From positions 1-64,000 of IMG/VR virus record IMGVR_UViG_3300023174_000046: a stretch of DNA of 64,000 nt. One strand, given 5' to 3'. This document shows positions 1-64,000 of the stretch, in pieces. A program made the translations under genes and the position numbers. The notes under the pieces were generated by a model that saw nothing but the letters and a program-made list of their open reading frames with translations, was not told where the DNA came from and did no database searches. This DNA comes from a virus. Within the stretch, counting starts at the first letter, position 1, and every line of letters starts with the position of its first letter.

Positions 1-15
1 TACCCAACAATCACA

Positions 16-27
16 TATACTACTGGT
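16..27 (+). promoter_or_regulatory. Early promoter -10 box (partial view)
   Basis: TATACT lies at 16-21, six bases before an ATGATG start, matching the spacing of the other early promoters in the window. The -35 box would lie beyond the window edge, so only half can be seen. Confidence 0.4.
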
Positions 28-348
28 ATGATGAATAAAGAAATTACTTACGAGATGTACGATGATAATGCAGGTGAGTGGCGTCAAGTAACTGAGCCCG
101 CTGTAGGTGGTATCAAGTGGCAGAAGCGTGAATCATTGGGTGGTGAGACACAGTCTGCCTACTACGATCACTCCTTCTACAAAGTGCCCTTCTATGGACC
201 TTACGATCAGGGTCGTATCCACAGAGCGCTCAACAGGTTATATCCTGCTCGCTTCAACAAGTTCGGTGGCTATTCAACGGTGAGTGCTGTTGAAAAGCTT
301 GATGATCAACATATTAAGGTAGAGATGTGCTACCACATAGGAGACTAA
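28..348 (+). CDS. Hypothetical protein, 106 aa
   Basis: I do not recognise this soluble 106-residue protein. It is rich in Tyr, Trp and charged residues and has no signal peptide or membrane segment. It begins with two Met codons in tandem (ATGATG), as do the genes at 704 and 2124, directly after a -10-like box, which suggests translation from a leaderless or nearly leaderless message. It is followed after one base by the next small gene, so the two are probably co-transcribed. Product unknown; reality of the gene is supported by codon continuity and promoter spacing. Confidence 0.7.
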   Translation: MMNKEITYEMYDDNAGEWRQVTEPAVGGIKWQKRESLGGETQSAYYDHSFYKVPFYGPYDQGRIHRALNRLYPARFNKFGGYSTVSAVEKLDDQHIKVEMCYHIGD

Positions 349-349
349 C

Positions 350-568
350 ATGACAAGTAAGCTAAGAGCATTCGAAGACACCGTATTATCCGTGCGAGAA
401 CCTAGGGAGCTTAAGGGATCGCTCATTTGTTCTATACAGGACAGTGATATACCCATCATAGATAAACGTAAGCTCATCATAGCCATTGATAGGTGTAACA
501 CTATCAACGACTTACAGCGCTTGTTCTACAACGCTTTACTCAAGTTTGAAGGCATGGGAGTCATCTAA
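350..568 (+). CDS. Hypothetical protein, 72 aa
   Basis: A 72-residue mixed-charge protein, probably helical, with no recognised domain. AGGAG at 339-343 is well placed before the ATG at 350. Its stop overlaps the start of the next gene (TAATG), indicating translational coupling within a small early operon. Confidence 0.65.
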   Translation: MTSKLRAFEDTVLSVREPRELKGSLICSIQDSDIPIIDKRKLIIAIDRCNTINDLQRLFYNALLKFEGMGVI

Positions 569-669
569 TGGATAAGTTTATACAGTTCATATTGAACGTG
601 TTAGCTAACCTCATAGCATTAGCTATCTATGCTAGCATCACATATTTCATTTGGAAGGCCATTTGGTAG
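568..669 (+). CDS. Single-pass membrane micro-protein, 33 aa
   Basis: The ATG at 568 overlaps the preceding stop codon (TAATG). The 33-residue product starts MDKFIQF and is almost entirely one hydrophobic helix (Ile/Leu/Ala/Val/Trp), ending with IWKAIW. Small hydrophobic early proteins are common in large phages, where they can act on host membrane functions, but nothing here identifies a target. The coupling to the upstream gene is the main support. Confidence 0.5.
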   Translation: MDKFIQFILNVLANLIALAIYASITYFIWKAIW

Positions 670-697
670 TTGCTTTAAACCCAACTTCCCGTATAAT
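670..697 (+). promoter_or_regulatory. Early sigma70-type promoter, TTGCTT-16-TATAAT
   Basis: TTGCTT at 670-675 and TATAAT at 692-697 are separated by 16 bases. The ATG at 704 is six bases further on, where transcription should start, so the message would be leaderless. Confidence 0.7.
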
Positions 698-703
698 AGT
701 AGT

Positions 704-937
704 ATGATGAATGAAGTAGCAGCAACAAGTGAAGAGACCACCGCGTACGCCTTAGGGTCTACGATTGGTACTCTTCTTAACTTAAAGCGAATGGTCGAGC
801 AGAACATGACCGACTATTCCAATAACCTAGAAGGTATGCGTGGGTTGCATCCCATGTGGTCTAAGAGTGAGTTGATGGATCAGTTTGATCGAGCCATCAA
901 TAAGCTCAATACCATTACATACCCTTACAAATATTAA
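704..937 (+). CDS. Hypothetical protein, 77 aa
   Basis: A 77-residue soluble protein starting MMNEVAATSEETT, with no domain that I recognise. The start at 704 was chosen over an upstream in-frame ATG because the promoter -10 box at 692-697 lies inside the longer reading frame. The tandem ATGATG start matches two other early genes in the window. It is the first gene of an operon continuing to 2080. Confidence 0.65.
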   Translation: MMNEVAATSEETTAYALGSTIGTLLNLKRMVEQNMTDYSNNLEGMRGLHPMWSKSELMDQFDRAINKLNTITYPYKY

Positions 938-950
938 AGGAGATACAATT

Positions 951-1208
951 ATGAGTACAACAGAAGAGACAACAGGCCATGAAGCACCCTACAACGCTGA
1001 CCTGCATTGCAAGAAGATTGCATGGATGGTTAAGCACAGTCCTGACTGGGACTATGAGACACAAACCCTTGAACAGTATCTGGAGACCGTACCTGAGTAT
1101 CCCACTGATGAACAGGTCAAGGACTTCAATCATCTGTACGTGGCACCTTTCGTGCCTTTTAAGAAAGAGATCCCATTCAAAGGAGATGAAGTAAATGAAG
1201 CATCGTAA
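951..1208 (+). CDS. Hypothetical protein, 85 aa
   Basis: An acidic 85-residue protein starting MSTTEETTGHEAP. The start at 951 follows a strong Shine-Dalgarno, AAAGGAG, which overlaps the end of the previous gene (936-942). No known domain is seen. It is the second gene of the operon that leads to the SprT-like peptidase. Confidence 0.65.
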   Translation: MSTTEETTGHEAPYNADLHCKKIAWMVKHSPDWDYETQTLEQYLETVPEYPTDEQVKDFNHLYVAPFVPFKKEIPFKGDEVNEAS

Positions 1209-1398
1209 TCACTTTGATCAAAACGGAGACCTACGAGACATCTTTGCAGCACTTGCCATGCAGAGCTTAATGAACCAAGGCACACCTGTACCCAAGTGGG
1301 TGGCAGCACAAGCATACCGATACGCTGACGCTATGCTTGATGTAAGAGATGAAGTCAGCCATAATGATAACAACAAGGAGACATTGATCAATGAGTAA
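1195..1398 (+). CDS. Hypothetical protein, 67 aa
   Basis: A small soluble protein with a central helix-rich part around AALAMQSL. The ATG at 1195 overlaps the upstream gene by 14 bases and is preceded by AAAGGAGATG. It overlaps the following SprT-like gene by 8 bases. Function unknown; the position within a tightly packed operon supports expression. Confidence 0.6.
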   Translation: MKHRNHFDQNGDLRDIFAALAMQSLMNQGTPVPKWVAAQAYRYADAMLDVRDEVSHNDNNKETLINE

Positions 1399-2080
1399 CA
1401 CAACTAACATCACAGGAGAGGTGACCAATCACCTGGTAACAGCATTTGAATTCTTTAACAAGGCATTGGGTACAAATTTAGATACCCCAGTCTTTACCCT
1501 GATCCCCAACCGTGGTCGTCAAAGCTACTATGGATGGTATTGGCAGGGACGATGGAAGGATGGTAAGAAGACTCTACCTGAGATTAATATTACCGCTGAT
1601 ACATTGAAGCGCTCGGTAGAGGACATCTGTGAGACTATCATCCACGAGATGGTGCATTACAAGAACAACGTACTGGACATTGTAGATTGTAATGCTAACC
1701 AATACCACAACAAAGCGTTTAAAAAGCGTGCAGAAGAGTTTGGCTTGAAGGTAGAGAAGGTTAAGAACAAAGGCTATGCTCGTACCGCTTTGGATGAGAA
1801 AGCATCTGAGTTGGTTAAGAAGTACAAGAAGACGGTACTCAAGTCAGAGAAGAATCCCTTCCATGCATACAGGGTAACCGAGGAGCGTATTAGCATTGTG
1901 AAGAAGAATGGCAAGCGCTTCATTGCCATTGATGCTACATTGGCTGAACAAGCCGAGGATCAATATGATGGTGGTACATTGCGTGAGCTAGTGGAGCACC
2001 TGCTACAGAGTTATGTGTCAGAGGGCATGGTGCTACCACATGGTAGTGATGCCCGTCACCCTGTAGACGAGATCGCCTAA
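1391..2080 (+). CDS. SprT-like zinc metallopeptidase
   Basis: The 229-residue product has the SprT/Spartan-type metallopeptidase signature: HEMVH (HExxH) near residue 85 followed by a third His in the HNKAF segment about 20 residues later, with the usual helix (ICETIIHEMVHYKNN). SprT-domain enzymes bind zinc; the eukaryotic relative Spartan cleaves proteins cross-linked to DNA, but phage members have no firmly known role. The C-terminal third is lysine-rich and unassigned. AAGGAG lies before the start, and the gene closes an early operon. The zinc-ligand pattern is visible; the substrate is inference. Confidence 0.75.
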   Translation: MSNTTNITGEVTNHLVTAFEFFNKALGTNLDTPVFTLIPNRGRQSYYGWYWQGRWKDGKKTLPEINITADTLKRSVEDICETIIHEMVHYKNNVLDIVDCNANQYHNKAFKKRAEEFGLKVEKVKNKGYARTALDEKASELVKKYKKTVLKSEKNPFHAYRVTEERISIVKKNGKRFIAIDATLAEQAEDQYDGGTLRELVEHLLQSYVSEGMVLPHGSDARHPVDEIA

Positions 2081-2088
2081 CATTGATA

Positions 2089-2117
2089 TTGACTGCACGT
2101 TACTAACCATATACAAT
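2089..2117 (+). promoter_or_regulatory. Early sigma70-type promoter, TTGACT-17-TACAAT
   Basis: TTGACT at 2089-2094 and TACAAT at 2112-2117 have a 17-base spacer. The ATGATG start is at 2124, six bases after the -10 box. Confidence 0.75.
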
Positions 2118-2123
2118 AGGAGT

Positions 2124-2420
2124 ATGATGAATGCAACGAATGATTACAAGACAATACCTTCTGTCTTTAAGAAGAAGGGCTTTACTTATACACAACTCAA
2201 GCGTGAAGGTAACAGGGCCATCTTCCAACAGACCAGAGAAGGATCTAGTTTAAACAACTATGAGGTGGTGAAGATTGGAAAGCATAATGGCTACTTGATG
2301 GGTGGGGTGATGATTGAGCCAGCTGAGACCTATCCAGGAAGTTCGTTGTGGGGTATTACAGGATGGACTTGTACGAGTATTGATGATGCGATGAAGAGGT
2401 ATGATGACCTTGTCAGCTGA
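2124..2420 (+). CDS. Hypothetical protein, 98 aa
   Basis: A 98-residue soluble protein beginning MMNATNDYKTIPSVFKKKGF. The pattern of alternating aromatic and charged residues (FTYTQLKREGNRAIFQQ, then WGITGW) suggests a small beta-rich fold, but I cannot name a family. AGGAG at 2118-2122 sits so close to the -10 box that it would be absent from the transcript if initiation is at the normal distance. The next gene starts within its last codons. Confidence 0.65.
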   Translation: MMNATNDYKTIPSVFKKKGFTYTQLKREGNRAIFQQTREGSSLNNYEVVKIGKHNGYLMGGVMIEPAETYPGSSLWGITGWTCTSIDDAMKRYDDLVS

Positions 2421-2565
2421 ACAATACTTCGAGACCAGACGTAAAGAGATAGACAAGTATGTGGAAGGTGAGCATGCATGGTTTGGTTGCACAGATACAA
2501 CATGGCCTAACCTATCTGCATACCCTAATGCTGCACCTTGGTACCTAAACAATGACAACAATTAA
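2401..2565 (+). CDS. Hypothetical protein, 54 aa
   Basis: Starts at an ATGATG inside the last codons of the previous gene (20-base overlap) and encodes 54 residues with several Trp (WFG, TTWPN, APWYL). No family recognised. The overlap with both neighbours suggests translational coupling. Confidence 0.45.
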   Translation: MMTLSAEQYFETRRKEIDKYVEGEHAWFGCTDTTWPNLSAYPNAAPWYLNNDNN

Positions 2566-2725
2566 GATGCTATTGATAGTAATTGTATCGGCTGTGTTAC
2601 TTGTAAGCATACTCATGTGCACATGGCAGTTGTTCTGGTATGTATTGGAGATGGCCATTCAACATCCATTGCCTGTTCTGATTGTATCGGCCATGCTTCT
2701 GTACTGCATGCATTGTTTGAAATAA
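2552..2725 (+). CDS. Small membrane protein, 57 aa, two hydrophobic segments
   Basis: Begins at 2552 inside the end of the preceding small gene (14-base overlap). Two hydrophobic stretches, roughly residues 6-25 and 40-55, are separated by a short segment containing HPLP, giving a probable helical hairpin. The function is unknown. Confidence 0.5.
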   Translation: MTTIKMLLIVIVSAVLLVSILMCTWQLFWYVLEMAIQHPLPVLIVSAMLLYCMHCLK

Positions 2726-2751
2726 GAGGTGGTGTTTTAAAAATGCACGGT

Positions 2752-2842
2752 TGTTCTAGAAACACAGTGTGTTCTATAGAATGCCGTTAATAGATAACAA
2801 GCACGGGAATTTGCATATACAGAGGTTTTGGGAACATGTTTC
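2752..2842. promoter_or_regulatory. Cluster of dyad-symmetric sites upstream of an early promoter
   Basis: Three short palindromes lie in this non-coding stretch: TTCTAGAA at 2754-2761, TTCTATAGAA at 2772-2781 and the near-palindrome GGAACATGTTTC at 2831-2842. They share a TTCTA/TAGAA theme and lie 50-150 bases upstream of the promoter at 2897. They could be operators for a dimeric regulator; this is inference. Confidence 0.35.
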
Positions 2843-2896
2843 TATAGGTGCATGCTAAAATTTTTTTGCAAAATTTTTGTGAATTCCTATAAGGGC

Positions 2897-2924
2897 TTGC
2901 ATCTGTTAACGTTCCCCGTATAAT
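2897..2924 (+). promoter_or_regulatory. Early sigma70-type promoter, TTGCAT-16-TATAAT
   Basis: TTGCAT at 2897-2902 and TATAAT at 2919-2924, 16-base spacer. The ATG of the next gene is at 2932, seven bases after the -10 box. Confidence 0.7.
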
Positions 2925-2931
2925 AGTACAT

Positions 2932-3087
2932 ATGGCAAACATAATCAGACATGCAAATAACCATGGCAACAAGACCCTGGCCCGTCAGTTCCGCGAGGCT
3001 ACCATTCGTCCTATTAAGTCTATAGGAGCACGGCACAAACCTGCATATCGTGCGCAACGGTCCGATTTTGGCAAGAAGCGCACATGA
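2932..3087 (+). CDS. Small basic protein, 51 aa
   Basis: A 51-residue, strongly basic protein (MANIIRHANNHGNKT..., ending DFGKKRT) with many Arg, Lys and His. It could bind nucleic acid but has no recognised motif. It follows a clear early promoter and overlaps the next gene by ATGA (stop at 3085-3087), so both are likely expressed together. Confidence 0.55.
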   Translation: MANIIRHANNHGNKTLARQFREATIRPIKSIGARHKPAYRAQRSDFGKKRT

Positions 3088-3356
3088 AAACCTGGGTTGT
3101 TACTGTATGTACTGTTGCAACAGTGTTACTAGCATTTAACATATGGTCTTACTATAGAATGGATACAAGTAAATCTAACATGTCTTACTCTCATACTGAT
3201 GTTACTAATAAAACTGTGATTACTGTGATGCATAGCAATACCCATGCATTAATGCATAGTAATACTGTACATGGTAGTGATAATCATCCCCATCTATGCG
3301 ACGAAGAACCCTATTACTTTGGCATCACCACTGGACACAGTTGGAAAAGCCGGTAA
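3084..3356 (+). CDS. Membrane-anchored hypothetical protein, 90 aa
   Basis: Residues 4-22 (WVVTVCTVATVLLAFNIWSYY) form a hydrophobic N-terminal anchor or signal segment; the remainder is rich in Ser, Thr, Asn and His, with a repeated MHSNT motif, and ends near a GITTGHSWKSR tail. The protein is probably exported or anchored in the inner membrane. It is coupled to the upstream basic protein through an ATGA overlap. Function unknown. Confidence 0.55.
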   Translation: MKTWVVTVCTVATVLLAFNIWSYYRMDTSKSNMSYSHTDVTNKTVITVMHSNTHALMHSNTVHGSDNHPHLCDEEPYYFGITTGHSWKSR

Positions 3357-3440
3357 TACTGTAGATACTGTAGGTTATTGTAGAAAATTTGCAGGCCGAG
3401 CCGGCCGAACAAATGGTGGGGTGGATTCTTAAATATTGGC

Positions 3441-3914
3441 ATGATTGTGCCTGCTCAAAACCTGTTATCTCCCTTTGCCTCACGCAACAAGCTGCCTCGT
3501 AATTTTGTTCTGTCTGATGCCAATTATTACTGTCCTGCGCAGACCATGGTGGATAATCTGATTGTGCCTGCCTACAAATGGTGGATGCGATCTCTCAAAT
3601 GGACCAATTGGACTCACAAGTGGGATTGTGATAACTTCGCTGATGCTTTTAAACTGTTTGCTTGTGGCTATCATGCACAGAACACACAAGATGATGCAGA
3701 GGGTATATCCATTGGGGTGATTAACTACATGGCCAATTCTAGGGCGGAGGATGGACTCAAGGGCGGCCATGCCATCAACATCATCTACACTGATGCAGGC
3801 AAGGACGACCATGGAGAAGATATTGTACAGCCTTTGTTTTTTGAGCCGCAGACCGGTGGTTACTACAATCTTTCTGAAGAAGAGTTCCATAGCATTTGGA
3901 CTGTGTACATTTAG
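3441..3914 (+). CDS. Putative papain-fold-like cysteine hydrolase, 157 aa
   Basis: The protein contains WDCDNFADAFK around residue 60-70 and GGHAINIIY around residue 110, a Cys...His arrangement typical of transglutaminase/NlpC-type papain-fold enzymes, followed by FFEPQTG which could hold the third residue. Such proteins in phages may act on cell-wall peptides or protein tails, but no specific family is certain. The start at 3441 follows TTAAATAT, a weak late-promoter-like element. It marks the change from early to late genes. Confidence 0.5.
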   Translation: MIVPAQNLLSPFASRNKLPRNFVLSDANYYCPAQTMVDNLIVPAYKWWMRSLKWTNWTHKWDCDNFADAFKLFACGYHAQNTQDDAEGISIGVINYMANSRAEDGLKGGHAINIIYTDAGKDDHGEDIVQPLFFEPQTGGYYNLSEEEFHSIWTVYI

Positions 3915-3936
3915 TTGCTATTGCCATTTGCACCAG

Positions 3937-3942
3937 TAAATA
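3937..3942 (+). promoter_or_regulatory. Late promoter (TAAATA)
   Basis: TAAATA at 3937-3942 lies five bases before the ATG at 3948, the spacing seen at other late genes. Confidence 0.55.
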
Positions 3943-3947
3943 GCTAC

Positions 3948-4151
3948 ATGAAATTAGTCATTGAAACAGTTATTAAGACGGTGGATAACAGAGAACTTGA
4001 AACCTTCTCCACGCTCATTGATTCTGCTGATATTCAGAAGATCATCAACAAGCAGGGTGTTGCAGCTGCCAACAAAGCTATTGAGAGTTTCTCCAATACC
4101 TATCACAAGCAGTTCAACAAGAAGCTTTCTGCCTCTCTGAACAAGCTATAA
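3948..4151 (+). CDS. Hypothetical late protein, 67 aa
   Basis: A 67-residue helical protein (MKLVIETVIKTVDNRE...). I chose the ATG at 3948 rather than the in-frame ATG at 3915 because the late promoter element lies between the two. The sequence is amphipathic with a Lys-rich C-terminus; no family is recognised. It is followed by another small late gene with its own late promoter. Confidence 0.6.
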   Translation: MKLVIETVIKTVDNRELETFSTLIDSADIQKIINKQGVAAANKAIESFSNTYHKQFNKKLSASLNKL

Positions 4152-4170
4152 TATATTGTAGTTTTTGGCC

Positions 4171-4177
4171 ATAAATA
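4171..4177 (+). promoter_or_regulatory. Late promoter (ATAAATA)
   Basis: ATAAATA at 4171-4177 lies five bases before the ATG at 4183. Confidence 0.65.
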
Positions 4178-4182
4178 ATATT

Positions 4183-4332
4183 ATGGCCACACGCAAGGGT
4201 AAGAAGACATCATGTCTGTCCAAGACAGAGTGTGAAACCATATTGTTCAAATTGGATGCTCAGAAGACCAGCAAATACTATGCAGATGTGCTCAAGCAGT
4301 TAGAGAAGCTCAATTCAAAACGCAACAAATAA
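4183..4332 (+). CDS. Small basic late protein, 49 aa
   Basis: A 49-residue lysine-rich protein starting MATRKGKKTSCLSKTEC and ending KLNSKRNK. It has its own late promoter with canonical spacing, so it is probably made with the virion proteins. Its two Cys residues and basic character would allow nucleic-acid binding, but no family is identifiable. It converges with the long fibre gene on the minus strand. Confidence 0.55.
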   Translation: MATRKGKKTSCLSKTECETILFKLDAQKTSKYYADVLKQLEKLNSKRNK

Positions 4333-4342
4333 TTTTGCAATT

Positions 4343-7300
4343 TTATATGCCCCACTTGCTGGACAAGTACAAGGTGGCAGTAGTTAATTCCTCTGGTGTC
4401 AGCAGTCTATCATATGCAACAAATTCACCCATAACACCATTATGGTAATACGGTGTACTCAGAACAAATCTGCGTCCAATGCCAGCTTTTGCAGCATCTG
4501 TAGCATTTATATTGCCCGCAGTTTGAAATGCTGGATCATAACCGGCAGTGATGTTGTTGAAGAACAATGACACTGTGCCTGCCACTGGTGGCAATGTGGT
4601 GCTGCGTGCACCTGCATAATCAATGGCAGCTGTGAAGATGCCTGGTGCAAGGAAATTTTTCTCTGTGGCTGTGTCCAGTGACAGTGGTGCACCACCGTCA
4701 TTTGTATCTGAATCAAGTCTTCTGCCACCGGCAGAGAAGTATACACCACGGTCATTTAATACGGGGCTTATGGGTGCAGGGTTGGACATGAACTTGATTC
4801 TGGAGCTCAATGTGTTGCCTGGGGGTGGCACAGCGTTTGCAAAAATAGTTTCAGCACTAAGAGTTGTGAAACCAACATTAGGATTACCAAATTGTGAAAC
4901 AGAGATGAGTGTAATGCCAGACGATCCATTGGAGAAGGTGAGAGCATTGCCTGTGCCAGTGAGAGCAGTAGAATTTGCAGATGTAAATTTAATATATTTT
5001 CTATCGCGATAGCTTGACAACACTGGCCTGTTGCTGCTAATGTTTTGTGAGAAATCTCTTTTGTTTGAAGTTTTGTCACGCCAAGTTGAAACTGGTGTAT
5101 TTAATGTGCAAGGATTGCCAGTAGAATCTATTACTGTTGCACTGTTATCTGAATCCAACCATATGGCTGGATCAGGAGGCATGGCAGGTGCAGAGTCTTC
5201 AACATTAACAAGCCATGATGAGTTTGCAAGTGGTGCAATCACACACAATGTGACATACCAGGTGTCCAGGCCAGATGGCAGTGTGTATGCATTTGATAGA
5301 TTGAAGAAGAAATCCTCACCTACAGCTGGTCCAACTACCACGCTGTACCCTAGTGCAGTGAGTGCAGCATTGTATGCAGAATTGCCTCTGAATCCTGTGT
5401 CTAATAATGCCTTCTTATTTCTGTTGTCATACCAAATGTACCTGTCAGGAATGTCAAAATTATCAAATGAGAAAGTGATTTTATTTGGTATGGGACTGCC
5501 TGTGTTTATGGGTATTTCAAATATGCCCTGTTCACCCAGTATTGTGATGGGGCTGAATGCATCTTGTGGCGTCACAGTGGGTGTGGGTGTCATGGTGGGT
5601 GTGGGGGTGGGTGATAGGCCAGATGTTTGTGTCACCGTGGGTGTCACAGTAGGCGTCACTGTGGGTGTTGCAGTGCGTGTCACAGTAGGTGTCACAGTGG
5701 GTGTGGGGGTGATTGTAGGTGTCAGGGTGATGGTGGGAGTCACAGTAGGTGTCACAGTGGGTGTGGGTGTGGGTGTCGGGGTGATTGTGGGTGGTAATAG
5801 AGTACCCCACTTGCTGGCCAGATAGAAATTAACTGCATACAATTCTGCAGGTGTGAGTATTCTTTCATATGCTATGAACTCACCAATGACACCATTGTGA
5901 TAAGCGGCATCTGCAACAAATCTGCGTCCAATGCCAGCTCTGGCTGCATTGGTAGGTGAGGTGTTGCCAGCAGTTTGAAAAGCAGGATCTGATCCTGCAG
6001 CATTACCGTTGAAGAATATGTTCACATTGGCAGCGGCATAATTAATGGTAGTTGTTATCACACCTGGCGCGCTAAGATTCTTCACAGTGGCAGTGGATAT
6101 ATCCAATGGTGCACCTTGATCGTTTGCATCAGAATCCAACCTTCTACCACCAGCTGCAAAATAGAACCCTTCATCAGCACCAGTTTGCACACGCGATGGG
6201 TTGGTCATCAATCTGACTCTGGTACTAGCACCACCACCTGGTGATGGTCTGGTATTTGCAAAGATAGTTTCAGCCGCTGTGGCGCCAAGCACGTTTGGAT
6301 TGCCAAATTGTGCAACACTTGCCAATGTGATGCCTGCAACATTATTGGAGAAGGTGAGAGAATTAGCATTGCCAAGTAGAGCAGTGGCATTTGCAGCATT
6401 GAATTTGATGTATTTGTTATTGTTGTAACTGGACAGCACAGGTCTAGCACTGCTGGTAGGTTGTTCAAAGTGTCTGTTGTTTATGGTTAAGTCCCGCCAT
6501 GTGGCCACAGGTGTATTGAGTGCACAAGGGTTGCCAGATGCATCCAGCACGCTGGCACTGTTGCTTGAATCCAGCCATATGGCTGGGTTGCGAGGTATGC
6601 CGCTAAATAACACGGAGTCTTCAACATTAACAAGCCATGATGAGTTTGCAAGTGGTGCAATCACACACAATGTGACATACCAGGTGTCCAGATTGGACGG
6701 CAATGTGTATATGTTTGATAGGTTGAGAAAGGACTCTTGACCTGTAGTTGGTCCCACCACTGCATCATAACCCAATGCATTGAGTGCAGCATTGTATGCA
6801 GAATTGCCTCTGAATCCTGTATCATACAATACTCTTTTGTTTCTGTTATCATACCAAATGTACCTGTCAGGCACATCATAATTATCGAACGAGAAAGTAA
6901 TTATATTTGGTATGGGGCTTCCCGTGTTTACGGGTATTTCAAATATGCCTTGATTGCCAAATATTGTAATGGGACTGAATGCATCTTGTGGCGTCACAGT
7001 GGGTGTTACTGTTGGTGTGTGAGTCACAGTTGGTGTCACTGTTGTAGTTGGTGTAACTGTTACAGTTGGTGTTACTGTTGGCGTCGGTGTTGGTTGATAA
7101 TAGATGTTATTTAATTTAAAATTCCAAGTACTATATTCCAATGGTGAAATTACACATAACTTCACGAAAGTTGTAACAGTGCTTGGTTTGTAGAATGTGA
7201 ATGAAGTTGTTTGTGCATTAGTTGTAACATTAGGATAACCGAGTGCATTAAGAGCAGAATTATAAGAAGAGCTTCCCATGAAACCTGTGTCAAATAATAT

Positions 7301-8440
7301 TGTTGCATTGTCTCTTATTGCAATATATCGATCAGGTATTTCAAAGGATTCAAGTGTTACATCAACCCATGCTTGGTTAGTTGTCTGTGTATCGATGAGG
7401 TATTTGTATATACCAGTTGCACCTTCAATCTGTGTTGCAGGTGGGTAGGTTACAATTTGTGGTAATGTTACTGTTGGTGTAACAGTGGGTGTTACTGTGG
7501 GTGTGAGAGTTACAGTTGGTGTGACCGTTGCAGTTGGCGTAACAGTAGCTGTTGGTGTGACCGTTGCTGTGGGTGTAACAGTAGTTGTAGGTGTAACTGT
7601 AGATGTTACTGTGGGTGTTACTGTTGGGGTAACAGTCGGTGTGACTGTTGCAGTAGGCGTTACTGTTGGCGTGACTGTTGGGGTAACTGTTGGGGTAACT
7701 GTTGGAGTCACTGTTGGAGTCACTGTTGCTGTGGGTGTAACAGTAGATGTTGGTGTTACCGTTGGTGTAACAGTATTCGTTGGCGTGAGAGAAATGGTTG
7801 GTGTAACAGTTGGTGTAATAGAAGGTGTGAGCGAGACAGTAGGTGTTGGTGTTGCTGTTACCAGGTTAATGCCTGCAGCATCATAACCACCACGATCCTT
7901 TACAACAACGTTAAGTTCTGCATTCGCTGTAAACGGTGGTAGTATGAGCGAAAGTTTATTATCGCTGTATATATCGTAATTAATAAATTGATAGCCTGAG
8001 AACGTAGGGAATGAGGTTGAAAGACTTGCAGTGTTCGTAAAATCAGTGATTTCTACAAAGTTGCTGAGATAGTCAGTCAAGACGACACCACTTGAAATTT
8101 TATCAAAAAACGACCCACTCAAATAAACACCATTTGTAAAATAAAATCTGTAACCTAATAATGTAAGGTCTGCTTCTGTGCCGAGGGGCAATGTATATGC
8201 ATCTAGTGTTGTACCGGTGTAATAAACATTCGTTATATAGAGTGGTGCGCCAGATAAAAGAATAGGTGCTTCTGTATTCGAAGTAAGGGATGTAAAGTTA
8301 ACAGTAAGAGTGGAGAGATTATTGAAAAACGTTTGACTAACTGAAACATTTGTTACTGGTATGGGTGCACCTGATATCCGCACACTTTCGGTATTACTAT
8401 TATTATTAGTAATGATTTTATAAGTAGAACTGCGTTTCAC
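4343..8440 (-). CDS. Giant repeat-rich tail fibre/adhesin with LamG-like domains, 1365 aa
   Basis: Three elements alternate. After a beta-rich N-terminal part (about 1-190) come three low-complexity linkers of Pro-Thr-Val-Thr repeats (about 192-333, 446-484 and 876-960). Between them lie three copies of a roughly 120-residue domain with the core (V/I)PDRYI...DTGF(R/M)G...SAYNAAL..LGY (about 334-446, 485-606 and 960-1083). Two LamG/concanavalin-like domains (about 612-875 and 1087-1365) share AIWLDS.NSA, TWRD, YIKF and GIGRRFV and end ASKWG/SSKWG. LamG folds bind carbohydrates, so a host-receptor or decoration role on the virion is likely. A GTG start fits the late element TTAAATA at 8446-8452. 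Near-identical internal repeats invite recombination. Confidence 0.8.
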   Translation of the reverse strand: MKRSSTYKIITNNNSNTESVRISGAPIPVTNVSVSQTFFNNLSTLTVNFTSLTSNTEAPILLSGAPLYITNVYYTGTTLDAYTLPLGTEADLTLLGYRFYFTNGVYLSGSFFDKISSGVVLTDYLSNFVEITDFTNTASLSTSFPTFSGYQFINYDIYSDNKLSLILPPFTANAELNVVVKDRGGYDAAGINLVTATPTPTVSLTPSITPTVTPTISLTPTNTVTPTVTPTSTVTPTATVTPTVTPTVTPTVTPTVTPTVTPTATVTPTVTPTVTPTVTSTVTPTTTVTPTATVTPTATVTPTATVTPTVTLTPTVTPTVTPTVTLPQIVTYPPATQIEGATGIYKYLIDTQTTNQAWVDVTLESFEIPDRYIAIRDNATILFDTGFMGSSSYNSALNALGYPNVTTNAQTTSFTFYKPSTVTTFVKLCVISPLEYSTWNFKLNNIYYQPTPTPTVTPTVTVTPTTTVTPTVTHTPTVTPTVTPQDAFSPITIFGNQGIFEIPVNTGSPIPNIITFSFDNYDVPDRYIWYDNRNKRVLYDTGFRGNSAYNAALNALGYDAVVGPTTGQESFLNLSNIYTLPSNLDTWYVTLCVIAPLANSSWLVNVEDSVLFSGIPRNPAIWLDSSNSASVLDASGNPCALNTPVATWRDLTINNRHFEQPTSSARPVLSSYNNNKYIKFNAANATALLGNANSLTFSNNVAGITLASVAQFGNPNVLGATAAETIFANTRPSPGGGASTRVRLMTNPSRVQTGADEGFYFAAGGRRLDSDANDQGAPLDISTATVKNLSAPGVITTTINYAAANVNIFFNGNAAGSDPAFQTAGNTSPTNAARAGIGRRFVADAAYHNGVIGEFIAYERILTPAELYAVNFYLASKWGTLLPPTITPTPTPTPTVTPTVTPTITLTPTITPTPTVTPTVTRTATPTVTPTVTPTVTQTSGLSPTPTPTMTPTPTVTPQDAFSPITILGEQGIFEIPINTGSPIPNKITFSFDNFDIPDRYIWYDNRNKKALLDTGFRGNSAYNAALTALGYSVVVGPAVGEDFFFNLSNAYTLPSGLDTWYVTLCVIAPLANSSWLVNVEDSAPAMPPDPAIWLDSDNSATVIDSTGNPCTLNTPVSTWRDKTSNKRDFSQNISSNRPVLSSYRDRKYIKFTSANSTALTGTGNALTFSNGSSGITLISVSQFGNPNVGFTTLSAETIFANAVPPPGNTLSSRIKFMSNPAPISPVLNDRGVYFSAGGRRLDSDTNDGGAPLSLDTATEKNFLAPGIFTAAIDYAGARSTTLPPVAGTVSLFFNNITAGYDPAFQTAGNINATDAAKAGIGRRFVLSTPYYHNGVMGEFVAYDRLLTPEELTTATLYLSSKWGI

Positions 8441-8445
8441 TTGTT

Positions 8446-8452
8446 ATTATTT
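8446..8452 (-). promoter_or_regulatory. Late promoter for the giant fibre gene
   Basis: Read on the minus strand, TTAAATA ends a few bases before the GTG start at 8440. Confidence 0.5.
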
Positions 8453-8490
8453 AACGGAAAAAACAAATATTATCTAATAAGAATGCCTGT

Positions 8491-8925
8491 TTAACTGTAT
8501 GTTTTAAGTATTAAGTCAACTGCGTTAGAAGCAACTGGCATATCCTGTATTTCACTATAATCACCATAAGGGTCGTTATGATCTGCTTTTGTTGTTATGA
8601 TGGTGTTTTTTGGACACGTCTCAATTATTAAATTAAGCAGCAATTTAGATGCTGCATTTGTTTTGGATCTTTCAAGTAAATCTTTAACATTTTCTGTATT
8701 GAATTTACCCTTCAAGGCTTGTATGGGGTTAGTATATTTTAGAAATATTTCTATTGGTAAAAAGATGAGCGTGGTTTCAGCGCAGTCTCTTATTACTCTT
8801 GCTGCACCTTGCTTAATGATTGTAATTCCTGTTTCAGGATTTGTGAAAGCTTTTTGCGCTGGTCCATATAATTTTGCTTTAGGTTCCAACGAATTTTCAA
8901 GTATGATGGTTTCAATATTTGTCAT
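8491..8925 (-). CDS. Hypothetical protein, 144 aa
   Basis: A soluble 144-residue protein starting MTNIETIILENSLEPKAK. It has no membrane segment and no motif I recognise; the ITIIKQGAARVIRDCAETTLIFLP core looks alpha/beta. It is divergent from the GTG-start gene at 8948, and no late element is seen upstream, so it may be expressed early. Confidence 0.6.
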   Translation of the reverse strand: MTNIETIILENSLEPKAKLYGPAQKAFTNPETGITIIKQGAARVIRDCAETTLIFLPIEIFLKYTNPIQALKGKFNTENVKDLLERSKTNAASKLLLNLIIETCPKNTIITTKADHNDPYGDYSEIQDMPVASNAVDLILKTYS

Positions 8926-8947
8926 TTTTTGTCTAAATACTTATAGG

Positions 8948-9259
8948 GTGAATCTCATCATTAATGCAGATTTATCAAACCCACCGACAAGCAAGTTATC
9001 TTTTCGGGAGCTAACCTTTTACGCACATGAATTCTGTAATTATTCTGTTATTCTGGAAACAGACAACAACAAAGACATCTACTACAAATACCTCAAAGGA
9101 TGGCCAATGGAGTTTATTGAAGACATCTTACCGGTAGGTGAAGAGGATGGCTTGCGTATTGATATTGAATCAAACTACGCACCTACAGTTCTTGTAGACA
9201 GAATTACATCAAGTAATCTTGTCTATTTATTGGAGTGTATAGGTTTTAGGCTTTTTTAG
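8948..9259 (+). CDS. Hypothetical late protein, 103 aa (GTG start)
   Basis: The longer in-frame reading region runs antisense to the gene at 8491-8925, so I place the start at the GTG at 8948, eight bases after TAAATA (8934-8939). The 103-residue product (MNLIINADLSNPPTSKLSF...) is an acidic alpha/beta protein ending CIGFRLF. No family is recognised. Its end overlaps by 14 bases the convergent histone-like gene. Confidence 0.6.
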   Translation: MNLIINADLSNPPTSKLSFRELTFYAHEFCNYSVILETDNNKDIYYKYLKGWPMEFIEDILPVGEEDGLRIDIESNYAPTVLVDRITSSNLVYLLECIGFRLF

Positions 9260-9443
9260 CTTTGCGTGCATTACGGACTTCCGTAATGTTCTTACGCTCT
9301 GCTTTGCAGACGTCTGCAATGGCCTTGAGGCCTTTGCGAAGTCTTGAGGAAGCAGCATTCTGTTCCTTGACAAAGAACTTTTCGCAATCTGCGGTTAAAG
9401 CTGCGGCCAACTGTGTGATAGTTTCAATGAAGTTTGTTTGCAT
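9246..9443 (-). CDS. Histone H1-like (Hc1-type) DNA-binding protein, 65 aa
   Basis: The sequence resembles the Hc1/bacterial histone H1-like family: an acidic-to-basic helix with DCEKFFVKEQNAASSRLRKG followed by a Lys/Arg/Ala tail (EVRNARKAKKA). In bacterial members the segment F-E-K-F-x-V-K-x-N-x-A-(A/G)-x-(T/S)-R-x-R-K is the hallmark, and almost all of it is seen here. Such proteins condense DNA, so this one could compact phage DNA or displace host chromatin proteins. A late-like element (TATAAATT) sits about five bases upstream of the start. Similarity is from recalled family pattern. Confidence 0.6.
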   Translation of the reverse strand: MQTNFIETITQLAAALTADCEKFFVKEQNAASSRLRKGLKAIADVCKAERKNITEVRNARKAKKA

Positions 9444-9471
9444 ACGTTAATTTATACGATTCTATTATATT

Positions 9472-9567
9472 TCAACTGGGTTTTTCAACACCGGGTATAT
9501 TGCCTTTGTATTTTGGAAATTCTTTGAGTTTCTTTTTTTGCTTTTTACTTTTAACTTTTTTTGCCAT
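9472..9567 (-). CDS. Very basic micro-protein, 31 aa
   Basis: A short frame, MAKKVKSKKQKKKLKEF..., with 12 Lys in 31 residues, ending GVEKPS. It lies just upstream of the histone-like gene on the same strand. It may be another DNA-binding or head-internal peptide, but the evidence is limited to its composition and position. Confidence 0.35.
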   Translation of the reverse strand: MAKKVKSKKQKKKLKEFPKYKGNIPGVEKPS

Positions 9568-9615
9568 ATACTGTTTAAAATTCACAAATATATTTATCAA
9601 ATAAAAGAAAAATGC

Positions 9616-9643
9616 TTGAATATAACATAAAATCACTTAATAT
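9616..9643 (+). promoter_or_regulatory. Possible early promoter, TTGAAT-16-TAATAT
   Basis: TTGAAT at 9616-9621 and TAATAT at 9638-9643 with a 16-base spacer, 39 bases upstream of a strong terminator. The transcript would be only about 60 bases. Confidence 0.4.
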
Positions 9644-9682
9644 ATGAATGTTGGTGGTTCGTGTAAGTGTTGTGTAAATTAA
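9644..9682 (+). CDS. Possible 12-residue Cys-rich peptide, or part of a small RNA
   Basis: The frame MNVGGSCKCCVN lies directly before a terminator hairpin and just after a promoter-like sequence. Predicted initiation would fall inside the frame, so a short non-coding RNA of about 60 bases is an equally good reading. Three Cys in 12 residues is unusual and could bind metal. Confidence 0.25.
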   Translation: MNVGGSCKCCVN

Positions 9683-9711
9683 CCCCTATGTGAAAGCATA
9701 GGGGTTTTTTT
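9682..9711 (+). terminator. Rho-independent terminator
   Basis: A perfect 9-bp stem (ACCCCTATG / CATAGGGGT, 9682-9690 and 9697-9705) with a 6-base loop is followed by seven T. It ends the short transcript before the late gene at 9736. Confidence 0.85.
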
Positions 9712-9721
9712 ATGTTTTCTT

Positions 9722-9729
9722 TATAAATA
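9722..9729 (+). promoter_or_regulatory. Late promoter (TATAAATA)
   Basis: A perfect T4 late consensus, six bases before the ATG at 9736. Confidence 0.85.
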
Positions 9730-9735
9730 ATATAA

Positions 9736-10794
9736 ATGCCTATCAAAAAATACGTTAGCCTTGAGTCCAAACTCAATGAGGTTTTGAAATTGTCTAATAC
9801 AAGAGTGCTGTTTGTAAGAGAAGACGCTACTGTTTTGATTCAAAAAGATCAAGCAAAAAACGTGGACGAATTTAGAGTACCAGATGCTACAGCAGATAAA
9901 TTAAAAAAAGAAATACGTGATTCTACATATGAAGGTCAAATACAGACCTTTCTTGCAAGTAAAAATTACACCGCAAAAGCTTTTCAAGGCAAAGGATTCA
10001 ATTTACTATTAGCAACAATTTTTGAAAGCAGTGATGAAGATCTCAAAAAATTTGTTGAATTTATTGATTCAAATAATGATTTAAAATTTGCCGAACACCC
10101 TGCTGATAATGTTGCAACATTGGCTCGTAGCAAAGGATTACCAGACACATTAATAAACAATTTATCCAACCTAAATGAATTGAGAGATGCAGGTGGCAAT
10201 AGCGTTGGTCCAGGCGAAATTTTATTCGCAATTGTGTTTAGCGATATTTTAAACAGTGTTACTGGTGGTGACTTGCAGTATGGTGACAAGAAGGTTGAAG
10301 TAAAAAAGAACGGTGGACATTTTGGACAGCAAGCAGGTCGCGGTGGAATGAAGTTGCTTAAGACTCTTTTTGTGGAGCCTTTCATACGTAACCCTGACAA
10401 ATTAAAGCAAATTGATAAGAGTTTAAATATTAGATTGGGTGATATTTTACTTGCTAGCTATAGAGCTGTTGATAACAAACAAGAGTTTGTTAATTTTGCA
10501 ATCAAGACATTAAACAGCATTTATGCAAATAATGCTCCGCTAGCTGAAAAATACTTTAATGAAGAGTTGTTTCGTTCTGGTGATGCAAAGCAAATAACTA
10601 ACGCGTTATTAAAACTAAACACAGATGGTTATCTGAAGAGCGATTTTGTAATGTTCATTGATAAGAACTATAACTATGTTGTTTCAACAAAAGAAGATTT
10701 AATTAAACCGGACGGCTACATTGATGCAGGCAAAGTTAAAACAATGGGCAATTTTACAATCAATGATCTGTATCCCAAGATCGGTATAAAATGA
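9736..10794 (+). CDS. PD-(D/E)XK-nuclease-like phage protein, 352 aa
   Basis: The central region contains VGPGEILFAIVFSD (about 156-169), then GGDLQYGDKKVEVKK and GGHFGQQAGRGG (about 175-205). The order Glu, Asp-Leu, then Glu-x-Lys in VEVKK matches the PD-(D/E)XK nuclease core. Similar GPGE...VEVK...GRLG proteins occur in marine T4-like phages without an assigned role. The gene has its own late promoter and shares ATGA with the nucleotidyltransferase-like gene, so a DNA-end-processing pair is possible. Nuclease activity is inferred from motif order only; N- and C-terminal parts are unassigned. Confidence 0.55.
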   Translation: MPIKKYVSLESKLNEVLKLSNTRVLFVREDATVLIQKDQAKNVDEFRVPDATADKLKKEIRDSTYEGQIQTFLASKNYTAKAFQGKGFNLLLATIFESSDEDLKKFVEFIDSNNDLKFAEHPADNVATLARSKGLPDTLINNLSNLNELRDAGGNSVGPGEILFAIVFSDILNSVTGGDLQYGDKKVEVKKNGGHFGQQAGRGGMKLLKTLFVEPFIRNPDKLKQIDKSLNIRLGDILLASYRAVDNKQEFVNFAIKTLNSIYANNAPLAEKYFNEELFRSGDAKQITNALLKLNTDGYLKSDFVMFIDKNYNYVVSTKEDLIKPDGYIDAGKVKTMGNFTINDLYPKIGIK

Positions 10795-11885
10795 TTACCT
10801 TTAAGAATTTTATTATTGTACAGGAGGGCGGTGCTGGTGGTCACATGGCTCATCCTTTTGATTTACCTTCCGTAAACAGAGGCAATGATTTGTTAAATTT
10901 TTTTAAAAGAGCTTTAATCAGCTTGAAGCAAAAGAAAGGCAGCGTAAAGTTTGATGGGCTCAATACAAGTATCAAGCTAGTTCGAACTGAAGATAGTAAG
11001 TTTCGTTTTGCATTAGACAGAGGAAGCAACAAGGAGATAGACATACAAGGCATTACTGTTGATAATATTGATCAGAGATTTGATTCTTCTACAGGCGGTG
11101 GACAGAAAATGATTGAGGTTGGTAAATTCTTACTTCCTATCCTTGATAGTGCAATCGATTTAATAATGCCGGAATTAAAGAAATTAAAAATGACATCAAA
11201 CAGCAATAGATTTCTCAATACAGAGTATATTACTGGTACCACAAATGTTACACAATACGATCGCAACATGATAGTGTTCCATGGTATTAAAGAATTTTAT
11301 CTTGCTAAAAGTCCCAAGCTGGCTCGTATAGGGAGAGTCTCGCGTGAGACAGCGTATGATGGTGCAGCATTAGATACATTAATTGCTAAACTCAAACCTG
11401 TGTTTCATCAGCATAGTTTTGAGGTCTTTGGTCCTACTCGAGTTGATCTCGCACAAACAGCAGATTTTACTGAAGCTCTCAATCAACCCATCACAGTTGT
11501 TTATGCAGCTAATAACAGCGTTACACAACCATTATCCACTTGGCTCAAAAAAGCAGTAAACCCGCGCAATGCACAAATAGTTAATGTTGCTGGCAAAAAA
11601 GTACCTGCAATGACAAAGAGCAATTACATGTATGTTATGGCAGGTAACCCCATTGATGCTATAACAACAGATCCCAAATCACAAAAATTAATTGTTGATG
11701 GAGCAATTTTGTATCATGCAACAAGAGTACTCGGCAATAGCGTATTGCAAGGGTTAGGATCCTCGGCTGGTGAACTCACCAAGCATGAAGGTGTTGTTTT
11801 AAGAGATCCAAAAATATCTTCTAACCCGGTTAAGATAACTGGTGAGTTTATTGTTAAGGGCATGGAGAGTTCTTTTCGCAAATGA
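10791..11885 (+). CDS. Nucleotidyltransferase/DNA- or RNA-ligase-like protein, 364 aa
   Basis: Covalent-nucleotidyltransferase motifs are visible: motif I as KFDGLN (KxDG) near residue 54, a possible motif III (FLNTEYITG) near 140, motif IV as HEGVVLRD near 328 and motif V as PVKITGEF near 345. These are the active-site Lys and metal/nucleotide contacts of DNA and RNA ligases and capping enzymes. The start MITFKNFIIVQEGGAGGHM resembles T4 capsid-targeting N-termini (MKTYQEFIAE type), with a possible gp21 cleavage site after VQE. It overlaps the nuclease-like gene (ATGA) and the next small gene (ATGA). Substrate unknown. Confidence 0.6.
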   Translation: MITFKNFIIVQEGGAGGHMAHPFDLPSVNRGNDLLNFFKRALISLKQKKGSVKFDGLNTSIKLVRTEDSKFRFALDRGSNKEIDIQGITVDNIDQRFDSSTGGGQKMIEVGKFLLPILDSAIDLIMPELKKLKMTSNSNRFLNTEYITGTTNVTQYDRNMIVFHGIKEFYLAKSPKLARIGRVSRETAYDGAALDTLIAKLKPVFHQHSFEVFGPTRVDLAQTADFTEALNQPITVVYAANNSVTQPLSTWLKKAVNPRNAQIVNVAGKKVPAMTKSNYMYVMAGNPIDAITTDPKSQKLIVDGAILYHATRVLGNSVLQGLGSSAGELTKHEGVVLRDPKISSNPVKITGEFIVKGMESSFRK

Positions 11886-12082
11886 AACCTTTTAAAAAAT
11901 TTATTGAAGATACGGCCAGCTTGAATCACACAACAACCAAGCAAGTTAGTTACAGATATACACCAAAAGAAGATGCACACAGCACAGGTAATATTGAAGC
12001 TAATATTGTTGGTACAGAATCAGAAGAAAACATTAAAAAGAAGAAAAAAATAAAAGATTTAAAGTCAAAGAAACCGGTATAA
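11882..12082 (+). CDS. Small Lys-rich protein with a capsid-targeting-like N-terminus, 66 aa
   Basis: MKPFKKFIEDTASL at the start resembles T4 internal-protein leader sequences (M-K-x-(F/Y)-x-x-F-I), and the C-terminus is very basic (IKKKKKIKDLKSKKPV). Such composition suits an internal head protein bound to DNA. The start codon overlaps the stop of the ligase-like gene (ATGA). No enzymatic motif is present. Confidence 0.55.
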   Translation: MKPFKKFIEDTASLNHTTTKQVSYRYTPKEDAHSTGNIEANIVGTESEENIKKKKKIKDLKSKKPV

Positions 12083-12085
12083 ATA
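12078..12085 (+). promoter_or_regulatory. Late promoter (TATAAATA)
   Basis: A perfect late consensus six bases before the ATG at 12092; it overlaps the stop of the preceding gene and is flanked by the imperfect dyad CCGG/CTGG. Confidence 0.85.
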
Positions 12086-12091
12086 CTGGTA

Positions 12092-13738
12092 ATGGACTCT
12101 TTAAATTTACTGCTTGAAAAGACTGTAGCGGTACCCGCAGTCCACAGCTTACAAGAAAAAAATATCTTATATGTGAACAGGATAGATAACCTCTTTGTTC
12201 CAAATGTTGAAATGGAGAAGCCTTTACTTTCAATAACAGTTAATGGTGTTGAAAAAATATTTGAAAATATTGGAACAGTAAACGCCCCTGCAATCAACCT
12301 TACAGTGTCATGTGGCAGCAAAGCAGTGAATCTTGCCGTGCAGGTTAAGATGGGTCATAGAAAATTAGAATTAAGTCGCAAGTCTCTTCATTTAGTTGAT
12401 GAAAATTATAATGTAAATGAAATTATTCATAAGAAAAAAGAAGTTAAAAAAACATTTTCACAAGAAGACATTAAAGCAGCATTTAGAGAGAAAAAACCAA
12501 CAATTGGTATTGTTGCAGAAAAAAATCTTAAAAATAGCGCAAGAAGAGAAATACCCGAAATTGTTAATCTTAAAATTAATCCTATCAAACTTAATCCAAT
12601 TATTATTAATAATACAGATTCAAGTGATTATGTAAAAGAAACATATGTTGATGTAGCTGTTGATCCTGTTGATAAAAATAGTTTCTATGACCCAGAGTAT
12701 ATCGTTAACGAAGCGCTTAATGCAGAGAAACCTGCAAGCTGGTACATACGCCCTTTACTTGAAACACCTAGAGATATTAATTTTGTTGAAATATTTAAAA
12801 AAGAACTTTTATTAAAAGAATGCTTGAAGAATAGAATTGCTTTAAGAGTAGAAGCATTAAAGCAGATTTTTACAAAGAAAAACCACGTGAGTATTTTTGT
12901 AGATACAAAAAACAATATTTTAGAAATTAAAAACGACAATAACAACCCAGTTTTATTTTCTTATAAAGGTCAATTAGTCGGTTACCCTGTAGTAGAGGGA
13001 GTTAATGTTGCTGTTGTTACAGAGCAGCTAACTGGTGTTGTACTTAATAATAGAGAAAAAATTAATCTCATAAAACAACTGATTAGCTCAGAAGATGGCT
13101 CAGTTTTAGAAGAAGATACACTCTCTACATATTCTTCATCATTGCTTAATTTTCCGCTCCCAACTCAAGAGATGTATTTTAGTGCCCCTTCTATTACCAA
13201 GAGGTACAATTATACAGTAAATTCAAAGCAAAGAAATATTGAAATCGTTGATGTTATGACAGGTAATGTCGAGCATATCGAATTGGCAGCAAACGAATCA
13301 TTTTCATATACTCCATTTTTCCAGGGTGATAATTTAATTGTTAATACTATAGAGCTAAAAGACTATTCTGATGCTGTAGCTCAAGTTGGTTATGTGTATA
13401 AAACAAGAAAGTATATGGGACCGTCTTTTAGGGAAGTACAGGAAAACACCACAACTCGAATTGAGCAGTATAATTATATTCTTGAGGATGTAAAGAAGAG
13501 AGAAGAAGAATTATTAACACATCAACATGGTGTTGGAGATGGGGCCCGGTCTGGTGATTCTGATAATCCTAATTTTAATGCGTACCCGCTATTAGCACTA
13601 ATTAATGATAGTACAACTTACTTAAAATTAATTGCTCCGCCTCTTACAACACCTATTACACGAATATTACCTGTACAAGATGCGGCAGACGCTAATACAT
13701 TGAATCCCCCACATAATCCATTTCAGATAACAGCATAG
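12092..13738 (+). CDS. Probable virion structural protein, 548 aa
   Basis: I cannot assign a family. The N-terminal 100 residues look like a beta-sandwich (LLSITVNGVEKIFENIG...), a Lys-rich stretch follows (about 105-165), then a long alpha/beta region and a C-terminal part ending in a Pro-rich tail (LIAPPLTTPITRILP). A segment near the C-terminus is coiled-coil-like (IEQYNYILEDVKKREEELL). It has a perfect late promoter and is followed by a fibre gene, both consistent with a virion component. Confidence 0.55.
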   Translation: MDSLNLLLEKTVAVPAVHSLQEKNILYVNRIDNLFVPNVEMEKPLLSITVNGVEKIFENIGTVNAPAINLTVSCGSKAVNLAVQVKMGHRKLELSRKSLHLVDENYNVNEIIHKKKEVKKTFSQEDIKAAFREKKPTIGIVAEKNLKNSARREIPEIVNLKINPIKLNPIIINNTDSSDYVKETYVDVAVDPVDKNSFYDPEYIVNEALNAEKPASWYIRPLLETPRDINFVEIFKKELLLKECLKNRIALRVEALKQIFTKKNHVSIFVDTKNNILEIKNDNNNPVLFSYKGQLVGYPVVEGVNVAVVTEQLTGVVLNNREKINLIKQLISSEDGSVLEEDTLSTYSSSLLNFPLPTQEMYFSAPSITKRYNYTVNSKQRNIEIVDVMTGNVEHIELAANESFSYTPFFQGDNLIVNTIELKDYSDAVAQVGYVYKTRKYMGPSFREVQENTTTRIEQYNYILEDVKKREEELLTHQHGVGDGARSGDSDNPNFNAYPLLALINDSTTYLKLIAPPLTTPITRILPVQDAADANTLNPPHNPFQITA

Positions 13739-13757
13739 AGATCTACACAATAAAACA

Positions 13758-13764
13758 ATAAATA
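13758..13764 (+). promoter_or_regulatory. Late promoter (ATAAATA)
   Basis: ATAAATA six bases before the ATG at 13771. Confidence 0.75.
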
Positions 13765-13770
13765 ACCTAT

Positions 13771-15648
13771 ATGGCATGGATTAATTTTACCGATTTTACA
13801 GGCAATTCTGCCACATTTCCAGGTGATTATCTCGTTGGCTATATTGGCGTTCAAGAGCAAAAATACCCTGTTGTTGCATTAAAAAATGGGTTAAGCGCCG
13901 GTTTATTTACTGCGCAAAACCTCCTTGTTACTGAAAACACCACAATTCGTGGCAACCTATCCGTCTTAGGCTCACAGAGTGTTTTTGAAACCATTGTTTC
14001 AGTTACATCAGCATTGAGTGTTGTTAACACTGGTACAGGACCTGCATTAACAGTTAAACAAACAGGTACTGAACCTATTGCACTTTTCTTAGATGACAAC
14101 AACAACACATTTCGCATAGATGATAATTTCAAAGTTAGTTTTTTTAACAGTCAAGCTACTGGCACATATTCCGTTGCCGAAGGTAACAACACAGTAGCTA
14201 TAGGTACTGCCAGCCATGCAGAAGGCGTCATCACCACAGCTTCAGGCAACTACAGCCATGCAGAAGGCAATAGTACCGCCACTGGCCGTCGCAATAACTA
14301 TATCGCGTACTCTTCAGGAAGCAAAACATTCACTTTTGCTCCTACCATATCAGCTAATTTTGCATATGTTGTACCTGGTACCACATTGCGTGGGTTTGAC
14401 AATGGAGGTGAAGGGTTTGATGCAAAGTATTTTACTATCACGGTGGCCAGCAGAAGTACCATCACAGGGGCCATTGTGGCCACTGCAGATGCTATTGGTT
14501 GGGATTCAAACAATAACGGATTTTTGATTGACAATTCAGGTACATACGGTCATGCTGAAGGCAGCAACAATGTTGCATCTGGTATGGGCAGTCATGTAGA
14601 AAATGGTGGTAATGTAGCTTCAGGTGAGTGGAGCCATGCAGAAGGCGTTGGCACCATAGCTTCAGGCAATACATCACATGCAGAAGGCGCTGGAACAATA
14701 GCTCGTGGTGCATATTCACATGCTGCAGGTGGTAGTGCAGAAGCAGCACACGACAGAACTTGGATATGGAAAGGATCAACAAATGCCAGTTACCTATCCA
14801 CTACCAGAACTGATCAGTTTGTAGTGAGCGCAGCAGGTGGTCTTTTCTTGAACAATGCAGTAGGCATAAACACTGACAGCATTGACAATGCTTTGACAGT
14901 TGTAGGTAACATTTCTGGTAACAGTGGCTTGTCAGTCAATACACTTACAGGTAGAAACATTTCGCTCGTTCATAACCCTGCTAATGATGGTGTGAATTCA
15001 TACATACAGCTAGGTGAATTTACAACTGGTAGTACCACTGCATCTGCATTTTCAGGATTTAGATTTGAATATAATGAGGCTACCAATTTTTTAACTCTAA
15101 GCAGCATAATTGGCAATACAATTACAAATGTGTTGAATGTGGAACCAAATAGAAGTGTTACACCTTACACTGCTACCTTTACACCCTTCACCTCTGGCGG
15201 CGTTGGCATAGGTCCAGGTGGCACAATATTCTTTCCCCCTGCACTGTCTGGTACCATACCCAGCAGTGAATTGTCATCCAGGTTGCTAAACAACCGAGGA
15301 ACAATTGAAGGTGTGTTGTTTTTTGCCAATGATGGTGCATTTAATCTAAAGCAATACACACTGGAATTTGCAAAAGATGCAGCATTCACTGTGCAAAAAA
15401 CACCCATATATCTTAAAACTTCTGGTGAAACAGGCTCTTCAATCGTGAGACCAGTGAATGGTGCTTTTGTCAATGACCGCATTGTAATGCCTGCTGCAAA
15501 TGCTACTCAACCATGGGGTGCCAGCGGCACATTGATTCAATACCCATATGTGGCTGGTGATTCCATATACTACAGAATTGGCTTTGTGTATCCAACTGCA
15601 TTTGAATGCATGGGATTGTCTGCAGGGTACATCAGAATTATACCTTAA
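13771..15648 (+). CDS. Tail fibre protein with YadA-head-like SHAEG repeats, 625 aa
   Basis: Repeats of the form SHAEG..T.ASG (about residues 130-340) match the left-handed beta-roll of trimeric autotransporter (YadA) heads, also found in phage fibres. They are interrupted at about 170-245 by an inserted beta-rich domain. A neck-like SNASYLSTTRTDQFVV segment follows near 340, then a beta-structured C-terminal region containing a Gly/Pro-rich GGVGIGPGG part. Repeats of this type trimerise and bind receptors. A late promoter precedes it. The exact position in the virion is not visible. Confidence 0.75.
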   Translation: MAWINFTDFTGNSATFPGDYLVGYIGVQEQKYPVVALKNGLSAGLFTAQNLLVTENTTIRGNLSVLGSQSVFETIVSVTSALSVVNTGTGPALTVKQTGTEPIALFLDDNNNTFRIDDNFKVSFFNSQATGTYSVAEGNNTVAIGTASHAEGVITTASGNYSHAEGNSTATGRRNNYIAYSSGSKTFTFAPTISANFAYVVPGTTLRGFDNGGEGFDAKYFTITVASRSTITGAIVATADAIGWDSNNNGFLIDNSGTYGHAEGSNNVASGMGSHVENGGNVASGEWSHAEGVGTIASGNTSHAEGAGTIARGAYSHAAGGSAEAAHDRTWIWKGSTNASYLSTTRTDQFVVSAAGGLFLNNAVGINTDSIDNALTVVGNISGNSGLSVNTLTGRNISLVHNPANDGVNSYIQLGEFTTGSTTASAFSGFRFEYNEATNFLTLSSIIGNTITNVLNVEPNRSVTPYTATFTPFTSGGVGIGPGGTIFFPPALSGTIPSSELSSRLLNNRGTIEGVLFFANDGAFNLKQYTLEFAKDAAFTVQKTPIYLKTSGETGSSIVRPVNGAFVNDRIVMPAANATQPWGASGTLIQYPYVAGDSIYYRIGFVYPTAFECMGLSAGYIRIIP

Positions 15649-15682
15649 CTCTTGAACTTTACATCTCTTGGTTTATCATAAA

Positions 15683-16126
15683 ATGGTGAAACATTTTATA
15701 ACTTGGGATATATTTGATGGCTATATTGATCAACTCTCGCAAAAAATAAAAGAAAATATAGACACCGCAGATTACGATATTGTTGGTATCTCACGAGGTG
15801 GTTTGATTCTTGCTGCAGCACTTGGCTATGCATTAAAAATAAAAAATGTTTATAGTGTTGGTGTAAGAAGCTATTCAAATAATGACGTTCAAGATGAAAT
15901 AGAGGTGTATCAGCATCTGAATCTTGGAAATTTAAAGCGTAATTTATTAGTAGTTGACGATGTATCGGATACAGGCAATACATTTTTATATCTACAGAAA
16001 CTGTTGTCAGATAAAGAATTTATAACTGTAAGTCTTGCTGTGAAGGATAAAACAAAGTGTGTTTCCGATTACAGTGCATTGCGACTAAATTCTGATATTT
16101 GGATAGTATTTCCGTGGGATAAGTAG
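15683..16126 (+). CDS. Phosphoribosyltransferase-like protein, 147 aa
   Basis: The type I phosphoribosyltransferase PRPP-binding motif is seen as LLVVDDVSDTGNT (about residues 90-102), preceded by IVGISRGG(L) in the N-terminal flexible-loop region. This resembles short hypoxanthine/xanthine-guanine phosphoribosyltransferases, which attach PRPP to a purine base. I chose the ATG at 15683 (MVKHFITWD) over a TTG 15 bases upstream. TTGAAC-16-TATCAT lies just before, a weak promoter. In a phage with base-modification genes it might salvage bases, but that is speculation. Confidence 0.7.
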   Translation: MVKHFITWDIFDGYIDQLSQKIKENIDTADYDIVGISRGGLILAAALGYALKIKNVYSVGVRSYSNNDVQDEIEVYQHLNLGNLKRNLLVVDDVSDTGNTFLYLQKLLSDKEFITVSLAVKDKTKCVSDYSALRLNSDIWIVFPWDK

Positions 16127-16151
16127 TTCATTATCAAGCATATAAAAGTGC

Positions 16152-16179
16152 TTGACGCATGTGGAAGTTCCTTTATAAT
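16152..16179 (+). promoter_or_regulatory. Early promoter, TTGACG-16-TATAAT
   Basis: TTGACG at 16152-16157 and TATAAT at 16174-16179, 16-base spacer. The transcript would begin near 16186 with a leader of about 64 bases before the 3D-domain gene. Confidence 0.7.
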
Positions 16180-16192
16180 AGATTAAATATTA

Positions 16193-16228
16193 ATGAAGCA
16201 ATTTCTTCCGTTATCTTTATCTTTTTAA
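16193..16228 (+). CDS. Possible 11-residue leader peptide
   Basis: The frame MKQFLPLSLSF lies between the promoter and the 3D-domain gene, in an otherwise empty leader. Phe and Leu codons dominate. It may be chance; its only support is position. Confidence 0.2.
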   Translation: MKQFLPLSLSF

Positions 16229-16249
16229 GTTAAAAAGTTTTTACCCTCT

Positions 16250-16813
16250 ATGAAAATAACAACAAAAATAAAAAAACTAAACACTATGTTGATTTGCTTA
16301 TTTGTAACAACAGTGCCAATAAGCTATTCTACATTTAATGAAAAACAAAAGTTAAGTATTAAAGATATCAAGACTGAGCTAAAATCAGCCAAACCATCTG
16401 TTGAGAAGCAAATTGCCAAAACAATTAATATCAAGAATGATGGTATTACATACAAAAATGAGTTTGTACCCAAGACAAATAGCTTCAAAGTAATGACAGT
16501 TAGACTTACAGTATATTGGGCCAATGGTGGTAATACAGACAGCGATAGCAGAAAGTGTCGAAGCTCTACCGGTTACACGTTAAAACAAGGCGATTCAATT
16601 GCAGTGGATCCAAAGATTATACCATATGAGAAAGATGTTATCATACCAAATGTGGGCTTAGTTAAAGCAGTAGATACAGGCACTGATGTTGTAAGAAAGA
16701 AAGCATCTGGTGGTAAGATGCCTGTTATTGATGTGTTTTTTATTAATAAAAAAGATGCTGAACATTTCGCAAACAATTACCCAAAAGTAGTTAAGGTAGC
16801 TGTTTTAAACTAA
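16250..16813 (+). CDS. Secreted 3D-domain (RlpA/MltA-type barrel) protein, 187 aa
   Basis: An N-terminal signal-like segment (residues 13-28, MLICLFVTTVPISYST) is followed by a charged spacer and, from about residue 80, a double-psi-barrel 3D domain. Its three Asp are in AVDP, VDTGTDV and VIDVFF, in the order expected. 3D/RlpA-type domains act on peptidoglycan as lytic transglycosylases or binders. The gene sits immediately before a GH24 lysozyme, so a role in cell-wall breakdown at lysis or entry is likely. It has an early-type promoter, unlike its neighbour. Confidence 0.7.
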   Translation: MKITTKIKKLNTMLICLFVTTVPISYSTFNEKQKLSIKDIKTELKSAKPSVEKQIAKTINIKNDGITYKNEFVPKTNSFKVMTVRLTVYWANGGNTDSDSRKCRSSTGYTLKQGDSIAVDPKIIPYEKDVIIPNVGLVKAVDTGTDVVRKKASGGKMPVIDVFFINKKDAEHFANNYPKVVKVAVLN

Positions 16814-16816
16814 ATA
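16811..16816 (+). promoter_or_regulatory. Late promoter (TAAATA)
   Basis: TAAATA overlaps the preceding stop codon and lies five bases before the GTG at 16822; it supports that non-ATG start. Confidence 0.65.
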
Positions 16817-16821
16817 ATTAG

Positions 16822-17388
16822 GTGCGATTTGACGATACAGTAAAGAGTATATTAGAAGGTGCTGAGCTACCACCACCACCACCTGCTATAATTCAAAAAG
16901 CACCCGCTAATTCGCTTAGCTACCAAGAGATTTACGAGATTATTAAAGATCACGAAGGTTATAGACATCAAGTATATAAAGATACTGTTGGCAAGCCAAC
17001 TATTGGTATTGGGTTCAATTTAACGCGACCTGATGCACGTGCGTTAATCAAGCAAATAGGTGCAGATTATAGTAAGATCATAACAGGCAAGCAGATGCTT
17101 GATGATAAACAAATCAATACATTGTTTGAATTATCATTAAGAACAGCTTATAAAGATGCAGAAAAATTTATGCCCGATCTCTACAATCAACCCAGAAACG
17201 TTAAACTTGCGTTAATTGATTTAGCTTTTAATCTTGGTTATGAGCGGTTGAGCAAATTTAAGAATACAAAAGCACACTTACTCGCCGGAGACTATAATAA
17301 AGCTGCAAATGAGCTTATGAATAGCAAATGGGCAGGTCAAGTGAAGAGAAGAGCATCTAATCTTGCTAAGCTATTAGTTACTGCTTAG
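16822..17388 (+). CDS. GH24 lysozyme (T4 lysozyme family) with N-terminal extension, 188 aa
   Basis: The GH24 catalytic triad is visible: Glu in DHEGYR, Asp in YKDTVG and Thr in PTIGIGF (about residues 50-72). The rest matches phage muramidases up to WAGQVKRRASN. A 37-residue extension precedes the domain: MRFDDTVKSILEGAELPPPPP. Its ILE|G resembles the T4 prohead protease consensus (Leu/Ile-x-Glu) and a similar FDD..SLLE start occurs in the next gene, suggesting a head- or virion-targeted form rather than a cytoplasmic endolysin. The GTG start is fixed by the late promoter. Confidence 0.8.
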   Translation: MRFDDTVKSILEGAELPPPPPAIIQKAPANSLSYQEIYEIIKDHEGYRHQVYKDTVGKPTIGIGFNLTRPDARALIKQIGADYSKIITGKQMLDDKQINTLFELSLRTAYKDAEKFMPDLYNQPRNVKLALIDLAFNLGYERLSKFKNTKAHLLAGDYNKAANELMNSKWAGQVKRRASNLAKLLVTA

Positions 17389-17611
17389 TTTTTGTTTTTT
17401 TCTTTTTTCGGAGCGTATCTTTTGGAAATCTTAGGACTGCTGTTTTGTCTGTAGCTGGAAAAGTTTTACTTGGATCAACTTGTGTCATGCCAATATCAGT
17501 TCCCCGTACTGCATTTTTTGTAGGGTAGTAGAGCGTGTCTGTACTTACTGGATAATAAGGAAATTTTTCCAAAAGACTACTGACAAGATCGTCAAACTTT
17601 TTTGATTTCAT
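17378..17611 (-). CDS. Small protein with FDD..SLLE N-terminus, 77 aa
   Basis: The start MKSKKFDDLVSSLLEKF parallels the N-terminus of the adjacent lysozyme (FDDTVKSILEG) and of the gene at 60124, and contains LLE, a potential prohead-protease site. The rest is Tyr/Pro/Thr-rich with a basic tail (LRKKKKTKTKQ). It converges with the lysozyme gene and overlaps the start-side fibre gene by 20 bases, so it is co-transcribed with it. Probably virion-associated; no family recognised. Confidence 0.6.
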   Translation of the reverse strand: MKSKKFDDLVSSLLEKFPYYPVSTDTLYYPTKNAVRGTDIGMTQVDPSKTFPATDKTAVLRFPKDTLRKKKKTKTKQ

Positions 17612-18761
17612 CTTTTAATTGATTTACTTCTTGTTTGAGCTCTTTAATACAATTGATCAGTAGTGGAATTATCTTATCATAATTTACACCTAGGAACCCG
17701 TCTGTTCTTAATGATGTTGCTTCGGGAATTACCTTCTGTACATCTTGTGCAATCACCCCTACATCATGTACATTGTCTTTCTTCCAATCAAATTCTACCC
17801 CGCGAAGTGTATCTATCTTTGTGAGTGAATCTTTTATTTCTTCAATATTTGTTTTCGCGCGTTCATCAGAAGTGTAGAAAGCAATAATATCACCTTGTAC
17901 TCGTAATAGCTGTGAAACATCACAATTGCCATATATTGTTGTGCTGCGCTTCAATTGAATACTAGTAGGGATGGTTGTATCAATAATGTCGGTATCATAA
18001 CCAATATTAATTATCGATGGGGTACCCAGGGTAATTGAACCTGTAATACCGTTGGTAGGGTTAATCAAGCCAATGCCACCACCAGATGATACTATTGTTG
18101 AGAAATCAATTGGACCGAGAACACCACTATACCTGCCAAGCACCTGACCGTTGCCGACAAAAATTTGTTCAATAGGAGCATTAAAATTATTTGTATTGCC
18201 TAAAATTGTAAATGGTGATATGGACCCAAGATAGCTAATAGGCACAGAGCCTGGCTTTAATCGCACTTGATTGTTATCAATATCGATTGTACTGTTATCA
18301 GGGTTAACACGAATACTTGTACCTGCACCACCAACCAACCCATTGCCAACATTACTCGAATTAATATGAACAGGCATTATACCGTAATTTTTAACCTGCA
18401 ATGCTGATGATGTATTGAATTCTACAGTACTGTTATCAACTTTAACTACAAAATCTATCTCAGCCCATCCACTTTGTAAGGCACCATTTGTACCTGTTAG
18501 GAAGTACATGAGGTTGCTATAATCGTCATAAAGGAAATCGCCTGTCTCAGCCCCTGAAAGTAAATTAAAATTTAAAGTAGCAAAATTTCTTATTCCGTAG
18601 TTTTTTGCACCAACGGAGATGCCACCCACAGTAGTGCCATCACCAACATATAAGCGTTGTGTGTCGGTGTACCAACCAGGTTCACCCGCATTTAATATAA
18701 CAGTTTTTGCTGTTTGTCTAAGTCCGCGTCTAAAAACTAGCTTTGTGATCTGATTGGCCAT
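17592..18761 (-). CDS. Tail fibre with C-terminal S74 intramolecular chaperone, 389 aa
   Basis: Residues 1-50 (LVFRRGL..., AGEPGWYTDTQRLYVGDGTTVGG) match the N-terminal fold common to phage fibre and tropism proteins. The C-terminal 100 residues form a peptidase S74 chaperone: TSDERAKTNIEEI with the Ser-Asp/Lys catalytic region, GVEFDWK, VGVIAQDVQKVIPEA and NYDKIIPLLI, ending with a coiled coil. S74 domains drive trimer folding and then cleave themselves off just before the SDER segment. A late promoter (67-73 of block 18700) sits five bases before the start. Confidence 0.85.
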   Translation of the reverse strand: MANQITKLVFRRGLRQTAKTVILNAGEPGWYTDTQRLYVGDGTTVGGISVGAKNYGIRNFATLNFNLLSGAETGDFLYDDYSNLMYFLTGTNGALQSGWAEIDFVVKVDNSTVEFNTSSALQVKNYGIMPVHINSSNVGNGLVGGAGTSIRVNPDNSTIDIDNNQVRLKPGSVPISYLGSISPFTILGNTNNFNAPIEQIFVGNGQVLGRYSGVLGPIDFSTIVSSGGGIGLINPTNGITGSITLGTPSIINIGYDTDIIDTTIPTSIQLKRSTTIYGNCDVSQLLRVQGDIIAFYTSDERAKTNIEEIKDSLTKIDTLRGVEFDWKKDNVHDVGVIAQDVQKVIPEATSLRTDGFLGVNYDKIIPLLINCIKELKQEVNQLKDEIKKV

Positions 18762-18766
18762 AGTAT

Positions 18767-18773
18767 TATTTAT
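18767..18773 (-). promoter_or_regulatory. Late promoter for the S74 fibre
   Basis: ATAAATA on the minus strand, five bases before the ATG at 18761. Confidence 0.75.
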
Positions 18774-18786
18774 CTAAACCCCAGCT

Positions 18787-18814
18787 TTGCAATTTGCATA
18801 ATAATATTTATAAT
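18787..18814 (+). promoter_or_regulatory. Early promoter, TTGCAA-16-TATAAT
   Basis: TTGCAA at 18787-18792 and TATAAT at 18809-18814, divergent from the late fibre promoter. It serves the gene at 18831. Confidence 0.65.
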
Positions 18815-18830
18815 GTATTATTAAAAATGC

Positions 18831-19169
18831 ATGAAAACTATACCTGTTACTTGTGTTATATCTGGAAAAAAAAATCTATTCAATATTGAGTATTTCAATA
18901 GTAAAGCTGTTAAATTTAACGGTAAAGACAATCTTCTCAAGTATTACATAACCTCGGATGTAAAGAAGTTGGTTGAAAAAGGTCTAAATGTTGCGGAGAT
19001 TCGTAAGATACTAGGGTCTTCTTCAGACATAGATGTGGATATTACATATTATAGCGATATCAAAAAACATAATAATATTGAAAATAGAATAAATAATTTC
19101 GTGCCTCTTTCAGTGTTTTCATGCTTTGAGACAGATGAAGAGGTAAAGAAATTTTTAAGCCTTATATGA
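18831..19169 (+). CDS. Hypothetical protein, 112 aa
   Basis: A soluble 112-residue protein starting MKTIPVTCVISGKKNLFN. The beginning (CVISGKKNLFN.EYF..K..KF) resembles small phage proteins of unknown function. It contains a DIDVDITYYSDIKK segment and a helical C-terminus. An early promoter precedes it and the stop overlaps the next start (ATGA). Confidence 0.55.
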   Translation: MKTIPVTCVISGKKNLFNIEYFNSKAVKFNGKDNLLKYYITSDVKKLVEKGLNVAEIRKILGSSSDIDVDITYYSDIKKHNNIENRINNFVPLSVFSCFETDEEVKKFLSLI

Positions 19170-19399
19170 CCAAAATTAAACAATATCTTGCTGTATTAGA
19201 TAGCGCTACAAAGCTGGCTATTATTGATGCAGAGAGCGGTATCAAGATCAATTACATTAATGTAGGTTATAATATTGTAAATGGCCCAATTATTACAGGT
19301 GATAGATGCACTATTATTATGCAAAAAACAGGCGGCACTAAGTTTGGTAGAATCTATAAATTGCCGTCCGGAGCATTACAGAATCAATTCCAGATATAA
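19166..19399 (+). CDS. Hypothetical protein, 77 aa
   Basis: A 77-residue beta-rich protein (YLAVLDSATKLAIIDAESG..., GRIYKLPSGALQNQF) with a pattern like one or two beta-propeller blades, though too short for a full propeller. Coupled to the upstream gene by ATGA. Function unknown. Confidence 0.5.
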   Translation: MTKIKQYLAVLDSATKLAIIDAESGIKINYINVGYNIVNGPIITGDRCTIIMQKTGGTKFGRIYKLPSGALQNQFQI

Positions 19400-19405
19400 T
19401 AAATA
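19399..19405 (+). promoter_or_regulatory. Late promoter (ATAAATA)
   Basis: ATAAATA five bases before the GTG at 19411. Confidence 0.7.
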
Positions 19406-19410
19406 AATAT

Positions 19411-19815
19411 GTGGATAATATTCAGGGTTCTATAGATCCCCTTCGAAACGATATAAGAAGGATCGAGATGGAGGTAAACGAGTTATACAAAACAGTTTAC
19501 AAAGGTAACGGTACCCCATCGCTTATTTCACAAGCTCTAAGCTTAGAAGGCAGAATTAAGAGTGTAGAAAATAATTTAAATCAAAAGCTTGACAGCATGC
19601 ATAAGGAGATGAACCTACAGTTAATAAACATAACTTCAGTCGTGAACGAAAAATTTACAAATTTATCACATCAAATTACTAATGAATTTGAGCATAAAAA
19701 AATTAAAATGGAAGGGTCGTGGAAGATAAAAGTAGCAATTATTTCTTCTGTGTGCGCCTTGTTGGCGTCTTTCCTACCAGCAGTGTTAAGTTTTTTATCA
19801 AAACTGCCTAGATAA
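19411..19815 (+). CDS. Coiled-coil protein with C-terminal membrane anchor, 134 aa
   Basis: The GTG start is set by the late promoter. Residues about 5-100 are charged and heptad-like (IRRIEMEVNELY..., LEGRIKSVENNLNQKLDSMHKEM), and about residues 107-130 form one hydrophobic helix (KVAIISSVCALLASFLPAVLSFL). This layout is like phage XhlA-type or holin-associated membrane proteins and may be a lysis accessory, but its genomic position gives no direct support. Function not established. Confidence 0.55.
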   Translation: MDNIQGSIDPLRNDIRRIEMEVNELYKTVYKGNGTPSLISQALSLEGRIKSVENNLNQKLDSMHKEMNLQLINITSVVNEKFTNLSHQITNEFEHKKIKMEGSWKIKVAIISSVCALLASFLPAVLSFLSKLPR

Positions 19816-19819
19816 CCTG

Positions 19820-19846
19820 TTGATATATCTTATCCGTAACTATAAT
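19820..19846 (+). promoter_or_regulatory. Early promoter, TTGATA-15-TATAAT
   Basis: TTGATA at 19820-19825 and TATAAT at 19841-19846; the ATG at 19853 is six bases further. Confidence 0.65.
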
Positions 19847-19852
19847 AGGGTT

Positions 19853-20413
19853 ATGGTAAATGTACTTGAAAGTGCGAGCAAAGCTTTATCGATAGATAAA
19901 TTTGTTGCTCTGGATAAAGTTGATACCGGTTCTTTGTTTTATGGTATCATACTCCGGAGCGAGTTCGATATCGAGCGTATTGACATAAACAAAAAATATT
20001 TACCTAAACAATTTTATGCTATTGCTAAAACCGAAAAAGATTATGGCATAGTTTATCTATATGGATCTTTTTTAAAAATTAAAAACAAATATAAAGACCT
20101 TCTTACTAATTTAGATTCTTTTTATCATTTGCCGAAAACTCATACAGAAGCAAATTACAAAAAAATACTTTCTATTTATGGCTTGAGTTGTGATGAAACA
20201 TATAGATTTTTTTCGCAAGGAATTTATCCGATGGATTCGGAATGTAGAGAAAATATTTTTCATGAAAAAATTAACTTTAATGACTATTTTAAAGGTAATA
20301 GTGAATATCCTTTTTTTCTCACCATTGTTTCACCGGTTATTTTTTATTTTTCGAACGTAGAACAAAATATTTTAGATTTTAAAAATTATCTTCAGTCAAA
20401 CACAAGACTGTAA
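19853..20413 (+). CDS. Hypothetical protein, 186 aa
   Basis: A 186-residue protein starting MVNVLESASKALSID. A longer frame begins upstream, but the early promoter sits inside that extension, so I use the ATG at 19853. The protein has many Tyr, Phe and Lys, no clear membrane segment and no known motif. It precedes the ribonucleotide reductase genes and may be in the same early operon. Confidence 0.55.
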   Translation: MVNVLESASKALSIDKFVALDKVDTGSLFYGIILRSEFDIERIDINKKYLPKQFYAIAKTEKDYGIVYLYGSFLKIKNKYKDLLTNLDSFYHLPKTHTEANYKKILSIYGLSCDETYRFFSQGIYPMDSECRENIFHEKINFNDYFKGNSEYPFFLTIVSPVIFYFSNVEQNILDFKNYLQSNTRL

Positions 20414-20440
20414 GCTTACATCTATTAAATACTTTATTAT

Positions 20441-22693
20441 ATGAAAGTAGTAAAACGTGATGGGTCTCTTGCAAATTTTGACATAGAAAAAATTAATAAA
20501 GTAATAAGTTGGGCGGTAGAAGATATTCAAGGGGTAAGTCTTTCGGAAGTTGAGATCAACGCAAAATTAAATTTAATTGAAAATATTCCTACAAAAGAAA
20601 TTCATAAAGTATTAATTGAATCAGCTGCAAACTTAATTTCGCTCGACAAACCAAACTACCAATATGTTGCAAGCCGACTTTTGAACTATAGTTTAAGAAA
20701 AGATGTTTGGGGCGGCAGACATGCTCCAAGATTACTCGATGTTATCAAGAATGGGATCAAGAATAAGATCTATGACGCTGTCATTCTCGAGAAATATACT
20801 GAAGAAGAGTTAAACAAAATTGGTGAGCATATTGATCACGACAGAGATTTTATATTTACGTATGCGGGTATTAAGCAGCTTTGTGACAAGTATCTTATTA
20901 AAAATAGAGTTACAGATGTAATTTACGAGACACCACAATTTGCATACATTTTAATCGCAGCATATTCTTTTATTAATTATTCAAAAGATATTAGACTCGA
21001 ATATGTGAGACGTTTTTACAATGCTATATCAAAGCATAAAATAAATCTACCTACACCAATTATGGCTGGTGTTCGAACTAATTCGCGAAGTTATGCTAGC
21101 TGTTGTTTGATTGGTGTTGATGATAATAAGGAGTCTATCACTGCATCTGGAACGGCTATTTCTATTGCTACAGCAAGTCGTTGTGGCATTGGCATTGATG
21201 TATCTAGAATCCGTGCCATTGGTGCACCGGTTAAAAACGGTGAAGTAGTTCATACAGGTGTTATCCCATTCTTGAAAATTTACGAGGCATCTGTTAAAGC
21301 GTGGCAACAGAACGGACTTCGAGGTGGTTCTGCTACTACGAATGTTCAGTGGTGGCATTATGAAATAGAGGATATTGTTGTTCTTAAGAACAACGCAGGG
21401 ACCGATGATAATAGAGTGAGAAAACTTGATTACACAGTAGGTATGTCGAAGTTATTCTACGATAGAGTTATTAGGAATGAGAATGTAACGCTTTTTAGTC
21501 CTCATGAAGTACCGCATCTATTTGAAGCATGGGGCACTTCAAAATTTAACAAGGTATATGAAGAGTGTGAGAATGATAGGAAAATAAAGATGAAGAAGCG
21601 AGTATCGGCTCGTAAATTGTTTTCACTTATTGTTAAGGAGCGCGTAGAGACAGGCCGAATCTATATTCTTAATGTTGATAGTGCAAATGATCATGGTGCC
21701 TGGTTAGATAAGGTTACAATGAGTAATCTTTGTACTGAAGTAATTCACCCCACAGTCCCTTTGAAAGATTTCCATGATTCAGAAGCTGAGATTGGCATGT
21801 GTATTCTCTCTGCTATTAATATGCTAGAGATTAAAGACTGGAAAGACCTAGAAAAAACATGTGACCTTATAGTTCGCTTCCTCGACGAGATTATTGATGT
21901 CCAAGATTACTTTAATAAAGCGGCAGAAAACTTTGCTAAGAAGCGTAGAAGTCTTGGCATTGGTATCACCAATCTAGCTGCATTTTTAGCAAAGAACGAA
22001 GTCTCGTATAATTCAAAAGCTGCGCTTAGTTTGCTCGATGAATGGATGGAATATTTTCAATACTATCTCTTGAAGTCTAGCTTAAATCTCGCAAAAGAAA
22101 AAGGTAAATGTGAGAAATTTGATTGCACAAAATACTCGAAGGGTATTTTGCCTATTGATACATATAAAGATAAAGTTGATGAGCTTGTCAAGCGTAAGCT
22201 TGCTCTTGACTGGGAGAGCTTAAGAGAAGAGATAAAAAAGCATGGACTCAGACACTCTACATTGTCGAGTTGTATGCCTTGTGAATCAAGCTCTGTTATA
22301 CAATCATCTACAAACGGTGTTGAGCCTATTAGATCATTAATAACATATAAAACATCTAAAATGGGTAAACTACCTGTGCTTGTCCCTGGCGCTGGTAAAT
22401 ATAGCAGTTATTATGAATTAGCATATAACTTTCAAGATAATACAGGAATTATTAATGTTAATGCTGTTATTCAGAAATATATTGATATGGCTATCTCGAC
22501 CAATCTTTATTATAACTATAGCCATTACCCGAATAACATTTTACCGGATAGTAAAGTAATGAAAGAGTTAATGTACGCATATAGTGTTGGGTTGATTAGT
22601 CTCTATTATAATAATACAGATGATGGTGATAAAGAACAATCGATGACTAAGGAGAAAGAGATGGATTGTTCTAGTGGAGCCTGCAAGTTATAA
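20441..22693 (+). CDS. nrdA: Ribonucleoside-diphosphate reductase, large (alpha) subunit
   Basis: A 750-residue class Ia alpha subunit. An ATP-cone-like N-terminus (VVKRDGSLANFDIEKINKVISWA) is followed by the catalytic barrel, with SCCLIGVDDN (active-site Cys region), LCTEVIHP (NLCxE radical-site motif), the PCESSSVIQSSTNG segment and a C-terminal CSSGACKL tail, the mobile Cys pair that is re-reduced by thioredoxin/glutaredoxin. It converts NDPs to dNDPs with NrdB. No intron or intein interrupts it, although nrdA is a frequent host of both. Confidence 0.95.
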   Translation: MKVVKRDGSLANFDIEKINKVISWAVEDIQGVSLSEVEINAKLNLIENIPTKEIHKVLIESAANLISLDKPNYQYVASRLLNYSLRKDVWGGRHAPRLLDVIKNGIKNKIYDAVILEKYTEEELNKIGEHIDHDRDFIFTYAGIKQLCDKYLIKNRVTDVIYETPQFAYILIAAYSFINYSKDIRLEYVRRFYNAISKHKINLPTPIMAGVRTNSRSYASCCLIGVDDNKESITASGTAISIATASRCGIGIDVSRIRAIGAPVKNGEVVHTGVIPFLKIYEASVKAWQQNGLRGGSATTNVQWWHYEIEDIVVLKNNAGTDDNRVRKLDYTVGMSKLFYDRVIRNENVTLFSPHEVPHLFEAWGTSKFNKVYEECENDRKIKMKKRVSARKLFSLIVKERVETGRIYILNVDSANDHGAWLDKVTMSNLCTEVIHPTVPLKDFHDSEAEIGMCILSAINMLEIKDWKDLEKTCDLIVRFLDEIIDVQDYFNKAAENFAKKRRSLGIGITNLAAFLAKNEVSYNSKAALSLLDEWMEYFQYYLLKSSLNLAKEKGKCEKFDCTKYSKGILPIDTYKDKVDELVKRKLALDWESLREEIKKHGLRHSTLSSCMPCESSSVIQSSTNGVEPIRSLITYKTSKMGKLPVLVPGAGKYSSYYELAYNFQDNTGIINVNAVIQKYIDMAISTNLYYNYSHYPNNILPDSKVMKELMYAYSVGLISLYYNNTDDGDKEQSMTKEKEMDCSSGACKL

Positions 22694-22696
22694 ATA

Positions 22697-22702
22697 TATA
22701 AT
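22697..22702 (+). promoter_or_regulatory. Promoter elements upstream of nrdB
   Basis: TATAAT at 22697-22702 lies seven bases before the nrdB ATG, and a full late consensus TATAAATA is at 22689-22696 just upstream. This may allow both early and late expression. Confidence 0.45.
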
Positions 22703-22709
22703 ATACCCT

Positions 22710-23774
22710 ATGAAATCTGTTCTTAATATTAAGAATATAGACCATACCAAACAGCCGTTGTTTTTTGGTGAGGATCTAAATTTACAGCGTTATGATAAAT
22801 TTAAGTATCCAGTCTTTTTTGAATTATTTAAAAAACAAGAAGAATTTTTTTGGTGGCCACACGAAATAAGCCTTCAGAAAGACAGAAGTGATTATAAAGA
22901 GCTCACAAAAGAAGAGCGTTTTGTTTTTGATACTAATCTAAGATTTCAAACGCTTGGTGATAGTATGCTATCAAGATCAATTCACTCTTTGAGAGAGTAC
23001 GTGACAAATCCTGAACTTGAAATTTGCATGAATACCTGGGCAAGATTTGAAGGCATTCACAGTTATTCGTACTCATATCTTCTTAATAATGTACACCCGG
23101 ATGCATCAGGATTTTTTGATAGTATAATGGAGGATAAAGAGATTGTAAGCAGAGCTGAATTTATTAGAGGGCGATTTGATAAAATTTTAGGCAGCGACGA
23201 GAAAAAGGACTTAAAAGAAAAAGTATTTGATTGTATACTCTCTATAAACTGTATGGAAGGGTTAATATTTTATGTTTCCTTTGCGTGTTCTTTTTATTTC
23301 GGATACAGAGGTAAAATGGAAGGCAATTCTAAGATTATTAAGTTTATTCAAAGAGATGAAGCGCTGCATTTTGCAATTACTCAAAATTTAATTAAGACTC
23401 TTCGTGATGATGATAGGGAAGGGTTTACTACATTAGTAAAGAAAAGTGAAGACAAGATATATGCATTTTATGAGCAAGCTGCAAAGAATGAGATAGAATG
23501 GGCTCAGTACTTGTTCAGTAAAGGGTCTCTGCTCGGGCTAAATGCTGATGTACTCGGTGGGTATGCGCGGTGGTTATGCGACACGAGACTTCGTTCGCTT
23601 GGTTATAAGAAAATCTTTAATGAGAAGAGCAATCCAATTGCAGGTTGGTTAGATAGTTATTTAGATAGTAGCAAAGTTCAGGTTGCTCCCCAAGAGACAG
23701 AAATTAGTGCTTATAAGATTGGTGCACGTGATACAAACTTATCTGAAGATACATTTGAAGATATTAAGCTATAA
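22710..23774 (+). CDS. nrdB: Ribonucleoside-diphosphate reductase, small (beta) subunit
   Basis: The 354-residue protein has the class Ia di-iron ligand set: Asp in FVFDTNLRF, Glu and His in EGIHSYSYSY, and Glu/His in QRDEALHF. The radical Tyr lies four residues after the first His (HSYSY), as in E. coli. It supplies the tyrosyl radical to NrdA. The ATG at 22710 (MKSVLNIKN) was chosen because the longer frame overlaps nrdA and the promoter elements. It ends TAATG into the next small gene. Confidence 0.95.
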   Translation: MKSVLNIKNIDHTKQPLFFGEDLNLQRYDKFKYPVFFELFKKQEEFFWWPHEISLQKDRSDYKELTKEERFVFDTNLRFQTLGDSMLSRSIHSLREYVTNPELEICMNTWARFEGIHSYSYSYLLNNVHPDASGFFDSIMEDKEIVSRAEFIRGRFDKILGSDEKKDLKEKVFDCILSINCMEGLIFYVSFACSFYFGYRGKMEGNSKIIKFIQRDEALHFAITQNLIKTLRDDDREGFTTLVKKSEDKIYAFYEQAAKNEIEWAQYLFSKGSLLGLNADVLGGYARWLCDTRLRSLGYKKIFNEKSNPIAGWLDSYLDSSKVQVAPQETEISAYKIGARDTNLSEDTFEDIKL

Positions 23775-24010
23775 TGTTTTATAATTATTTTCTCAAGACG
23801 TTAACTGAAGAAGAGTATAGCGTACTGTATCTTATCGCTTTCAACGCAATTGTAAGGGCTAGCAATTATGAGCCCGGACCTGAAGCAGTTCCAATGCTAC
23901 GGGTTAACGAAACACTCAAACAAATTGACAAGCTCAAAAAGAAAGCAACAGAAGAGGGGTCGCTTATTCTGGAATCATTAATAAAAAAAATTCAGGAATA
24001 CAATGCCTAG
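23774..24010 (+). CDS. Hypothetical protein, 78 aa
   Basis: A small helical protein (MFYNYFLKTLTEEEYSVLYLIAFNAIV...) whose start overlaps the nrdB stop (TAATG) and whose end overlaps the dCMP deaminase start by eight bases. It is charged in the C-terminal half with Lys/Glu heptads. The tight packing suggests a function in the nucleotide operon, but no family is recognised. Confidence 0.6.
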   Translation: MFYNYFLKTLTEEEYSVLYLIAFNAIVRASNYEPGPEAVPMLRVNETLKQIDKLKKKATEEGSLILESLIKKIQEYNA

Positions 24011-24413
24011 TCAATTAAAATTGGATCAAAAGTATCTTGACATAGCTAAAAGCTGGAGCGAGCTTAGTAAAGCCAAGAGAATGAAGGTTGGGTGTATTAT
24101 TGTTAGAGACAATCAAATCATCAGTGATGGTTACAACGGTACACCCAGTGGGTTTGATAATAGTTGTGAAGATGAAGAATTTCTCACAAAACCAGAAGTA
24201 CTGCATGCTGAGAGCAATGCACTTATGAAGCTGGCTGTAGGTACACAGTCAAGTAAAAATGCTACTGTGTATATTACACTATCACCATGCTTTGAATGTT
24301 CTAAGTTAATTATTCAAGCTCAAGTCAAAAGAGTAGTTTTTTCAGAATTGTATCGTCTAAATTCAGGCATTAAGCTTTTGAGAAAAGCGGGCATTGCTGT
24401 GGATCAAATATAA
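24003..24413 (+). CDS. dCMP deaminase (cytidine/deoxycytidylate deaminase family)
   Basis: The zinc-binding motifs HAESNAL (HAE, with the proton-shuttling Glu) and PCFECSK (PCxxC) are present at about residues 68 and 96, with the YNGTPSGFDN substrate-loop typical of phage dCMP deaminases. The reaction dCMP to dUMP feeds dTTP synthesis. At 136 residues it is slightly short. It lies in an operon with nrdA and nrdB. Confidence 0.9.
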   Translation: MPSQLKLDQKYLDIAKSWSELSKAKRMKVGCIIVRDNQIISDGYNGTPSGFDNSCEDEEFLTKPEVLHAESNALMKLAVGTQSSKNATVYITLSPCFECSKLIIQAQVKRVVFSELYRLNSGIKLLRKAGIAVDQI

Positions 24414-24416
24414 ATA
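24409..24416 (+). promoter_or_regulatory. Late promoter (TATAAATA)
   Basis: A perfect consensus overlapping the dCMP deaminase stop, five bases before the ATG at 24422. Confidence 0.8.
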
Positions 24417-24421
24417 AAGAT

Positions 24422-24784
24422 ATGATAAGTGTTATCTCGCCACTTTTGAGAATACAGAATCAACTCCGTATTTTTCATTGGCAAACAACTAGCTACGCTG
24501 AGCACAAGGCTTTTGGCAAAGCATATGAAAATCTAGATGGGTTAATTGATAGTTTTGTAGAAGCTTTTTTTGGTAAGTATGGCAGAAACAAAGCAAAGTT
24601 GTCGTATAGTATTGAGCTTAAGAACTATGAAGGTGATGCCATTTCTTTTATAGATAATAGTTATGATTTTTTAAGAAATTTTAATTCTGAATTTAGCCCT
24701 GAAAGTGATTCTGAATTACTTAATATTCGCGATGAGATGCTCTCAGAGCTCGATACGCTCAAATATTTATTGACCTTAAAATAA
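24422..24784 (+). CDS. Dps/ferritin-like (DUF5856-type) protein, 120 aa
   Basis: The segment LRIFHWQTTSYAEHKAFGKAYENLDGLIDSFVEAFFG is the first helix pair of Dps-like ferritins: HW with later His/Asp positions that form the ferroxidase site in Dps. The protein is shorter than Dps (about 160), with the second helix pair at residues 75-118. Similar phage proteins occur in many T4-like marine phages. A late promoter suggests a possible virion or late stress-protection role. Iron binding is inferred. Confidence 0.65.
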   Translation: MISVISPLLRIQNQLRIFHWQTTSYAEHKAFGKAYENLDGLIDSFVEAFFGKYGRNKAKLSYSIELKNYEGDAISFIDNSYDFLRNFNSEFSPESDSELLNIRDEMLSELDTLKYLLTLK

Positions 24785-25053
24785 TGACACACGAACAATT
24801 ATTAAAAATTGTTAAAACATTTCCTGAGGATTACTCACCTTGGGGCAATTTAGACCGCTTTAAGAACGAGGATGTATACTACCCAGACTGTTCTTGTGGT
24901 TGCAAGCATTTTAAACCGTTGGCGGGTAAATTAGGATGTGATTGGGGTGTTTGTGGTAACCCTGAGAGCCATCGATGCGGTCTTCTTACCTTTGAGCATC
25001 AAGGTTGTCGGGAATTTGTAGTTGATGATTCGCCAGAAGCCCCTACAATATAA
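24784..25053 (+). CDS. Cys-rich probable zinc-binding protein, 89 aa
   Basis: Seven Cys and several His are arranged as PDCSCGCKHF, LGCDWGVCGNP, SHRCGLLTFEHQGCREF. This resembles a small family of bacterial proteins with PDC(S)xGC...DWGVC.NP.S.R.GLLTFEHQGC that has no assigned role to my knowledge. The stop of the Dps-like gene overlaps its start (TAATGA), so the two are translated together, and a metal-related role for the pair is a reasonable guess. Confidence 0.6.
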   Translation: MTHEQLLKIVKTFPEDYSPWGNLDRFKNEDVYYPDCSCGCKHFKPLAGKLGCDWGVCGNPESHRCGLLTFEHQGCREFVVDDSPEAPTI

Positions 25054-25058
25054 CTCAA

Positions 25059-25130
25059 GCCGGAGTAGCTCAGAGGTAGAGCAGCGGTTTTGTAAACCGC
25101 TGGTCGTCGGTTCGATTCCGACCTTCGGCT
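25059..25130 (+). tRNA. tRNA-Thr (TGT)
   Basis: Full cloverleaf; acceptor GCCGGAG pairs with CTTCGGC, anticodon loop TTTGTAA gives TGT, T-loop GGTTCGATTCC. No CCA is encoded. Confidence 0.95.
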
Positions 25131-25139
25131 CGTAAAAAA

Positions 25140-25757
25140 ATGAACTATCTTGAAACACACTGTGTATTGAAGTTAAACAAAAATTGGCAACCGTTTATTA
25201 TTGATACAGGTATTGAAGCTTTGGTTAACCTGTTCAAAGGTACAGTTAAAGCAGTGAACATTGAATATGATAAAGACGGTAACCCCAATAATTTTGAACC
25301 CATGGAATGGAGCAAATGGATTAAACTGCCTGTTACAAGTGAGCATTTTTCTGTGAATACTGTAAAAGGTAAGATTCGAGTTCCGAGTGTTGTTGTTTGT
25401 GAGAACTACAACAAAATACCTGTTAAAAAGAAGAAACTTAGCAAACAAACTCTTTTTGAACGCGATAGAGGCATATGTCAGTATTCAGGCAAGAAGCTTA
25501 CATACAGAACTGCTACTATTGATCATGTTATGCCTAAATCTAAAGGTGGTGCTCATGCATGGGAAAATGTAGTATTAGCACACCATGAAGTGAATCATAA
25601 GAAGGGCAACTTGACTCTTGAAGAAGCAGGTCTCAAGTTACTCAAGAAACCTTTTGAACCAAGACCAGTACCCACACCGTTTCTTATTAAAAACGAAAGA
25701 AAAATTAAAGATTGGAACTATTTTTTAGTGTCCAATTCTAATGTGGTGCTAGAATAA
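25140..25757 (+). CDS. HNH endonuclease, 205 aa
   Basis: The HNH fold is at about residues 105-160: GICQYSGKKL (only one Cys before the motif), ATIDHVMPKSKGG, WENVVLAHHEVNHKKGN. The His of DHV, the Asn of WENVV and the final HxxVNHKKG make a normal HNH catalytic core. It is free-standing between a tRNA and a small late gene, as homing-type or anti-host HNH genes often are. There is no split host gene next to it, so an intron-homing role is not supported. Confidence 0.85.
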   Translation: MNYLETHCVLKLNKNWQPFIIDTGIEALVNLFKGTVKAVNIEYDKDGNPNNFEPMEWSKWIKLPVTSEHFSVNTVKGKIRVPSVVVCENYNKIPVKKKKLSKQTLFERDRGICQYSGKKLTYRTATIDHVMPKSKGGAHAWENVVLAHHEVNHKKGNLTLEEAGLKLLKKPFEPRPVPTPFLIKNERKIKDWNYFLVSNSNVVLE

Positions 25758-25760
25758 ATA
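25754..25760 (+). promoter_or_regulatory. Late promoter (ATAAATA)
   Basis: ATAAATA five bases before the ATG at 25766. Confidence 0.7.
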
Positions 25761-25765
25761 ATTTA

Positions 25766-26023
25766 ATGGCTATACAATTTGTAACTGTAGATAATATACA
25801 GACTAGAATAATGCAGTCTTTTGTTAATTTAACAAAAGCAGAACCCACAAAATACCCCGCTTTATCTACTATTCAAGTATCAACACCTGAAAATTTACAA
25901 CCTTTTCCAGTTGGTAATACTAATGTACCGCCATTGACAGTTGTTCAAATTTACGATCAATTTGCATTCAGAGTTGCAAGTCTTTCTGCTGGTAGCCTTC
26001 AATCGGTGTTATTAGGCGCTTAA
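25766..26023 (+). CDS. Small late protein, 85 aa
   Basis: An 85-residue protein rich in Val, Thr, Pro and Gln (MAIQFVTVDNIQTRIMQSF..., QVSTPENLQPFPVGNTNVPPLTVVQIYDQFAF), ending SVLLGA. It has a clean late promoter and looks like a small virion component or head/fibre decoration, but no family is recognised. It stands just before the tRNA cluster. Confidence 0.55.
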   Translation: MAIQFVTVDNIQTRIMQSFVNLTKAEPTKYPALSTIQVSTPENLQPFPVGNTNVPPLTVVQIYDQFAFRVASLSAGSLQSVLLGA

Positions 26024-26084
26024 TACAATTGCATTATTCTTAATATCTTTTAATATACTTGACGTGTAGTTCTTTATCATTTTA

Positions 26085-26155
26085 GCGGTATTAGTTTAGT
26101 GGTAGAACTGGTGCTTGCCAAGCATCGAGTGACAGTTCGATTCTGTCATACCGCA
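26085..26155 (+). tRNA. tRNA-Gly (GCC)
   Basis: Cloverleaf with acceptor GCGGTAT/ATACCGC and anticodon loop TTGCCAA (GCC). First of six tRNAs on the plus strand at 26.1-26.6 kb. Confidence 0.95.
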
Positions 26156-26158
26156 GTG

Positions 26159-26246
26159 GGACAGGTGGCAGAGTTGGTCTATTGCATCTGACTTGAAATC
26201 AGAAGTACCAGCAATGGTACCGTGGGTTCGAATCCTACCCTGTCCG
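26159..26246 (+). tRNA. tRNA-Ser (TGA)
   Basis: A class II tRNA with a long variable arm, acceptor GGACAGG/CCTGTCC and anticodon loop CTTGAAA (TGA). Starts four bases after the Gly tRNA. Confidence 0.93.
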
Positions 26247-26254
26247 AGTTTTTA

Positions 26255-26328
26255 GGTCTGTTAGCTCAATTGGTCAGAGCACCGCCCTGTCACGGCGGGG
26301 GTTGTGGGTTCGAGCCCCATACGGACCG
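26255..26328 (+). tRNA. tRNA-Asp (GTC)
   Basis: Acceptor GGTCTGT/ACGGACC, anticodon loop CTGTCAC (GTC), T-loop GGGTTCGAGCCCC. Confidence 0.95.
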
Positions 26329-26331
26329 TTT

Positions 26332-26404
26332 TGCCAGGTGGTGCAATTGGTAGCACAGCAGACTTTGGATCTGCGTGTTCTAGGTTCGAGTCCTAGCCTG
26401 GCAG
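26332..26404 (+). tRNA. tRNA-Gln (TTG)
   Basis: Acceptor TGCCAGG/CCTGGCA, anticodon loop CTTTGGA (TTG). Begins with U, as many Gln tRNAs do. Confidence 0.95.
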
Positions 26405-26411
26405 TTTTTTC

Positions 26412-26446
26412 TTGTTATTGTAAGAAGTTCTTGTATAATTATACAA
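26412..26446 (+). promoter_or_regulatory. tRNA promoter with 16-bp palindrome
   Basis: TTGTTA at 26412-26417 and TATAAT at 26434-26439 are 16 bases apart. The -10 box lies inside the perfect palindrome TTGTATAATTATACAA (26431-26446), directly before tRNA-Val. It may be an operator or a two-way promoter. Confidence 0.5.
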
Positions 26447-26447
26447 T

Positions 26448-26522
26448 AGGCGATTAGCTCAGTGGTAGAGCTTCTCCTTTACACGGAGGGGGTCGGGGGT
26501 TCGAATCCCTCATCGCCTACCA
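26448..26522 (+). tRNA. tRNA-Val (TAC), CCA encoded
   Basis: Acceptor AGGCGAT/ATCGCCT, anticodon loop TTTACAC (TAC), and an encoded ACCA end. Confidence 0.95.
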
Positions 26523-26533
26523 TTTTTTTTATT

Positions 26534-26605
26534 GGCCTTGTCGTCTAAGGGTTAGGATAAGCGACTTTCACTCGCTTGATACGGGTTCGAATCCCGTCGG
26601 GGCTA
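26534..26605 (+). tRNA. tRNA-Glu (TTC)
   Basis: Acceptor GGCCTTG/CGGGGCT, with G-U pairs; anticodon loop CTTTCAC (TTC). Its 3' end abuts the end of the convergent gene at 26606. Confidence 0.93.
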
Positions 26606-26824
26606 TTATTTCTTAGTTTTTAGCTCTTCAACTGGAGTTCTAAGTTCACCAATTTGTTTGAAGTTCAATTCACGCCCATTTGTATCACAGACTGCTTGTC
26701 CATCTACATACCCAATCATGCGATTTCCTTGTTGAACTGGCATTACTCTCTTATCACCAAGATAGCGGTAGCGATGAATACAATTTTTATGACCCGGTTT
26801 AGATGATACTTTAGCAGCTCCCAT
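26606..26824 (-). CDS. Hypothetical protein, 72 aa
   Basis: A basic 72-residue protein (MGAAKVSSKPGHKNCIHRYRYLGDKRVMPVQ...) with a beta-rich middle (GNRMIGYVDGQAVCDTNG). The ATG at 26824 is preferred to a TTG six bases upstream. It is embedded between tRNA-Glu and tRNA-Asn. No family recognised. Confidence 0.55.
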   Translation of the reverse strand: MGAAKVSSKPGHKNCIHRYRYLGDKRVMPVQQGNRMIGYVDGQAVCDTNGRELNFKQIGELRTPVEELKTKK

Positions 26825-26896
26825 ATACAATATATATTTGTAATAATTTAAATTCCACTTGAAATGTTTAATAAATCCTATATCATTGTAAATAAT

Positions 26897-26971
26897 TGCT
26901 CGGTAGCTCAGCGGTAGAGCGGTGCACTGTTAATGCATTGGTCGTAGGTTCGATCCCTACTCGAGCAGCCA
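26897..26971 (+). tRNA. tRNA-Asn (GTT), CCA encoded
   Basis: Acceptor TGCTCGG/TCGAGCA, anticodon loop CTGTTAA (GTT), encoded CCA at 26969-26971. Confidence 0.95.
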
Positions 26972-26976
26972 ATTTT

Positions 26977-27429
26977 TTAACTGGTTATATAGGGTTTGTT
27001 TTTAAGATCTAAAACATAATCACTACAAATACCTAGACAATCTGAAATAACGTGAGGGTACTTTTCAGGCAACACATCAATGCTTTGTTTAATTTTATCT
27101 TCGCTTGGAAAAGCCCATATATAGTTTTTACTTGTTAGTGTTAACTTGTCTTGTTCATGCCAGAAATAGTGTATATCTTTATTCTGTAACTCAACCACAG
27201 CTTGAGTGTTTTTGCAGTGAACCCAAAGCCGTCCTCTTCTCTCATATAACCAATTGTAGTTTATTATGTATTGAGGGTAATCGTGTCCTAGGAACCATTG
27301 TGCCTCTTTAAACCATAAATCTATTTCAGCATCAAAACCTAAACTTAGTGCACTATCAATATAGTTGGGAGAATTTTCCTGAGCAACATTTACCCCGTTA
27401 ATATTGCCTCTATGTGATATTACTATCAT
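26977..27429 (-). CDS. GDPD-like phosphodiesterase, 150 aa
   Basis: The glycerophosphodiester phosphodiesterase signature is present in short form: SHRG near the N-terminus, ENSP, GFDAEIDLW and LGHD at about residue 50. His of HRG, Glu/Asp of AEIDLW and His of GHD are the catalytic and metal residues. At 150 residues only the core of the barrel is present. It is the last gene of the sugar operon, overlapping the upstream gene by four bases, so its substrate may be a surface-glycan phosphodiester; this is inference. Confidence 0.75.
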   Translation of the reverse strand: MIVISHRGNINGVNVAQENSPNYIDSALSLGFDAEIDLWFKEAQWFLGHDYPQYIINYNWLYERRGRLWVHCKNTQAVVELQNKDIHYFWHEQDKLTLTSKNYIWAFPSEDKIKQSIDVLPEKYPHVISDCLGICSDYVLDLKNKPYITS

Positions 27430-28118
27430 TTTTTATAAAAATCAGCTTCTGATATATATGAACCATAATATTTATCCCAAAGATATTTGTGGTAATTTTC
27501 ATTAAGATTGCTTGTGCTTATCTCTTGTAAATTAGATGGAGTTACAAACATCCACTTTAAACTATCATTTGATCGATATGAAAAGAAATCTTGCACCGTA
27601 CTGTTATATTTTTTATCAAAAATATTTTTTAGATTTATCATTCCATCATAATTATATACCCAGTCTTTACTTTCCCATATAGAAATTAAAAAATCAACAT
27701 CACCATACATAAACAGATCACCAATTAAATGGTTTAAATTTGTTTGAGCTGTAATTAGACATTTCTTATTTTCTTTATTAATTATATTTTCACAATATTC
27801 AAATATATTATCATGTGACGAGAATGAGTCTAAGCGCATTTTTAGAATATTTTTTGCACCTAATTCTTTTGCGAGAATTAAACTATTTCTTACACATACA
27901 GGGTGACCAAAACCTATTTCAGAGGGCATAAACGGATACCACAGTATCCTATCAGCTTTTATAGAATCTTTAATACTATCAATACCGTGTCCAGCAACGA
28001 TAACTGTTAAATCACTATATTTTTGTTTAAAGTAGTCTACAACAAAATTAAAGATATTAACTTTGTCTTTCTCAGATTCATCTCTAACAAAACAATGACT
28101 TAATATCAGGTATTTCAT
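27426..28118 (-). CDS. Probable glycosyltransferase (WavE-like), about 230 aa
   Basis: The start MKYLILSHCFVRDES follows a short longer frame that overlaps the upstream gene more; I use 28118. Motifs include GHGIDSI and VRNSLILAKELGAKNILKMRLDSF, where the R-x-D pattern resembles WavE/nucleotide-diphospho-sugar transferases, and a C-terminal Trp/Tyr-rich part. It overlaps the sulfotransferase gene by 35 bases and the GDPD-like gene by four. The acceptor is unknown. Confidence 0.55.
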   Translation of the reverse strand: MKYLILSHCFVRDESEKDKVNIFNFVVDYFKQKYSDLTVIVAGHGIDSIKDSIKADRILWYPFMPSEIGFGHPVCVRNSLILAKELGAKNILKMRLDSFSSHDNIFEYCENIINKENKKCLITAQTNLNHLIGDLFMYGDVDFLISIWESKDWVYNYDGMINLKNIFDKKYNSTVQDFFSYRSNDSLKWMFVTPSNLQEISTSNLNENYHKYLWDKYYGSYISEADFYKK

Positions 28119-28689
28119 AGTTAAATAATTCAAAATCTTTTTTATAAAAATCTATAATAATTTCTAACGACAACGGTGTAAACCATTTTTTTAAATTCTT
28201 ATCTGTATTAGTTTGCCTCATGCGCATAGTATAGTCCAATTTCAAATCCAATTTTTCATTTATTTTTTGACAAGATTCGTTAAAGTTTTCATATCTATAT
28301 ATACAGTCAGCGATGCATGCATCATTTTCATAAAAAAAGCTATATTGGGGTACAAAATGAATTTCTGCGCATAAAGAAGTTTTATTGAAATTTAAACAAA
28401 ATAATTCAATATCTGAAAACTGCAAAGCTTCTTTTGACCATGTTATAATATGCCCGGGATCTGTTATAGCATCAACATATGTAGAAATAAATCTATCTAA
28501 TGGATTTCTTGTAAAGCCAAATTTAAAATAATCTTTATGTGTTTTTGTCTCAGGAATTTTCGAAAGTGGTGCGTGGTAAATATTTGGTAACTGCCCTAGT
28601 GTGGAATGATCTAGCTGCGTCATTATTGTAGTTGAACCAGTTTTTGGAACAGAAGTGAATATAAATTTTTTGTCGTGATTAACAATCAT
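28084..28689 (-). CDS. Sulfotransferase (Sulfotransfer_2 type), 201 aa
   Basis: The PAPS-binding 5'-phosphosulfate loop is KFIFTSVPKTGSTTI (about residues 8-22) and the 3'-phosphate motif is FGFTRNPLDRFISTYVD (about 55-72), both as in carbohydrate sulfotransferases. It would transfer sulfate from PAPS to a sugar hydroxyl. The ATGA overlap with the nucleotidyltransferase-RpiB gene places it in the activated-sugar operon, so it may sulfate the sugar made there. Confidence 0.85.
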   Translation of the reverse strand: MIVNHDKKFIFTSVPKTGSTTIMTQLDHSTLGQLPNIYHAPLSKIPETKTHKDYFKFGFTRNPLDRFISTYVDAITDPGHIITWSKEALQFSDIELFCLNFNKTSLCAEIHFVPQYSFFYENDACIADCIYRYENFNESCQKINEKLDLKLDYTMRMRQTNTDKNLKKWFTPLSLEIIIDFYKKDFELFNYEIPDIKSLFC

Positions 28690-29834
28690 ATATCAGAGAT
28701 ACGTGTATAATGTCTACCACCATCAAACTTATTGTTAGTAATTATCTCTATATATTTCTTAAATTGTTCTTTGCTTAAGTTCTTAGAAGGGAAAGAAAAG
28801 AAATTGCAGCAATTGTGCTTGATTGCATACTCACAAGAATAGTCATCGTACACAAGGCATGATCTTATGCCTTCTACTTTATTGGCACAAATATTAACTC
28901 CTTGCCCGGTTCTACAAAACGCAAGAACTAGATCAACATTTTTTTTAAGCAGTTGCTTGGCTGATTCTTTGACGTATATATTGTAATCACAATCTTTGCC
29001 TGAGAATGTTCCGTAATCAATATAATCAATCTTATATTCATTCAACAACTCTATTGCGAGTTCCTTAGCCTCATAACCAGAATGATCAGAGCATAAACCT
29101 ATACGCAATGTATCATACAATACATTTTTTTCATAGAATTCTAATTCTAACGGTGTTCCTAATACATAGAATTTATCTGTTAAGATTGCATTAACCTTTA
29201 AATTATTTTTTATGTAGTGATTATAAATAGGACATATATAATATTCATTTTTTACTGTTTCTTTATTTTCAATCATTATTGATGCATACTTAAAAAACAA
29301 TTCTGGTTTTTTAAAGAAATATAAACCTGCTGCAGCGTTATCGCTTATAACTTCTTTTTCTTTTGTTTCAACAACAAATCCATCTTCACCCAACCTTGCA
29401 TAGCTATGATCGGGGCTATTCGCTTTAAAGGTAAGCAGTGATGCATCGTATTTAATAAACAAGTCTAGATCAAAATTTGGCGCAAAAGTAACATCCGGAG
29501 TATAGACAACAAGCGGCAGGGCGTTGTCAATATATTCACGAGAATACAAACAAGTACATAATGCACCGCCTGTTAATTCATTTAATTCTATAATCGTTAT
29601 ATTATTGCCAAATTTTTTCTTTAAAAAACTATCGATTGAAAAATTTAAAACGTGTTGCTTCTGAACAATAAAAATTATATTTGCGTCACTCAAGTTAAAG
29701 GGTGTCAATGCATGCTCTAATATTGTCTTCTTATTACAAGGTATCATTGGCTTGGGCATCAAATAACCTGCTTCTTTAAAGCGGTTTGCAGAGCCAGCTA
29801 TAGGTAATACTAAGTTATATTTTTTTGAGCTCAT
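28686..29834 (-). CDS. Fusion of sugar nucleotidyltransferase and RpiB-like isomerase, 382 aa
   Basis: Residues 1-230 are a nucleotidyltransferase: LVLPIAGSANRFKEAGYLMPKPMIP (G..R...PKP signature), then VVYTPDV. From about 240 the protein matches RpiB/LacAB isomerases: IGLCSDHSGYEAKELAIELL, DYGTFSGKDCDYNIY, LVLAFCRTGQGVNICANKVEGIRSC (with the catalytic Cys in the CxTGxG loop) and HNCCNFFSFP. RpiB enzymes interconvert aldose and ketose phosphates; the N-terminal half activates a sugar-1-phosphate. I do not know an identical fusion. It overlaps the kinase gene by 20 bases. Confidence 0.8.
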   Translation of the reverse strand: MSSKKYNLVLPIAGSANRFKEAGYLMPKPMIPCNKKTILEHALTPFNLSDANIIFIVQKQHVLNFSIDSFLKKKFGNNITIIELNELTGGALCTCLYSREYIDNALPLVVYTPDVTFAPNFDLDLFIKYDASLLTFKANSPDHSYARLGEDGFVVETKEKEVISDNAAAGLYFFKKPELFFKYASIMIENKETVKNEYYICPIYNHYIKNNLKVNAILTDKFYVLGTPLELEFYEKNVLYDTLRIGLCSDHSGYEAKELAIELLNEYKIDYIDYGTFSGKDCDYNIYVKESAKQLLKKNVDLVLAFCRTGQGVNICANKVEGIRSCLVYDDYSCEYAIKHNCCNFFSFPSKNLSKEQFKKYIEIITNNKFDGGRHYTRISDI

Positions 29835-30483
29835 ATGTTATTAAATCGTGTGACGGCTTTATTGATTTATGCACATTTAGTTTATTTTCAATTAAATTAC
29901 ATAAAACGTATGCTGCAAATTTATCACCCAACCCTAATACATTCACATTATCAACAATCTCAGCATTAAAATCGGTAGAACCATCTCTTGTGTAAAGAGT
30001 GCTGCCCGTCTTCTTATGCAGAATTATGTTTGGGATTTTTCTTGATAATTCCTCCATACTAATAAAACAATCTTCATCAGAAATAAACAACAAATCTATC
30101 TTGTTTAAGAATTCAGAAGTTCCATCTAGATGTCTACCATTACAAACATCTGCGGTAACGAAACCGTTTAAATTTTCAATAAACGAGATATCTTCTAATT
30201 CATTAATATACATTATATGATGTATTGAAGAAGACTGCACTATAGCGGGTGAGCTATAGAGATTGAGACATGATTTGCTAGTTCTCTTTGATTCCTTTTG
30301 ATTTATCATTACAAGGGATTCACCTATTGCAGTAGGTTGTAAAGAAATTTTGAGGTGAGGTTTATATTCTTTTATGCTCTTCCACACATTACCCATGCAA
30401 CCGACCGAAGTCGTATTTTCAAAACCGTTAAATATGTTATCGAAGCTCAGATGGCCGTAGAGAGAGATATCAAAACTTTTCAT
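29815..30483 (-). CDS. PfkB-family carbohydrate kinase-like protein, 222 aa
   Basis: Beginning and end match the ribokinase/PfkB fold in diverged form: LYGHLSFDNIFNG and GCMGNVWKSIKE at the N-terminus, and VNVLGLGDKFAAYVLCNLIE at the C-terminus (the DTxGAGDxF motif with the catalytic Asp). It is short for the family (usually about 300), and the middle region is compressed. In this operon it would phosphorylate a sugar phosphate or sugar, as HldE does with heptose-7-phosphate. Overlaps both neighbours. Confidence 0.65.
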   Translation of the reverse strand: MKSFDISLYGHLSFDNIFNGFENTTSVGCMGNVWKSIKEYKPHLKISLQPTAIGESLVMINQKESKRTSKSCLNLYSSPAIVQSSSIHHIMYINELEDISFIENLNGFVTADVCNGRHLDGTSEFLNKIDLLFISDEDCFISMEELSRKIPNIILHKKTGSTLYTRDGSTDFNAEIVDNVNVLGLGDKFAAYVLCNLIENKLNVHKSIKPSHDLITYELKKI

Positions 30484-31000
30484 GTTGATCTATTGCGTAT
30501 ATGTTTTCTATGCTGTAGTTAGAAATAAGATCTCTCTCTAATAACCATTCGTACAGTTCTAATACACAATTGTCACCTCCTTTATTCTTTAAAACGTGGG
30601 AAATTTTTTTAATTTCTTTTGGAGCATCGCTCGGGCAAAAAGCATATTTTACTTTTTTCATAATTTCTAAATCAAACGTATCATCTCCCATAAACACTGC
30701 TTCATCTGATAAGCAATTATATTTTTCTAATAATGTATGCAAAAACTCACTCTTGCACATACCCCGGGTATAATAAAAAGGTATATTTCTATTTTTAGCT
30801 ATAGCCTCATTTATCTTGTTATCTCCTGATAAAAAAACAACTTCAATATTTACAGATTTAAATTTTTTAATAGCAGTAAAGTCTTTATCGCAGAATGTTT
30901 TGTACGCTGCAGTGCCGCTGCTGTCGTAGTATTTTTTACCATCTGTTAAAATACCATCTACATCTAATATTATTAATTTTATCAAAATATTATTCTCCAA
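30470..31000 (-). CDS. KdsC-like HAD phosphatase, 176 aa
   Basis: The HAD motifs are LIILDVDGILTDGKKYYDSSG (DxD nucleophile, about 9-28), VVFLSGDNK (motif II), a Lys within MCKSEF and VFMGDDTFDLEIM (motif III). These match 3-deoxy-D-manno-octulosonate-8-phosphate phosphatase (KdsC) and related sugar phosphatases. It overlaps the kinase gene by 14 bases. In the operon it could remove a phosphate between kinase and nucleotidyltransferase steps, as GmhB does in heptose synthesis. Confidence 0.8.
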   Translation of the reverse strand: MENNILIKLIILDVDGILTDGKKYYDSSGTAAYKTFCDKDFTAIKKFKSVNIEVVFLSGDNKINEAIAKNRNIPFYYTRGMCKSEFLHTLLEKYNCLSDEAVFMGDDTFDLEIMKKVKYAFCPSDAPKEIKKISHVLKNKGGDNCVLELYEWLLERDLISNYSIENIYAIDQHEKF

Positions 31001-31609
31001 TTATCTTATCAAATTAACATCTACATCTACACGTTCTTCACTTATACTGTTTGTTGTGCAATGATGTTTTAATAAAGTCTCGGGATGAAAAATTATATTA
31101 TTATCGATATAATCATTTATTCTTAGGTATATCTCTGATATTTTATCCATGGTTTTTGAGTCAGAAAACCAGAATTGGTCACAATACCCGCCAAGATAAT
31201 CTTTTTCTCTGTTGCCAATCAATACAATAGCATTATTCGTTGTTCTCAATTTGACCTTATTTGTAAATGTACAATCTGGTCTCAATCTCACTACTACATC
31301 AAAATCTTCACCAGTTTCAACTTCATAATCGCGTTTCAATTGAACACATTTGTAAACTTTATACATCCACTTTAAAATATTTGTTATGTTAGGGTTAGTT
31401 CCGCTCGATTTTGCTGTAAATTTTGCAAGTTTATTTTTGTAAAGATCAAGCTCTGGTACATACAAGGATCTCTCTGCAATAAGCCCTGGTAAAGGAACAT
31501 CTGTTACAGTAAATATCTTATGATCGCAGTCAAATAAATTTGAAATTATGTTATCTTTGTTCTGTTCCCAGGTTCTTGTTTGGCCTGAAATACATATAGC
31601 AACTTTCAT
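31001..31609 (-). CDS. Putative glycosyltransferase, 202 aa
   Basis: The sequence MKVAICISGQTRTWEQNKDNIISNLFDCDH and the DVVVRLRPDCTF segment (about residue 105) resemble a group of putative glycosyltransferases in viruses and bacteria that have VxISGQ(T/P)R and R.RPD motifs. No membrane segment. It is the first gene of the seven-gene minus-strand operon ending at 26977, right after an early promoter. Confidence 0.55.
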   Translation of the reverse strand: MKVAICISGQTRTWEQNKDNIISNLFDCDHKIFTVTDVPLPGLIAERSLYVPELDLYKNKLAKFTAKSSGTNPNITNILKWMYKVYKCVQLKRDYEVETGEDFDVVVRLRPDCTFTNKVKLRTTNNAIVLIGNREKDYLGGYCDQFWFSDSKTMDKISEIYLRINDYIDNNIIFHPETLLKHHCTTNSISEERVDVDVNLIR

Positions 31610-31614
31610 ACAAC

Positions 31615-31645
31615 ATTATATTACAGGAGTTGATTAGTTTTTCAA
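31615..31645 (-). promoter_or_regulatory. Early promoter for the sugar operon
   Basis: TATAAT on the minus strand (31615-31620) lies five bases before the ATG at 31609; TTGAAA at 31640-31645 is a -35 candidate, with a 16-base spacer if TAATAT (31618-31623) is the -10. It overlaps the plus-strand tRNA promoter. Confidence 0.5.
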
Positions 31646-31657
31646 CCATAATATAAT
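31630..31657 (+). promoter_or_regulatory. tRNA promoter, TTGATT-16-TATAAT
   Basis: TTGATT at 31630-31635 and TATAAT at 31652-31657, 24 bases before tRNA-Pro and overlapping the divergent promoter of the sugar operon. Confidence 0.6.
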
Positions 31658-31680
31658 ATGTAGTTCTTTTACATTTTATT

Positions 31681-31754
31681 CGGGCATTAGCACAGCCTGG
31701 TAGTGCACTTGCTTTGGGAGCAAGATGTCGCAGGTTCAAATCCTGCATGCCCGA
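31681..31754 (+). tRNA. tRNA-Pro (TGG)
   Basis: Acceptor CGGGCAT/ATGCCCG, anticodon loop TTTGGGA (TGG), T-loop AGGTTCAAATCCT. Confidence 0.95.
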
Positions 31755-31841
31755 AGTTTTTTGTTGGGTGGACGTTTTAGCGTTTTCCCTGTCCTTTAAA
31801 ACAACTGAAGAGAGAAACGCGACAAGTTGTTTACCAGCATT

Positions 31842-31924
31842 GGGTAGATACCGAAGTGGCCAAACGGGGGAGACTGTAAATCTCTTGGCTTACGCCTTCA
31901 GTGGTTCGAATCCACTTCTGCCCA
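31842..31924 (+). tRNA. tRNA-Tyr (GTA)
   Basis: Class II tRNA with variable arm, acceptor GGGTAGA/TCTGCCC and anticodon loop CTGTAAA (GTA). The 87 bases before it hold no recognised gene but contain two complementary pairs (GCGTTT/AAACGC and ACAACT/AGTTGT). Confidence 0.93.
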
Positions 31925-31930
31925 AATTTC

Positions 31931-32014
31931 CGTCGCATGGCGAAATGGCAGACGCGCTAGCCTTAGGAGCTAGTACCGCAAGGTGTGTAGGTTCAAGTCC
32001 TACTGTGACGACCA
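31931..32014 (+). tRNA. tRNA-Leu (TAG), CCA encoded
   Basis: Class II tRNA, acceptor CGTCGCA/TGTGACG, anticodon loop CTTAGGA (TAG), encoded ACCA end. Confidence 0.94.
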
Positions 32015-32021
32015 TTATAAT

Positions 32022-32094
32022 GGGGGTGTAGCTCATCTGGTAGAGCGGGACCTTTGCAAGGTCTAGGTAGCGGGTTCGAGTCCTGTCACCTCCA
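32022..32094 (+). tRNA. tRNA-Ala (TGC)
   Basis: Acceptor GGGGGTG/CACCTCC, anticodon loop TTTGCAA (TGC). Its acceptor sequence is identical to that of the tmRNA at 35036, as expected for alanine charging. Confidence 0.95.
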
Positions 32095-32130
32095 TGTTAT
32101 TAAAGTAAGATCCAAGGACTAAGTAATTAT

Positions 32131-32403
32131 ATGCCTAGTCTACGCAACTGTGTTACTATAAAAGCTATACTGTATATTGGAATTGCTTCACTCACAACAT
32201 TGATGTCGGATTTAGGCGACTTCAAGTCTTTTGAAGAAATTAACCCGGTTAAAGCTACCTTGTTTGGTATTAATTTCATTCTGCAAGGTTTAATTGCCTG
32301 GAGAGCATTCTTGGATCAATCTGTGGGCCGTGCTCGTATTGATGCAGCCATGAAGAAGAAAGAGGAAAAACAGTTGGAACTAATAGTTGAAGGTCCTAAA
32401 TAA
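32131..32403 (+). CDS. Two-TM membrane protein, possible holin, 90 aa
   Basis: Two hydrophobic segments (about residues 9-26, IKAILYIGIASLTTLM, and 42-60, ATLFGINFILQGLIAWRAFL) are followed by a charged, Lys-rich tail (RIDAAMKKKEEKQLEL). The size and topology suit a class II holin. It begins a plus-strand run of lipoprotein genes ending with a GH108 muramidase, which supports a lysis role. No holin family is identifiable by sequence alone. Confidence 0.55.
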   Translation: MPSLRNCVTIKAILYIGIASLTTLMSDLGDFKSFEEINPVKATLFGINFILQGLIAWRAFLDQSVGRARIDAAMKKKEEKQLELIVEGPK

Positions 32404-32407
32404 TTGC

Positions 32408-32857
32408 ATGAAAACTATTCTTCCTTTTATTCTTATTCCTTTGCTTGTTGCAGGCTGTGCAACAACTGGTACCGATGGTAAAATTGATCCAGCACAAACA
32501 GTGGAAAATGCTCTGCCCTACATTGCACCAGCAGTTACTTTAACTTGCACTGTTGTTCTGGATCAAGCATTGAGTGAAAGTGATCGCATTGAAAAAGCAA
32601 AAATGATTAACAACGTTGCAACAATTGTGGAGAGTTTGACACGTGGTGCAACACCCACACCTGATCAACTGCAAAAAGCACTCACTGATTATCTTCCTGT
32701 GGAAAAGACACATTGGTCAAAATACGTTGTAGCCATCAAAGATTTGTATGCTACACAGTTTAATAAAGTTGGTGGTAACGGCAAGCTCGCAGTGGATGTT
32801 CTCAATGCAATCGCCAAAGGTTGCAAAGATGCAACTGAAAGCTACGTTAATAACTAA
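32408..32857 (+). CDS. Lipoprotein of the lysis cassette, 149 aa
   Basis: The ATG at 32408 opens a clear lipoprotein signal: MKTILPFILIPLLVAGCATTG, with lipobox LVAG and the modified Cys at residue 17. The remainder is an Ala/Thr-rich helical periplasmic domain with no known motif. The ATG eight codons upstream would lengthen the charged part without benefit. The stop overlaps the next start (TAATG). A spanin-like or envelope-protecting function is possible. Confidence 0.65.
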   Translation: MKTILPFILIPLLVAGCATTGTDGKIDPAQTVENALPYIAPAVTLTCTVVLDQALSESDRIEKAKMINNVATIVESLTRGATPTPDQLQKALTDYLPVEKTHWSKYVVAIKDLYATQFNKVGGNGKLAVDVLNAIAKGCKDATESYVNN

Positions 32858-33057
32858 TGCCTGCAGGAATCTTACAAGCACTATTAAGCGCCATTTCTGG
32901 GATCTTTGGAGCTATCAATAATGTGTTTGGAGCAAAGAACACCCCTGAAATGAAAAAAGCTCAAGAACAACAAAAAGAAGTTGACTTTAACAATGAAGTA
33001 GAAAAAGCAATAAAAGGTAAAGATGTTAAAAAAATTCGCGATATTCTCTCTGAGTAG
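32857..33057 (+). CDS. Small amphipathic protein, 66 aa
   Basis: MPAGILQALLSAISGIFGAINNVFGAKN forms an amphipathic or membrane-seeking N-terminal helix; residues 30-66 are charged and coiled-coil-like (MKKAQEQQKEVDFNNEVEKAIKG). It overlaps the lipoprotein upstream (TAATG) and the lipoprotein downstream by 35 bases in another frame. The nested arrangement recalls Rz/Rz1 spanin pairs. Confidence 0.55.
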   Translation: MPAGILQALLSAISGIFGAINNVFGAKNTPEMKKAQEQQKEVDFNNEVEKAIKGKDVKKIRDILSE

Positions 33058-33442
33058 TTTTTTATTATGCTCGTGTACCACAGTTACACCCAACAAAGTG
33101 ACAGATGAAATAGCTTCTTATGATGCCACAACACCCAATGGATATGATATACAAAACTCTGGCTTTATTGGCTTTACTGATGATGGGCGGGGTCTTATTA
33201 CTCAGTTTGGTCTTCTCCGGTACAACACCCTCATCAAAGCGTATAAGATAAGATTCAAGTCATTCAAAGGTGTAGAACTAAACGAAAACGATGGCATAAC
33301 AGAGTACACTGATAAACGCAACAACAAGCTTTATATCATGGATCAACAGCACTTGGTGTATTACGCCATTCTGAACAGCTGGCGCAAAGATGGCAAAGAA
33401 CCAGATTCCATCTGGGACAAGGCCAAAGACCTGGTCAAATAA
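33023..33442 (+). CDS. Lipoprotein, 139 aa
   Basis: A lipoprotein signal, MLKKFAIFSLSSFLLCSCTT, places the modified Cys at residue 18 (or 16). The mature part is an alpha/beta domain (GYDIQNSGFIGFTDDGRGLITQFGLLRYNTLIKAYKIRF...) without a recognised family. Its first 35 bases lie within the preceding small gene in another frame. It may act as the outer-membrane partner of a spanin-like pair. Confidence 0.6.
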   Translation: MLKKFAIFSLSSFLLCSCTTVTPNKVTDEIASYDATTPNGYDIQNSGFIGFTDDGRGLITQFGLLRYNTLIKAYKIRFKSFKGVELNENDGITEYTDKRNNKLYIMDQQHLVYYAILNSWRKDGKEPDSIWDKAKDLVK

Positions 33443-33443
33443 C

Positions 33444-33608
33444 ATGATGAGAACTGTTGCAGTTGTATTTGCAAGCGTCATGTTAACCAGTTGCTCTCCT
33501 GTGCAACAACCTGCACCATACCAAACCAAGTACCCAGATGCACCCACCATGCAGAGTGCTGCAGATGCCAATACCAAGACATTCAACGAACATTCATTTG
33601 ATAGATAA
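33444..33608 (+). CDS. Small lipoprotein, 54 aa
   Basis: Begins MMRTVAVVFASVMLTSCSPV at the ATGATG (33444), one base after the previous stop. The lipobox is LTSC, Cys at residue 17. The mature peptide is a short Pro/Gln/Ala-rich chain, much like Rz1-type outer-membrane spanin subunits. This start avoids a longer frame that runs through the previous gene. Confidence 0.6.
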   Translation: MMRTVAVVFASVMLTSCSPVQQPAPYQTKYPDAPTMQSAADANTKTFNEHSFDR

Positions 33609-33613
33609 TTATT

Positions 33614-34105
33614 ATGAATCAAAACGATTTTCAAAAATCTATGAAGTTTGTATTGGATGCAGAAGGTGGTTACACCAACGACCCAGCTGATCCAGGTGGT
33701 GAGACCAATTATGGCATTGACAAGAGAAGTCATGCAGATGTGGATATCAAAGCATTAACTGTGGAACAAGCCACAGACATATATTTCACTGAGTATTGGG
33801 TTCGGTTCAATTGTGAACAATTTGCATGGCCCCTTAATTGTGTTTATTTTGACAGCTGTGTGAACACTGGCAACAAACAAAGCAACAAATTCTTGCAACG
33901 AGCAGTGGGCACTGAGGCTGATGGTGTGTTGGGACCCAAAACATTGGGTGCCATTAACAGCAAGCGCGCAGACACAGTTGCCAATGCTACCATTGATCAA
34001 CGCCAACGATTTTATGAAACATTGGCACAGAACAAGCCTGCGCTCAAAAAGTTTCTCAAGGGCTGGACCAACAGAAACAACAATCTTAGAAAATTTATTG
34101 CTTAG
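33614..34105 (+). CDS. GH108 N-acetylmuramidase endolysin, 163 aa
   Basis: The family signature FVLDAEGGYTNDPADPGGETNYGI (about residues 12-35) contains the catalytic Glu in (A/H)EGG. The rest fits GH108 with a C-terminal peptidoglycan-binding segment (GTEADGVLGPKTLGAIN). It hydrolyses the glycan backbone of peptidoglycan at lysis. It has no signal peptide, so it would need the adjacent holin candidate to reach the periplasm. It is the second muramidase of the window. Confidence 0.9.
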   Translation: MNQNDFQKSMKFVLDAEGGYTNDPADPGGETNYGIDKRSHADVDIKALTVEQATDIYFTEYWVRFNCEQFAWPLNCVYFDSCVNTGNKQSNKFLQRAVGTEADGVLGPKTLGAINSKRADTVANATIDQRQRFYETLAQNKPALKKFLKGWTNRNNNLRKFIA

Positions 34106-34110
34106 AGGTT

Positions 34111-34965
34111 TTAGTAAATACCTATTGTCATGGCTGTCCACAAATCTAATTTAGTTGAACTATCCAATCTTTGCACACACATGGTTAAAGTCTTTCCATT
34201 TGCAGTCAATGGTATGTTGCTCAATGTAGTTTCAGCTTCAGAGTTTTTACCAATCACAATGCCGCTGTGTCTTTTTGTTCCACCTGTAAAGCCGTTGGGA
34301 GTATTGCTTCCAAATGCATCTGTGTAGAATCGGTATTCAGCATCTGCATTTACAGAAGAAAAAGCTGGTACGGTGCCTGTTATTGTTGCATCCTCATACC
34401 ACACATACCCTATAGTGCTTGAATTAGCATTGTTATTGCCCAGTTCATATTCTAATATTTTCACAGTTTGTGATGCAGTACTTTTGGCCCTTATTGTAAT
34501 CATAGGAATTAAATTGTCAGACATGGTCCAACCACGGTGAGTAAAAATACCAAAATTATGAAATGTATAAATTTCAGGCACTTGTTCTAATACAGTCACA
34601 TTTCCTGATACTGGTGTTGTGCCCCATGGCAACACTCTCAAAGCACCCACTTCAATGCCATTGACTGTGGCCACACGTATCACATTGCCATACACATCTG
34701 TACCTGTGGAATGATCCACAAGCCCCACATCACCAATGTTCACATTGCTAGCAGATAAAATTAATTGTATGTCTTGTGGGTTTGTAATGTATGTCATTAC
34801 AGCTGTCTTGGGATACACATCAACTGAGCTAACTGGTGGTGCAGAATCTCTGTAGCTGTAACGGGTTACAGAGACTGCAGGGTATCGTGTATCATTGTCA
34901 AACTGTACAAATTTCTGGTATTCAACTTGTTCTTGTTGACCGAATACATTAAAATTATAAGACAT
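34111..34965 (-). CDS. Probable virion/tail-fibre-type protein, 284 aa
   Basis: A beta-rich, Thr/Ser/Val-rich protein, starting MSYNFNVFGQQEQVEYQKFVQF and containing SASNVNIGDVGLVDHSTGT. It lacks charged coiled coils and shows no enzymatic motif, which fits a fibre or decoration protein. A TAAATA lies further from the start than usual (11 bases). It converges with the endolysin gene. Confidence 0.5.
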   Translation of the reverse strand: MSYNFNVFGQQEQVEYQKFVQFDNDTRYPAVSVTRYSYRDSAPPVSSVDVYPKTAVMTYITNPQDIQLILSASNVNIGDVGLVDHSTGTDVYGNVIRVATVNGIEVGALRVLPWGTTPVSGNVTVLEQVPEIYTFHNFGIFTHRGWTMSDNLIPMITIRAKSTASQTVKILEYELGNNNANSSTIGYVWYEDATITGTVPAFSSVNADAEYRFYTDAFGSNTPNGFTGGTKRHSGIVIGKNSEAETTLSNIPLTANGKTLTMCVQRLDSSTKLDLWTAMTIGIY

Positions 34966-35035
34966 AGTATTATGAATATTTAAGGTTGCATGTAGTAATA
35001 TTGCCTATATACTAATAGTGTTCTTTAACAACGAT

Positions 35036-35439
35036 GGGGGTGAATGGAATCGATTGAATGGTAGATTTCATGAGTGCAAGTACCGGGGCATGCCGGTTAC
35101 CAATAGCAATCATATTAAATGCCGAAGATAACTTCGACATGGCTATGAGTCTTGAAGAGGCTGACGCAATTCTTGCAACAGCAGGCTTCGTGGATTCAGA
35201 AGCTGAACTCGAACTAGTTTAGTTCGATCGTTCTACTGTAGAGTGAAGCTTGTAAAGTAGAGCGTGTTACTGGCTTTCGTATGGTCTGGGTTTTAACAAT
35301 TAATAGATCATACGTACAAAATTGTTATCAGTAAGGGCTTTTTGCTTAGTTTAATCCTTATGAAAATTCAACTAAAATAAACTTGTAGTGCTTATGAGAG
35401 AAGCTTTTCAAGACCTGGGTTCAAATCCCAGCACCTCCA
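35036..35439 (+). ncRNA. ssrA: Transfer-messenger RNA (tmRNA)
   Basis: The RNA has a tRNA-Ala-like domain: 5' GGGGGTG pairs with 3' CACCTCC, the D-region is AATGGAATCGATTGAATGG, and the T-arm is CTGGGTTCAAATCCCAG. A pseudoknot-like segment (ACCGG..GCCGGT) follows near 35090. The tag frame reads AEDNFDMAMS...EAELELV and stops with TAG at 35220-35222; the resume codon could be GCC (35121) or GCA (35106) in the same frame. A tag of about 33-38 residues is long, and its end lacks the usual LAA. tmRNA rescues stalled ribosomes and tags the peptide. Confidence 0.85.
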
Positions 35440-35456
35440 TTTTTTATAAAAAAAGA

Positions 35457-35463
35457 TTAAATA
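35457..35463 (+). promoter_or_regulatory. Late promoter (TTAAATA)
   Basis: TTAAATA 18 bases after the tmRNA 3' end and five bases before the GTG at 35469. Confidence 0.6.
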
Positions 35464-35468
35464 ATAAT

Positions 35469-35651
35469 GTGGGTAGTTTAACAGTAAGCTTGACAGGTTC
35501 GTGCTTGTATCAGCGCTTTCATGAAGAACGCAATCGTATTTTAGAGAACAAATGGTACATGTCTGAACGTGAAGGCAAAGATGTTGGTTTTGAGAGAGCT
35601 TTACTGGATTGGGTTTTTAATCACAGAGACAAGTGGATAAAAGGAAAGTAA
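35469..35651 (+). CDS. Small conserved-type protein, 60 aa (GTG start)
   Basis: The longer frame runs into the tmRNA, so I place the start at the GTG at 35469, five bases after a late promoter element. The 60-residue product (MGSLTVSLTGSCLYQRFHEERNRI...) has MSEREGKDVGFERALLDWVFNHRDKW, a pattern seen in small bacterial and cyanophage proteins (MSE..G.DVG.E.A..DW...H...W). The function of that family is unknown to me. Confidence 0.6.
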   Translation: MGSLTVSLTGSCLYQRFHEERNRILENKWYMSEREGKDVGFERALLDWVFNHRDKWIKGK

Positions 35652-38105
35652 TTATTTCTTTGTGTTAATTGTAGGTTGTGGTGCAACTCTGTTACCCGAT
35701 TCATTATTCAAGTCCATTGCAATGGTTCTTACTGCATCATTATCTCTTTTCAACGTTAATGGTAGATTCTTAAACGTGTGACTATGACCATACACAATGA
35801 CGCTATCTGGATCTGGAATTTGACCTGCAGTAGTAGTGGTAAATACCGGTGCAGGGTTACCACCCGCTTGACCTGTCATAGAAGCACACACAGGTAGATC
35901 TTTAGTCGCAAAAACTTCAACTGTCCCACCTTGTGGATCAACACCTGTACCAACTAAAGTACCTGTAGGTACATACCCAATTATTGCACCTGTAACTAAT
36001 GCATTATAACCGATAATTTTTGGTAACGCATTATTTGTTTGACCGGTAACAATTGTGCGGTTTGTTTCTTGAATTTCAGTAGGTGCAGTAATATGATTAA
36101 CAGTTAGTTCACCTTCTATGTGTGCACCACCACCCACAACCATGTTACGAGCGACCCCTAAATTACTATCAATAACAACTTGCTGATTGTAGCGTTGCTT
36201 GATATTAACAATATCAGCAATTAATTGTAATTTTTGACCGCCATCAATACACACTTCATTTTCACTGGCTATATTAACTTGCTGACCTGCAATGTTTGTA
36301 ATAGTGCCACTTACATTTACCGGTCCATAACTCTTGAAGTTTATACCACCAGCACCCACCATTAAATTGTATCTGTTACCAATTGTTTGTGTGTAAGTAC
36401 CGCCTGGGAGATCATCCACGTGCACATATTCAACTACCGGGCTTGGTTGCTGGCAGTTGAAAACACCTTGTGGGTGAACAATGACAGCATTAACACTAAT
36501 TTTACCAACCTTATCAATTCTTGTTGAAGGTAAATCATTAATATCCATACCAATTGTTTCAATTTTATTTTTTGTAATATTGATAATTTCGCTACCACCC
36601 ACACCCATTTGCTTCTCCAGATTTGTAAAATTGTCCATGTTATCAGAAATGTATTTTGCTATTTGCTGCTTACGAGGGTCTTCAAGAAAATCACCATCTT
36701 GTGAGCTAGGGCTCAATCCTGAGCCTTTGCATGCTGGGCATGTTTGACCGAAAATTGTTCCAACACCGGGAAATTTGCCACTAGTGGCAGGTATGCCTAT
36801 ACCAAAAGGTATAACTGCAGGGAGCCCCATGTTTGACCATGGTGAATTGATAAGAGAAGTTGTTTCACCAGTACCTGCATAAACAAAGATGTTATTAATT
36901 TTCCAATAAAAATCTTGACTGTCTGCGCAAACTGGACATGCAGCGTTTTTACCGCTTTTTGATTGAAAGGGTGATGTGAGATTTATGAACCCTTTTTTAA
37001 GAGCAGTTGTTCTTTTTGTTTCAAATAATTGCTTGAGATCAGCTAGGCCGCGTAACAGCTCTTTGTATTGTAAATGTGGTGTGTAGTTTAAATTGCCTAT
37101 TTTTCTGTATAAATCACCTCTTATAACATTATCATAATCTCTACCTACGTAAAGATTTTTAAAGCCATTAACAGTTAGGAACTGGTCTTGCATAACCAAC
37201 TTTTGGTCTGATTGAGTTGCAAGTTCTATATTTGTAAAATTATTAAATTCTTTAAATGAACCGGAGAAGTGAGTCATTTTTAGTGACTCACGGTTATCTG
37301 TATTGATAAACTCTAGTGTGCCGCCTTTTTGATTTATAACGTATTTGTTCCGGTAAGTATCAACATTTATATCAAATACATCTTTTCCAGATAGAGAATA
37401 ATTTTCATAATAACCAGGATAGTCTTGACCTGGTGAACTATCACCAACATTATCTAAACTATCATATATGCCTTTCCAATCTTCTTTGCCGTACGCAACA
37501 GCAAAATAAACTGGATGCATAATATCACCATCAGTAAAAAAGACATAGACGTGTGAACCAACGTTGGGCACACCAAACGTACCCTTGGCTCGATTTGAAT
37601 AGCTATTGGGTACATAATTATAGCTATATTTGTTTGTTATGTTTGTATTGTACTTTGCAGGGTCATTAAATGCATCGTTTAGCTTGTATTCAACAGACTC
37701 ATAAACATTTGCTGGCTTCTCTCCAATGTTATCAATATTCTGATTACCGACATCAGTATTTTTTTCTCGTGTTGGTTCGAAAGTGCTTAATCTTGCAGTA
37801 TCAGAAATAGATCCTACAGTTTTAAAGAAATTAAATCTACCACTTGCAGCTTCACCACTCACAGGAGCCGCACATTCAGCCCATGGTAATTGGAGCTTCA
37901 AATCCTCCAATATTGTATTCATGCTGCTATTAATATTGTCACCTAGGAACTTGAATTTTTTATCGTTCAGTGTATCAACCCAGCCGCGATAAGTTGTAGG
38001 CATTAAATGCGGTACCCATACTTTAACGCGTCCTCTTTTCTGTGGATCGTTATTCTGAACTACCATTCCCATGTAGTTGCCGTAGAATTTCTGTCTTTTA
38101 GCCAT
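35652..38105 (-). CDS. Baseplate hub/spike protein, gp5-like, 817 aa
   Basis: The N-terminus, KFYGNYMGMVVQNNDPQKRGRVKVWVPHLMPTTY, is the OB-fold of T4 gp5-type and VgrG-type baseplate spikes. The C-terminal 250 residues form a repetitive beta-helix-like spike (VNVSGTITNIAGQQVNIASENEV..., VINHITAPTEIQ). No lysozyme domain is seen. At about residues 390-480 two CxxC pairs (CPVCADSQDFYW and CPACKGSGLSP) resemble a DnaJ-type zinc finger, which is unusual for this family. It is convergent with the small gene upstream of it and divergent from the base-modification operon. Confidence 0.8.
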   Translation of the reverse strand: MAKRQKFYGNYMGMVVQNNDPQKRGRVKVWVPHLMPTTYRGWVDTLNDKKFKFLGDNINSSMNTILEDLKLQLPWAECAAPVSGEAASGRFNFFKTVGSISDTARLSTFEPTREKNTDVGNQNIDNIGEKPANVYESVEYKLNDAFNDPAKYNTNITNKYSYNYVPNSYSNRAKGTFGVPNVGSHVYVFFTDGDIMHPVYFAVAYGKEDWKGIYDSLDNVGDSSPGQDYPGYYENYSLSGKDVFDINVDTYRNKYVINQKGGTLEFINTDNRESLKMTHFSGSFKEFNNFTNIELATQSDQKLVMQDQFLTVNGFKNLYVGRDYDNVIRGDLYRKIGNLNYTPHLQYKELLRGLADLKQLFETKRTTALKKGFINLTSPFQSKSGKNAACPVCADSQDFYWKINNIFVYAGTGETTSLINSPWSNMGLPAVIPFGIGIPATSGKFPGVGTIFGQTCPACKGSGLSPSSQDGDFLEDPRKQQIAKYISDNMDNFTNLEKQMGVGGSEIINITKNKIETIGMDINDLPSTRIDKVGKISVNAVIVHPQGVFNCQQPSPVVEYVHVDDLPGGTYTQTIGNRYNLMVGAGGINFKSYGPVNVSGTITNIAGQQVNIASENEVCIDGGQKLQLIADIVNIKQRYNQQVVIDSNLGVARNMVVGGGAHIEGELTVNHITAPTEIQETNRTIVTGQTNNALPKIIGYNALVTGAIIGYVPTGTLVGTGVDPQGGTVEVFATKDLPVCASMTGQAGGNPAPVFTTTTAGQIPDPDSVIVYGHSHTFKNLPLTLKRDNDAVRTIAMDLNNESGNRVAPQPTINTKK

Positions 38106-38132
38106 TGAATTATTAATATTTAATAATATAAT
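38105..38132 (+). promoter_or_regulatory. Early promoter, TTGAAT-16-TATAAT
   Basis: TTGAAT at 38105-38110 and TATAAT at 38127-38132, six bases before the ATG at 38139; the -35 box overlaps the divergent start of the baseplate gene. Confidence 0.75.
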
Positions 38133-38138
38133 TTATAT

Positions 38139-38951
38139 ATGCTAATGAAAGTATCACACGAGTCTCCTGTATCTATACTTGATCTTTCTAAAGAATATAA
38201 CGATTTTGATTACTGTCTTGTACATCTTCTAGATCAGTATCCTTTATATAAAGATTTCTTTAAATCCGCTAGACAAATTTATAATAGAGAAGTATTACTT
38301 GACAATTCTATTTTTGAATTGGGCAAGGCTTTTGATGGCCATGAGTTCTGGGTAAAGGCTAAAGAAATTATGCCAAATATGTTTATTGTACCAGATGTAC
38401 TTGAGGATACAAAAGGTACAATAGAAAGCTTTAAAGCTTTTGAAGAATCCACAAGTGATATCAAGAGTAGCTTTCTTACAAAAGCCATTGGTGCAGTACA
38501 GGGTAAAAATTGGCACGAGCTAAGAGAATGTTACAAATTTATGGCAGATAATGCCGATATGATTGCCATAAGCTTCGACTTTAGTTACTATCAAGTTACA
38601 GGTGAAGGCACAACGCATTTAGAAAAATGGTGCTCTGGTCGTCAAAGGTTTATTTTGGATTTAATAAATACCGGTGTATGGAATTGGAGCAAGCCACATC
38701 ACTTACTTGGCTGCTCTCTAGCAAAGGAATTTAGGTATTATGTTGATAGAGATATTCACAATATTGTTAGTTGTGATACCAGCAATCCCGTTGTTGCTGC
38801 TATACATGGATTAAAATACGATGCAGATTATGGTTTGCAATCCAAGCCTTCAACAAAGTTAGCTGATTTAATTGAGCATAATTTTACTGATGATCAGCTT
38901 GAACTTGTAAAATATAACACTACAATGTTCAAGAAGATTATTCGCAGATGA
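38139..38951 (+). CDS. TGT/DpdA-like guanine-exchange enzyme, 270 aa
   Basis: The protein looks like a TIM-barrel tRNA-guanine-transglycosylase relative. VLLDNSIFELGKAF (about 50-64) is in the position of the substrate-binding DSGGFQ/LDNGAFE motif, IGAVQGKNWHELRECYKFM (about 115-133) resembles the G(V/I)(V/P)QG loop, and HHLLGCSLAKEF...VSCDTSNPVVAAI (about 187-225) contains the HLLG strand and an Asp-Thr segment expected near the nucleophile. Phage DpdA proteins replace guanine in DNA with 7-deazaguanine bases. Its context with QueF and formyltransferase supports DNA rather than tRNA as target. Assignment is from motif pattern. Confidence 0.6.
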   Translation: MLMKVSHESPVSILDLSKEYNDFDYCLVHLLDQYPLYKDFFKSARQIYNREVLLDNSIFELGKAFDGHEFWVKAKEIMPNMFIVPDVLEDTKGTIESFKAFEESTSDIKSSFLTKAIGAVQGKNWHELRECYKFMADNADMIAISFDFSYYQVTGEGTTHLEKWCSGRQRFILDLINTGVWNWSKPHHLLGCSLAKEFRYYVDRDIHNIVSCDTSNPVVAAIHGLKYDADYGLQSKPSTKLADLIEHNFTDDQLELVKYNTTMFKKIIRR

Positions 38952-39517
38952 GACCTTGGGTAACATTTTTTTCACAAACCGGTACCGAGATATACGATCT
39001 CAGTAATATTATCAATACATACCCAGATTGTATTGCTACAAATAAACAAGATCATAAAACTACTAATATAGGGTTACGGGCAGTAACTGAATTTAGATCA
39101 CAAAAACTTAATGAAAACATTTGGGTTCAATTGCCACAAAAGCCAACAGTAAGTGATTATGAAAATGCTTTGAAAAATTATAATAAACCTGTTGTAACGT
39201 TACATGGATACTTGAGAATTATTCCAAAAGAAATTTGCGAGAAATATGAAATATACAATCTACATCCAGGTCTTATTAATAAATTTCCAGCATTAAAAGG
39301 TTTTAATCCGCAGGAAAGAGCTTTTGCAGGAGGCTATAGGTTAGCAGGATGTGTAATACACAGAGTAACGCCTGGAGTAGATGAAGGTGAAATATTAATG
39401 AGCCAAGGTGTGAGTATTGAAGGCATGAATCTTGATGGTGTTTATGGTGCTTTACGAGACACTGCACTTGATCTCTGGAAAAGCTTCTTTACATCGTATA
39501 ATATACTAAAACGTTAA
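38948..39517 (+). CDS. Formyltransferase (GART/PurN-type), 189 aa
   Basis: The N10-formyl-THF-dependent formyltransferase core is at about residues 80-170: TLHGYLRIIP, IYNLHPGLINKFPALKG (the Asn and His catalytic residues), LAGCVIHRVTPGVDEGEILMSQG with the catalytic Asp. The folate-binding loop and length fit a stand-alone catalytic domain. The ATGA overlap with the DpdA-like gene indicates a related task; formylation of a base or of an aminomethyl group is a possible role. A purine-synthesis role (GAR transformylase) is the alternative. Confidence 0.75.
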   Translation: MRPWVTFFSQTGTEIYDLSNIINTYPDCIATNKQDHKTTNIGLRAVTEFRSQKLNENIWVQLPQKPTVSDYENALKNYNKPVVTLHGYLRIIPKEICEKYEIYNLHPGLINKFPALKGFNPQERAFAGGYRLAGCVIHRVTPGVDEGEILMSQGVSIEGMNLDGVYGALRDTALDLWKSFFTSYNILKR

Positions 39518-39518
39518 T

Positions 39519-40478
39519 ATGGATATTTCGTTGCATTACGAGAACGTATTTCTCAAGCCTAACTTTAATACTGTACAAACAAGATCACAAATAGACACAG
39601 AAGTTATGTTTTGTGGCAAGACATTCATGCTGCCTGTGATACCTGCAAATATGAAATGCTGTGTTGATAGTGATGTTTGTAAGCTTTTAGATTCTAAGCA
39701 ATGCTTTTATATCATGCATAGATTTGATGAAGACATACAAAATTTTGTACGATATGCAAATTTACAAAATTTTAATACTGTATCCATCAGTGTAGGTATA
39801 CAGCAAAAAGATAGAAACCTTGTAACTGCTATTGGTCAAAGCTTGATGCGAGTAGATTTTATTACAATTGACGTTGCACATGGACATCATTCAAAAGTTG
39901 CAGATCAAATTAAACACATTAAACAAACATTGCCTGGCACAAAAGTTATAGCAGGTAATATCGCTACGTTCGAAGGTGTTGAATATCTGCATAGAGCTGG
40001 TGCTGATGCAGTTAAAGTTGGTATTGGTGGTGGTTATGCGTGTACTACAAAAGATAAGACAGGATTTACTTTTCCTATGTTTAGCTGTATTATAGAGTGT
40101 GCAAAGGACAGAGATGTGCCTATTATTGCAGATGGCGGTGTTCGTAGCAACGGTGATATTGCTAAAGCACTAGTAGCAGGTGCAAAGATGGTGATGTGTG
40201 GTTCTATTTTTGCAGCATGCTCAGATAGTCCTGCACCTGCTGTAAAAGATGCTTCTGGTAGACGATACAAACAATACTACGGGTCTGCTAGTATACACAA
40301 TAAACTTGATAAGAAAAATATTGAGGGTACTATGAAGCTTATGGATACAGATTCGTTTACTTACGAAGAAAAATTGCAAGAAATAAAACAAGACTTACAA
40401 AGTGCAATTAGTTATGCAGGTGGTTGCAATCTTGGTATATTAAATTTAAATAGAGTGGCCTACGGGGTAAGATTATGA
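39519..40478 (+). CDS. guaC: GMP reductase-like (IMPDH/GMPR family) protein, 319 aa
   Basis: A TIM barrel with no CBS domains. KVGIGGGYACTTKDKTGF (about 166-183) holds the catalytic Cys, and IIADGGVRSNGDIAKALVAGAKMVMCGSIFA (about 202-232) binds the phosphate, followed by YKQYYGSAS. The KTGF continuation after the Cys loop fits GMP reductase better than IMP dehydrogenase. GMP reductase converts GMP to IMP with NADPH. Lying between a base-exchange candidate and an Nmad1-like gene, it may adjust the guanine pool. Confidence 0.8.
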   Translation: MDISLHYENVFLKPNFNTVQTRSQIDTEVMFCGKTFMLPVIPANMKCCVDSDVCKLLDSKQCFYIMHRFDEDIQNFVRYANLQNFNTVSISVGIQQKDRNLVTAIGQSLMRVDFITIDVAHGHHSKVADQIKHIKQTLPGTKVIAGNIATFEGVEYLHRAGADAVKVGIGGGYACTTKDKTGFTFPMFSCIIECAKDRDVPIIADGGVRSNGDIAKALVAGAKMVMCGSIFAACSDSPAPAVKDASGRRYKQYYGSASIHNKLDKKNIEGTMKLMDTDSFTYEEKLQEIKQDLQSAISYAGGCNLGILNLNRVAYGVRL

Positions 40479-40822
40479 ACAAAGAAGATGTAATAAAATA
40501 TGTTGAAAAGAACTTCCCTGTAACATGCAAGGAATTTCAAAGAATTCAAGCCGAACTATATGAGACTTTTTGTAAGAAGCAATTTGATTACGGTCCAGGT
40601 AATATTTCCCTTGGTTCAGACTTAGTTAAAGAAGAAGATAAATTTGCAGCTGTATCTGCTATTGTTGTTAGATTAAACGATAAAATTCAACGACTAATTA
40701 ATTTGGTACTGAAAAAGAAAGCAATGAATTCTGTCAATGAACCAGTTATGGATGCTTTTAGAGACTCTGCTGTGTATTGTGTTATAGCTGAAATAGTTAA
40801 CAACAATAAATGGGGTAAATAA
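40475..40822 (+). CDS. Nmad1/DUF1599-like nucleotide-modification-associated protein, 115 aa
   Basis: The pattern ETFCKKQFDYGPGNISLG, then VVRLNDKIQRLINL and NEPVMDAFRDSAVYCVIAEI, matches the DUF1599 (nucleotide modification associated domain 1) family, helical and often found next to phage DNA-base-modification genes. Its activity is not known. It overlaps the GMP reductase-like gene (ATGA). Confidence 0.65.
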   Translation: MNKEDVIKYVEKNFPVTCKEFQRIQAELYETFCKKQFDYGPGNISLGSDLVKEEDKFAAVSAIVVRLNDKIQRLINLVLKKKAMNSVNEPVMDAFRDSAVYCVIAEIVNNNKWGK

Positions 40823-40828
40823 TTGTAG

Positions 40829-40857
40829 TTGATTACATCTTTAAAATATATTATAAT
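40829..40857 (+). promoter_or_regulatory. Early promoter, TTGATT-17-TATAAT
   Basis: TTGATT at 40829-40834 and TATAAT at 40852-40857; the ATG at 40863 follows five bases later. Confidence 0.7.
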
Positions 40858-40862
40858 ATATA

Positions 40863-41030
40863 ATGTTTAAAAAACTTTTACCTAATTTCTTAACACGTGA
40901 CAAAGAGATAGTAGTTAAATTCAAAGAAATTGAAGAAGAGAATAAAATTCTTCTCGAAGAGATCAGACAGTTGAAGAAGCTTCTTTATGATATAGAATTA
41001 GATTTTGCTGCAAGAGTAAAAAACAAATGA
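40863..41030 (+). CDS. Coiled-coil protein, 55 aa
   Basis: A 55-residue protein (MFKKLLPNFLTRDKEIVVKF..., ending RVKNK) with heptad-like Leu/Ile spacing in EIEEENKILLEEIRQLKKLL, so probably a short coiled coil. It has a leaderless-type early promoter and overlaps the next gene by ATGA. Confidence 0.6.
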   Translation: MFKKLLPNFLTRDKEIVVKFKEIEEENKILLEEIRQLKKLLYDIELDFAARVKNK

Positions 41031-41614
41031 TCTTATCGTTTACTGGTCCACAAAGTTCAGGTAAGACTACTCTTCTAAAGAAGTGTAAAGAGTATTATGG
41101 TTCGAAGTTATGTTATATTGATGAAGTTACTAGACTAATTAAACGTTGGCATAATTGTGATATAAATGAAGAAGGTGCAAGTGATGTTACGCAGACATTA
41201 ATTCTAAATAAAGAATTTGAGAATTTGTTTTATAATTACAAAGGATTTGGATTTCAAGGCATATTGCATGATCGTTGCTTGATGGATGGCATGGTTTATA
41301 CAAGTTATTTTGCTGGTAGTAGACTAAATGATTTTCCTGTATCTAATAGCTTAGGTTTGTTATACTATACAAATTATATTAAAAAGTATGATCATATCTT
41401 TTATCCAAGTCCTCATGATGTTCCGCTGGTTGATGATGGTGAGAGAAGCATTAATAAAGAATTTAGGGATGCTATTATTGATAAGTATGAAAATTTTTGG
41501 CTAAAAGATGAGAGATTGAAAGATAAAGTTACTATTTTAAGAGGGACTGTTGACGAGCGAATGGAACAGATTAAGTCAAAGATATGTCAGTTGATGCCAA
41601 GCCTTTCTGTTTAG
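41027..41614 (+). CDS. P-loop AAA_28/NadR-like ATPase or kinase, 195 aa
   Basis: The Walker A loop is FTGPQSSGKTTLLKK at residues 5-19, with a Walker-B-like ILHDRCLMDGMVY (about 83-95). This matches the NadR-type ribosylnicotinamide kinase/AAA_28 group and small phage nucleotide kinases. A paralogue is at 60351. The substrate is not visible. It overlaps the radical-SAM gene by 31 bases. Confidence 0.7.
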   Translation: MILSFTGPQSSGKTTLLKKCKEYYGSKLCYIDEVTRLIKRWHNCDINEEGASDVTQTLILNKEFENLFYNYKGFGFQGILHDRCLMDGMVYTSYFAGSRLNDFPVSNSLGLLYYTNYIKKYDHIFYPSPHDVPLVDDGERSINKEFRDAIIDKYENFWLKDERLKDKVTILRGTVDERMEQIKSKICQLMPSLSV

Positions 41615-42903
41615 CTCCTTGGGCAGGCATTCACGCACTACCAGATGGGTTGGTGTACCCATGTTGCATGTCTACATTCGATCCCGAAAATTCGTTCGGT
41701 GATCTCAATAAAAATACAATTGAAGATATTTTAAATTCAGAAAAAGCAAAGCAATTTAGATGCAAGATGATGGCAAATAAGCCGGATGAGAGAGCTTGTA
41801 GTCATTGCATAAGTGAAGAAAAAACAGGAACAAAAAGTTTCCGTAATCACTGGAATACTAAGTATGAACATACTCTTCCTTTTGTTAAAGAAACAGATAA
41901 AGATGGTTATTATCGATTTAAAAATTTTCCATATATTGATATAAGACTATCAAGCTTGTGTAATTTTAAATGTAGAATGTGTCATAGTGGCTTGAGCTCT
42001 GCTTGGTTATTAGAAGACATAAAGTATGAATCAAATTATCAAAATTCTTTTAATCTTAAAACCGGTGTTATTGAGATACCACAAAAAGAAAAACTTATTA
42101 AATTTATTATTGATAGGATTGAGCATGTGGAGGAGATTGAGTTTGCAGGTGGTGAACCTTTTCTAATAGCAGATTATTTTACTCTAATTAAAGAATTTAA
42201 AAGAGCAAAAAATTTTAACGTTAGGATAAGATTTCATACAAATGCATCTTCTTTGTATTGTAAGGGTGAATATATACCAAACTTGCTCAAGGAGTTTAAA
42301 AATGTTTTTATAATGTTGAGTATTGACGGTTACAGTGAAGTTAATGACTACATGAGAAAAGGTAGTGTATATAATAAAATTGTTACAAATATAACTTTAC
42401 TTAAACAAATAGTACCACAAGCATTCTTGAGATTGGTACCGACAATTAGCATACCAACTGTATATAGTGTGCCTTTCTTGTATGTAGATTTCTTACGCAA
42501 AGGTTTAATTCGGCATGAGGATATTGCATGCAGACCTCTTTACGGGCCTGAATATCTTAACATACAGACACTACCATTAGAAGATAAATTAAAAATTTTA
42601 AAGTTCTATAATTACTTTATTGATAACATAACAGCTAAACTTCTACAACACTTTCCAGATGAAAGCGTCACATATGTTAAGCAAGAATTTTCATCAATTA
42701 TGAATTTCATGTTGCTTAAAAATCAAATTGTGCAATTTAATAGCAATAGGTTTAAGGAGAGTATTAAGCGGCTTGATATTCGACGAGACGAAAGTTACGA
42801 AGATATTTCACCAGAAACTGCTCATCTTTTATCAGGCAGTGTTTCAATATACAATCTAGATAACAAATATAATGAGTTGAAGACTTTCATAGATAGCATA
42901 TAA
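41584..42903 (+). CDS. Radical SAM protein with twitch/SPASM-type domain, 439 aa
   Basis: The radical-SAM CX3CX2C cluster motif is LSSLCNFKCRMCHSG at about residues 125-138, with EFAGGEPF (GGE motif) near 190. The N-terminus has further Cys (FCLAPWAGIHALPDGLVYPCC, later CSHCISEE) that could bind an auxiliary iron-sulfur cluster, as in SPASM/twitch proteins. Such enzymes modify peptides or small molecules. In cyanophages similar proteins exist without a known substrate. It lies just before queF. Confidence 0.8.
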   Translation: MSVDAKPFCLAPWAGIHALPDGLVYPCCMSTFDPENSFGDLNKNTIEDILNSEKAKQFRCKMMANKPDERACSHCISEEKTGTKSFRNHWNTKYEHTLPFVKETDKDGYYRFKNFPYIDIRLSSLCNFKCRMCHSGLSSAWLLEDIKYESNYQNSFNLKTGVIEIPQKEKLIKFIIDRIEHVEEIEFAGGEPFLIADYFTLIKEFKRAKNFNVRIRFHTNASSLYCKGEYIPNLLKEFKNVFIMLSIDGYSEVNDYMRKGSVYNKIVTNITLLKQIVPQAFLRLVPTISIPTVYSVPFLYVDFLRKGLIRHEDIACRPLYGPEYLNIQTLPLEDKLKILKFYNYFIDNITAKLLQHFPDESVTYVKQEFSSIMNFMLLKNQIVQFNSNRFKESIKRLDIRRDESYEDISPETAHLLSGSVSIYNLDNKYNELKTFIDSI

Positions 42904-42904
42904 T
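42899..42904 (+). promoter_or_regulatory. -10 box before queF (TATAAT)
   Basis: TATAAT at 42899-42904 overlaps the end of the radical-SAM gene, eight bases before the queF ATG. No strong -35 box is seen. Confidence 0.4.
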
Positions 42905-42912
42905 ATTGTACA

Positions 42913-43833
42913 ATGAATACAGAATTAGATAATAGTAATATTTCAAAGCATTTAGGCAAAATTACCGGGTACAAGTGTACATATGATCCTTCACTTCTGG
43001 TTCGCGAGCCAAGACAAAATAATAGAAAGCATTTGAAAATTTCTGATGAAAATCCGCCTTTCTGTGGCTATGATGTTTGGAATGCTTATGAAGTGTCTTG
43101 CTTGACTCAAGAGGGCATGCCCATTGCTGCTATTGCTAAAGTTGTTTACCCTGCTACTAACAAATATATTGTTGAATCAAAGTCCATTAAACTGTACATG
43201 AATTCGTTTAATATGGAGACATATCAAGGCAATATTATTAGTGTACTGCAGCAGCTTGAAGCTGTAATGGAGAATGATCTTTCTAAATTGCTTGAAACTG
43301 AAGTTAGAGTATGTGTCAGGCTTACTAAGGCCATTGATGATGCAATGTATTACCCAGCATTGTTTCCTTCTGCGTTGTATCCAACGCTTGAGAATAATAT
43401 TGATGTAACGACTATTAAATCGCGTGGCTACAAAGAAGATCCTAAATTACTTGGTTGGTTGGAAGGTGACAGTAGCAAAGTGCAGCGCTTTCATTCAGCT
43501 CTATTAAAGAGTAATTGCAGGGTCACATCTCAACCGGACTGGGGGGATGTTTATATTCATTACAAAGGACCTTATGAACTCAATCAAACATCTCTATTGC
43601 AGTACATTGTTTCGTTTAGAGATGAATGTCATTTTCATGAAGAGATTTGTGAAACGATTTACAAGCGTCTTTATGATTTGACCAAGCCTGAAGAACTGAT
43701 GGTATCTTGCTTATATGTAAGACGGGGTGGTATTGATATTAATCCTATTAGAGCTAATAGTCAGGAACTACTCAAGCAGAACGGTGCCATGTGGGACAAG
43801 TGGAAGTACTTTACTAAGACAGTAAGACAGTAA
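42913..43833 (+). CDS. queF: 7-cyano-7-deazaguanine reductase (QueF)
   Basis: A long-form (two-domain) QueF of 306 residues. The N-terminal half has YDPSLLVREPRQNNR, FCGYDVWNAYEVSCL and VESKSIKLYMNSFNM, the substrate and NADPH region. The C-terminal half has LKSNCRVTSQPDWGDVYI with the catalytic Cys, and SFRDECHFHEEICE and GGIDINPIRAN. The reaction reduces preQ0 to preQ1 with NADPH. A phage copy means that preQ1, not only preQ0, is made on purpose. Confidence 0.92.
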   Translation: MNTELDNSNISKHLGKITGYKCTYDPSLLVREPRQNNRKHLKISDENPPFCGYDVWNAYEVSCLTQEGMPIAAIAKVVYPATNKYIVESKSIKLYMNSFNMETYQGNIISVLQQLEAVMENDLSKLLETEVRVCVRLTKAIDDAMYYPALFPSALYPTLENNIDVTTIKSRGYKEDPKLLGWLEGDSSKVQRFHSALLKSNCRVTSQPDWGDVYIHYKGPYELNQTSLLQYIVSFRDECHFHEEICETIYKRLYDLTKPEELMVSCLYVRRGGIDINPIRANSQELLKQNGAMWDKWKYFTKTVRQ

Positions 43834-44226
43834 TTAGCCGTTAAGATTCCAGAGTCTGCGAGCTTCTGGGCTTACGCTATTAAAACCGTTATTAACCAAT
43901 GTCTGTGCTGCTGTACCTGTTGCGCAAGTAAAGATTGAGCTTGATCTATCTGCTCTTTGTAGTGCAAATTGCGCACCATTATAGGCTTTGTCAACTCTAA
44001 AAGATGTATTAACACCATCAAGAGAACCAGAAAGAACAGCATATGTACTTGTTAAGCTACCGGTAGCAGCTTGAAATAACAATGATTGTGCGGTGCTGCC
44101 CAAAGTAATTAGGTTAACCCCAAGAAAACTACCTGCAGCATCAAAAGCCGACTTGGATAGATTTAAAGATGTTGGGTTTGAAGCAGCTGGATCTGCAACT
44201 TGATATGAAAATGATATTGATGCCAT
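43834..44226 (-). CDS. Small virion-type protein, 130 aa
   Basis: The start MASISFSYQVADPAASNPTS at 44226 is fixed by a late promoter; the upstream extension runs into the terminator. The product is an Ala/Ser/Thr-rich beta protein without charge clusters, as for head-decoration or fibre-tip proteins. It follows the major capsid gene but beyond its terminator. No family recognised. Confidence 0.55.
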   Translation of the reverse strand: MASISFSYQVADPAASNPTSLNLSKSAFDAAGSFLGVNLITLGSTAQSLLFQAATGSLTSTYAVLSGSLDGVNTSFRVDKAYNGAQFALQRADRSSSIFTCATGTAAQTLVNNGFNSVSPEARRLWNLNG

Positions 44227-44231
44227 ATAAT

Positions 44232-44238
44232 TATTTAT
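44232..44238 (-). promoter_or_regulatory. Late promoter (ATAAATA)
   Basis: ATAAATA on the minus strand, five bases before the ATG at 44226. Confidence 0.7.
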
Positions 44239-44263
44239 TCTGCTATAGTTTATTTTTTTGCAA

Positions 44264-44293
44264 AAAAAAGGGCCCCGCAAGAGGCCCTTTTTT
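44264..44293 (-). terminator. Rho-independent terminator after the capsid gene
   Basis: AAAAAAGGGCC (44264-44274) pairs with GGCCCTTTTTT (44283-44293) around an eight-base loop. A-rich and T-rich flanks would allow termination in both directions; its place suggests ending the gene 23 transcript. Confidence 0.85.
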
Positions 44294-44354
44294 AACTATC
44301 CTAGGACGTACTAGGTGAAATGTTTTTCTTTCTACAACTCTATCACTTCCAATT

Positions 44355-45851
44355 TTAGAAGTAGACTGATTGTGTTCCAGGGGTAAAGGCAACGCCTAGA
44401 CCCGAGATGATGATAACGTGGTAGTACAAGTTAGCACCAAATATATTGTCGACTACACCGTAGCGGGTCATGAGACCAACACGAGGAGCGAAATCATTTG
44501 GACCAATTGTACGCTGTACCATAACAGGGATGTATGGGCAGTAGATAATACCGGTATCATAAAACTCTGGACCCTTGTAGCCCAATAGGGCGTACTCGAG
44601 AGGAGTTTGACGAGAACCAGATTGAAACTGTGCCTCAGTACGTGTGTCACGATACACATTAAAACGTCCACCAAGTGAACCTACCTTAGCTACGCCTACT
44701 GGTTGTGTGTTTACATTACCCTGTACAGGTACCCACTGGAATTCAGGGAGCATCTCAAGGATAGCGCAAACGCGAGGTGTTGCAACAACAAAGTTGGCTG
44801 CACCACGACGATTACGAACAGCAATACGGTTAGCTTCGATAATTAGTCTCTGATAGAAATCGCGATTACGTTCAACGAGCCAACGACCGTCTGCTGAAGC
44901 TGGGCTCCAAACAGAGTAGCCGGTGCCTGCGCCAGCGTTTAGAGCAACCTGGATCATGCGGATGATCATTTCACGATCGATTTCTGCCTGTAGCTCATAG
45001 CTCATAGCATTTGTCAATTCAGTGTCAATGTCAATACCGTTCATGTTCTTAAGATCTTGCTCCAATTCTACTGACCAGCGAGCGCCTAGTCTACGTGTAC
45101 CGGCTTCAACTGCTGTCTTCTCGAAGGAAACTACGACCTGAGGGATTGCTCCTGTCAATTCGTAATCCTTGAGAATACGTGCTACACCTGCATCTGATCC
45201 GAGGATCGAGAAAGCAGAGTTACCGGACAAGCCGGCAGATGATGTACCAGTGAAACGTGTATCTAGGAACTGATAACCCAATTCTTGACCGTCTGTACCT
45301 GCAGCGGTAGGACCGCCGTAGTTTGTACCTACAGTTGTACCGGTAGCTGATGGTTGACCATCAACACCGTTACCAAGGGCTTCGTTATCGTAACGATAGC
45401 GCAAAGCAAATGCCAAACCAACTGGGCCTGACATTGGCTGAACGCCAACGATTTCATTAGAAATAAGTTCTGGGAACGTTCTACGAATCATCGGAATCAA
45501 GATCTTTGGAAGACGATAATCACCTGCTGCATAGGTATCAGTACCAGGAGTACCAGCTGGGTTATTAACCCAATTGGATGTCTGGAATGTACCTAGAGAA
45601 CCACCGGCATTGCCAGCGGCATTTGAACCGGCCTGATCAGGATATGAAGGGTTATAATTAGGCCCTGCTTCCCTCAAGCACCATTGTTCTTGGTTTTCCA
45701 AGAGAATGGCTGTGTTCAAACGGGTATGATCATCTTCGATTGCTGCAACATTCTTGGAAGAGTAATCCAATACTGGACTCCACTTTTCAAGAAGAGCTGC
45801 GGCTCTTGATTCGTCAATATATGACTGCGAAGGACGAACAACTTTTTTCAT
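44355..45851 (-). CDS. 23: Major capsid protein (T4 gp23-like)
   Basis: A 498-residue protein with the gp23 N-terminus (LLEKWSPVLDY..., AILLENQEQW), the repeat-like AAG(S)NAAG spacer and the HK97-type core: MIRRTFPELISNEIVGVQPMSGPVG, ELEQDLKNMNGIDIDTELTNAMSYELQAEIDREM and a C-terminal FAPRVGLMTRYGV. A gp21-type cleavage is possible after LRE (between residues 61 and 62), removing the leader. It forms the hexamers of the capsid and needs the gp31-like chaperonin in T4. It directly follows gp22. Confidence 0.95.
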   Translation of the reverse strand: MKKVVRPSQSYIDESRAAALLEKWSPVLDYSSKNVAAIEDDHTRLNTAILLENQEQWCLREAGPNYNPSYPDQAGSNAAGNAGGSLGTFQTSNWVNNPAGTPGTDTYAAGDYRLPKILIPMIRRTFPELISNEIVGVQPMSGPVGLAFALRYRYDNEALGNGVDGQPSATGTTVGTNYGGPTAAGTDGQELGYQFLDTRFTGTSSAGLSGNSAFSILGSDAGVARILKDYELTGAIPQVVVSFEKTAVEAGTRRLGARWSVELEQDLKNMNGIDIDTELTNAMSYELQAEIDREMIIRMIQVALNAGAGTGYSVWSPASADGRWLVERNRDFYQRLIIEANRIAVRNRRGAANFVVATPRVCAILEMLPEFQWVPVQGNVNTQPVGVAKVGSLGGRFNVYRDTRTEAQFQSGSRQTPLEYALLGYKGPEFYDTGIIYCPYIPVMVQRTIGPNDFAPRVGLMTRYGVVDNIFGANLYYHVIIISGLGVAFTPGTQSVYF

Positions 45852-45928
45852 AATATGAATAAATTTCTCCGTAACATAGTCGACCGTTTTTTCCTATTAA
45901 GGCTTAAGCCTCAACGAAACTGCAAAAA

Positions 45929-46816
45929 TTAGTATTTGCTGAGCTCTTTGAGGTAGTATTTGGATGAATCATCATCGGCAGGTAGATTTGTATTCTCACC
46001 TATTAATTGTTCTTCAATAATAGGACGATCTACCTGAGATGAAGATGAATCTTCAACTGCTTCAGTGGCTAGAGTTTCGAGCCGTTCTGTCTCAGACTTT
46101 TCAAACATTTTAACAGTGTAGTCAAAGTTTTCTTTTACAAACTCAGGATTTTTTCCTTCAAAAAGTCTAACTACTTGTTCGACTTTCTTAGGATCCATGT
46201 CCTTTGTCTTTTCAGCAAAAAGATTTTTCGATTCAATCTCTTTGAGCTTTGACTTCAATGCTGCATTCTCTGAGAGAACAGCTTCAAGCTTTTTATTAGC
46301 TTCATTAATTTGATTCTTACCATCAATTACAGCATCGCGAATAGAATTATTTGCGAGAGCCTCGTCAACGGCGAGAGTCTTTTTGATACCTTCAAGAACG
46401 GCGACTGCGCGCTTGTTCTTTACTGCTTCATTGATTGATGCAGCTGGGATTGCTTCATCAATATAAAGTTCAAGATAATTTGATATATTTTCAACCAAAT
46501 TATTTTTGAAATTCTTTGCATCATTGTTTGACATGCCTTCATATCTCTCAATAACATTCTTAAGCTTGTTGGTATGATCAGCAACAACTGCTTCGTAAAC
46601 TTTATTCAACTTTGCTGTATGATCTGTGTCAATAGCAGAAACAAGCTTCTCGAGCTTGTTTGAATAATCTTCATCTTGCTCAATTAGAGCTTTTTCAACG
46701 TGAAGCTTAACCTTGGTGTTGACAGCTTCATTAAAAATGTTCTGCAGTTCATTAAGAGTCTCCTCAGAGAGGATATCTTTGGTTGCTTCTTTTAATACGT
46801 CTTTTACTTCTTTCAT
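45929..46816 (-). CDS. 22: Prohead scaffold protein (gp22-like)
   Basis: A highly charged 295-residue helical protein with Glu/Lys/Ala coiled-coil patterns (LQNIFNEAVNTKVKLHVEKAL, INEANKKLEAVLSENAALKSKLKEIES) and repeated I-D-E-A and E-A-V-K segments. The position between a gp67-like gene, gp21 and gp23 and the composition identify the core scaffold, degraded by gp21 during maturation. Sequence conservation in this family is low; synteny carries the call. Confidence 0.85.
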   Translation of the reverse strand: MKEVKDVLKEATKDILSEETLNELQNIFNEAVNTKVKLHVEKALIEQDEDYSNKLEKLVSAIDTDHTAKLNKVYEAVVADHTNKLKNVIERYEGMSNNDAKNFKNNLVENISNYLELYIDEAIPAASINEAVKNKRAVAVLEGIKKTLAVDEALANNSIRDAVIDGKNQINEANKKLEAVLSENAALKSKLKEIESKNLFAEKTKDMDPKKVEQVVRLFEGKNPEFVKENFDYTVKMFEKSETERLETLATEAVEDSSSSQVDRPIIEEQLIGENTNLPADDDSSKYYLKELSKY

Positions 46817-46822
46817 AAATTC

Positions 46823-46975
46823 TTATTTTACAACCTCTGAGATTTTTTGTTTAATCTTCTCTTCGATTGCGTTCTTTAAATATTTATTGGCCGCGGCAAA
46901 ATTTTTCTCAGAAATTGCTTGAATAAATTGACTAATTTCAAGCTTGATGTCGTTCTTGGCTAAATCTTTCTGCAT
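46823..46975 (-). CDS. 67: Prohead core protein, gp67-like, 50 aa
   Basis: Encoded between gp21 and gp22 with its own late promoter; the sequence MQKDLAKNDIKLEISQFI... ends with KISEVVK. It is helical and Lys/Glu-rich. In T4 the short core protein gp67 lies near gp21/gp22, so position and size support this name; the sequence is too short for certainty. Confidence 0.65.
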   Translation of the reverse strand: MQKDLAKNDIKLEISQFIQAISEKNFAAANKYLKNAIEEKIKQKISEVVK

Positions 46976-46980
46976 AAAAA

Positions 46981-46987
46981 TATTTAT
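46981..46987 (-). promoter_or_regulatory. Late promoter for the gp67-like gene
   Basis: ATAAATA on the minus strand, five bases before the start at 46975 and overlapping the gp21 stop. Confidence 0.8.
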
Positions 46988-47658
46988 CCTACGAGAGTCA
47001 TTTTTTTGAAGAAATTTGATATTTGTTCCTTCAGATATGACTCCACATCCACTTTGGGTAGTTTGTTTAGTTTGTTAGAGAACGTTTCATATACTTCAGC
47101 ATACTTGCCATCTGCTTCCAGAACAAACTGTTTGGATTCAAGAATACCATTGACAAAAGCCTTGGGAAACGATGGATCTGCAACACAATCAATTGCGACT
47201 AAACGCATTTCTGTAACACGTTGCACACCACTATCTTGTTCTTCTAATTTGCCAAGAGCACGTGATGACATGCCAACTTTAACACCATCATTCACAAGAG
47301 AACGCACAATCATTCCCATGGGTGTGGTTAAAACTTTTGACTTGCCGTAAAATACATTACCATCTTGTCTGAGTTCAGTGACAAGGTGGCATGCTCTCTC
47401 CAGATCAACATCAGCAGTTGTTGGGTGATTCAATTCTCCCATTGCACGGTTATTCTTAATAAGCTCGTTACTGTAACGGGTTACTTCACGTGCCATCTCA
47501 TTTACATCATATACTCTGTTGTTTTTATTAACACCTTCTGCCATCATGTATGGGCCGTTAATATACAGGGTAGCAGGTCCTTTGGAATTTTTCTCCTCTA
47601 AAACATACTCAAATTGTTCTTCAGGAGCAGGTTTTTCTACCAATAGTTTTAGAGCCAT
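46984..47658 (-). CDS. 21: Prohead core protease (gp21-like)
   Basis: The T4 prohead serine protease family is recognised by GPYMMAEGVNKNNRVY, the His in MGELNHPTTADV, the catalytic Ser in VGMSSRALG and the Asp-rich VAIDCVADPSFP. The 224-residue length is normal. It is activated in the prohead, cleaves at (Leu/Ile)-x-Glu sites and then digests the core. Its targets probably include gp23 and leader-bearing internal proteins of this window. Confidence 0.9.
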   Translation of the reverse strand: MALKLLVEKPAPEEQFEYVLEEKNSKGPATLYINGPYMMAEGVNKNNRVYDVNEMAREVTRYSNELIKNNRAMGELNHPTTADVDLERACHLVTELRQDGNVFYGKSKVLTTPMGMIVRSLVNDGVKVGMSSRALGKLEEQDSGVQRVTEMRLVAIDCVADPSFPKAFVNGILESKQFVLEADGKYAEVYETFSNKLNKLPKVDVESYLKEQISNFFKKMTLVG

Positions 47659-47663
47659 AATAT

Positions 47664-47671
47664 TATTTATA
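47664..47671 (-). promoter_or_regulatory. Late promoter (TATAAATA) for gene 21
   Basis: A perfect late consensus on the minus strand, five bases before the ATG at 47658. Confidence 0.85.
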
Positions 47672-47696
47672 CTTTTATCGGTATAATTTTAGTGTG

Positions 47697-48449
47697 TTAT
47701 GTGTACAAAATACCTGAAACAATCGCTTTACCACTTAGAGAAGTCATATTGCCAGTGCCTATTGCATATGCTGTTTCCACGCGCAAATACAACGTTGATG
47801 ATGCTGCAGTAGTAGATTGTCGACTTACCGTTGTTTGCGGCCGGGCATATTGATTGACGGCACTCGGAGTGCTGGCTAGAGAGAAAGGTGTAACTGAACC
47901 ACACATTTGATTGGCAAGAGCTGTCGCACTGTTTGAATTGTAAACTCGATAAGCAGGCACCGTATCACCAGTATTAAATGCGCCGGTAATTGCATCAATT
48001 GTAAAAATAAGATCATTCATTACAAATCGCGCGCCAGCGGGTGTAGTGCCAATATTAGTGTATGTTGCTGCTGCTGCCAAATAATTTATAGTGTCACTTA
48101 CAAATATTATTGGTCTAGGCACTGATAAGCTAAGAGCGGGATTTGCTGCTACACCATCACCGTCACTTACTGAAACACCATTAGATGCAGTTATTGTGCG
48201 TGCTGCTACTGTGCCTGCTGCAGTTCTAGTTATGAGACCGTTTGTACCAAGATTGTGCAGTGCTAGTGCTTGACCGGATAAAGCTATAGAGGGGCTAGTG
48301 GCCACACCGTCACCGTTAGTTACTGCGACACCAGTGCCGCTTGATATGGTTCTGCCCGCTACTGTGCCAGCGCCAGTTCTAGTTATGATACCGTTTGTGC
48401 CTAGATTGTGTAATGCTAACGCTTGACCTGTTAATGATATTTGACCCAT
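47697..48449 (-). CDS. Fibre-like virion protein with tandem repeats, 250 aa
   Basis: Two copies of a ~52-residue repeat (ISLTGQALALHNLGTNG(I/L)ITRT.AGTVA.RTI..) open the protein, each ending with a G(T/V)SV.(N/D)GDGVA motif. The last 130 residues form another beta-rich domain. The repeats resemble collagen-free triple-beta or knob-like phage fibre modules. The late promoter is five bases upstream. Function within the virion unknown. Confidence 0.6.
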   Translation of the reverse strand: MGQISLTGQALALHNLGTNGIITRTGAGTVAGRTISSGTGVAVTNGDGVATSPSIALSGQALALHNLGTNGLITRTAAGTVAARTITASNGVSVSDGDGVAANPALSLSVPRPIIFVSDTINYLAAAATYTNIGTTPAGARFVMNDLIFTIDAITGAFNTGDTVPAYRVYNSNSATALANQMCGSVTPFSLASTPSAVNQYARPQTTVSRQSTTAASSTLYLRVETAYAIGTGNMTSLSGKAIVSGILYT

Positions 48450-48454
48450 ATAGT

Positions 48455-48461
48455 TATTTAT
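48455..48461 (-). promoter_or_regulatory. Late promoter (ATAAATA)
   Basis: ATAAATA on the minus strand, five bases before the ATG at 48449. Confidence 0.7.
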
Positions 48462-48464
48462 CTA

Positions 48465-50093
48465 TTATATGATTCTATCAATAAAGTATTTTGGTAATCT
48501 ATCTTTGTGTGTTTTTATAACGTCGACTATATTTCCGTCCAGAATATATGTCACAGAATAATCGTTCTTACTTCTTGTGGCTCTTCCTGTTGCTTGAACC
48601 ATGGCATTTAACATCTTATCAATGTACCAGTTCTTATCCAATTCAAACAACTTCTTAACTCTCTTGGAAGATAATGGTAGGTATGGTAATTTAACTATAA
48701 TTTGAAATCTTGCTAATTCATCCTTAAGATCTATGCCAAAAGATAGTGATGGTGACACAAGAACAGTAGGTTTACTGCTTGAGGAATGCTCTTTGAGAAT
48801 ATCTTCATTTTTTGAAGCAAGCTCTCGAAAGAGAAATCTTTCCCCATTCAATCTGGTCTTTATATATTCTGTGATCTCCATGGTGTGGGTATGTATAACG
48901 CCTTTTGCATCTTTATGGAAATCACAAATTTGCTTAATCTTATTAACTATTTCCGGCAATTCTGTTTTTATAGTTTTATAGTTTAACTTGTTTTTAGATG
49001 TTACATATATGGGTGACTTGGATGATTCAAAAGTAGAGTCAACTTCCACATACTCGTAATCTTTTATACCTAGCGTTTTTGCAAAATTCTTGTGATCAAT
49101 AATTGTAGCGGACATTAATAAAATATTTTCACCATAATCAAAAATATATTTTGACAATTTATCTACCTTTAATGGTGTAAATGATGCGCGTTGCGAATCT
49201 TTCTCTACAACAAATTCACACTCATCCCATAATGATTCGATAATTACTAAGTTGTTGTAAAGGTTTTTCAAATAACGAATTTTAATTTTATCTATTGGTG
49301 ATAAATTAGTAATTTTTTTTGTTTGTCTATTTTGTAAAGTGTTTATTATCTCGCTAAGATGAAAAATGAGATCATACAGCCACACACGAACCTTTTGTGT
49401 ACTATCTGTAACAAGCGGTACAACACTTACATCATAATTCTTTAATTTATCATATTCTATAAATGCAGAAAATCGTCTTACTAGCTCGTCTTCTAATTCA
49501 GATGCCTCATCACATATAATAAAGTTTTTTCTTTTTACATGATCCGGGAGCGACAAAAACATTTTATAATTTAAAATAGAAAATTTATCTGTAAGTGCAG
49601 TATTTCTTGCGGTATAATACGGGCATATATTCTTTGACCAACAATCTTCTTTAAGCTTATTGACCAACACACATGGGGCTGATTCTACATCAAAATTTGT
49701 ATCGACTTGACACTGATAGTTTGTCTTGCCTTTCAAAAGTTTACCATCTTCAAAAAGCTTCACATATTGATCTTGTAAAGATTTTGTTATAGTAAGTGTG
49801 AAGGTTCCAAAAGCTGGCTCTTTTCTTGCATCAGCTTCATGTGTATAATTGCCACTATAATCTTGTCTAAATGCATCGTAACTGTTAATTAAATTAACAT
49901 ATGCAGATGTAGGCGGTGAACTTAAGTTGGCTAATGTTTTGCCGAGAAAGCTTTTTCCAGTACCTGTAGGTGCACAACAAATTACAAATTTTTTTCCTCT
50001 CGCAAAAGCTTTCTCAACACCATTAATGAGCTGTATCTGGCTCTTGCTTGGTGTGTAGTCTTGAGGGAAATATGAAACTAGTTTCTTCTGCAC
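48465..50093 (-). CDS. DinG/XPD-type Fe-S helicase, 542 aa
   Basis: The GTG start (50093) is followed by Walker A (CCAPTGTGKSF), an iron-sulfur Cys set (NYQCQVD, APCVLV, EDCWSKNICPYY, about 125-160), a DEAH-like FIICDEASELEDE and the C-terminal helicase motifs LVSPSLSFGIDL and QATGRATRSKNDYS. These place it with DinG/XPD SF2 helicases, 5'-3' unwinding on DNA (or R-loops). A strong early promoter lies six bases upstream. It could act in recombination or replication. Confidence 0.85.
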   Translation of the reverse strand: MQKKLVSYFPQDYTPSKSQIQLINGVEKAFARGKKFVICCAPTGTGKSFLGKTLANLSSPPTSAYVNLINSYDAFRQDYSGNYTHEADARKEPAFGTFTLTITKSLQDQYVKLFEDGKLLKGKTNYQCQVDTNFDVESAPCVLVNKLKEDCWSKNICPYYTARNTALTDKFSILNYKMFLSLPDHVKRKNFIICDEASELEDELVRRFSAFIEYDKLKNYDVSVVPLVTDSTQKVRVWLYDLIFHLSEIINTLQNRQTKKITNLSPIDKIKIRYLKNLYNNLVIIESLWDECEFVVEKDSQRASFTPLKVDKLSKYIFDYGENILLMSATIIDHKNFAKTLGIKDYEYVEVDSTFESSKSPIYVTSKNKLNYKTIKTELPEIVNKIKQICDFHKDAKGVIHTHTMEITEYIKTRLNGERFLFRELASKNEDILKEHSSSSKPTVLVSPSLSFGIDLKDELARFQIIVKLPYLPLSSKRVKKLFELDKNWYIDKMLNAMVQATGRATRSKNDYSVTYILDGNIVDVIKTHKDRLPKYFIDRII

Positions 50094-50099
50094 GTACTA

Positions 50100-50127
50100 A
50101 TTGTAGTTATAAGAACTCAATGATCAA
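50100..50127 (-). promoter_or_regulatory. Early promoter, TTGATC-16-TACAAT
   Basis: On the minus strand TTGATC (50122-50127) and TACAAT (50100-50105), 16-base spacer, six bases before the GTG start of the helicase gene. Confidence 0.7.
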
Positions 50128-50445
50128 GGTATTATCGTAAAATTTTGAAAATTTCTGTCTCTTTAACAGCTTAATAATAGTTTCCAACTCTTTGTCTTTT
50201 TTTGTGAGTGTGCTATTCGTGTAGTCAAAAAATAGTTTATTCTCTTCAAATCTATATGTATAGGGGTAAGGTATTTCAATATACTTGTATGCATTGTGTC
50301 CTACACAGAGTTTAAAATGAAGATAGAATTCTTTGAACGAAAAGAGTATTAGCTTTCCCTCTCTCAATGTCTTGTTATTAACCCTAAATCTAAGATTTTT
50401 TTGAAAGATTGAAGAGACGTCTTTTTCTAAATTTAAAATGCTCAT
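50107..50445 (-). CDS. Hypothetical protein, 112 aa
   Basis: A basic, aromatic-rich protein (MSILNLEKDVSSIFQKNLRFRVNNK..., FKEFYLHFKLCVGHNAYKYIEIPYPYTY) with an alternating hydrophobic beta pattern. No family recognised. ATGA overlap with the SH3-like gene indicates co-translation. Confidence 0.6.
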   Translation of the reverse strand: MSILNLEKDVSSIFQKNLRFRVNNKTLREGKLILFSFKEFYLHFKLCVGHNAYKYIEIPYPYTYRFEENKLFFDYTNSTLTKKDKELETIIKLLKRQKFSKFYDNTLIIEFL

Positions 50446-50822
50446 GTGTTCATAAATGTTTCTTTTTCGGCAACAGACATAAAACGTAATTTTTCGTTAA
50501 AATATTTCCAAAACTCATCATTAGCGACAGGAATTGTTTTTATGAGCTCACAGCTTTCCATGTTAATACATCGAAAATCTTGCATAAAAATATCCCATGT
50601 TATGATAATATTTTTATTTGTTGGGTTAAATTTTGGACTTCTTTTGGGTTGCTTGTAGTTTAATAAAATTTTACCGTTCACACTGCTAAGAAGAATAACA
50701 CTGTTTGTGCATAGCATTCTACGAGTAAGCGATTCACCGGCTACAGGTCGCTTTCTAGAAAACTTTACTTCACAGACATTATTTTCTAGAAGATTTTTTA
50801 ACGATCCTAGGGCTACTTTCAT
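50442..50822 (-). CDS. SH3-barrel-like conserved phage protein, 126 aa
   Basis: I choose the ATG at 50822 (MKVALGSLKNLLENNVCEVKF), because the extension upstream would overlap the gp31-like gene by 120 bases. The pattern VCEVKF.RK, RMLCTNS.ILLSS..G..LL.YK.P and KNIIITWDIFMQDFRCIN is shared with small T4-like and cyanophage proteins annotated as SH3-fold. Its function is unknown. It overlaps gp31-like by 44 bases. Confidence 0.6.
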   Translation of the reverse strand: MKVALGSLKNLLENNVCEVKFSRKRPVAGESLTRRMLCTNSVILLSSVNGKILLNYKQPKRSPKFNPTNKNIIITWDIFMQDFRCINMESCELIKTIPVANDEFWKYFNEKLRFMSVAEKETFMNT

Positions 50823-51231
50823 TGTCCTCGCGTGTAGAGCAAATACCGAATATACGTTGTTCGTTAATAAAGATACCTTTATTAATTTTGCCGTAACCAT
50901 CTACATCGATATTTGAAATAGGCACACCCATATTATTCGGAAAACAAATTACATCGCCTGGCTTTGCATATCTTACACTTGGTCCTGCAAGAACAACTCT
51001 ACCCAATCGCCATGCTTTTGTCTCGGCATTTACTGGTACCAGGATACCATTTCGAACAATCTCTTTGCCGTTATCTGATTCATCAATAAAGATAGCGAGA
51101 ATAACATCATCGAGAACTTGCTTGAGATTGTGACCCAAAAACACTGAATCAAACGTATTTTTAGGTAGATCAGCAAAATCAATTAAACTCTTTGGAACTG
51201 GTCCGAGTGCGTCTACAGATATTTTTGACAT
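50779..51231 (-). CDS. 31: GroES/gp31-like co-chaperonin, 150 aa
   Basis: The central region, VRNGILVPVNAETKAWRLGRVVLAGPSVRYAKPGDVICFPNNMG, fits the GroES beta-barrel (VxxGIxVP...GxVxxxGP...xxGDxVxxP), with a mobile-loop-like stretch before it. T4 gp31 replaces GroES to fold gp23, and a gp23 is in this genome. The name rests on this pattern; C-terminal sequence is Ser/Lys-rich. It lies between the SH3-like and gp62-like genes. Confidence 0.6.
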   Translation of the reverse strand: MSKISVDALGPVPKSLIDFADLPKNTFDSVFLGHNLKQVLDDVILAIFIDESDNGKEIVRNGILVPVNAETKAWRLGRVVLAGPSVRYAKPGDVICFPNNMGVPISNIDVDGYGKINKGIFINEQRIFGICSTREDNESSPRIVKKSSRK

Positions 51232-51575
51232 ATGATATAATGATTTATCTCTCTTTTAGAGAGTTCAAGGTTTTGAGCTAACATAGTTAACTCTTTATTT
51301 TCTTCCTCTTCCTTTGTATTTTTCTTTTTAACGTAGTCTATTTTCTTAAAATTGTATTTAGGGAGAAAATTTTTTAAAAAATAAAAATGTTCTTGTTTTG
51401 AAAAATTAGTAAAACGGTTTGTAGTGATGTTAATAATATTAGCTAACTCTTTATTATAAAAAGAGCACCATCGATTTATCATAAACGGTGTATAAGAATT
51501 GTTATTATCGTGATTTATCTCTCTACTTTTCTTTGAATAAAGAATGGAGTTGAGAAAGTCAAAAATTGTATCCAT
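51213..51575 (-). CDS. 62: DNA polymerase sliding-clamp loader small subunit, gp62-like
   Basis: The motif YTPFMINRWCSFYNKELANIINITTNRF is the core of T4 gp62-like clamp-loader subunits ((Y/S)PF(M)INR..S). The 120-residue length and helical, Lys/Asn-rich composition fit the family, which forms the A subunit of the loader with gp44. The gp44 gene is not in the window. It overlaps the gp31-like gene by 19 bases and abuts the DUF366-like gene. Confidence 0.75.
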   Translation of the reverse strand: MDTIFDFLNSILYSKKSREINHDNNNSYTPFMINRWCSFYNKELANIINITTNRFTNFSKQEHFYFLKNFLPKYNFKKIDYVKKKNTKEEEENKELTMLAQNLELSKREINHYIICQKYL

Positions 51576-52159
51576 TAACTAATAACTTTAGTTGTAGCAA
51601 TAAAGATATCGTCGTTAAGATTATAAAACAGATTAATAATTTCTGCCATGAAGTTATTGGCTTGCTCGTCGGTAAGATTTGTTGAGTAAGCAAAAGCGGG
51701 TGCCTTCTTACCTGCTGCAATATTAATACCGGTATGACCAAGCGCAACATTATTCTTTGTGTATGTGATGCTTACGCTACATTTACCTTTTGGTTGTGCA
51801 ATACCACCTTGTGTATGTTCTTTATGCACAATTAAATCGTCGCCTTTCATTTCAATAGGAGCTTTGAGATATTGTGTAGAGAGAATATTAGCAATCTGAG
51901 TATTTAAAAGTCTTTGATAAGCTACAGCACCAAACGCATCAAGGTTAGGAATTTCCCAAAGAAAATTAATTGCATCATCACTGTAGATATAATCTGCATT
52001 GAGAATATCCTCACTATCAATCATACCTTCTGCTTCAACTTTCATGGGCGATCTGAATGCAATGATATTACCGATCGGTAATGTTTTTTCTCGGAAAAAC
52101 TTATATGCAAATCGTGAATGCAGCAATGACCCGTCGTATATTTTTTGATTAATAATCAT
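51575..52159 (-). CDS. DUF366-like protein, 194 aa
   Basis: The N-terminus YDGSLLHSRFAYKFF, then MIDSEDILNADYIYSDDAINFLWEI, AVAYQRLL, MKGDDLIVHKEH and KCSVSITYTKNNVALGHTGINI match the DUF366 pattern (IYSDxxxxFxxE, RQRLL, GDD, SVSI, HxGxN). Such proteins are mainly archaeal/bacterial; I recall, without checking, a link to 7-deazaguanine tailoring in phages. An early promoter (TTGATA-16-TATTAT) sits six bases upstream. With QueD, QueE and QueF in the window a base-tailoring role is attractive. Confidence 0.65.
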   Translation of the reverse strand: MIINQKIYDGSLLHSRFAYKFFREKTLPIGNIIAFRSPMKVEAEGMIDSEDILNADYIYSDDAINFLWEIPNLDAFGAVAYQRLLNTQIANILSTQYLKAPIEMKGDDLIVHKEHTQGGIAQPKGKCSVSITYTKNNVALGHTGINIAAGKKAPAFAYSTNLTDEQANNFMAEIINLFYNLNDDIFIATTKVIS

Positions 52160-52165
52160 TAGCTT

Positions 52166-52193
52166 ATAATACTATCTCAAACTTGAATATCAA
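52166..52193 (-). promoter_or_regulatory. Early promoter, TTGATA-16-TATTAT
   Basis: On the minus strand TTGATA (52188-52193) and TATTAT (52166-52171), 16-base spacer, six bases before the ATG at 52159. The -35 overlaps the stop of the epimerase gene. Confidence 0.65.
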
Positions 52194-53185
52194 CTCTTTT
52201 CTATTTGCGATTTAATCCAAGAATAAGTCTTTTTTAACCCTTCTGCGAGAGGGTAATTTGGCTGCCAATTTAACTTTTCGCCAATTAATTTATTGCAAGA
52301 ATTTCTGCCCCTTACACCAGTAGGACCATCTAATTTATAATTTTTTGTAATTTTCTTGTTTTCAATGGAGCATGCTAAATCAACTAATTGGTTAATTGTC
52401 ACGCGCTCTTCTGAGCCAATATTGACTGGTCCGAGAAAGTTTGATTCCATCAACCGACGGATACCTTCAACACATTCATCTATATATAGAAATGATCTGG
52501 TCTGCTCACCGTCACCCCAAATTTCAATATCACCAGTTGATTCTAAGACTTTGCGACAAATTGCAGCAGGCGCTTTCTCCTTGCCACCCTTCCATGTTCC
52601 TTGAGGACCAAAAATATTATGAAAGCGTGCAATACGCACATCAATGTTATAATTTCTGTTGTAAGCAAGGTAAAGCCGTTCGCTAAAGAGTTTTTCCCAC
52701 CCATATTCGCTGTCGGGGTTTGCTGGGTAGGCGCTGCTTTCCTCACAATTGGGATTATTTGGATCAAGTTGATTGTGTTCAGGATACATGCAAGCGCTAC
52801 TGCTATAAAATATTTTCTTTAAACCCACATCAACAGCTTCATCTAGAACGTTTAAATTAATTGTTGCAGAATTATGCATCACATCAGCATCATGTGCACC
52901 AGTAAAGATGTAACCTGCTCCGCCCATATCTGCTGCAAGCTGATACACTTCATCAAACGATGTATGGTGCGTGTGCGTGTAATAGTGCCAAGATTTATCC
53001 ATTGCTTTGCGTACGTTGTCACGCTCTCTTAAATCCAAAATAAAGAATTGATCTGCTTGTGTGGAAGAATATTCAGGATATTTTAAATCTACACCACGTA
53101 CAAAATATCCCTCGCTTTTTAATCTTGTAACTAAATGGTTACCAATAAAACCACCTGCGCCTAAAACTAATGCACTTTTTTTCAT
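52190..53185 (-). CDS. NAD-dependent sugar-nucleotide epimerase (GDP-mannose 3,5-epimerase-like), 331 aa
   Basis: An extended SDR: GAGGFIG (NAD-binding Gly loop) at residues 10-16, YGWEK (active-site YxxxK) near 165, SSSACMYPE before it. The segments QLAADMGGAGYI, FHNIFGPQGTWKGGKEKAPAA and GDGEQTRSFLYIDECVEGI are typical of GDP-mannose 3,5-epimerases, which convert GDP-mannose to GDP-galactose or GDP-gulose. It overlaps the methyltransferase start by four bases and is last in the glycosylation operon. Confidence 0.8.
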   Translation of the reverse strand: MKKSALVLGAGGFIGNHLVTRLKSEGYFVRGVDLKYPEYSSTQADQFFILDLRERDNVRKAMDKSWHYYTHTHHTSFDEVYQLAADMGGAGYIFTGAHDADVMHNSATINLNVLDEAVDVGLKKIFYSSSACMYPEHNQLDPNNPNCEESSAYPANPDSEYGWEKLFSERLYLAYNRNYNIDVRIARFHNIFGPQGTWKGGKEKAPAAICRKVLESTGDIEIWGDGEQTRSFLYIDECVEGIRRLMESNFLGPVNIGSEERVTINQLVDLACSIENKKITKNYKLDGPTGVRGRNSCNKLIGEKLNWQPNYPLAEGLKKTYSWIKSQIEKS

Positions 53186-53772
53186 ATTTTTGTTATTAAG
53201 GAGATTTCTTTATTACCGTCATGGTTTGAGATGTGAGCCTTCTTTTTAATGTTGTATTTTTTTAACGGAAAGAAGTCACATGAGAGTGGTCTGCTACGCA
53301 ATGGCATGTCTTGCCAATCGTCCTTCTGATCGCAACTATTGGTTATAAGAATGTAGTTAAAATTAGCAATAGCACGATCTAGAAAATAAACAATTTCGTC
53401 ACATAACCAATGCTGTATTACATCTTTTAGTAAAAGTAAATCACCTGTATAGTTAAAAAAGTTTTCAATTTGCTCAATATATTCAAAGCGAATATTAGGT
53501 GCACTGTAAGTTGAATTGTGGTGGTCGATCAAGCTCTTTACACAGTCGATGCCTAGATAATTTACACTGGACCAGTCAATAAGGCGTGAAAACTGCCAAT
53601 CACCACACCCATAATCAGTTACAGTTTTAATATTATTTTTTTGTATAAAATCTGTAATAAATTTTCTATAACCTACAGTATGTTCTGGATAAGAGCCAGA
53701 ACCTGAACCATTCCACTCGTTTGTGTCGTAAATCCTTGTAAAATGGTTAATATGTGATTTGTGATCGAGCAT
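53182..53772 (-). CDS. SAM-dependent class I methyltransferase, 196 aa
   Basis: Motif I is VTDYGCGDWQFSRLIDW (about 48-64), giving the SAM-binding Gly loop, followed by NYLGIDC (motif II acidic end) and DLLLLKDVIQHWL (motif IV/post). No DNA-binding domain is seen, so a small molecule or sugar methyltransferase is more likely than a DNA one. It belongs to the glycosylation operon. Confidence 0.75.
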   Translation of the reverse strand: MLDHKSHINHFTRIYDTNEWNGSGSGSYPEHTVGYRKFITDFIQKNNIKTVTDYGCGDWQFSRLIDWSSVNYLGIDCVKSLIDHHNSTYSAPNIRFEYIEQIENFFNYTGDLLLLKDVIQHWLCDEIVYFLDRAIANFNYILITNSCDQKDDWQDMPLRSRPLSCDFFPLKKYNIKKKAHISNHDGNKEISLITKI

Positions 53773-53798
53773 TATGATATGTTATAATATATTTGTTA

Positions 53799-54593
53799 TT
53801 AATCAATAGATATTAAATTGGCGTAATAATTGAACATGGCCTTTTCTCTTGAGTTTTTAATTAAAGTGTCGTATTTTGTTTCTAAAAACTCTTCTGTTAT
53901 TTCTTCAAAAGAATTTACAAACAAAATAGGCAGGTCAGTAAAATAATCTAAAGCGGTGTGATTCTCTACTATAGGAATCACATTTAAATATATTGCTTCC
54001 CAAATTCGATGACAGTCAATACTGTTGCCTGGTGGCGACACAACATACTTATATGCTTTAAGCTTAGTAAGATAATCTTTATATTGATGAATTTCTGTAT
54101 CTATATTAATAAATGTCTTAGTTTTTAAAATATTGAGAATATTTTGTCGCTTAAGCAGGTTAGTTGAAATATTAAAATTACTATAAACGAGTTTTGTTTT
54201 TTTAATAGGTGTATTGATCACATCTAATAAAGCATTCTTGTCACCGTGCGGCCACTTCTCATTAGCTATGCCGATGGGTATTGGTTGCAATTTATCGTGC
54301 TTAATGTGGCAATTCATGGCATGCCATTTAATGAGGTTATTGCTGTTTAAGATGTTTAGGTATTCTTCTGTAATCCAAAGATCGGAATTATGTGTAATAA
54401 GTTTAAAGGTATAGTCAATTCGGGGTAGTACTTTTTCGGCAAAAATTTTTAACCAATCTGTATATAAAAATATAATTTTGGGTTTGTTTGCAAGATTTAC
54501 AAGCGGCTTGCTCTCATCTATATATTCTGAAGCTAGAGCTTTAAAACTATTACCTGATATAATATCTTCTATACTGATAGGTGTTACTAACAT
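53799..54593 (-). CDS. Exostosin/GT47-like glycosyltransferase, 264 aa
   Basis: The C-terminal half contains YKYVVSPPGNSIDCHRIWEAIYLNVIPIVENH, a segment typical of exostosin (GT47)-like and related GT-B transferases that bind the nucleotide sugar. The N-terminal half has IIFLYTDWL and HNSDLWIT. It overlaps the next upstream gene by seven bases. Donor and acceptor are unknown. Confidence 0.7.
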   Translation of the reverse strand: MLVTPISIEDIISGNSFKALASEYIDESKPLVNLANKPKIIFLYTDWLKIFAEKVLPRIDYTFKLITHNSDLWITEEYLNILNSNNLIKWHAMNCHIKHDKLQPIPIGIANEKWPHGDKNALLDVINTPIKKTKLVYSNFNISTNLLKRQNILNILKTKTFINIDTEIHQYKDYLTKLKAYKYVVSPPGNSIDCHRIWEAIYLNVIPIVENHTALDYFTDLPILFVNSFEEITEEFLETKYDTLIKNSREKAMFNYYANLISID

Positions 54594-55459
54594 AGTGCGT
54601 CAAGTTTTTTACAATGTACATGAAGATTCATAATAGGTATATGTGTATTATTATATACAATATAGGGCGTTTCTTCAACCTTAACATCAATTTTTTTATC
54701 CTGAATAGCAGCCCCTATGTAGTGATGTCTACCGGTCCAGCCTCTATCGTGTCCGTTATTCGTTCCACCAAGATATTGGCCATATGATGCACCATCAAAC
54801 AATACGTTTAACTTATCAAAATTATCACTACCAACACCTTCCGGTAAAATAGGTAAGTAATCCATAATGCCTTTTGTGTGTGTGTATACCAAGTCAATAA
54901 TTATCATTTCTGATAAATGGTCATATGGTGTAAACTGTTTAACAAAATTTTCACCTTTCATAATAAGTTGTTTTGTTTTTTCAATAAATTTTTTATAATG
55001 ATCTAAGCTGTTACAAAAAACAAATCCTGCAGAGCTACAATATGGTCCTACTCGAGTAAAGTATATTGAAGGGGGGAGCACTTCTAATACGCTTAAATCT
55101 GAATATATAAGGTTATCATATTCAAGATGTACAAACTTGTTTATATTATTTTCTTCACAATACAGATAAACAGCATAGAGTCGAATTAGTGTCAATAACC
55201 AAAACGGGTCGTTGCAGAAAGAAGGAAAATGCTGCTTACATAAGTAATAAAATTCATTTATTTTTTCATGACTAGATTCACTAATATTTTCGTTGGTTAA
55301 AACAATGGATTTTTGTTGTAAAAATCTTTCACTTTGTGCAAAACTATATTTTGCATATTCAGGTAAATCTGAAAATGTAAAGGTCGATAATTTAAGGTCG
55401 CTTGAAAATTTAAATTTATCTGGACTTAAATGTACGTAAATTGCTTTTAAATTTTCCAT
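54587..55459 (-). CDS. Probable glycosyltransferase (GT-A-like), 290 aa
   Basis: The sequence INKFVHLEYDNLIYSDLSVLE looks like the acidic metal-binding region of GT-A enzymes (ExDN-type), followed by IYFTRVGPYCSSAGFVF. The N-terminal part begins LKAIYVHLSPDKFKF. A C-terminal Gly-rich ASYGQYLGGTNNGHDRGWTGRHHY segment may bind the acceptor. No family name is certain. Confidence 0.55.
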   Translation of the reverse strand: MENLKAIYVHLSPDKFKFSSDLKLSTFTFSDLPEYAKYSFAQSERFLQQKSIVLTNENISESSHEKINEFYYLCKQHFPSFCNDPFWLLTLIRLYAVYLYCEENNINKFVHLEYDNLIYSDLSVLEVLPPSIYFTRVGPYCSSAGFVFCNSLDHYKKFIEKTKQLIMKGENFVKQFTPYDHLSEMIIIDLVYTHTKGIMDYLPILPEGVGSDNFDKLNVLFDGASYGQYLGGTNNGHDRGWTGRHHYIGAAIQDKKIDVKVEETPYIVYNNTHIPIMNLHVHCKKLDALC

Positions 55460-57090
55460 GAATGTATCGATAATATTGATTTATCAGTTTTAAGGGCTCT
55501 CTCAATAGTTGCAACAACATCGTTTTCAGACCAATTTTGTCCTTGATTTAAATCTCTGCCTTCATTCATTTGACTCAATGGTTCAAATGTATACAGGCCA
55601 GGATAATACTGATTAACAATATTAGCATAGGTTTCATATTCAGAGAAATGAAATACCTGATTCATGCTAGGCCCGATATCCTTTAGAAGTAGTTCAGGAG
55701 TACTGTAGCCGGTACTATCAAGAAACGATTGAATAATATTTTTATTAAAGAGACCTAAATCACCAATACCTGTATGATTTAAAGATTTTTTAAGATTAAA
55801 ATGTCTTCTATTAAAGAGAAAGTACGGAAAGTGATTTTGCTTCCACCCGTAATACCAGACTGGCTTGTTTTCCTTGAACAGGGGTAATTGTTTTAAAATA
55901 ATTGTATCACAATCTAAAGCAAAATAATATTGAGAATGACTCTTAAAGAAAAGTTTTAAAAATTGTTGATAAGTCCAATTAGGTCTAAATCCTATAAAGC
56001 TTTTATCCGTTAAATTTACAACATCTAAATCATTGATATATTCAATGCCTTGAATCTTACTATTAATCTTATGTGGTGAACACACAAAAACATTTTTTGG
56101 TGCTAAGTGTTTTAAGGCATATTCATAAACATACTTTAATTTTATCTCATCTTTTTCAATTAAAGGTATAAACAAATCATAGTCAGTATTTGTATCCACC
56201 GGTAATGGTGTAAATGGTTTACATTTTACAGGTGTATTAAAAATTCTAAAATGCTTCTTTTCAATCTCTTCTTCGTTTGGAAAAGGCTGGTACCACTTGC
56301 AGCCATTGATAACGGGTCTCTTCATGGGTACATTTTGTACGTAGGAAAACCAAAGATGGCCGACAAGTAAATTACGCTTGAATACATCTTCATTATAATA
56401 ATTTTCAATATGGCCTTGTGTTGAAGTGCTTCCGTGCTCAATATGAAAACAAACAGGTGGAAGTTTGTTAACAAATTTAGTATTTACAAGTATTGCTAGC
56501 ATTGTAGCCGAATATGTATCCCAATACATACGTCCGAGAACTAGATCTTCAAAGTGGTTTCTTATTTGTAACCAGATATCTTTTTTAATAAGAAAAGCAT
56601 CAAAGCCATGCACAGAATAAGATTCTAATTTTGGAATATCATCCAACGATTCAATGTCGTAAATGTGCATGCGACTGATGGCATATGCATCCGAGCCATC
56701 TATTTCTTTTAAGAATCTGTTCGAAAGAATAATATCATTATTTAAAAAAAGAAAATAATCACAATCAGTACTAGCTAATACATCAAATATTTCTTTAACA
56801 GAAGGTAGTTCCTTTTTATTGCTATCTATTTCTTCTTTTCTAATAATATATTCATTGGTTAAACCATCATGTTGAAAATAATCATGGATGAGTTCATTAG
56901 AACGAACAGTTAAATTGTTGAGTGTTGTGAAATGATCATACTTAATATTTTCATTTGTAAAACAAACATTATATAAATCAATATTAGTATTCTTATTTTT
57001 AATTTTAACTAAACTATCAATACAAAATTTCTCTCTTTTTTCTAGAGAGTCATAAGTTTTAAACCCGTTTATACCAATTGCAATTTTCAT
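55447..57090 (-). CDS. Two-domain glycosyltransferase, 547 aa
   Basis: The N-terminal half (about 1-260) has TDCDYFLFLNNDIILS (DxD/NND motif of GT2-like transferases), with RMYWDTYSATML. The C-terminal half (about 300-547) has SQYYFALDCDTIILKQLPLF, another DCD motif, as in LgtA/DUF6492-type transferases. Two transferase domains in one chain suggest addition of two sugars or a polymerising role. Overlaps both neighbours by four to 13 bases. Confidence 0.7.
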   Translation of the reverse strand: MKIAIGINGFKTYDSLEKREKFCIDSLVKIKNKNTNIDLYNVCFTNENIKYDHFTTLNNLTVRSNELIHDYFQHDGLTNEYIIRKEEIDSNKKELPSVKEIFDVLASTDCDYFLFLNNDIILSNRFLKEIDGSDAYAISRMHIYDIESLDDIPKLESYSVHGFDAFLIKKDIWLQIRNHFEDLVLGRMYWDTYSATMLAILVNTKFVNKLPPVCFHIEHGSTSTQGHIENYYNEDVFKRNLLVGHLWFSYVQNVPMKRPVINGCKWYQPFPNEEEIEKKHFRIFNTPVKCKPFTPLPVDTNTDYDLFIPLIEKDEIKLKYVYEYALKHLAPKNVFVCSPHKINSKIQGIEYINDLDVVNLTDKSFIGFRPNWTYQQFLKLFFKSHSQYYFALDCDTIILKQLPLFKENKPVWYYGWKQNHFPYFLFNRRHFNLKKSLNHTGIGDLGLFNKNIIQSFLDSTGYSTPELLLKDIGPSMNQVFHFSEYETYANIVNQYYPGLYTFEPLSQMNEGRDLNQGQNWSENDVVATIERALKTDKSILSIHSWKI

Positions 57091-57869
57091 GGCTTTATTT
57101 GTTTTAAGAAGCTAACAACTTCTTGCTTTGTTTTGTTTGGTATCTGTGTTACAGCAACATTATGTTTTTTTATAAAAAATTCCCACTCTTTATGTATTTT
57201 CTGGGTACGAGAACCATCAGGATTATCTGGTGCGTCAATGCGACTGCTCGTCTCGGGGTTATTCATGATATAATTATCCGAATTTGTTAAATCTGCAAAC
57301 CACCAGAACGGTGCAGCATAATCCCCGCGGATGGACTCCCTGTACGTGAGATCAACATCCCATGCAAATCTGTAGCTTGTATCATACAGACCGTTCTTAC
57401 TGTAACACGATGCATGATGATATGTAAATTCGTTGCACATATTTGGATAAAATGAAATGCTTGCGTCCTTATTATACTGTACAGTTAATTTGGGGGTTCG
57501 TTTTTCAGGAGTACCAGATTCCCAGGATGTGCTTACAAATGAAAAGTACTTTAACCCGCTTGCTTTGGACGCATCTATATATTTGTAAAATATATCTTTA
57601 TCCTTAATAACCATATCATCTTCAATAATAAAAATGTGATCGCATTTTTTTTCTAAAAGAAAATTAATACAATCATTTCTGCATACACTTGGATATCTGT
57701 TTTTACGGTGCTGGATCCAATCTGAATCATATTTCTTAGAATATTCTTTACCACCATTTACTGTTACGAATTCATCAATTACATCTCGTGGCAAAGAGCT
57801 GTACAATGCATCATAATAATGCTCTGTATTGTATGTGGTAATTCCTACGCCAATTTTTTCTGTACTCAT
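57087..57869 (-). CDS. GT2-family glycosyltransferase, 260 aa
   Basis: It begins KIGVGITTYNTEHYYDALYSSLP, with the TTYN nucleotide-binding loop, and has KCDHIFIIEDDMVIKDKDIFYKYI (EDD motif) and FAWDVDLTYRESIRG. The order and spacing fit GT-A family 2. The paralogue just upstream (57866) shares the same motifs, indicating a duplication. No membrane segment, so it acts in the cytosol, on a soluble or membrane-linked acceptor. Confidence 0.75.
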   Translation of the reverse strand: MSTEKIGVGITTYNTEHYYDALYSSLPRDVIDEFVTVNGGKEYSKKYDSDWIQHRKNRYPSVCRNDCINFLLEKKCDHIFIIEDDMVIKDKDIFYKYIDASKASGLKYFSFVSTSWESGTPEKRTPKLTVQYNKDASISFYPNMCNEFTYHHASCYSKNGLYDTSYRFAWDVDLTYRESIRGDYAAPFWWFADLTNSDNYIMNNPETSSRIDAPDNPDGSRTQKIHKEWEFFIKKHNVAVTQIPNKTKQEVVSFLKQIKP

Positions 57870-58630
57870 AATGATTTAAAATATTCAATGACCTTTTCAA
57901 GGCCATCATAACTCTGGCTAGGGTTTGTAACATCAACGTTATGTTTTTGCTTAAATCTCTCTACACCTTTTCTAAAATTTTCCACCCAATTACCTTTTCT
58001 TATAGTAGATTTATCGTGATGGTAGTCTTGATCAACAATGTATTGATTGCTATTCTCTAGGTCAATAAACCATCGAAAGGGCGGGTGATATTTGTGGTTT
58101 ATAGCAATCATTGTATGATCGACATGTTCCATAGCATTAATATACTCTTCATCTAGTAATCCGATCTCTTCAAAAACTGATCTATGATAGTAACTACATG
58201 CACCGTATACATTGAAGTATAGTGCAACTCTCTGGCCTCTTATTTCAAAAATTTTACGAGGATTAGGTGTGTTATTTTGTTTGTTGTCTTGACCGTGTAA
58301 ACAGTAGTTGAAATGCTTCACTTTAGTTTTTTTGCTAGCTTCTATGTATGCTTCAAATGCATTCTGAAGAAAAATAACATCATCTTCAACAAGGAAGATA
58401 TGTTCACAGCCTCTCTCTAAGAGAAATTTTATTGCTTTATTCTTTGACTTGCCAACACCTTGATTTACTTCATTATTAATAATATTCATCCCAGACTGTT
58501 CAATTCTCTGAATCCCGTCATTTATAATAACCAATTCATCATACCAGTCCTTATTGAGACTTTTAATACATTTCTTAAGAAAAGCAGGCCGATCACAGGT
58601 TACAATGCCTACACCTATTTTCTCTTTCAT
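57866..58630 (-). CDS. GT2-family glycosyltransferase, 254 aa
   Basis: KIGVGIVTCDRPAFLKKCIKSL at the N-terminus and NQGVGKSKNKAIKFLLERGCEHIFLVEDDVIFL (GT2 core with EDD) match the family. AMEHVDHTMIAINH provides further conserved residues. First gene of the glycosylation operon, with a consensus early promoter. It is paralogous to the next gene. Confidence 0.8.
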   Translation of the reverse strand: MKEKIGVGIVTCDRPAFLKKCIKSLNKDWYDELVIINDGIQRIEQSGMNIINNEVNQGVGKSKNKAIKFLLERGCEHIFLVEDDVIFLQNAFEAYIEASKKTKVKHFNYCLHGQDNKQNNTPNPRKIFEIRGQRVALYFNVYGACSYYHRSVFEEIGLLDEEYINAMEHVDHTMIAINHKYHPPFRWFIDLENSNQYIVDQDYHHDKSTIRKGNWVENFRKGVERFKQKHNVDVTNPSQSYDGLEKVIEYFKSL

Positions 58631-58637
58631 CTTTGAT

Positions 58638-58665
58638 ATTATATATTAAATAATTGAAATGTCAA
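58638..58665 (-). promoter_or_regulatory. Consensus early promoter, TTGACA-16-TATAAT, for the glycosylation operon
   Basis: TTGACA on the minus strand (58660-58665) and TATAAT (58638-58643) are 16 bases apart; the operon ATG is at 58630, seven bases further on. The -35 box lies in the first codons of the divergent late gene at 58659. Confidence 0.85.
58646..58652 (+). promoter_or_regulatory. Late promoter (TTAAATA) inside the early promoter spacer
   Basis: TTAAATA lies six bases before the ATG at 58659 and within the 16-base spacer of the opposite early promoter. Confidence 0.7.
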
Positions 58666-59384
58666 ACGATAGTAATTATATCAATATATCGGATCTACCG
58701 GTAATACCAGAAATCGCGCCTGGTGATTATTTTGTTGTAAAGACGCCGCAAGGTCAAGCACTTATAGATTTTGTCGATCTTCCGTTTACAGCTGTATCGG
58801 GCAATAATGTTACTATTTTTGGATCACTTTCTTCTGATTCCTTAACAGTTTCAACTGCAGTTTCAGCAGGATCAGCATATATTACACAATTGTATGTTAA
58901 TGGTGCATCAGGTATAACCATAACTGGCAATTATAACACATTTGACATACGCTCCGGTGTCATAGTTGATATTGGCAATACAACATCTGATTATATTGTT
59001 TCGTTGAGTGCAGAAACAGACACAAAATTAAATGCAGTTTCTGCTGCAGTGCCTCTAATATTTACAGATAGTGGAATTATATATGTTGCTGCTTCAAATT
59101 CTGCGCCTTCCTATTCTGAGGTTGTTATTGGAAATAATAATGTACCGCAAAATTTGTTTATACAGCCCAGTGATATTAACGTGCAATATCTTTTTAATAC
59201 AGAATTAAATAGCTTCCTCACAACAAATTATCTTTCCTCAATACCCATGATATTTGTTGAAGAAAATGTCAGTAATAGTTATGTAAATAGCAACAGCAAG
59301 GTGCAATTTAGAGCTGTCTTTAGACCACCGCTCAAGGCTGGTGCAAGAATAGCCTGGAATATAACAAAAGTATATTATAGTTAA
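58659..59384 (+). CDS. Fibre-like virion protein, 241 aa
   Basis: A beta-rich Ser/Thr/Val-rich protein, starting MSNDSNYINISDLPVIPEIAPGDYF. The segment SLSSDSLTVSTAVSAGSAYITQLYVNGASGITITGN resembles the repeated beta strands of phage fibre shafts and the S74-type fibre neighbours. It ends in RIAWNITKVYYS, similar to the next gene (LLTWKVQKFY), so the two are probably paralogues. Late promoter precedes it; stop overlaps the next start (TAATGG). Confidence 0.6.
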   Translation: MSNDSNYINISDLPVIPEIAPGDYFVVKTPQGQALIDFVDLPFTAVSGNNVTIFGSLSSDSLTVSTAVSAGSAYITQLYVNGASGITITGNYNTFDIRSGVIVDIGNTTSDYIVSLSAETDTKLNAVSAAVPLIFTDSGIIYVAASNSAPSYSEVVIGNNNVPQNLFIQPSDINVQYLFNTELNSFLTTNYLSSIPMIFVEENVSNSYVNSNSKVQFRAVFRPPLKAGARIAWNITKVYYS

Positions 59385-60127
59385 TGGACACTGTAGTTAC
59401 ATCATTACTGTCGTCAGATTTATTTCTTGTTGAAACACCAAACTATACCGGTGCAATAAGTGCACAGGACATCAACTACATTTCAACTCAATTTCCAAAA
59501 ATTTATTCTGTTATTGGTTCATATTCTATCAATGCAAAAAACGTTACAAGCGAAACACTGACTGTTAGCAGCATAACACCTTTTACAGCAAAAACTGCTA
59601 CGCTAACAGGTAATTTTAATACTTTTATTTTGAGCTCCGGCTTGATTCTTTCTGCATATAATACAGTTAGCTCCGAGATAACAGCTTTTAGCGCTACCTT
59701 TACAACAAACTTAAGTATACTCTCTGCATCCGTGTTTAATGTATTTTTTGAATCTGGCACAGCGAGACTCTCACAATATATACATATCAAAAATACCAAT
59801 GGAGCTACTGAATTAATTCTCACGGGCAGTAAAATTGCACCAACAGGACTTACAATAGGTGCACAAAATATACAATTAAAAGTTATGTTTGATGGGTTTA
59901 CAGATATTGAGTCTAATGTTACATATCTCACATACAATACGAGCTTTCCGTTTATAAATCTAAAGGATTTTGATTACTCTCTTACCAATGCTTTCGACGG
60001 TCGACCTGATGATGATGGTAATGATTATGTAGACCCAACAACACGGAAAGTAGTTATACCGGTGGCAATCTCAAATATGCCTGGTAACGATATTTTGCTT
60101 ACCTGGAAAGTACAGAAATTCTATTAA
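59384..60127 (+). CDS. Fibre-like virion protein, paralogue of the previous, 247 aa
   Basis: Has the same layout as the preceding gene: an N-terminal LLSSDLFLVETP, a shaft-like SETLTVSSITPFTAKTATLTGNFNTF segment (compare ITGNYNTF upstream) and a C-terminal LTWKVQKFY. A middle DGRPDDDGNDYVDPTTRK loop is distinctive. Coupled to the upstream gene by TAATGG. Its partner in the virion is not visible. Confidence 0.6.
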   Translation: MDTVVTSLLSSDLFLVETPNYTGAISAQDINYISTQFPKIYSVIGSYSINAKNVTSETLTVSSITPFTAKTATLTGNFNTFILSSGLILSAYNTVSSEITAFSATFTTNLSILSASVFNVFFESGTARLSQYIHIKNTNGATELILTGSKIAPTGLTIGAQNIQLKVMFDGFTDIESNVTYLTYNTSFPFINLKDFDYSLTNAFDGRPDDDGNDYVDPTTRKVVIPVAISNMPGNDILLTWKVQKFY

Positions 60128-60342
60128 TTATTTTTTGAGTGGAAGTGTAAAGCTTTAGAAATTTTATCTAAAATAATTTTTGGACTATGACCTTCCCCGA
60201 GAAGTCTGTTGAATTCAAGCTTAAAAGCTTTTATGAATTCATTTGATAGCTGCAGGTTGCGCGGATAAAAAAGGCGCCTCTTAAATGTAATGGAGCCGTA
60301 GCCTTCAAGTAATGACTTGAACTTTTTATTAAAATTACTCAC
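60124..60342 (-). CDS. Small protein with SLLEG N-terminus, 72 aa (GTG start)
   Basis: The GTG start follows a late promoter (ATAAATA) by five bases. MSNFNKKFKSLLEGYGSITFKRR resembles the N-termini at 16822 and 17378; LLE|G fits the gp21-type cleavage rule, so this may be a small internal head protein. The rest is basic and helical. The end overlaps the convergent fibre-like gene by four bases. Confidence 0.6.
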   Translation of the reverse strand: MSNFNKKFKSLLEGYGSITFKRRLFYPRNLQLSNEFIKAFKLEFNRLLGEGHSPKIILDKISKALHFHSKNN

Positions 60343-60347
60343 ATATA

Positions 60348-60354
60348 TATTTAT
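60348..60354 (-). promoter_or_regulatory. Late promoter (ATAAATA)
   Basis: ATAAATA on the minus strand, five bases before the GTG at 60342; overlaps the stop of the kinase gene. Confidence 0.75.
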
Positions 60355-61097
60355 CTATCTGGTAAGATTAGATTATTATATAATGACTTTTCAAATTTCT
60401 CTTTTTCAGCGATCTGCTCTTGTGTTTTAAGTAGATCTTCTACTTGTGTAGACGTCTGCAAATCACTTATTACACTTTGTTCTTCACCAATAAGATCACC
60501 ATCCACATTCAAATAATATCTTACTAACTGAATTCTTTCTTCTGGTTTGCCAAATATTTCCACAATACCAGGGGAATCATCTTTTGGAAAAAAAGTAGAA
60601 ACACCTGTTTTTTGAATTTGATGCACAATTGTTTTGAAGATATTATCAATTTCTTTGATATAAGACTCATCTACTTCACGCTTATCATCACTAACAACAG
60701 GTACCGGAGCAACACGTGTAATGGGTGTGAAGAAAATAATATCTAAATAACGCATCGACTCACGGACGAGTGGTAAACATTTTTCAATGAATTTGTCATC
60801 AAATTTATCAGGAGTTTTAGTATTGCCCCAAAGAGAATAAACAATATTATCAAGCGGGCAACGGTCAAATATGACTTTATTGCCTTTATCACAATTTTTT
60901 TGCATATCTTCAATCATGCAATTGAGAATCTTCCATTGCAAATCCTTGGTAGTCTCCTTGCTATGACGAGCCTTCTCTTCTTTTATTGCTTTTCTGTAGC
61001 TTGATTCAACCAATCTATATGTTGGCCATTCCTTAAGAAAGTCATTTGTAAATGTTGTCTTACCTTGACATGCAGATCCAGAAACAGCAATTCTCAT
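60351..61097 (-). CDS. P-loop AAA_28-like ATPase/nucleotide kinase, 248 aa
   Basis: Walker A is VSGSACQGKTTFTNDF at residues 4-19, followed by VIFDRCPLDNIVYSLWG (about 75-91, Walker-B and substrate region). This is the same group as the gene at 41027 (NadR-like/AAA_28), with a longer C-terminal coiled-coil-like tail. It begins one base after the queE stop, so the two are co-transcribed. Substrate unknown. Confidence 0.7.
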   Translation of the reverse strand: MRIAVSGSACQGKTTFTNDFLKEWPTYRLVESSYRKAIKEEKARHSKETTKDLQWKILNCMIEDMQKNCDKGNKVIFDRCPLDNIVYSLWGNTKTPDKFDDKFIEKCLPLVRESMRYLDIIFFTPITRVAPVPVVSDDKREVDESYIKEIDNIFKTIVHQIQKTGVSTFFPKDDSPGIVEIFGKPEERIQLVRYYLNVDGDLIGEEQSVISDLQTSTQVEDLLKTQEQIAEKEKFEKSLYNNLILPDR

Positions 61098-61098
61098 A

Positions 61099-61848
61099 TT
61101 ATACTTTAAGAGCTTTATCCCAGATTACAAGCTGCAAGCGTGGGCTAAAATTAAACATATGTTTCTTGCACAACTCTGCAACCATTGGTGCTTTTTCAGC
61201 TAATTCAGCTCTACTGCCGCAGCAAGGCATCAACCATACACGGTTTTTCGGTACATTAATATCCGGATTGTGTATATATTTCTCGAGAATTTCATCCACA
61301 TCAGCTTCATTACTAACAACAAATTTAAACCCTGAACCATTCTCCGCATGCCACTTTAAAACAGCTGGCTTGTATCTCTTTTCAACAGGATCCCCGTTAT
61401 TAGCCAATTTTGGTGATGTAGTGAATGTTGCTTTAAATTCGTTACCCCACGCTTCATCAGGAAGAATTGTTGCGTTAGTTTCAAAATCAATAACAGGTAC
61501 ATAACCAAAGCGCTCTGCATATGCACGCACAAGCTTAAGCAATTGTTTTTGCTGTATGAGTGGTTCACCACCAGTAATCTTCCATATTGCACCATCATGC
61601 AGCTTACAATTGTAAGCATTCTGAGCCATAAATTCAAAAATTTCGTCAAATGTCATTCTGTTCTTTACAGACCAACTGACAAAACTATCACAACCATGAG
61701 GTGCATCTGCTGATTTGAATCCTTGACATGTTAAGTTACACATTGAAAGACGCATAAAAACAGAAGGTATACCTGCATATTCACCTTCTCCTTCTACAGT
61801 ATAAAAGATTTTATCATCACTTAAAAAGATTGTATTTTCGTTATCCAT
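61099..61848 (-). CDS. queE: 7-carboxy-7-deazaguanine synthase (QueE)
   Basis: The radical SAM enzyme QueE (249 residues) is recognised by YTVEGEGEYAGIPSVFMRLSMCNLTCQGF, then WKITGGEPL (GGEP motif), DFETNAT and TSPKLANNGD. The cluster Cys appear as CX3C followed by the third Cys 11 residues later (APHGCDS), not as the usual CX3CX2C, like some viral QueE forms. It converts carboxy-tetrahydropterin into 7-carboxy-7-deazaguanine. A -10 box lies six bases upstream. Confidence 0.88.
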   Translation of the reverse strand: MDNENTIFLSDDKIFYTVEGEGEYAGIPSVFMRLSMCNLTCQGFKSADAPHGCDSFVSWSVKNRMTFDEIFEFMAQNAYNCKLHDGAIWKITGGEPLIQQKQLLKLVRAYAERFGYVPVIDFETNATILPDEAWGNEFKATFTTSPKLANNGDPVEKRYKPAVLKWHAENGSGFKFVVSNEADVDEILEKYIHNPDINVPKNRVWLMPCCGSRAELAEKAPMVAELCKKHMFNFSPRLQLVIWDKALKV

Positions 61849-61854
61849 TTCAAT

Positions 61855-61860
61855 ATTATA
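61855..61860 (-). promoter_or_regulatory. -10 box of an early promoter before queE
   Basis: TATAAT on the minus strand (61855-61860), six bases before the queE ATG. No good -35 box is visible. Confidence 0.5.
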
Positions 61861-61884
61861 TCATACTTCTTGCAGAAATAAAGC

Positions 61885-61891
61885 ATAAATA
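61885..61891 (+). promoter_or_regulatory. Late promoter (ATAAATA)
   Basis: ATAAATA seven bases before the ATG at 61899. Confidence 0.65.
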
Positions 61892-61898
61892 ATTATAG

Positions 61899-62642
61899 AT
61901 GTCGAAAAAAGACAGACAGCTTAAAAAAGCTGCAAAACAGGCAAAAGACGAAAACGGAATCATTAAAAACGATATCTTTCTTAATTTTAAGATTGATCAG
62001 AAGTTTCATTTTAATGAACATCATAAGAGTTTTGTAGATAAAGGCCTAGCGGACGAATCACACATACTATTTTGCGACGGTCCTGCAGGATCTGCAAAAA
62101 CATACTGTGCAGTGTATGTGGCACTAACGCTTTTAAAAGAAAAGAAGATAGATGAAATTGTTTATATCCGTAGCATAGTAGAGTCTGCTACCAGAAAATT
62201 GGGTAGTTTGCCAGGTGAAGCTGATGAAAAATTTAAACCATGGAGCATACCGTTAGTAGAGAAATGTGATGAGCTTGTTGGCAAACAAATAACAAATATG
62301 CTGTTTGACAGTGATTATCTTAAATGTACACCAGTAAATTTTCTAAGAGGATCAACATTCTCAAACAGTGTGGTAATAGTTGATGAAGCTCAAAATCTCG
62401 AACATAGTGAGCTTGTGACAATATTAACAAGATATGGTAAAAACTGTAAATTGTTTGTAATTGGAGATTCTTTACAATCTGATATTCAGAAATCAGGTTT
62501 TGAGAAGATAATGAAAGCTTTTGATACCAATGAAAGTGGTAATAATGGTATTCATGCCTTTCATCTAACAGAAGAAGATATCACACGCAGTAAATTGCTC
62601 AAGTTTATTGTTAAAGTAATTGCAAATATCAAGTCAAAATAA
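61899..62642 (+). CDS. phoH: PhoH-family P-loop ATPase, 247 aa
   Basis: PhoH features are seen: ILFCDGPAGSAKTYCAVYVAL (Walker A, GPAGSAKT), YIRSIVESATRKLGSLPGEADEKFKPW (the PhoH-specific RP/SLPG segment), FSNSVVIVDEAQNL (Walker B) and LFVIGDSLQSDI. The lysine-rich first 40 residues are an addition. PhoH ATPases are frequent in marine phages; the function may be RNA or phosphate-stress related. It is under a late promoter here. Confidence 0.9.
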   Translation: MSKKDRQLKKAAKQAKDENGIIKNDIFLNFKIDQKFHFNEHHKSFVDKGLADESHILFCDGPAGSAKTYCAVYVALTLLKEKKIDEIVYIRSIVESATRKLGSLPGEADEKFKPWSIPLVEKCDELVGKQITNMLFDSDYLKCTPVNFLRGSTFSNSVVIVDEAQNLEHSELVTILTRYGKNCKLFVIGDSLQSDIQKSGFEKIMKAFDTNESGNNGIHAFHLTEEDITRSKLLKFIVKVIANIKSK

Positions 62643-62840
62643 TTATTCGAGCTGTTTTAGCTCTTCAAGTGCCTTGCGAATATTTTCTCGCGCCTCTGTA
62701 CTGTAGCCAGTTTGTTGATTATTGATATTTAATATTGGTGTTGTAAGAGGTTTTTTTCCACCATCAACAATTTCACTCATTTTGCCAAAAACATCCGATT
62801 TTAATTTTTGTAGAACTGGATCTTTCTCTTTATGTACCAT
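62643..62840 (-). CDS. Hypothetical protein, 65 aa
   Basis: A Lys/Glu-rich small protein (MVHKEKDPVLQKLKSDVFGKMSEIV..., ending ALEELKQLE). It abuts queD, which ends at 62841, so it is co-transcribed with that gene. No family is recognised. Confidence 0.5.
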   Translation of the reverse strand: MVHKEKDPVLQKLKSDVFGKMSEIVDGGKKPLTTPILNINNQQTGYSTEARENIRKALEELKQLE

Positions 62841-63482
62841 TTAAACACTCCAAGATGTACCTGCAAAAGGATTGCTCATGCCTTTGGTAACTTTGGTACC
62901 AAGAGGTGCACCCATCTCAACGTTAATGCCTGCATTAACTACATTTACCTGCTCAAGTGATGGTTGTAATGTTGTTGCAATTGTATTGTTTGTAACCACA
63001 TGCTTATCAGAAGCATATGGGTTATGATCCGGTACATGTTGATAGCCTGAACTAACAATTGCAGAATTTTTATCATGCTCCCATACTTCAACCCTACTAA
63101 CCCAACATCTATTATTAGTTATGCCTCTTACATGCGCATCAGCTACATCATAACACCAGTCTGCTGTTCTCTCAATACCAACACCTTTGTCCATAACTCT
63201 TAGATCTGCAGCACCTAAGGTGTGTAAATTTTTAAAATGATCTAGCAAAGGATCATCAGCTGAAATGCATAATGTATGATCAAATTGATTTTCTAAGACT
63301 TGCTTAAGTTCCTTTAAACCACCAAAATCTACAACCCAGTTCTTTTCATCTAGATAATTACATTCAAACCAAAATTTTGCTATCAACCTGTATCCATGGA
63401 TATATTTGCAATGGCTGTCTGCTTTCCACTGTCTAAATGCACAACTTCCTAATTCAATTATCTTTGTACTTTCGTATTTCAT
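62841..63482 (-). CDS. queD: 6-carboxy-tetrahydropterin synthase-like (QueD)
   Basis: The T-fold motif AFRQWKADSHCKYIHGYRLIAKFWFE carries the catalytic Cys and zinc-binding His residues of QueD/6-pyruvoyl-tetrahydropterin synthase; FDHTL and RVEVWEHDKNSA match the Asp-His and Glu regions. The usual C-x3-H-G-H is here C-x3-H-G-Y, so one metal-ligand His is replaced by Tyr. A Thr/Asn-rich C-terminal extension (about 150-213) follows. An early promoter lies six bases upstream. Confidence 0.85.
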   Translation of the reverse strand: MKYESTKIIELGSCAFRQWKADSHCKYIHGYRLIAKFWFECNYLDEKNWVVDFGGLKELKQVLENQFDHTLCISADDPLLDHFKNLHTLGAADLRVMDKGVGIERTADWCYDVADAHVRGITNNRCWVSRVEVWEHDKNSAIVSSGYQHVPDHNPYASDKHVVTNNTIATTLQPSLEQVNVVNAGINVEMGAPLGTKVTKGMSNPFAGTSWSV

Positions 63483-63488
63483 GCTCTT

Positions 63489-63516
63489 ATTATAACTACA
63501 CTTTTATATGAATCAA
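63489..63516 (-). promoter_or_regulatory. Early promoter, TTGATT-16-TATAAT, for queD
   Basis: On the minus strand TTGATT (63511-63516) and TATAAT (63489-63494), 16-base spacer, six bases before the queD ATG. Confidence 0.75.
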
Positions 63517-63574
63517 CTCTCAACATACCAACTCTTTATATTACTGTATTATTATAACCGAATTCCAAAAAAAA

Positions 63575-63757
63575 TCAACTGTGTTTTTTAATAATTCTTA
63601 CGACTGCAGCTTCGAACGACTCTTTGACATTAATGTGAAGTGCTGTAACCTGTCTTTTAGCTTTCTCTTTGGACATCGGTTTTTTTGAAAATGTACGATT
63701 AGTCTTTTTATTGACGACCTTAAACCCACTACCACTTTTGCGTATTGAATAAGGCAT
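63575..63757 (-). CDS. Small conserved-type viral protein, 60 aa
   Basis: The preferred start at 63757 gives MPYSIRKSGSGFKVVNKKTN, the usual beginning of small proteins found in cyanophages and algal viruses (MPY.I(R/K)K.G...V.N..T...(S/K)KPMSKEKA). A Met at 63781 (MLKESNRD...) in the same frame would extend it by eight residues and overlap the upstream gene by 20 bases. The C-terminal part is helical and basic. Function unknown. Confidence 0.6.
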   Translation of the reverse strand: MPYSIRKSGSGFKVVNKKTNRTFSKKPMSKEKAKRQVTALHINVKESFEAAVVRIIKKHS

Positions 63758-63761
63758 ATCT

Positions 63762-64000
63762 CTATTTGATTCTTTGAGCATTTTGTTGCATTGTATTTAT
63801 TTGCTTCTGAAGCTGCTGTATTTGCTGCACAAGCTGTTGATTGGCAGGTTGTTGACTCAATTGATTTGTAAGGTTTTGTAGTTTGTCCTGCTGTGTCTTT
63901 ACTTGCACAGCTGGCAGACCTACTGCACGTGGTATGCTACCAATTTGTTGTTGCAAACGATATGGATCGCCACCTGCTGCAGCTTTTAGGGACTGACCAA
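63762..64000 (-). CDS. Gln-rich coiled-coil protein, partial at window edge
   Basis: An open frame enters from the window end (GQSLKAAAGGDPYRLQQQIG...), reads through a Gln-rich helical region (NQLSQQPANQQLVQQIQQL) and stops at 63762-63764. The start lies outside the window, so total length is unknown. The Gln-rich repeats suggest a coiled coil. Confidence 0.55.
   Translation of the reverse strand, partial: GQSLKAAAGGDPYRLQQQIGSIPRAVGLPAVQVKTQQDKLQNLTNQLSQQPANQQLVQQIQQLQKQINTMQQNAQRIK

Follow-up and report, generated by a model that had tools for sequence, protein, structure and literature searches.

The operon at positions 26977-31609 of the window (the whole stretch of 64,000 nucleotides that was analysed) probably encodes a phage cassette for the conversion of a ketose phosphate to an NDP-aldose, which would proceed via an isomerase, an anomeric kinase, a phosphatase and a nucleotidyltransferase and would feed surface-glycan synthesis (estimated probability about two in three). 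This reading is based on the observed gene linkage, the folds and families of the proteins, the kept catalytic residues and the glycan-cluster context. The source genome belongs to a 217-kb T4-like phage, in which the operon lies between tRNA genes (Table 1). An earlier note on this DNA had described a seven-gene operon, and it was verified that seven ORFs are present at the coordinates given there on the minus strand and that neighbours overlap or abut. A megablast of the operon region against named phages yielded only tRNA matches, and promoter and terminator scans revealed nothing above shuffled sequences. Another glycan cluster is located at 51575-58630 of the window, which also contains sequences reading as putative QueD- and QueE-like 7-deazaguanine genes.

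Table 1. Features of the operon and its boundaries, with the basis of each assignment.
Feature	Position	Strand	Basis
tRNA-Asn, left boundary of operon	26897..26971	+	ARAGORN
Small GDPD-like protein, 150 aa; HRG, ExD and HD motifs	26977..27429	-	phrog_34507; profile to solved GDPD
235-aa protein, likely start ATG 28118	27426..28133	-	without Pfam match; linked to sulfotransferase
Sulfotransferase (Sulfotransfer_2), 201 aa	28084..28689	-	PF03567 7.4e-18; slot recurs in L092, L100
Nucleotidyltransferase (residues 1 to about 240) fused to RpiB-type isomerase (about 243-382)	28686..29834	-	PF00483, PF02502, phrog_3980
Short PfkB/ribokinase-fold sugar kinase, 222 aa	29815..30483	-	AlphaFold2, Foldseek, invariant residues
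KdsC/YrbI-type HAD phosphatase, 176 aa, TTG start	30470..31000	-	TIGR01670, phmmer to KdsC structures, motifs
A_GT, first gene, putative glycosyltransferase, 202 aa	31001..31609	-	phrog_13607-type, weak DUF7796
tRNA-Pro, right boundary of operon	31680..31755	+	ARAGORN

Among 55 other distinct loci (56 with the window), most of them viral, 52 have the genes for the HAD phosphatase, the PfkB-like kinase and the nucleotidyltransferase-RpiB fusion next to one another and in identical order, and this linkage is far beyond chance. The core proteins of the other loci are mostly 36-50% identical to those of the window. The triplet was broken in one locus (L006), which has no kinase between the phosphatase and the fusion, and its parts lie apart in two others (L039 and L057). 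The cassette is present in the cyanophages Bellamy and SynMITS9220M01, and complete but divergent sets were found on a SAR116 contig (L021) and a Prochlorococcus contig (L020). Cellular genomes seldom contain the full fusion, with one occurrence in 136 SAR116-order genomes and one in 250 Prochlorococcus-order genomes. A Crocinitomicaceae match (L019) was dropped as cellular evidence; the viral record L097 carries the same cassette. Nearly all kinase relatives that were found sit in the cassette and not in unrelated contexts, which the earlier note had named as an argument against a common pathway. The wide distribution in aquatic phages had gone unremarked there, as had the usual cupin partner and the conserved GDPD-like partner described below.

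The fusion itself was borne out by matches of the RpiB domain to PF02502 (2.9e-32), of the nucleotidyltransferase domain to the NTP_transferase family PF00483 (6.8e-5, above the cut-off), and of the protein across its full length to phrog_3980 (6e-68). In an alignment with 1o1x, 1nn4 and 3he8 the D-H, C, T, H-N and GGRHxxR residues of the RpiB domain were kept. The domain passed TIGR00689 (99 bits versus a cut-off of 88.3), but failed the ribose-5-phosphate isomerase B equivalog TIGR01120 (86 versus 138.65 bits). A loop is altered, reading C-[RCYK]-[TS]-G-Q-[GA]-V-N in place of C-G-T-G-x-G-x-S, and HND is substituted by HNC. The score below the TIGR01120 cut-off and the changed loop indicated that the domain may act on a substrate other than ribulose 5-phosphate.

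The phosphatase matched the KdsC/YrbI model TIGR01670 with an E-value of 1.3e-26 and 93.4 bits, which is under the subfamily cut-off of 106.95, and phmmer retrieved KdsC structures. Its motifs DVDGILTDG and GDDTFD are intact and conserved. The earlier assignment as a KdsC-like HAD phosphatase was supported. The kinase escaped Pfam (best E-value 0.03, Phos_pyr_kin, not significant) as well as a single-protein sequence search of the PDB, which gave no match. Its AlphaFold2 model, however, had a pLDDT of 93.8, and a Foldseek search with this model returned ribokinases as the top solved matches (E-value 2e-12, TM(query) about 0.7); the alignments for structure prediction were built without rows from the named-phage collection. 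Residue D15 and the GxGD motif (G184, G186, D187) are invariant in 40 relatives, two of them bacterial. The predicted structure confirmed the PfkB-like nature of the kinase that had been claimed from the letters, and the catalytic Asp is kept. As the protein is unusually short, its specificity for C1 is no more than a guess by analogy with HldE.

Since the linkage of these enzymes is conserved and their catalytic residues are intact, the four-role logic that had been proposed for the operon was supported. Starting from a ketose phosphate, for which D-ribulose 5-phosphate is the likeliest candidate, the RpiB domain would form an aldose phosphate, the short PfkB kinase would add a phosphate to the anomeric C1-OH, the KdsC-type phosphatase would take off the distal phosphate, and the nucleotidyltransferase domain would turn the aldose 1-phosphate into an NDP-aldose. 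We infer the order of the steps, the substrate and the nucleotide. The cassette resembles ADP/GDP-heptose biosynthesis in its chain of ketose-phosphate isomerase, C1 kinase, distal-phosphate phosphatase and nucleotidyltransferase. The heptose pathway uses GmhA, HldE or HddA, GmhB, and HldE or HddC, and the PfkB-type N-domain of HldE phosphorylates heptose 7-phosphate at C1. An NDP-heptose, made from sedoheptulose 7-phosphate by a non-orthologous version of this route in which RpiB replaces GmhA and the KdsC-type phosphatase replaces GmhB, would fit the identical order of chemical roles and the fact that phages do carry heptose genes, but it is an unlikely product. The set contains an RpiB-type isomerase and not the SIS-type GmhA, and enzymes of the RpiB family use pentose/allose-type ketoses. 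Likewise, the phosphatase is of the KdsC type and not GmhB, and the nucleotidyltransferase is of the NTP_transferase type and fused to the isomerase instead of the kinase. Moreover, a heptose kinase, a phosphoheptose isomerase and a heptose epimerase have been listed in the genome report of SynMITS9220M01, and therefore the cassette of this phage would be redundant for heptose. Due to the isomerase type and these separately reported genes, a pentose appears to be favoured over a heptose, both of which the earlier note had considered.

The surroundings of the cassette point to glycan synthesis. In two cyanophage loci (L002/L003) it lies amid epimerases and glycosyltransferases, in two marine viral contigs (L092/L100) it stands beside genes reading as GDP-mannose dehydratase and GDP-fucose synthase, and the SAR116 locus contains genes reading as GDP-mannose dehydratase, UDP-sugar dehydrogenase and an ABC transporter. 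Cyanophages steer the metabolism of their hosts toward the pentose phosphate pathway, ribose 5-phosphate is a product of RpiB, and in SynMITS9220M01 the cassette has a glucose-6-phosphate dehydrogenase gene at a distance of a few kb. A nucleotide-precursor or central-metabolism set for pentose phosphate flux, in place of a glycan donor pathway, is nevertheless very improbable, because it fits neither the fusion to a sugar nucleotidyltransferase and the linkage to a phosphatase, nor the placement amid glycosyltransferases, epimerases and a sulfotransferase. It also seems quite doubtful that the donor serves the glycosylation of phage DNA or virion proteins, targets that had been suggested along with the cell surface. 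Some phages do glycosylate their DNA or virions, and the putative QueD-/QueE-like sequences of the window would be compatible with such a function, but no DNA-modifying glycosyltransferase was identified within the operon, and the cellular relatives occur in O-antigen/capsule-type loci. As the loci sit among genes of this type, a DNA or virion target was not supported. According to the favoured NDP-aldose pathway, phage transferases would attach the sugar to the O-antigen or capsule glycan on the surface of the infected host.

The sulfotransferase was readily identified (66 bits versus a PF03567 cut-off of 22), and PAPS motifs could be read in its sequence (PKTGSTT and RNPLDRFISTY). The slot after the fusion is occupied by a cupin in 56 loci and by the sulfotransferase together with the 235-aa protein in exactly three, namely the window and the marine viral contigs L092 and L100; the remaining testable loci have the cupin at the sulfotransferase slot. 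Only in L092 and L100 is the sulfotransferase directly followed by relatives of the 235-aa protein (32-36% identical). Sulfation, which had been proposed as part of the operon's function, therefore appears to be a real sub-variant that is shared by these three loci, although it is missing from most cassettes. In a tree of the fusion protein, the window is on a long, deep branch and does not form a clade with L092 and L100, and thus a recent common descent of the sulfotransferase variant was unsupported. In this variant, the sulfotransferase and its 235-aa partner, replacing the usual cupin, would probably sulfate the added sugar or the glycan.

The two glycosyltransferase-like assignments of the earlier note turned out to be its weakest. 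The product of the first gene matched only phrog_13607, a family of uncharacterised function (1.1e-13), and, below the threshold, DUF7796 (0.0012), while a Pfam search with the 235-aa protein gave no match. A member of the first gene's family lies within 6 kb in 42 of the 56 distinct loci, and the protein is 22-27% identical to several of its relatives at cassette loci. The GDPD-like assignment fared better. The protein matched phrog_34507 (1.1e-29), its family profile matched solved GDPDs across the catalytic motifs (E-value 0.003), and residues H6, R7, E35, D37 and H49, which align to solved GDPDs, are invariant. In a PDB fold search with this protein of 150 aa a GDPD ranked only fifth (E-value 0.08). 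The gene is found within 6 kb of the kinase gene in 46 of the 56 distinct loci, and its product may have a role in the pathway.

Gene clusters for surface glycans are already known from cyanophages; a description of the HAD-PfkB-NT/RpiB enzyme set was not found in the literature searched, which was mostly open-access. The 'LPS' clusters of cyanophages and jumbo phages, described as altering the host surface, likewise contain PfkB kinases, cupins, epimerases, nucleotidyltransferases and glycosyltransferases, whereas the section that describes them does not mention the RpiB-nucleotidyltransferase fusion, the fixed triplet, the GDPD-like partner or the exchange of cupin and sulfotransferase (Iyer et al. 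2021, PMC7824862). Bacteria incorporate ribofuranose with the aid of a gPRT and a HAD phosphatase, using PRPP or undecaprenyl-phosphoribose as donor (PMC11127046, PMC10299916). The PRPP-dependent route likewise uses a HAD phosphatase and brings a pentose into a bacterial surface glycan, as the cassette may do, but its donor is not an NDP-sugar, and it lacks a PfkB kinase and a sugar nucleotidyltransferase step.

It can be proposed only tentatively that the cassette is a complete phage pathway to an NDP-pentose, e.g., NDP-ribose or an epimer, as a Leloir-type donor, and that a sub-variant sulfates the host-surface sugar. Should the cassette yield an NDP-pentose, the donor would be of a kind that the known ribose transferases of bacteria do not use (PMC11127046). 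The replacement of the cupin by a sulfotransferase, one for one and at the same slot, suggests an exchange by phages of the final tailoring reaction on a sugar placed on the host. Taken together, scattered labels in cyanophages such as 'hypothetical protein' and 'phosphatase' become one testable pathway, which is found on dozens of aquatic viral contigs.

The viral contigs were searched with the kinase family of the operon, which yielded 94 relatives, 80 of which were retained. In a set of 56 loci with distinct kinase sequences, the window included, the kinase was flanked by the HAD phosphatase and by NT-RpiB, a nucleotidyltransferase fused to an RpiB-type isomerase, in 53 cases: 52 by script, plus the window, which the script missed only because of its minus-strand orientation. 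The earlier note had proposed a search for close operons in other genomes. The exceptions were L029, in which the contig ends, and L039 and L057, in which the parts are separated. Of the 56 loci, 46 have a GDPD-like gene within 6 kb of the kinase, and 42 have a gene of the A_GT family within that distance. The identity of the relatives to the window sequences was mostly 36-50%. The cyanophages Bellamy and SynMITS9220M01 also carry the triplet, annotated as 'phosphatase' and 'hypothetical protein'. In another compared locus, L006, the usual position of the kinase, with a partial HAD gene on one side and NT-RpiB on the other, is taken by a reading frame (244-875) that looks HNH-like by eye.

It was verified that the window contains the overlapping seven-gene operon claimed before: all seven reading frames were found, and neighbors overlap or abut (see table). 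The operon is oriented opposite to the plus-strand tRNA genes on either side, and its G+C content of 0.27-0.34 is lower than that of the measured flanks (0.36-0.39), both of which would be expected for an inserted block. The window is part of a virus record of 217,413 bases, and a T4-type Gp23 capsid protein is encoded at 44355-45851. A second minus-strand cluster (51575-58630) probably also serves glycans. Elsewhere, QueE-like (61099-61848) and QueD-like (62841-63482) genes, read by eye, suggest a 7-deazaguanine pathway, and a Radical SAM/SPASM protein (41584-42903) adjoins a thymidylate-kinase-like protein (41027-41614).

Genes of the operon and of the second cluster in the window
Gene	Position	Strand	Group
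A_GT	31609-31001	-	operon
HAD	31000-30470	-	operon
PfkB	30483-29815	-	operon
NT-RpiB	29834-28686	-	operon
sulfotransferase	28689-28084	-	operon
235-aa protein	28133-27426	-	operon
GDPD-like	27429-26977	-	operon
DUF366 protein	51575-52159	-	second cluster
NAD epimerase	52190-53185	-	second cluster
RXYLT1-like protein	53799-54593	-	second cluster
GT2 glycosyltransferase	57866-58630	-	second cluster

The HAD protein is KdsC/YrbI-like (TIGR01670, 1.3e-26, below the cut-off); it also matched KdsC structures, and its sequence motifs are intact. The PfkB kinase was not detected by Pfam; its predicted model (pLDDT 93.8, pTM 0.91) had ribokinases as top fold matches (E 2e-12), and D15 and the GxGD residues were invariant across 40 relatives. 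NT-RpiB contains PF00483 and PF02502, a phrog_3980 match spans its length, and among nucleotidyltransferases of solved structure the putative sugar pyrophosphorylase 4evw is nearest to it. When the RpiB half was aligned with solved RpiBs, D-H, Cys, Thr, His-Asn and GGRHxxR proved to be retained, but every member of the family that was aligned has an altered glycine-rich loop (C-[RCYK]-[TS]-G-Q-[GA]-V-N), with HND turned into HNC or a variant. In the family profile test this half scored under the ribose-5-phosphate isomerase B equivalog cut-off. The GDPD-like family profile matched solved GDPDs over HRG/ExD/HD (E 0.003), while in a fold search of the PDB a GDPD ranked fifth (E 0.08). The sulfotransferase family is PF03567. 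A_GT and the 235-aa protein, formerly called glycosyltransferase-like, were kept only as putative transferases.

The slot immediately, or nearly so, downstream of NT-RpiB was analyzed for 60 distinct sequences. It was occupied by a cupin gene (phrog_24762) in 53 of them by script, and when the frames were read the cupin was also present in L011, L012 and L055, somewhat further downstream in the last; in one case the contig ends. In the remaining three, the window and the marine viral contigs L092 and L100, the slot holds the sulfotransferase, with the 235-aa protein behind it. A search for a cupin across the whole record of the window found none. One other cassette-bearing record (G003) had a sulfotransferase match, located elsewhere. 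In L100 the HAD and the kinase are 95% and 79% identical to those of SynMITS9220M01, and NT-RpiB just 48%, which points to a module swap within the cassette and is consistent with NT-RpiB having been exchanged together with the downstream genes.

The enzyme types and the precedent of ADP/GDP-heptose synthesis make the following mechanism likely in outline: a ketose phosphate would be converted to an aldose phosphate, an aldose-1,n-bisphosphate, an aldose 1-phosphate and finally an NDP-aldose. Ribulose 5-phosphate is the preferred candidate substrate, followed by allulose 6-phosphate. The earlier note had considered a heptose or a pentose; RpiB enzymes favor ribulose-type stereochemistry, and a heptose is thus less likely. 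The same is indicated by the separate heptose genes reported for SynMITS9220M01 (PMC7378029). Downstream of the cassette, Bellamy encodes a second nucleotidyltransferase in addition to a GHMP kinase, and a further gene there is annotated as an epimerase. In other cyanophages, namely B23 (L004, 5350-6723), S-CAM9 (L005, 5350-6735) and relatives, this type of nucleotidyltransferase has instead a distinct HAD-type domain as its fusion partner, which in B23 and S-CAM9 is N-terminal and reads as beta-phosphoglucomutase-type, and a GDPD-like gene is nearby; such a fusion would offer another way to a sugar 1-phosphate.

The full NT-RpiB fusion is seldom seen in cells. It was found in Prochlorococcus AG-347-I04 and a SAR116 MAG, in each case with cupin, HAD, PfkB-like and GDPD-like genes at the same locus; the PfkB-like proteins are 17-18% identical to the window kinase. 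The SAR116 neighbors, read by eye, include genes for GDP-mannose dehydratase, UDP-sugar dehydrogenase, an ABC transporter, a methyltransferase and a glycosyltransferase. A further candidate, a contig binned as Crocinitomicaceae (L019), was set aside, since the viral record L097 matches it in both cassette and length (15,998); the contig in that bin is probably viral.

The general idea is already known, as Iyer et al. 2021 (PMC7824862) describe clusters for surface glycans in cyanophages that include PfkB kinases, cupins, epimerases, nucleotidyltransferases and glycosyltransferases. The enzyme set, the fused isomerase, the GDPD-like partner and the cupin/sulfotransferase swap were not found in the literature searchable here. 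Where bacteria are known to add ribofuranose, PRPP is used (PMC11127046, PMC10299916), whereas an NDP-aldose is proposed for this cassette. Taken together, the cassette is real and conserved, and it looks functional.

Follow-up and report, generated by a model that had tools for sequence, protein, structure and literature searches.

A phage operon encoding a DpdA3-type transglycosylase, a formyltransferase and QueF, probably for formylated preQ1 in DNA

Layout of the operon

The window, which is the whole stretch of DNA analysed here, comprises the first 64,000 bases of a virus record 217,413 bases long, and its interval 38139-43833 holds a tight operon of seven nearly contiguous plus-strand genes with successive spacings of -4, +1, -4, +204, -31 and +9 nt. 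In order, these encode a DpdA-type transglycosylase (38139..38951), a formyltransferase (38948..39517), a GMP reductase-like protein (39519..40478), a small, weakly DUF1599/Nmad1-like protein (40475..40822), a nucleotide or nucleoside kinase (41027..41614), a twitch/SPASM radical-SAM protein (41584..42903), and a bimodular QueF, the preQ0 reductase (42913..43833). The operon is flanked by two minus-strand genes that, by our reading of sequence and position, appear to be of baseplate type (35652-38105) and capsid type (44355-45851). A scan for promoters and terminators gave signals no commoner than chance. The earlier note on this DNA had described the interval as a 7-deazaguanine modification set, and the genes named there are present, but the GMP reductase-like gene at 39519, the kinase gene at 41027 and the radical-SAM gene at 41584 had gone unnoticed. 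Its Nmad1-like assignment of the gene at 40475 was not supported, as the match to DUF1599 (PF07659) has an E-value of 0.012 and scores 16.3 bits where the cut-off is 25; the same protein matches phrog_1485 at 1.2e-12.

Synthesis of preQ0 and preQ1

The motifs of QueD, QueE and QueF reported previously were borne out by Pfam, PHROG and TIGR profile matches. QueE, the 7-carboxy-7-deazaguanine synthase (61099..61848, minus strand), matches phrog_2076 (9.4e-45) and TIGR03963 (6e-13) and carries a CX3CX11C cluster loop, and QueD, the 6-carboxytetrahydropterin synthase (62841..63482, minus strand), matches the PTPS family PF01242 (2.4e-17) and phrog_2389 (1.3e-36). FolE (contig 64946-65596) and QueC (contig about 84797-85525) lie outside the window, as had been stated, and a search of the contig found both of them on it, so that all four precursor genes are present on one contig. 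Together, FolE, QueD, QueE and QueC would convert GTP to preQ0.

QueF matches PF14819 (E 1.4e-33), PF14489 (8.9e-23) and TIGR03138 (2.1e-77), and it aligns over nearly its whole length with the bimodular enzyme of Vibrio cholerae (3BP1; E 2.9e-49, 171 bits), with which the phage-encoded protein shares the active-site residues: the NADPH motif E88-SKSIKLY, Cys202, Asp209, and FHE at 241. To judge from these residues, the active site is intact and the NADPH motif is that of the true reductases, so the enzyme is predicted to reduce preQ0 to preQ1. An earlier study did not decide between a reductase function of the QueF homologues of phages and one resembling archaeal QueF-L, and it found dPreQ1 for the phages Dp-1 and HVTV-1 (PMC6884629); a vibrio phage with QueF gave a mass consistent with dPreQ1 (PMC12028318). 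These phages likewise combine QueF with preQ0 genes, and dPreQ1 was found or indicated in their DNA, but their DpdA belongs to another subfamily or was not found, and formyltransferase genes are unmentioned in the sections consulted of the two reports (PMC6884629, PMC12028318).

A stand-alone class II glutaminase gene begins 4 nt past queC, and in several relatives the two genes are at most about 1.5 kb apart, which could suggest that the two act as a split Gat-QueC and that the end product is archaeosine (dG+). We consider this extremely improbable, because another gene lies between queC and the glutaminase gene in relatives, the glutaminase resembles GlmS/PurF, none of its phage matches is annotated as Gat-QueC, and QueF retains the NADPH motif of true reductases. 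The split Gat-QueC was thus not supported.

The DpdA-type transglycosylase

The 270-aa protein encoded at 38139 gave no significant Pfam or PDB match by sequence, including a search of the PDB with a profile of its subfamily, and a fold search was therefore required. An AlphaFold model built from 32 relatives (mean pLDDT 87, pTM 0.86) matched the PDB with tRNA-guanine transglycosylases in all of the first 50 places (best E 1.8e-8, probability 1.0). In a tblastn search of all phage records, the protein was 45-46% identical to DpdA of the Campylobacter phage CP220 group, over 91% of its length, and 43% identical to a protein of Flavobacterium phage vB_FspM_immuto_2-6A (NC_055915; hereafter immuto) that is annotated as a DNA guanine transglycosylase. 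Apart from the CP220 group and immuto, this search met two distant phages, and it returned neither 9g (DpdA1) nor nt-1 (DpdA2). The similarity is thus to the CP220/immuto type, a subfamily known as DpdA3. The profile of the family also matches a DpdA-like protein of Cellulophaga phage phiST (4e-13), which has FolE, QueD and QueE; QueC was not detectable in phiST. The previous suggestion of a TGT/DpdA-like barrel was therefore confirmed by structural comparison, and by identity the protein groups with DpdA.

Four sites are invariant in the family, namely D55 (LLDNSxFE), D86 (IVPDV), Q121-G122 and D213 (CDTSNP). They would correspond to the base-recognition and catalytic positions of TGT, an assignment made by inference because the profile aligns weakly with E. 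coli TGT and is shifted by two residues at the final Asp. Cysteine is absent beyond position 212, and therefore the C-terminal zinc site of tRNA TGT is missing.

The window contains tRNAs with the GUN anticodons of Asp, Asn and Tyr, and one could argue that the genes serve tRNA queuosine, of the host or of the phage, with phage DNA not involved. This is very unlikely in our judgement, since neither canonical TGT (PF01702) nor QueA (PF02547) is encoded on the contig, the zinc-site cysteines of tRNA TGT are lacking, and the closest relatives include DpdA of phages whose DNA is fully modified. The earlier proposal that the phage makes preQ1 and places preQ1 or a derivative into its DNA through DpdA is, in contrast, well supported as a prediction by the TGT fold of the model, the DpdA3-like relatives, the QueF active site, the presence of FolE and QueC, and the absence of canonical TGT and QueA from the contig.

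Comparison with immuto and the CP220 group

In immuto, the genes for DpdA, formyltransferase, kinase and QueF follow in the same order, with the formyltransferase one short ORF past dpdA, and the proteins are 43-45% identical to those of the window. QueD, QueE and FolE are encoded near that cluster, and QueC is encoded in the same genome; que genes stand beside dpdA in immuto, whereas those of the present phage are scattered across 47 kb. Unlike the operon of the window, the immuto cluster is without GMP reductase-like, DUF1599-like and radical-SAM genes. In the CP220 group, a kinase gene likewise follows dpdA, but QueF and formyltransferase are not beside dpdA, and the DNA carries dADG (PMC8306585).

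The cassette in related phages

Close relatives of the transglycosylase are encoded at 53 IMG/VR loci, and in nearly all of them, as far as the contigs reach, the same baseplate and capsid genes flank the cassette. Loci in which the capsid gene was also found were regarded as complete (n=45, window included). Formyltransferase, GMP reductase-like, DUF1599-like, kinase and QueF genes accompany the transglycosylase in 20 of these 45, the same set without a GMP reductase gene in 13, and kinase and QueF alone in 10; one further locus has formyltransferase, kinase and QueF, and one has the DUF1599-like and kinase genes with QueF not detected. DpdA and the kinase are therefore present throughout, QueF is almost always there, and the formyltransferase is optional.

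The GMP reductase-like genes are not all the same: in two of the 20 loci (L030 and L043) the gene is a different one, located about 3-4 kb upstream, and in L049 a gene of this kind directly follows QueF. These genes were therefore recruited more than once. In nine loci QueF is very distantly related, yet the DpdA3 of these loci is nested inside the main group, and QueF was thus swapped in place. The idea that this divergent QueF is an inactive enzyme was rejected, because the alignment shows the cysteine kept as RSRCRHTKQKDTG.

The formyltransferase and the end product

The formyltransferase assignment is sustained by a match to PF00551 (5.8e-16), and the protein is 45% identical to its homologue in immuto. 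Its gene overlaps dpdA by 4 nt, and N104, H106 and D145 are conserved; N-H-D is the catalytic triad of the formyltransferase family. Cui and colleagues reportedly described, in 2023, the modified base fdPreQ1 together with the DpdA3 subfamily and the formyltransferase DpdN, and our assignment of fdPreQ1 to phages with this formyltransferase depends on that reported work. The protein has the features of a DpdN-type enzyme, namely the N-H-D residues and linkage to dpdA and QueF, and it is predicted from them to formylate preQ1 or dPreQ1. The earlier note had held that preQ1 would be the end point unless a tailoring enzyme acts on it, and the best candidate for such an enzyme, judged by sequence and position, would be this adjacent formyltransferase.

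Alternatively, dPreQ1 may itself be the end point, with the formyltransferase-like protein serving purine synthesis or formylating another substrate. The 10 of 45 complete loci with DpdA3, kinase and QueF alone indicate that dPreQ1 is evidently workable, and the protein matches GAR formyltransferase across the catalytic half, a match limited to residues about 69-158. However, its score against the PurN profile is far under the cut-off (53 vs 150 bits), its gene is translationally coupled to dpdA, and a formyltransferase gene accompanies dpdA in immuto as well, which makes dPreQ1 an unlikely end point in our view.

Accessory purine genes

The GMP reductase-like protein matches the IMPDH domain PF00478 (2.2e-55) and NF003966 (1.1e-98, with a score just below the cut-off), and its Cys175 sits in GYACTTKDKTG. 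The DUF1599-like gene overlaps the GMP reductase-like gene by 4 nt, and 33 of the 34 complete loci with a formyltransferase gene also carry it. The kinase, of the AAA_28, thymidylate-kinase or NadR-kinase type (PF13521, 2.7e-11), has PDB profile matches to thymidylate kinase and NadR, and in CP220, too, a kinase gene adjoins dpdA. A phosphoribosyltransferase (15668..16126, plus strand; PF00156, 4.4e-12) is also encoded in the window and occurs in 12 of the 15 contigs of the group that were searched, as well as in immuto and phiST; because PF00156 proteins are common, this co-occurrence is weak evidence. It is a possible partner in guanine salvage.

The radical-SAM gene between kinase and QueF

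The radical-SAM protein carries a CNFKCRMC cluster motif and matches NF033640 with 301.6 bits against a cut-off of 170, and in the window its gene shares 31 nt with the kinase gene. The gene is present at none of the 53 IMG/VR loci with close DpdA3. A search with the gene itself found four further contigs, in which it always stands directly before QueF and, wherever the contig shows that side, directly after the kinase gene; in L169-L171 it overlaps each neighbour by 4 nt. The radical-SAM protein is 85% identical to the window copy, whereas the formyltransferase reaches 57% and the kinase 64%, and this climb of identity toward the capsid side points to mosaic exchange. The gene has a dN of 0.077 with a dS of about 2. 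L169 is not sister to the window and L172 in the QueF tree, nor to the window in the DpdA tree; the gene therefore entered this slot more than once or was lost repeatedly.

Such an identical slot in non-sister lineages, the tight coupling and the purifying selection lead us to suspect, short of proof, that the gene has a role in the pathway. The radical-SAM protein might then carry out further tailoring, and the DNA base would be a new derivative past preQ1 or fpreQ1, a reading that we regard as decidedly unlikely, because the gene is missing in most relatives, the NF033640 family is without a known link to DNA bases, and the gene could be a passenger with its flank, given the climb of identity toward the capsid side.

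The proposed pathway

Taken together, a complete phage-encoded 7-deazaguanine DNA-modification pathway that ends in fdPreQ1 is the reading we favour, and we consider it probable. After the synthesis of preQ1, the DpdA3-type transglycosylase would insert the base in place of DNA guanine post-replication, probably at a large share of the Gs, and the formyltransferase would formylate the aminomethyl group to give 2'-deoxy-7-(formylamino)methyl-7-deazaguanine (fdPreQ1); formylation may come before or after base insertion. In CP220 and CPt10, dADG replaces 100% of dG (PMC8306585), and by analogy replacement could plausibly be extensive in this phage too. This would free about one guanine per G of each progeny genome, and we infer that the phosphoribosyltransferase, the kinase and the GMP reductase-like protein most likely recycle the freed guanine into the nucleotide pool. 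The radical-SAM gene may add another step, in which case fdPreQ1 might not be the end point, and the formyltransferase could have some other substrate. In an extended form of the proposal, the radical-SAM enzyme would act further on preQ1 or formyl-preQ1 to give an undescribed DNA base, and near-complete replacement of G would become affordable because the ever-present kinase, the recurrent GMP reductase and the phosphoribosyltransferase return the guanine in a recycling loop; we hold this combination to be improbable.

The replacement of DNA guanine as a disguise against restriction is already known, and fdPreQ1 and DpdN have reportedly been published. New here are the occurrence, in two separate lineages, of a radical-SAM gene between kinase and QueF, the recurrent GMP reductase genes and the in-place swap of QueF. 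The pathway of DpdA3, formyltransferase and QueF, seen in a single cultured phage genus in this analysis, would reach into a large uncultivated aquatic phage group. There, formyltransferase, GMP reductase and radical-SAM genes have been gained and lost naturally and QueF has been replaced, which would let the relation of gene to base be read. The constant kinase and the recurring purine genes also raise the question of the fate of the guanine expelled by a whole-genome exchange.

The DUF366 gene

The DUF366-like gene at 51575, which had been counted with the pathway, is real (PF04017, 1.5e-23). A scan found relatives on 199 viral contigs, with 76-96% identity for the best 80, whereas immuto, CP220 and phiST lack the gene. 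One contig with the gene (G008, 130 kb and possibly incomplete) has a different gene order and encodes QueD, with DpdA and QueC absent. Around the bacterial relatives (Vampirovibrionales), no neighbour matches the que genes of the window; the neighbours in L174 and L176 look like glyS and a gene for a penicillin-binding protein. The model of the DUF366 protein (pLDDT 73, weak at the N-terminus) has 2ddz as its first match, followed by biotin/lipoate protein ligases. Its membership in the pathway was therefore rejected on account of the ligase fold and the lack of bacterial que neighbours, and the gene is near-universal in this phage group.

Variation within the cassette and around queC

The QueF slot of the cassette is occupied by a second, very distant QueF lineage in nine relatives' cassettes (L034-L037, L039-L042 and L044), which is an in-place gene replacement, and the catalytic Cys is retained by this lineage. 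Further genes have been inserted into the cassettes of two other relatives, namely a LOG/lysine-decarboxylase-like gene (L054:9236-9940) and a HIT-domain gene (L053:10806-11180), both encoding protein types that act on nucleotides. On the window's own contig beyond position 64,000, a class II glutaminase gene lies 4 nt past queC (L009:2130-2780, contig 85530-86180), and such a gene is found at most about 1.5 kb from queC in several relatives.

QueE (61099-61848, minus strand) has an iron-sulfur motif with a long loop, CX3CX11C, whereas the loop in the QueE of Cellulophaga phage phiST is shorter (CX3CX7C, by reading). It is immediately adjoined by a second kinase gene of the AAA_28/deoxynucleoside kinase type (60351-61097, minus strand). 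The phage also carries 12 tRNA genes (25059-32095). Among them are genes with GUN anticodons for Asp, Asn and Tyr, whose tRNAs are the usual targets of queuosine modification.

DUF366 and its surroundings

The DUF366 protein (51575-52159, minus strand) is predicted to have a biotin/lipoate-protein-ligase fold, and it is strongly kept across the window's phage group: of 199 viral contigs with a relative of it, the best 80 show 76-96% identity. Its bacterial relatives come from Vampirovibrionales, and the order glyS, penicillin-binding, DUF366 is identical in Vampirovibrionales contigs and in MW495066.1 (L007, 'Microcystis phage MaAM05'). This record, filed as 'phage', looks like a piece of a bacterial chromosome; it carries secDF, glyS and flagellar motor genes. 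Putative nucleotide-sugar epimerase, methyltransferase and glycosyltransferase genes, named by sequence reading only, form a cluster at 52190-58630 (minus strand), which may perhaps have a role in virion decoration.
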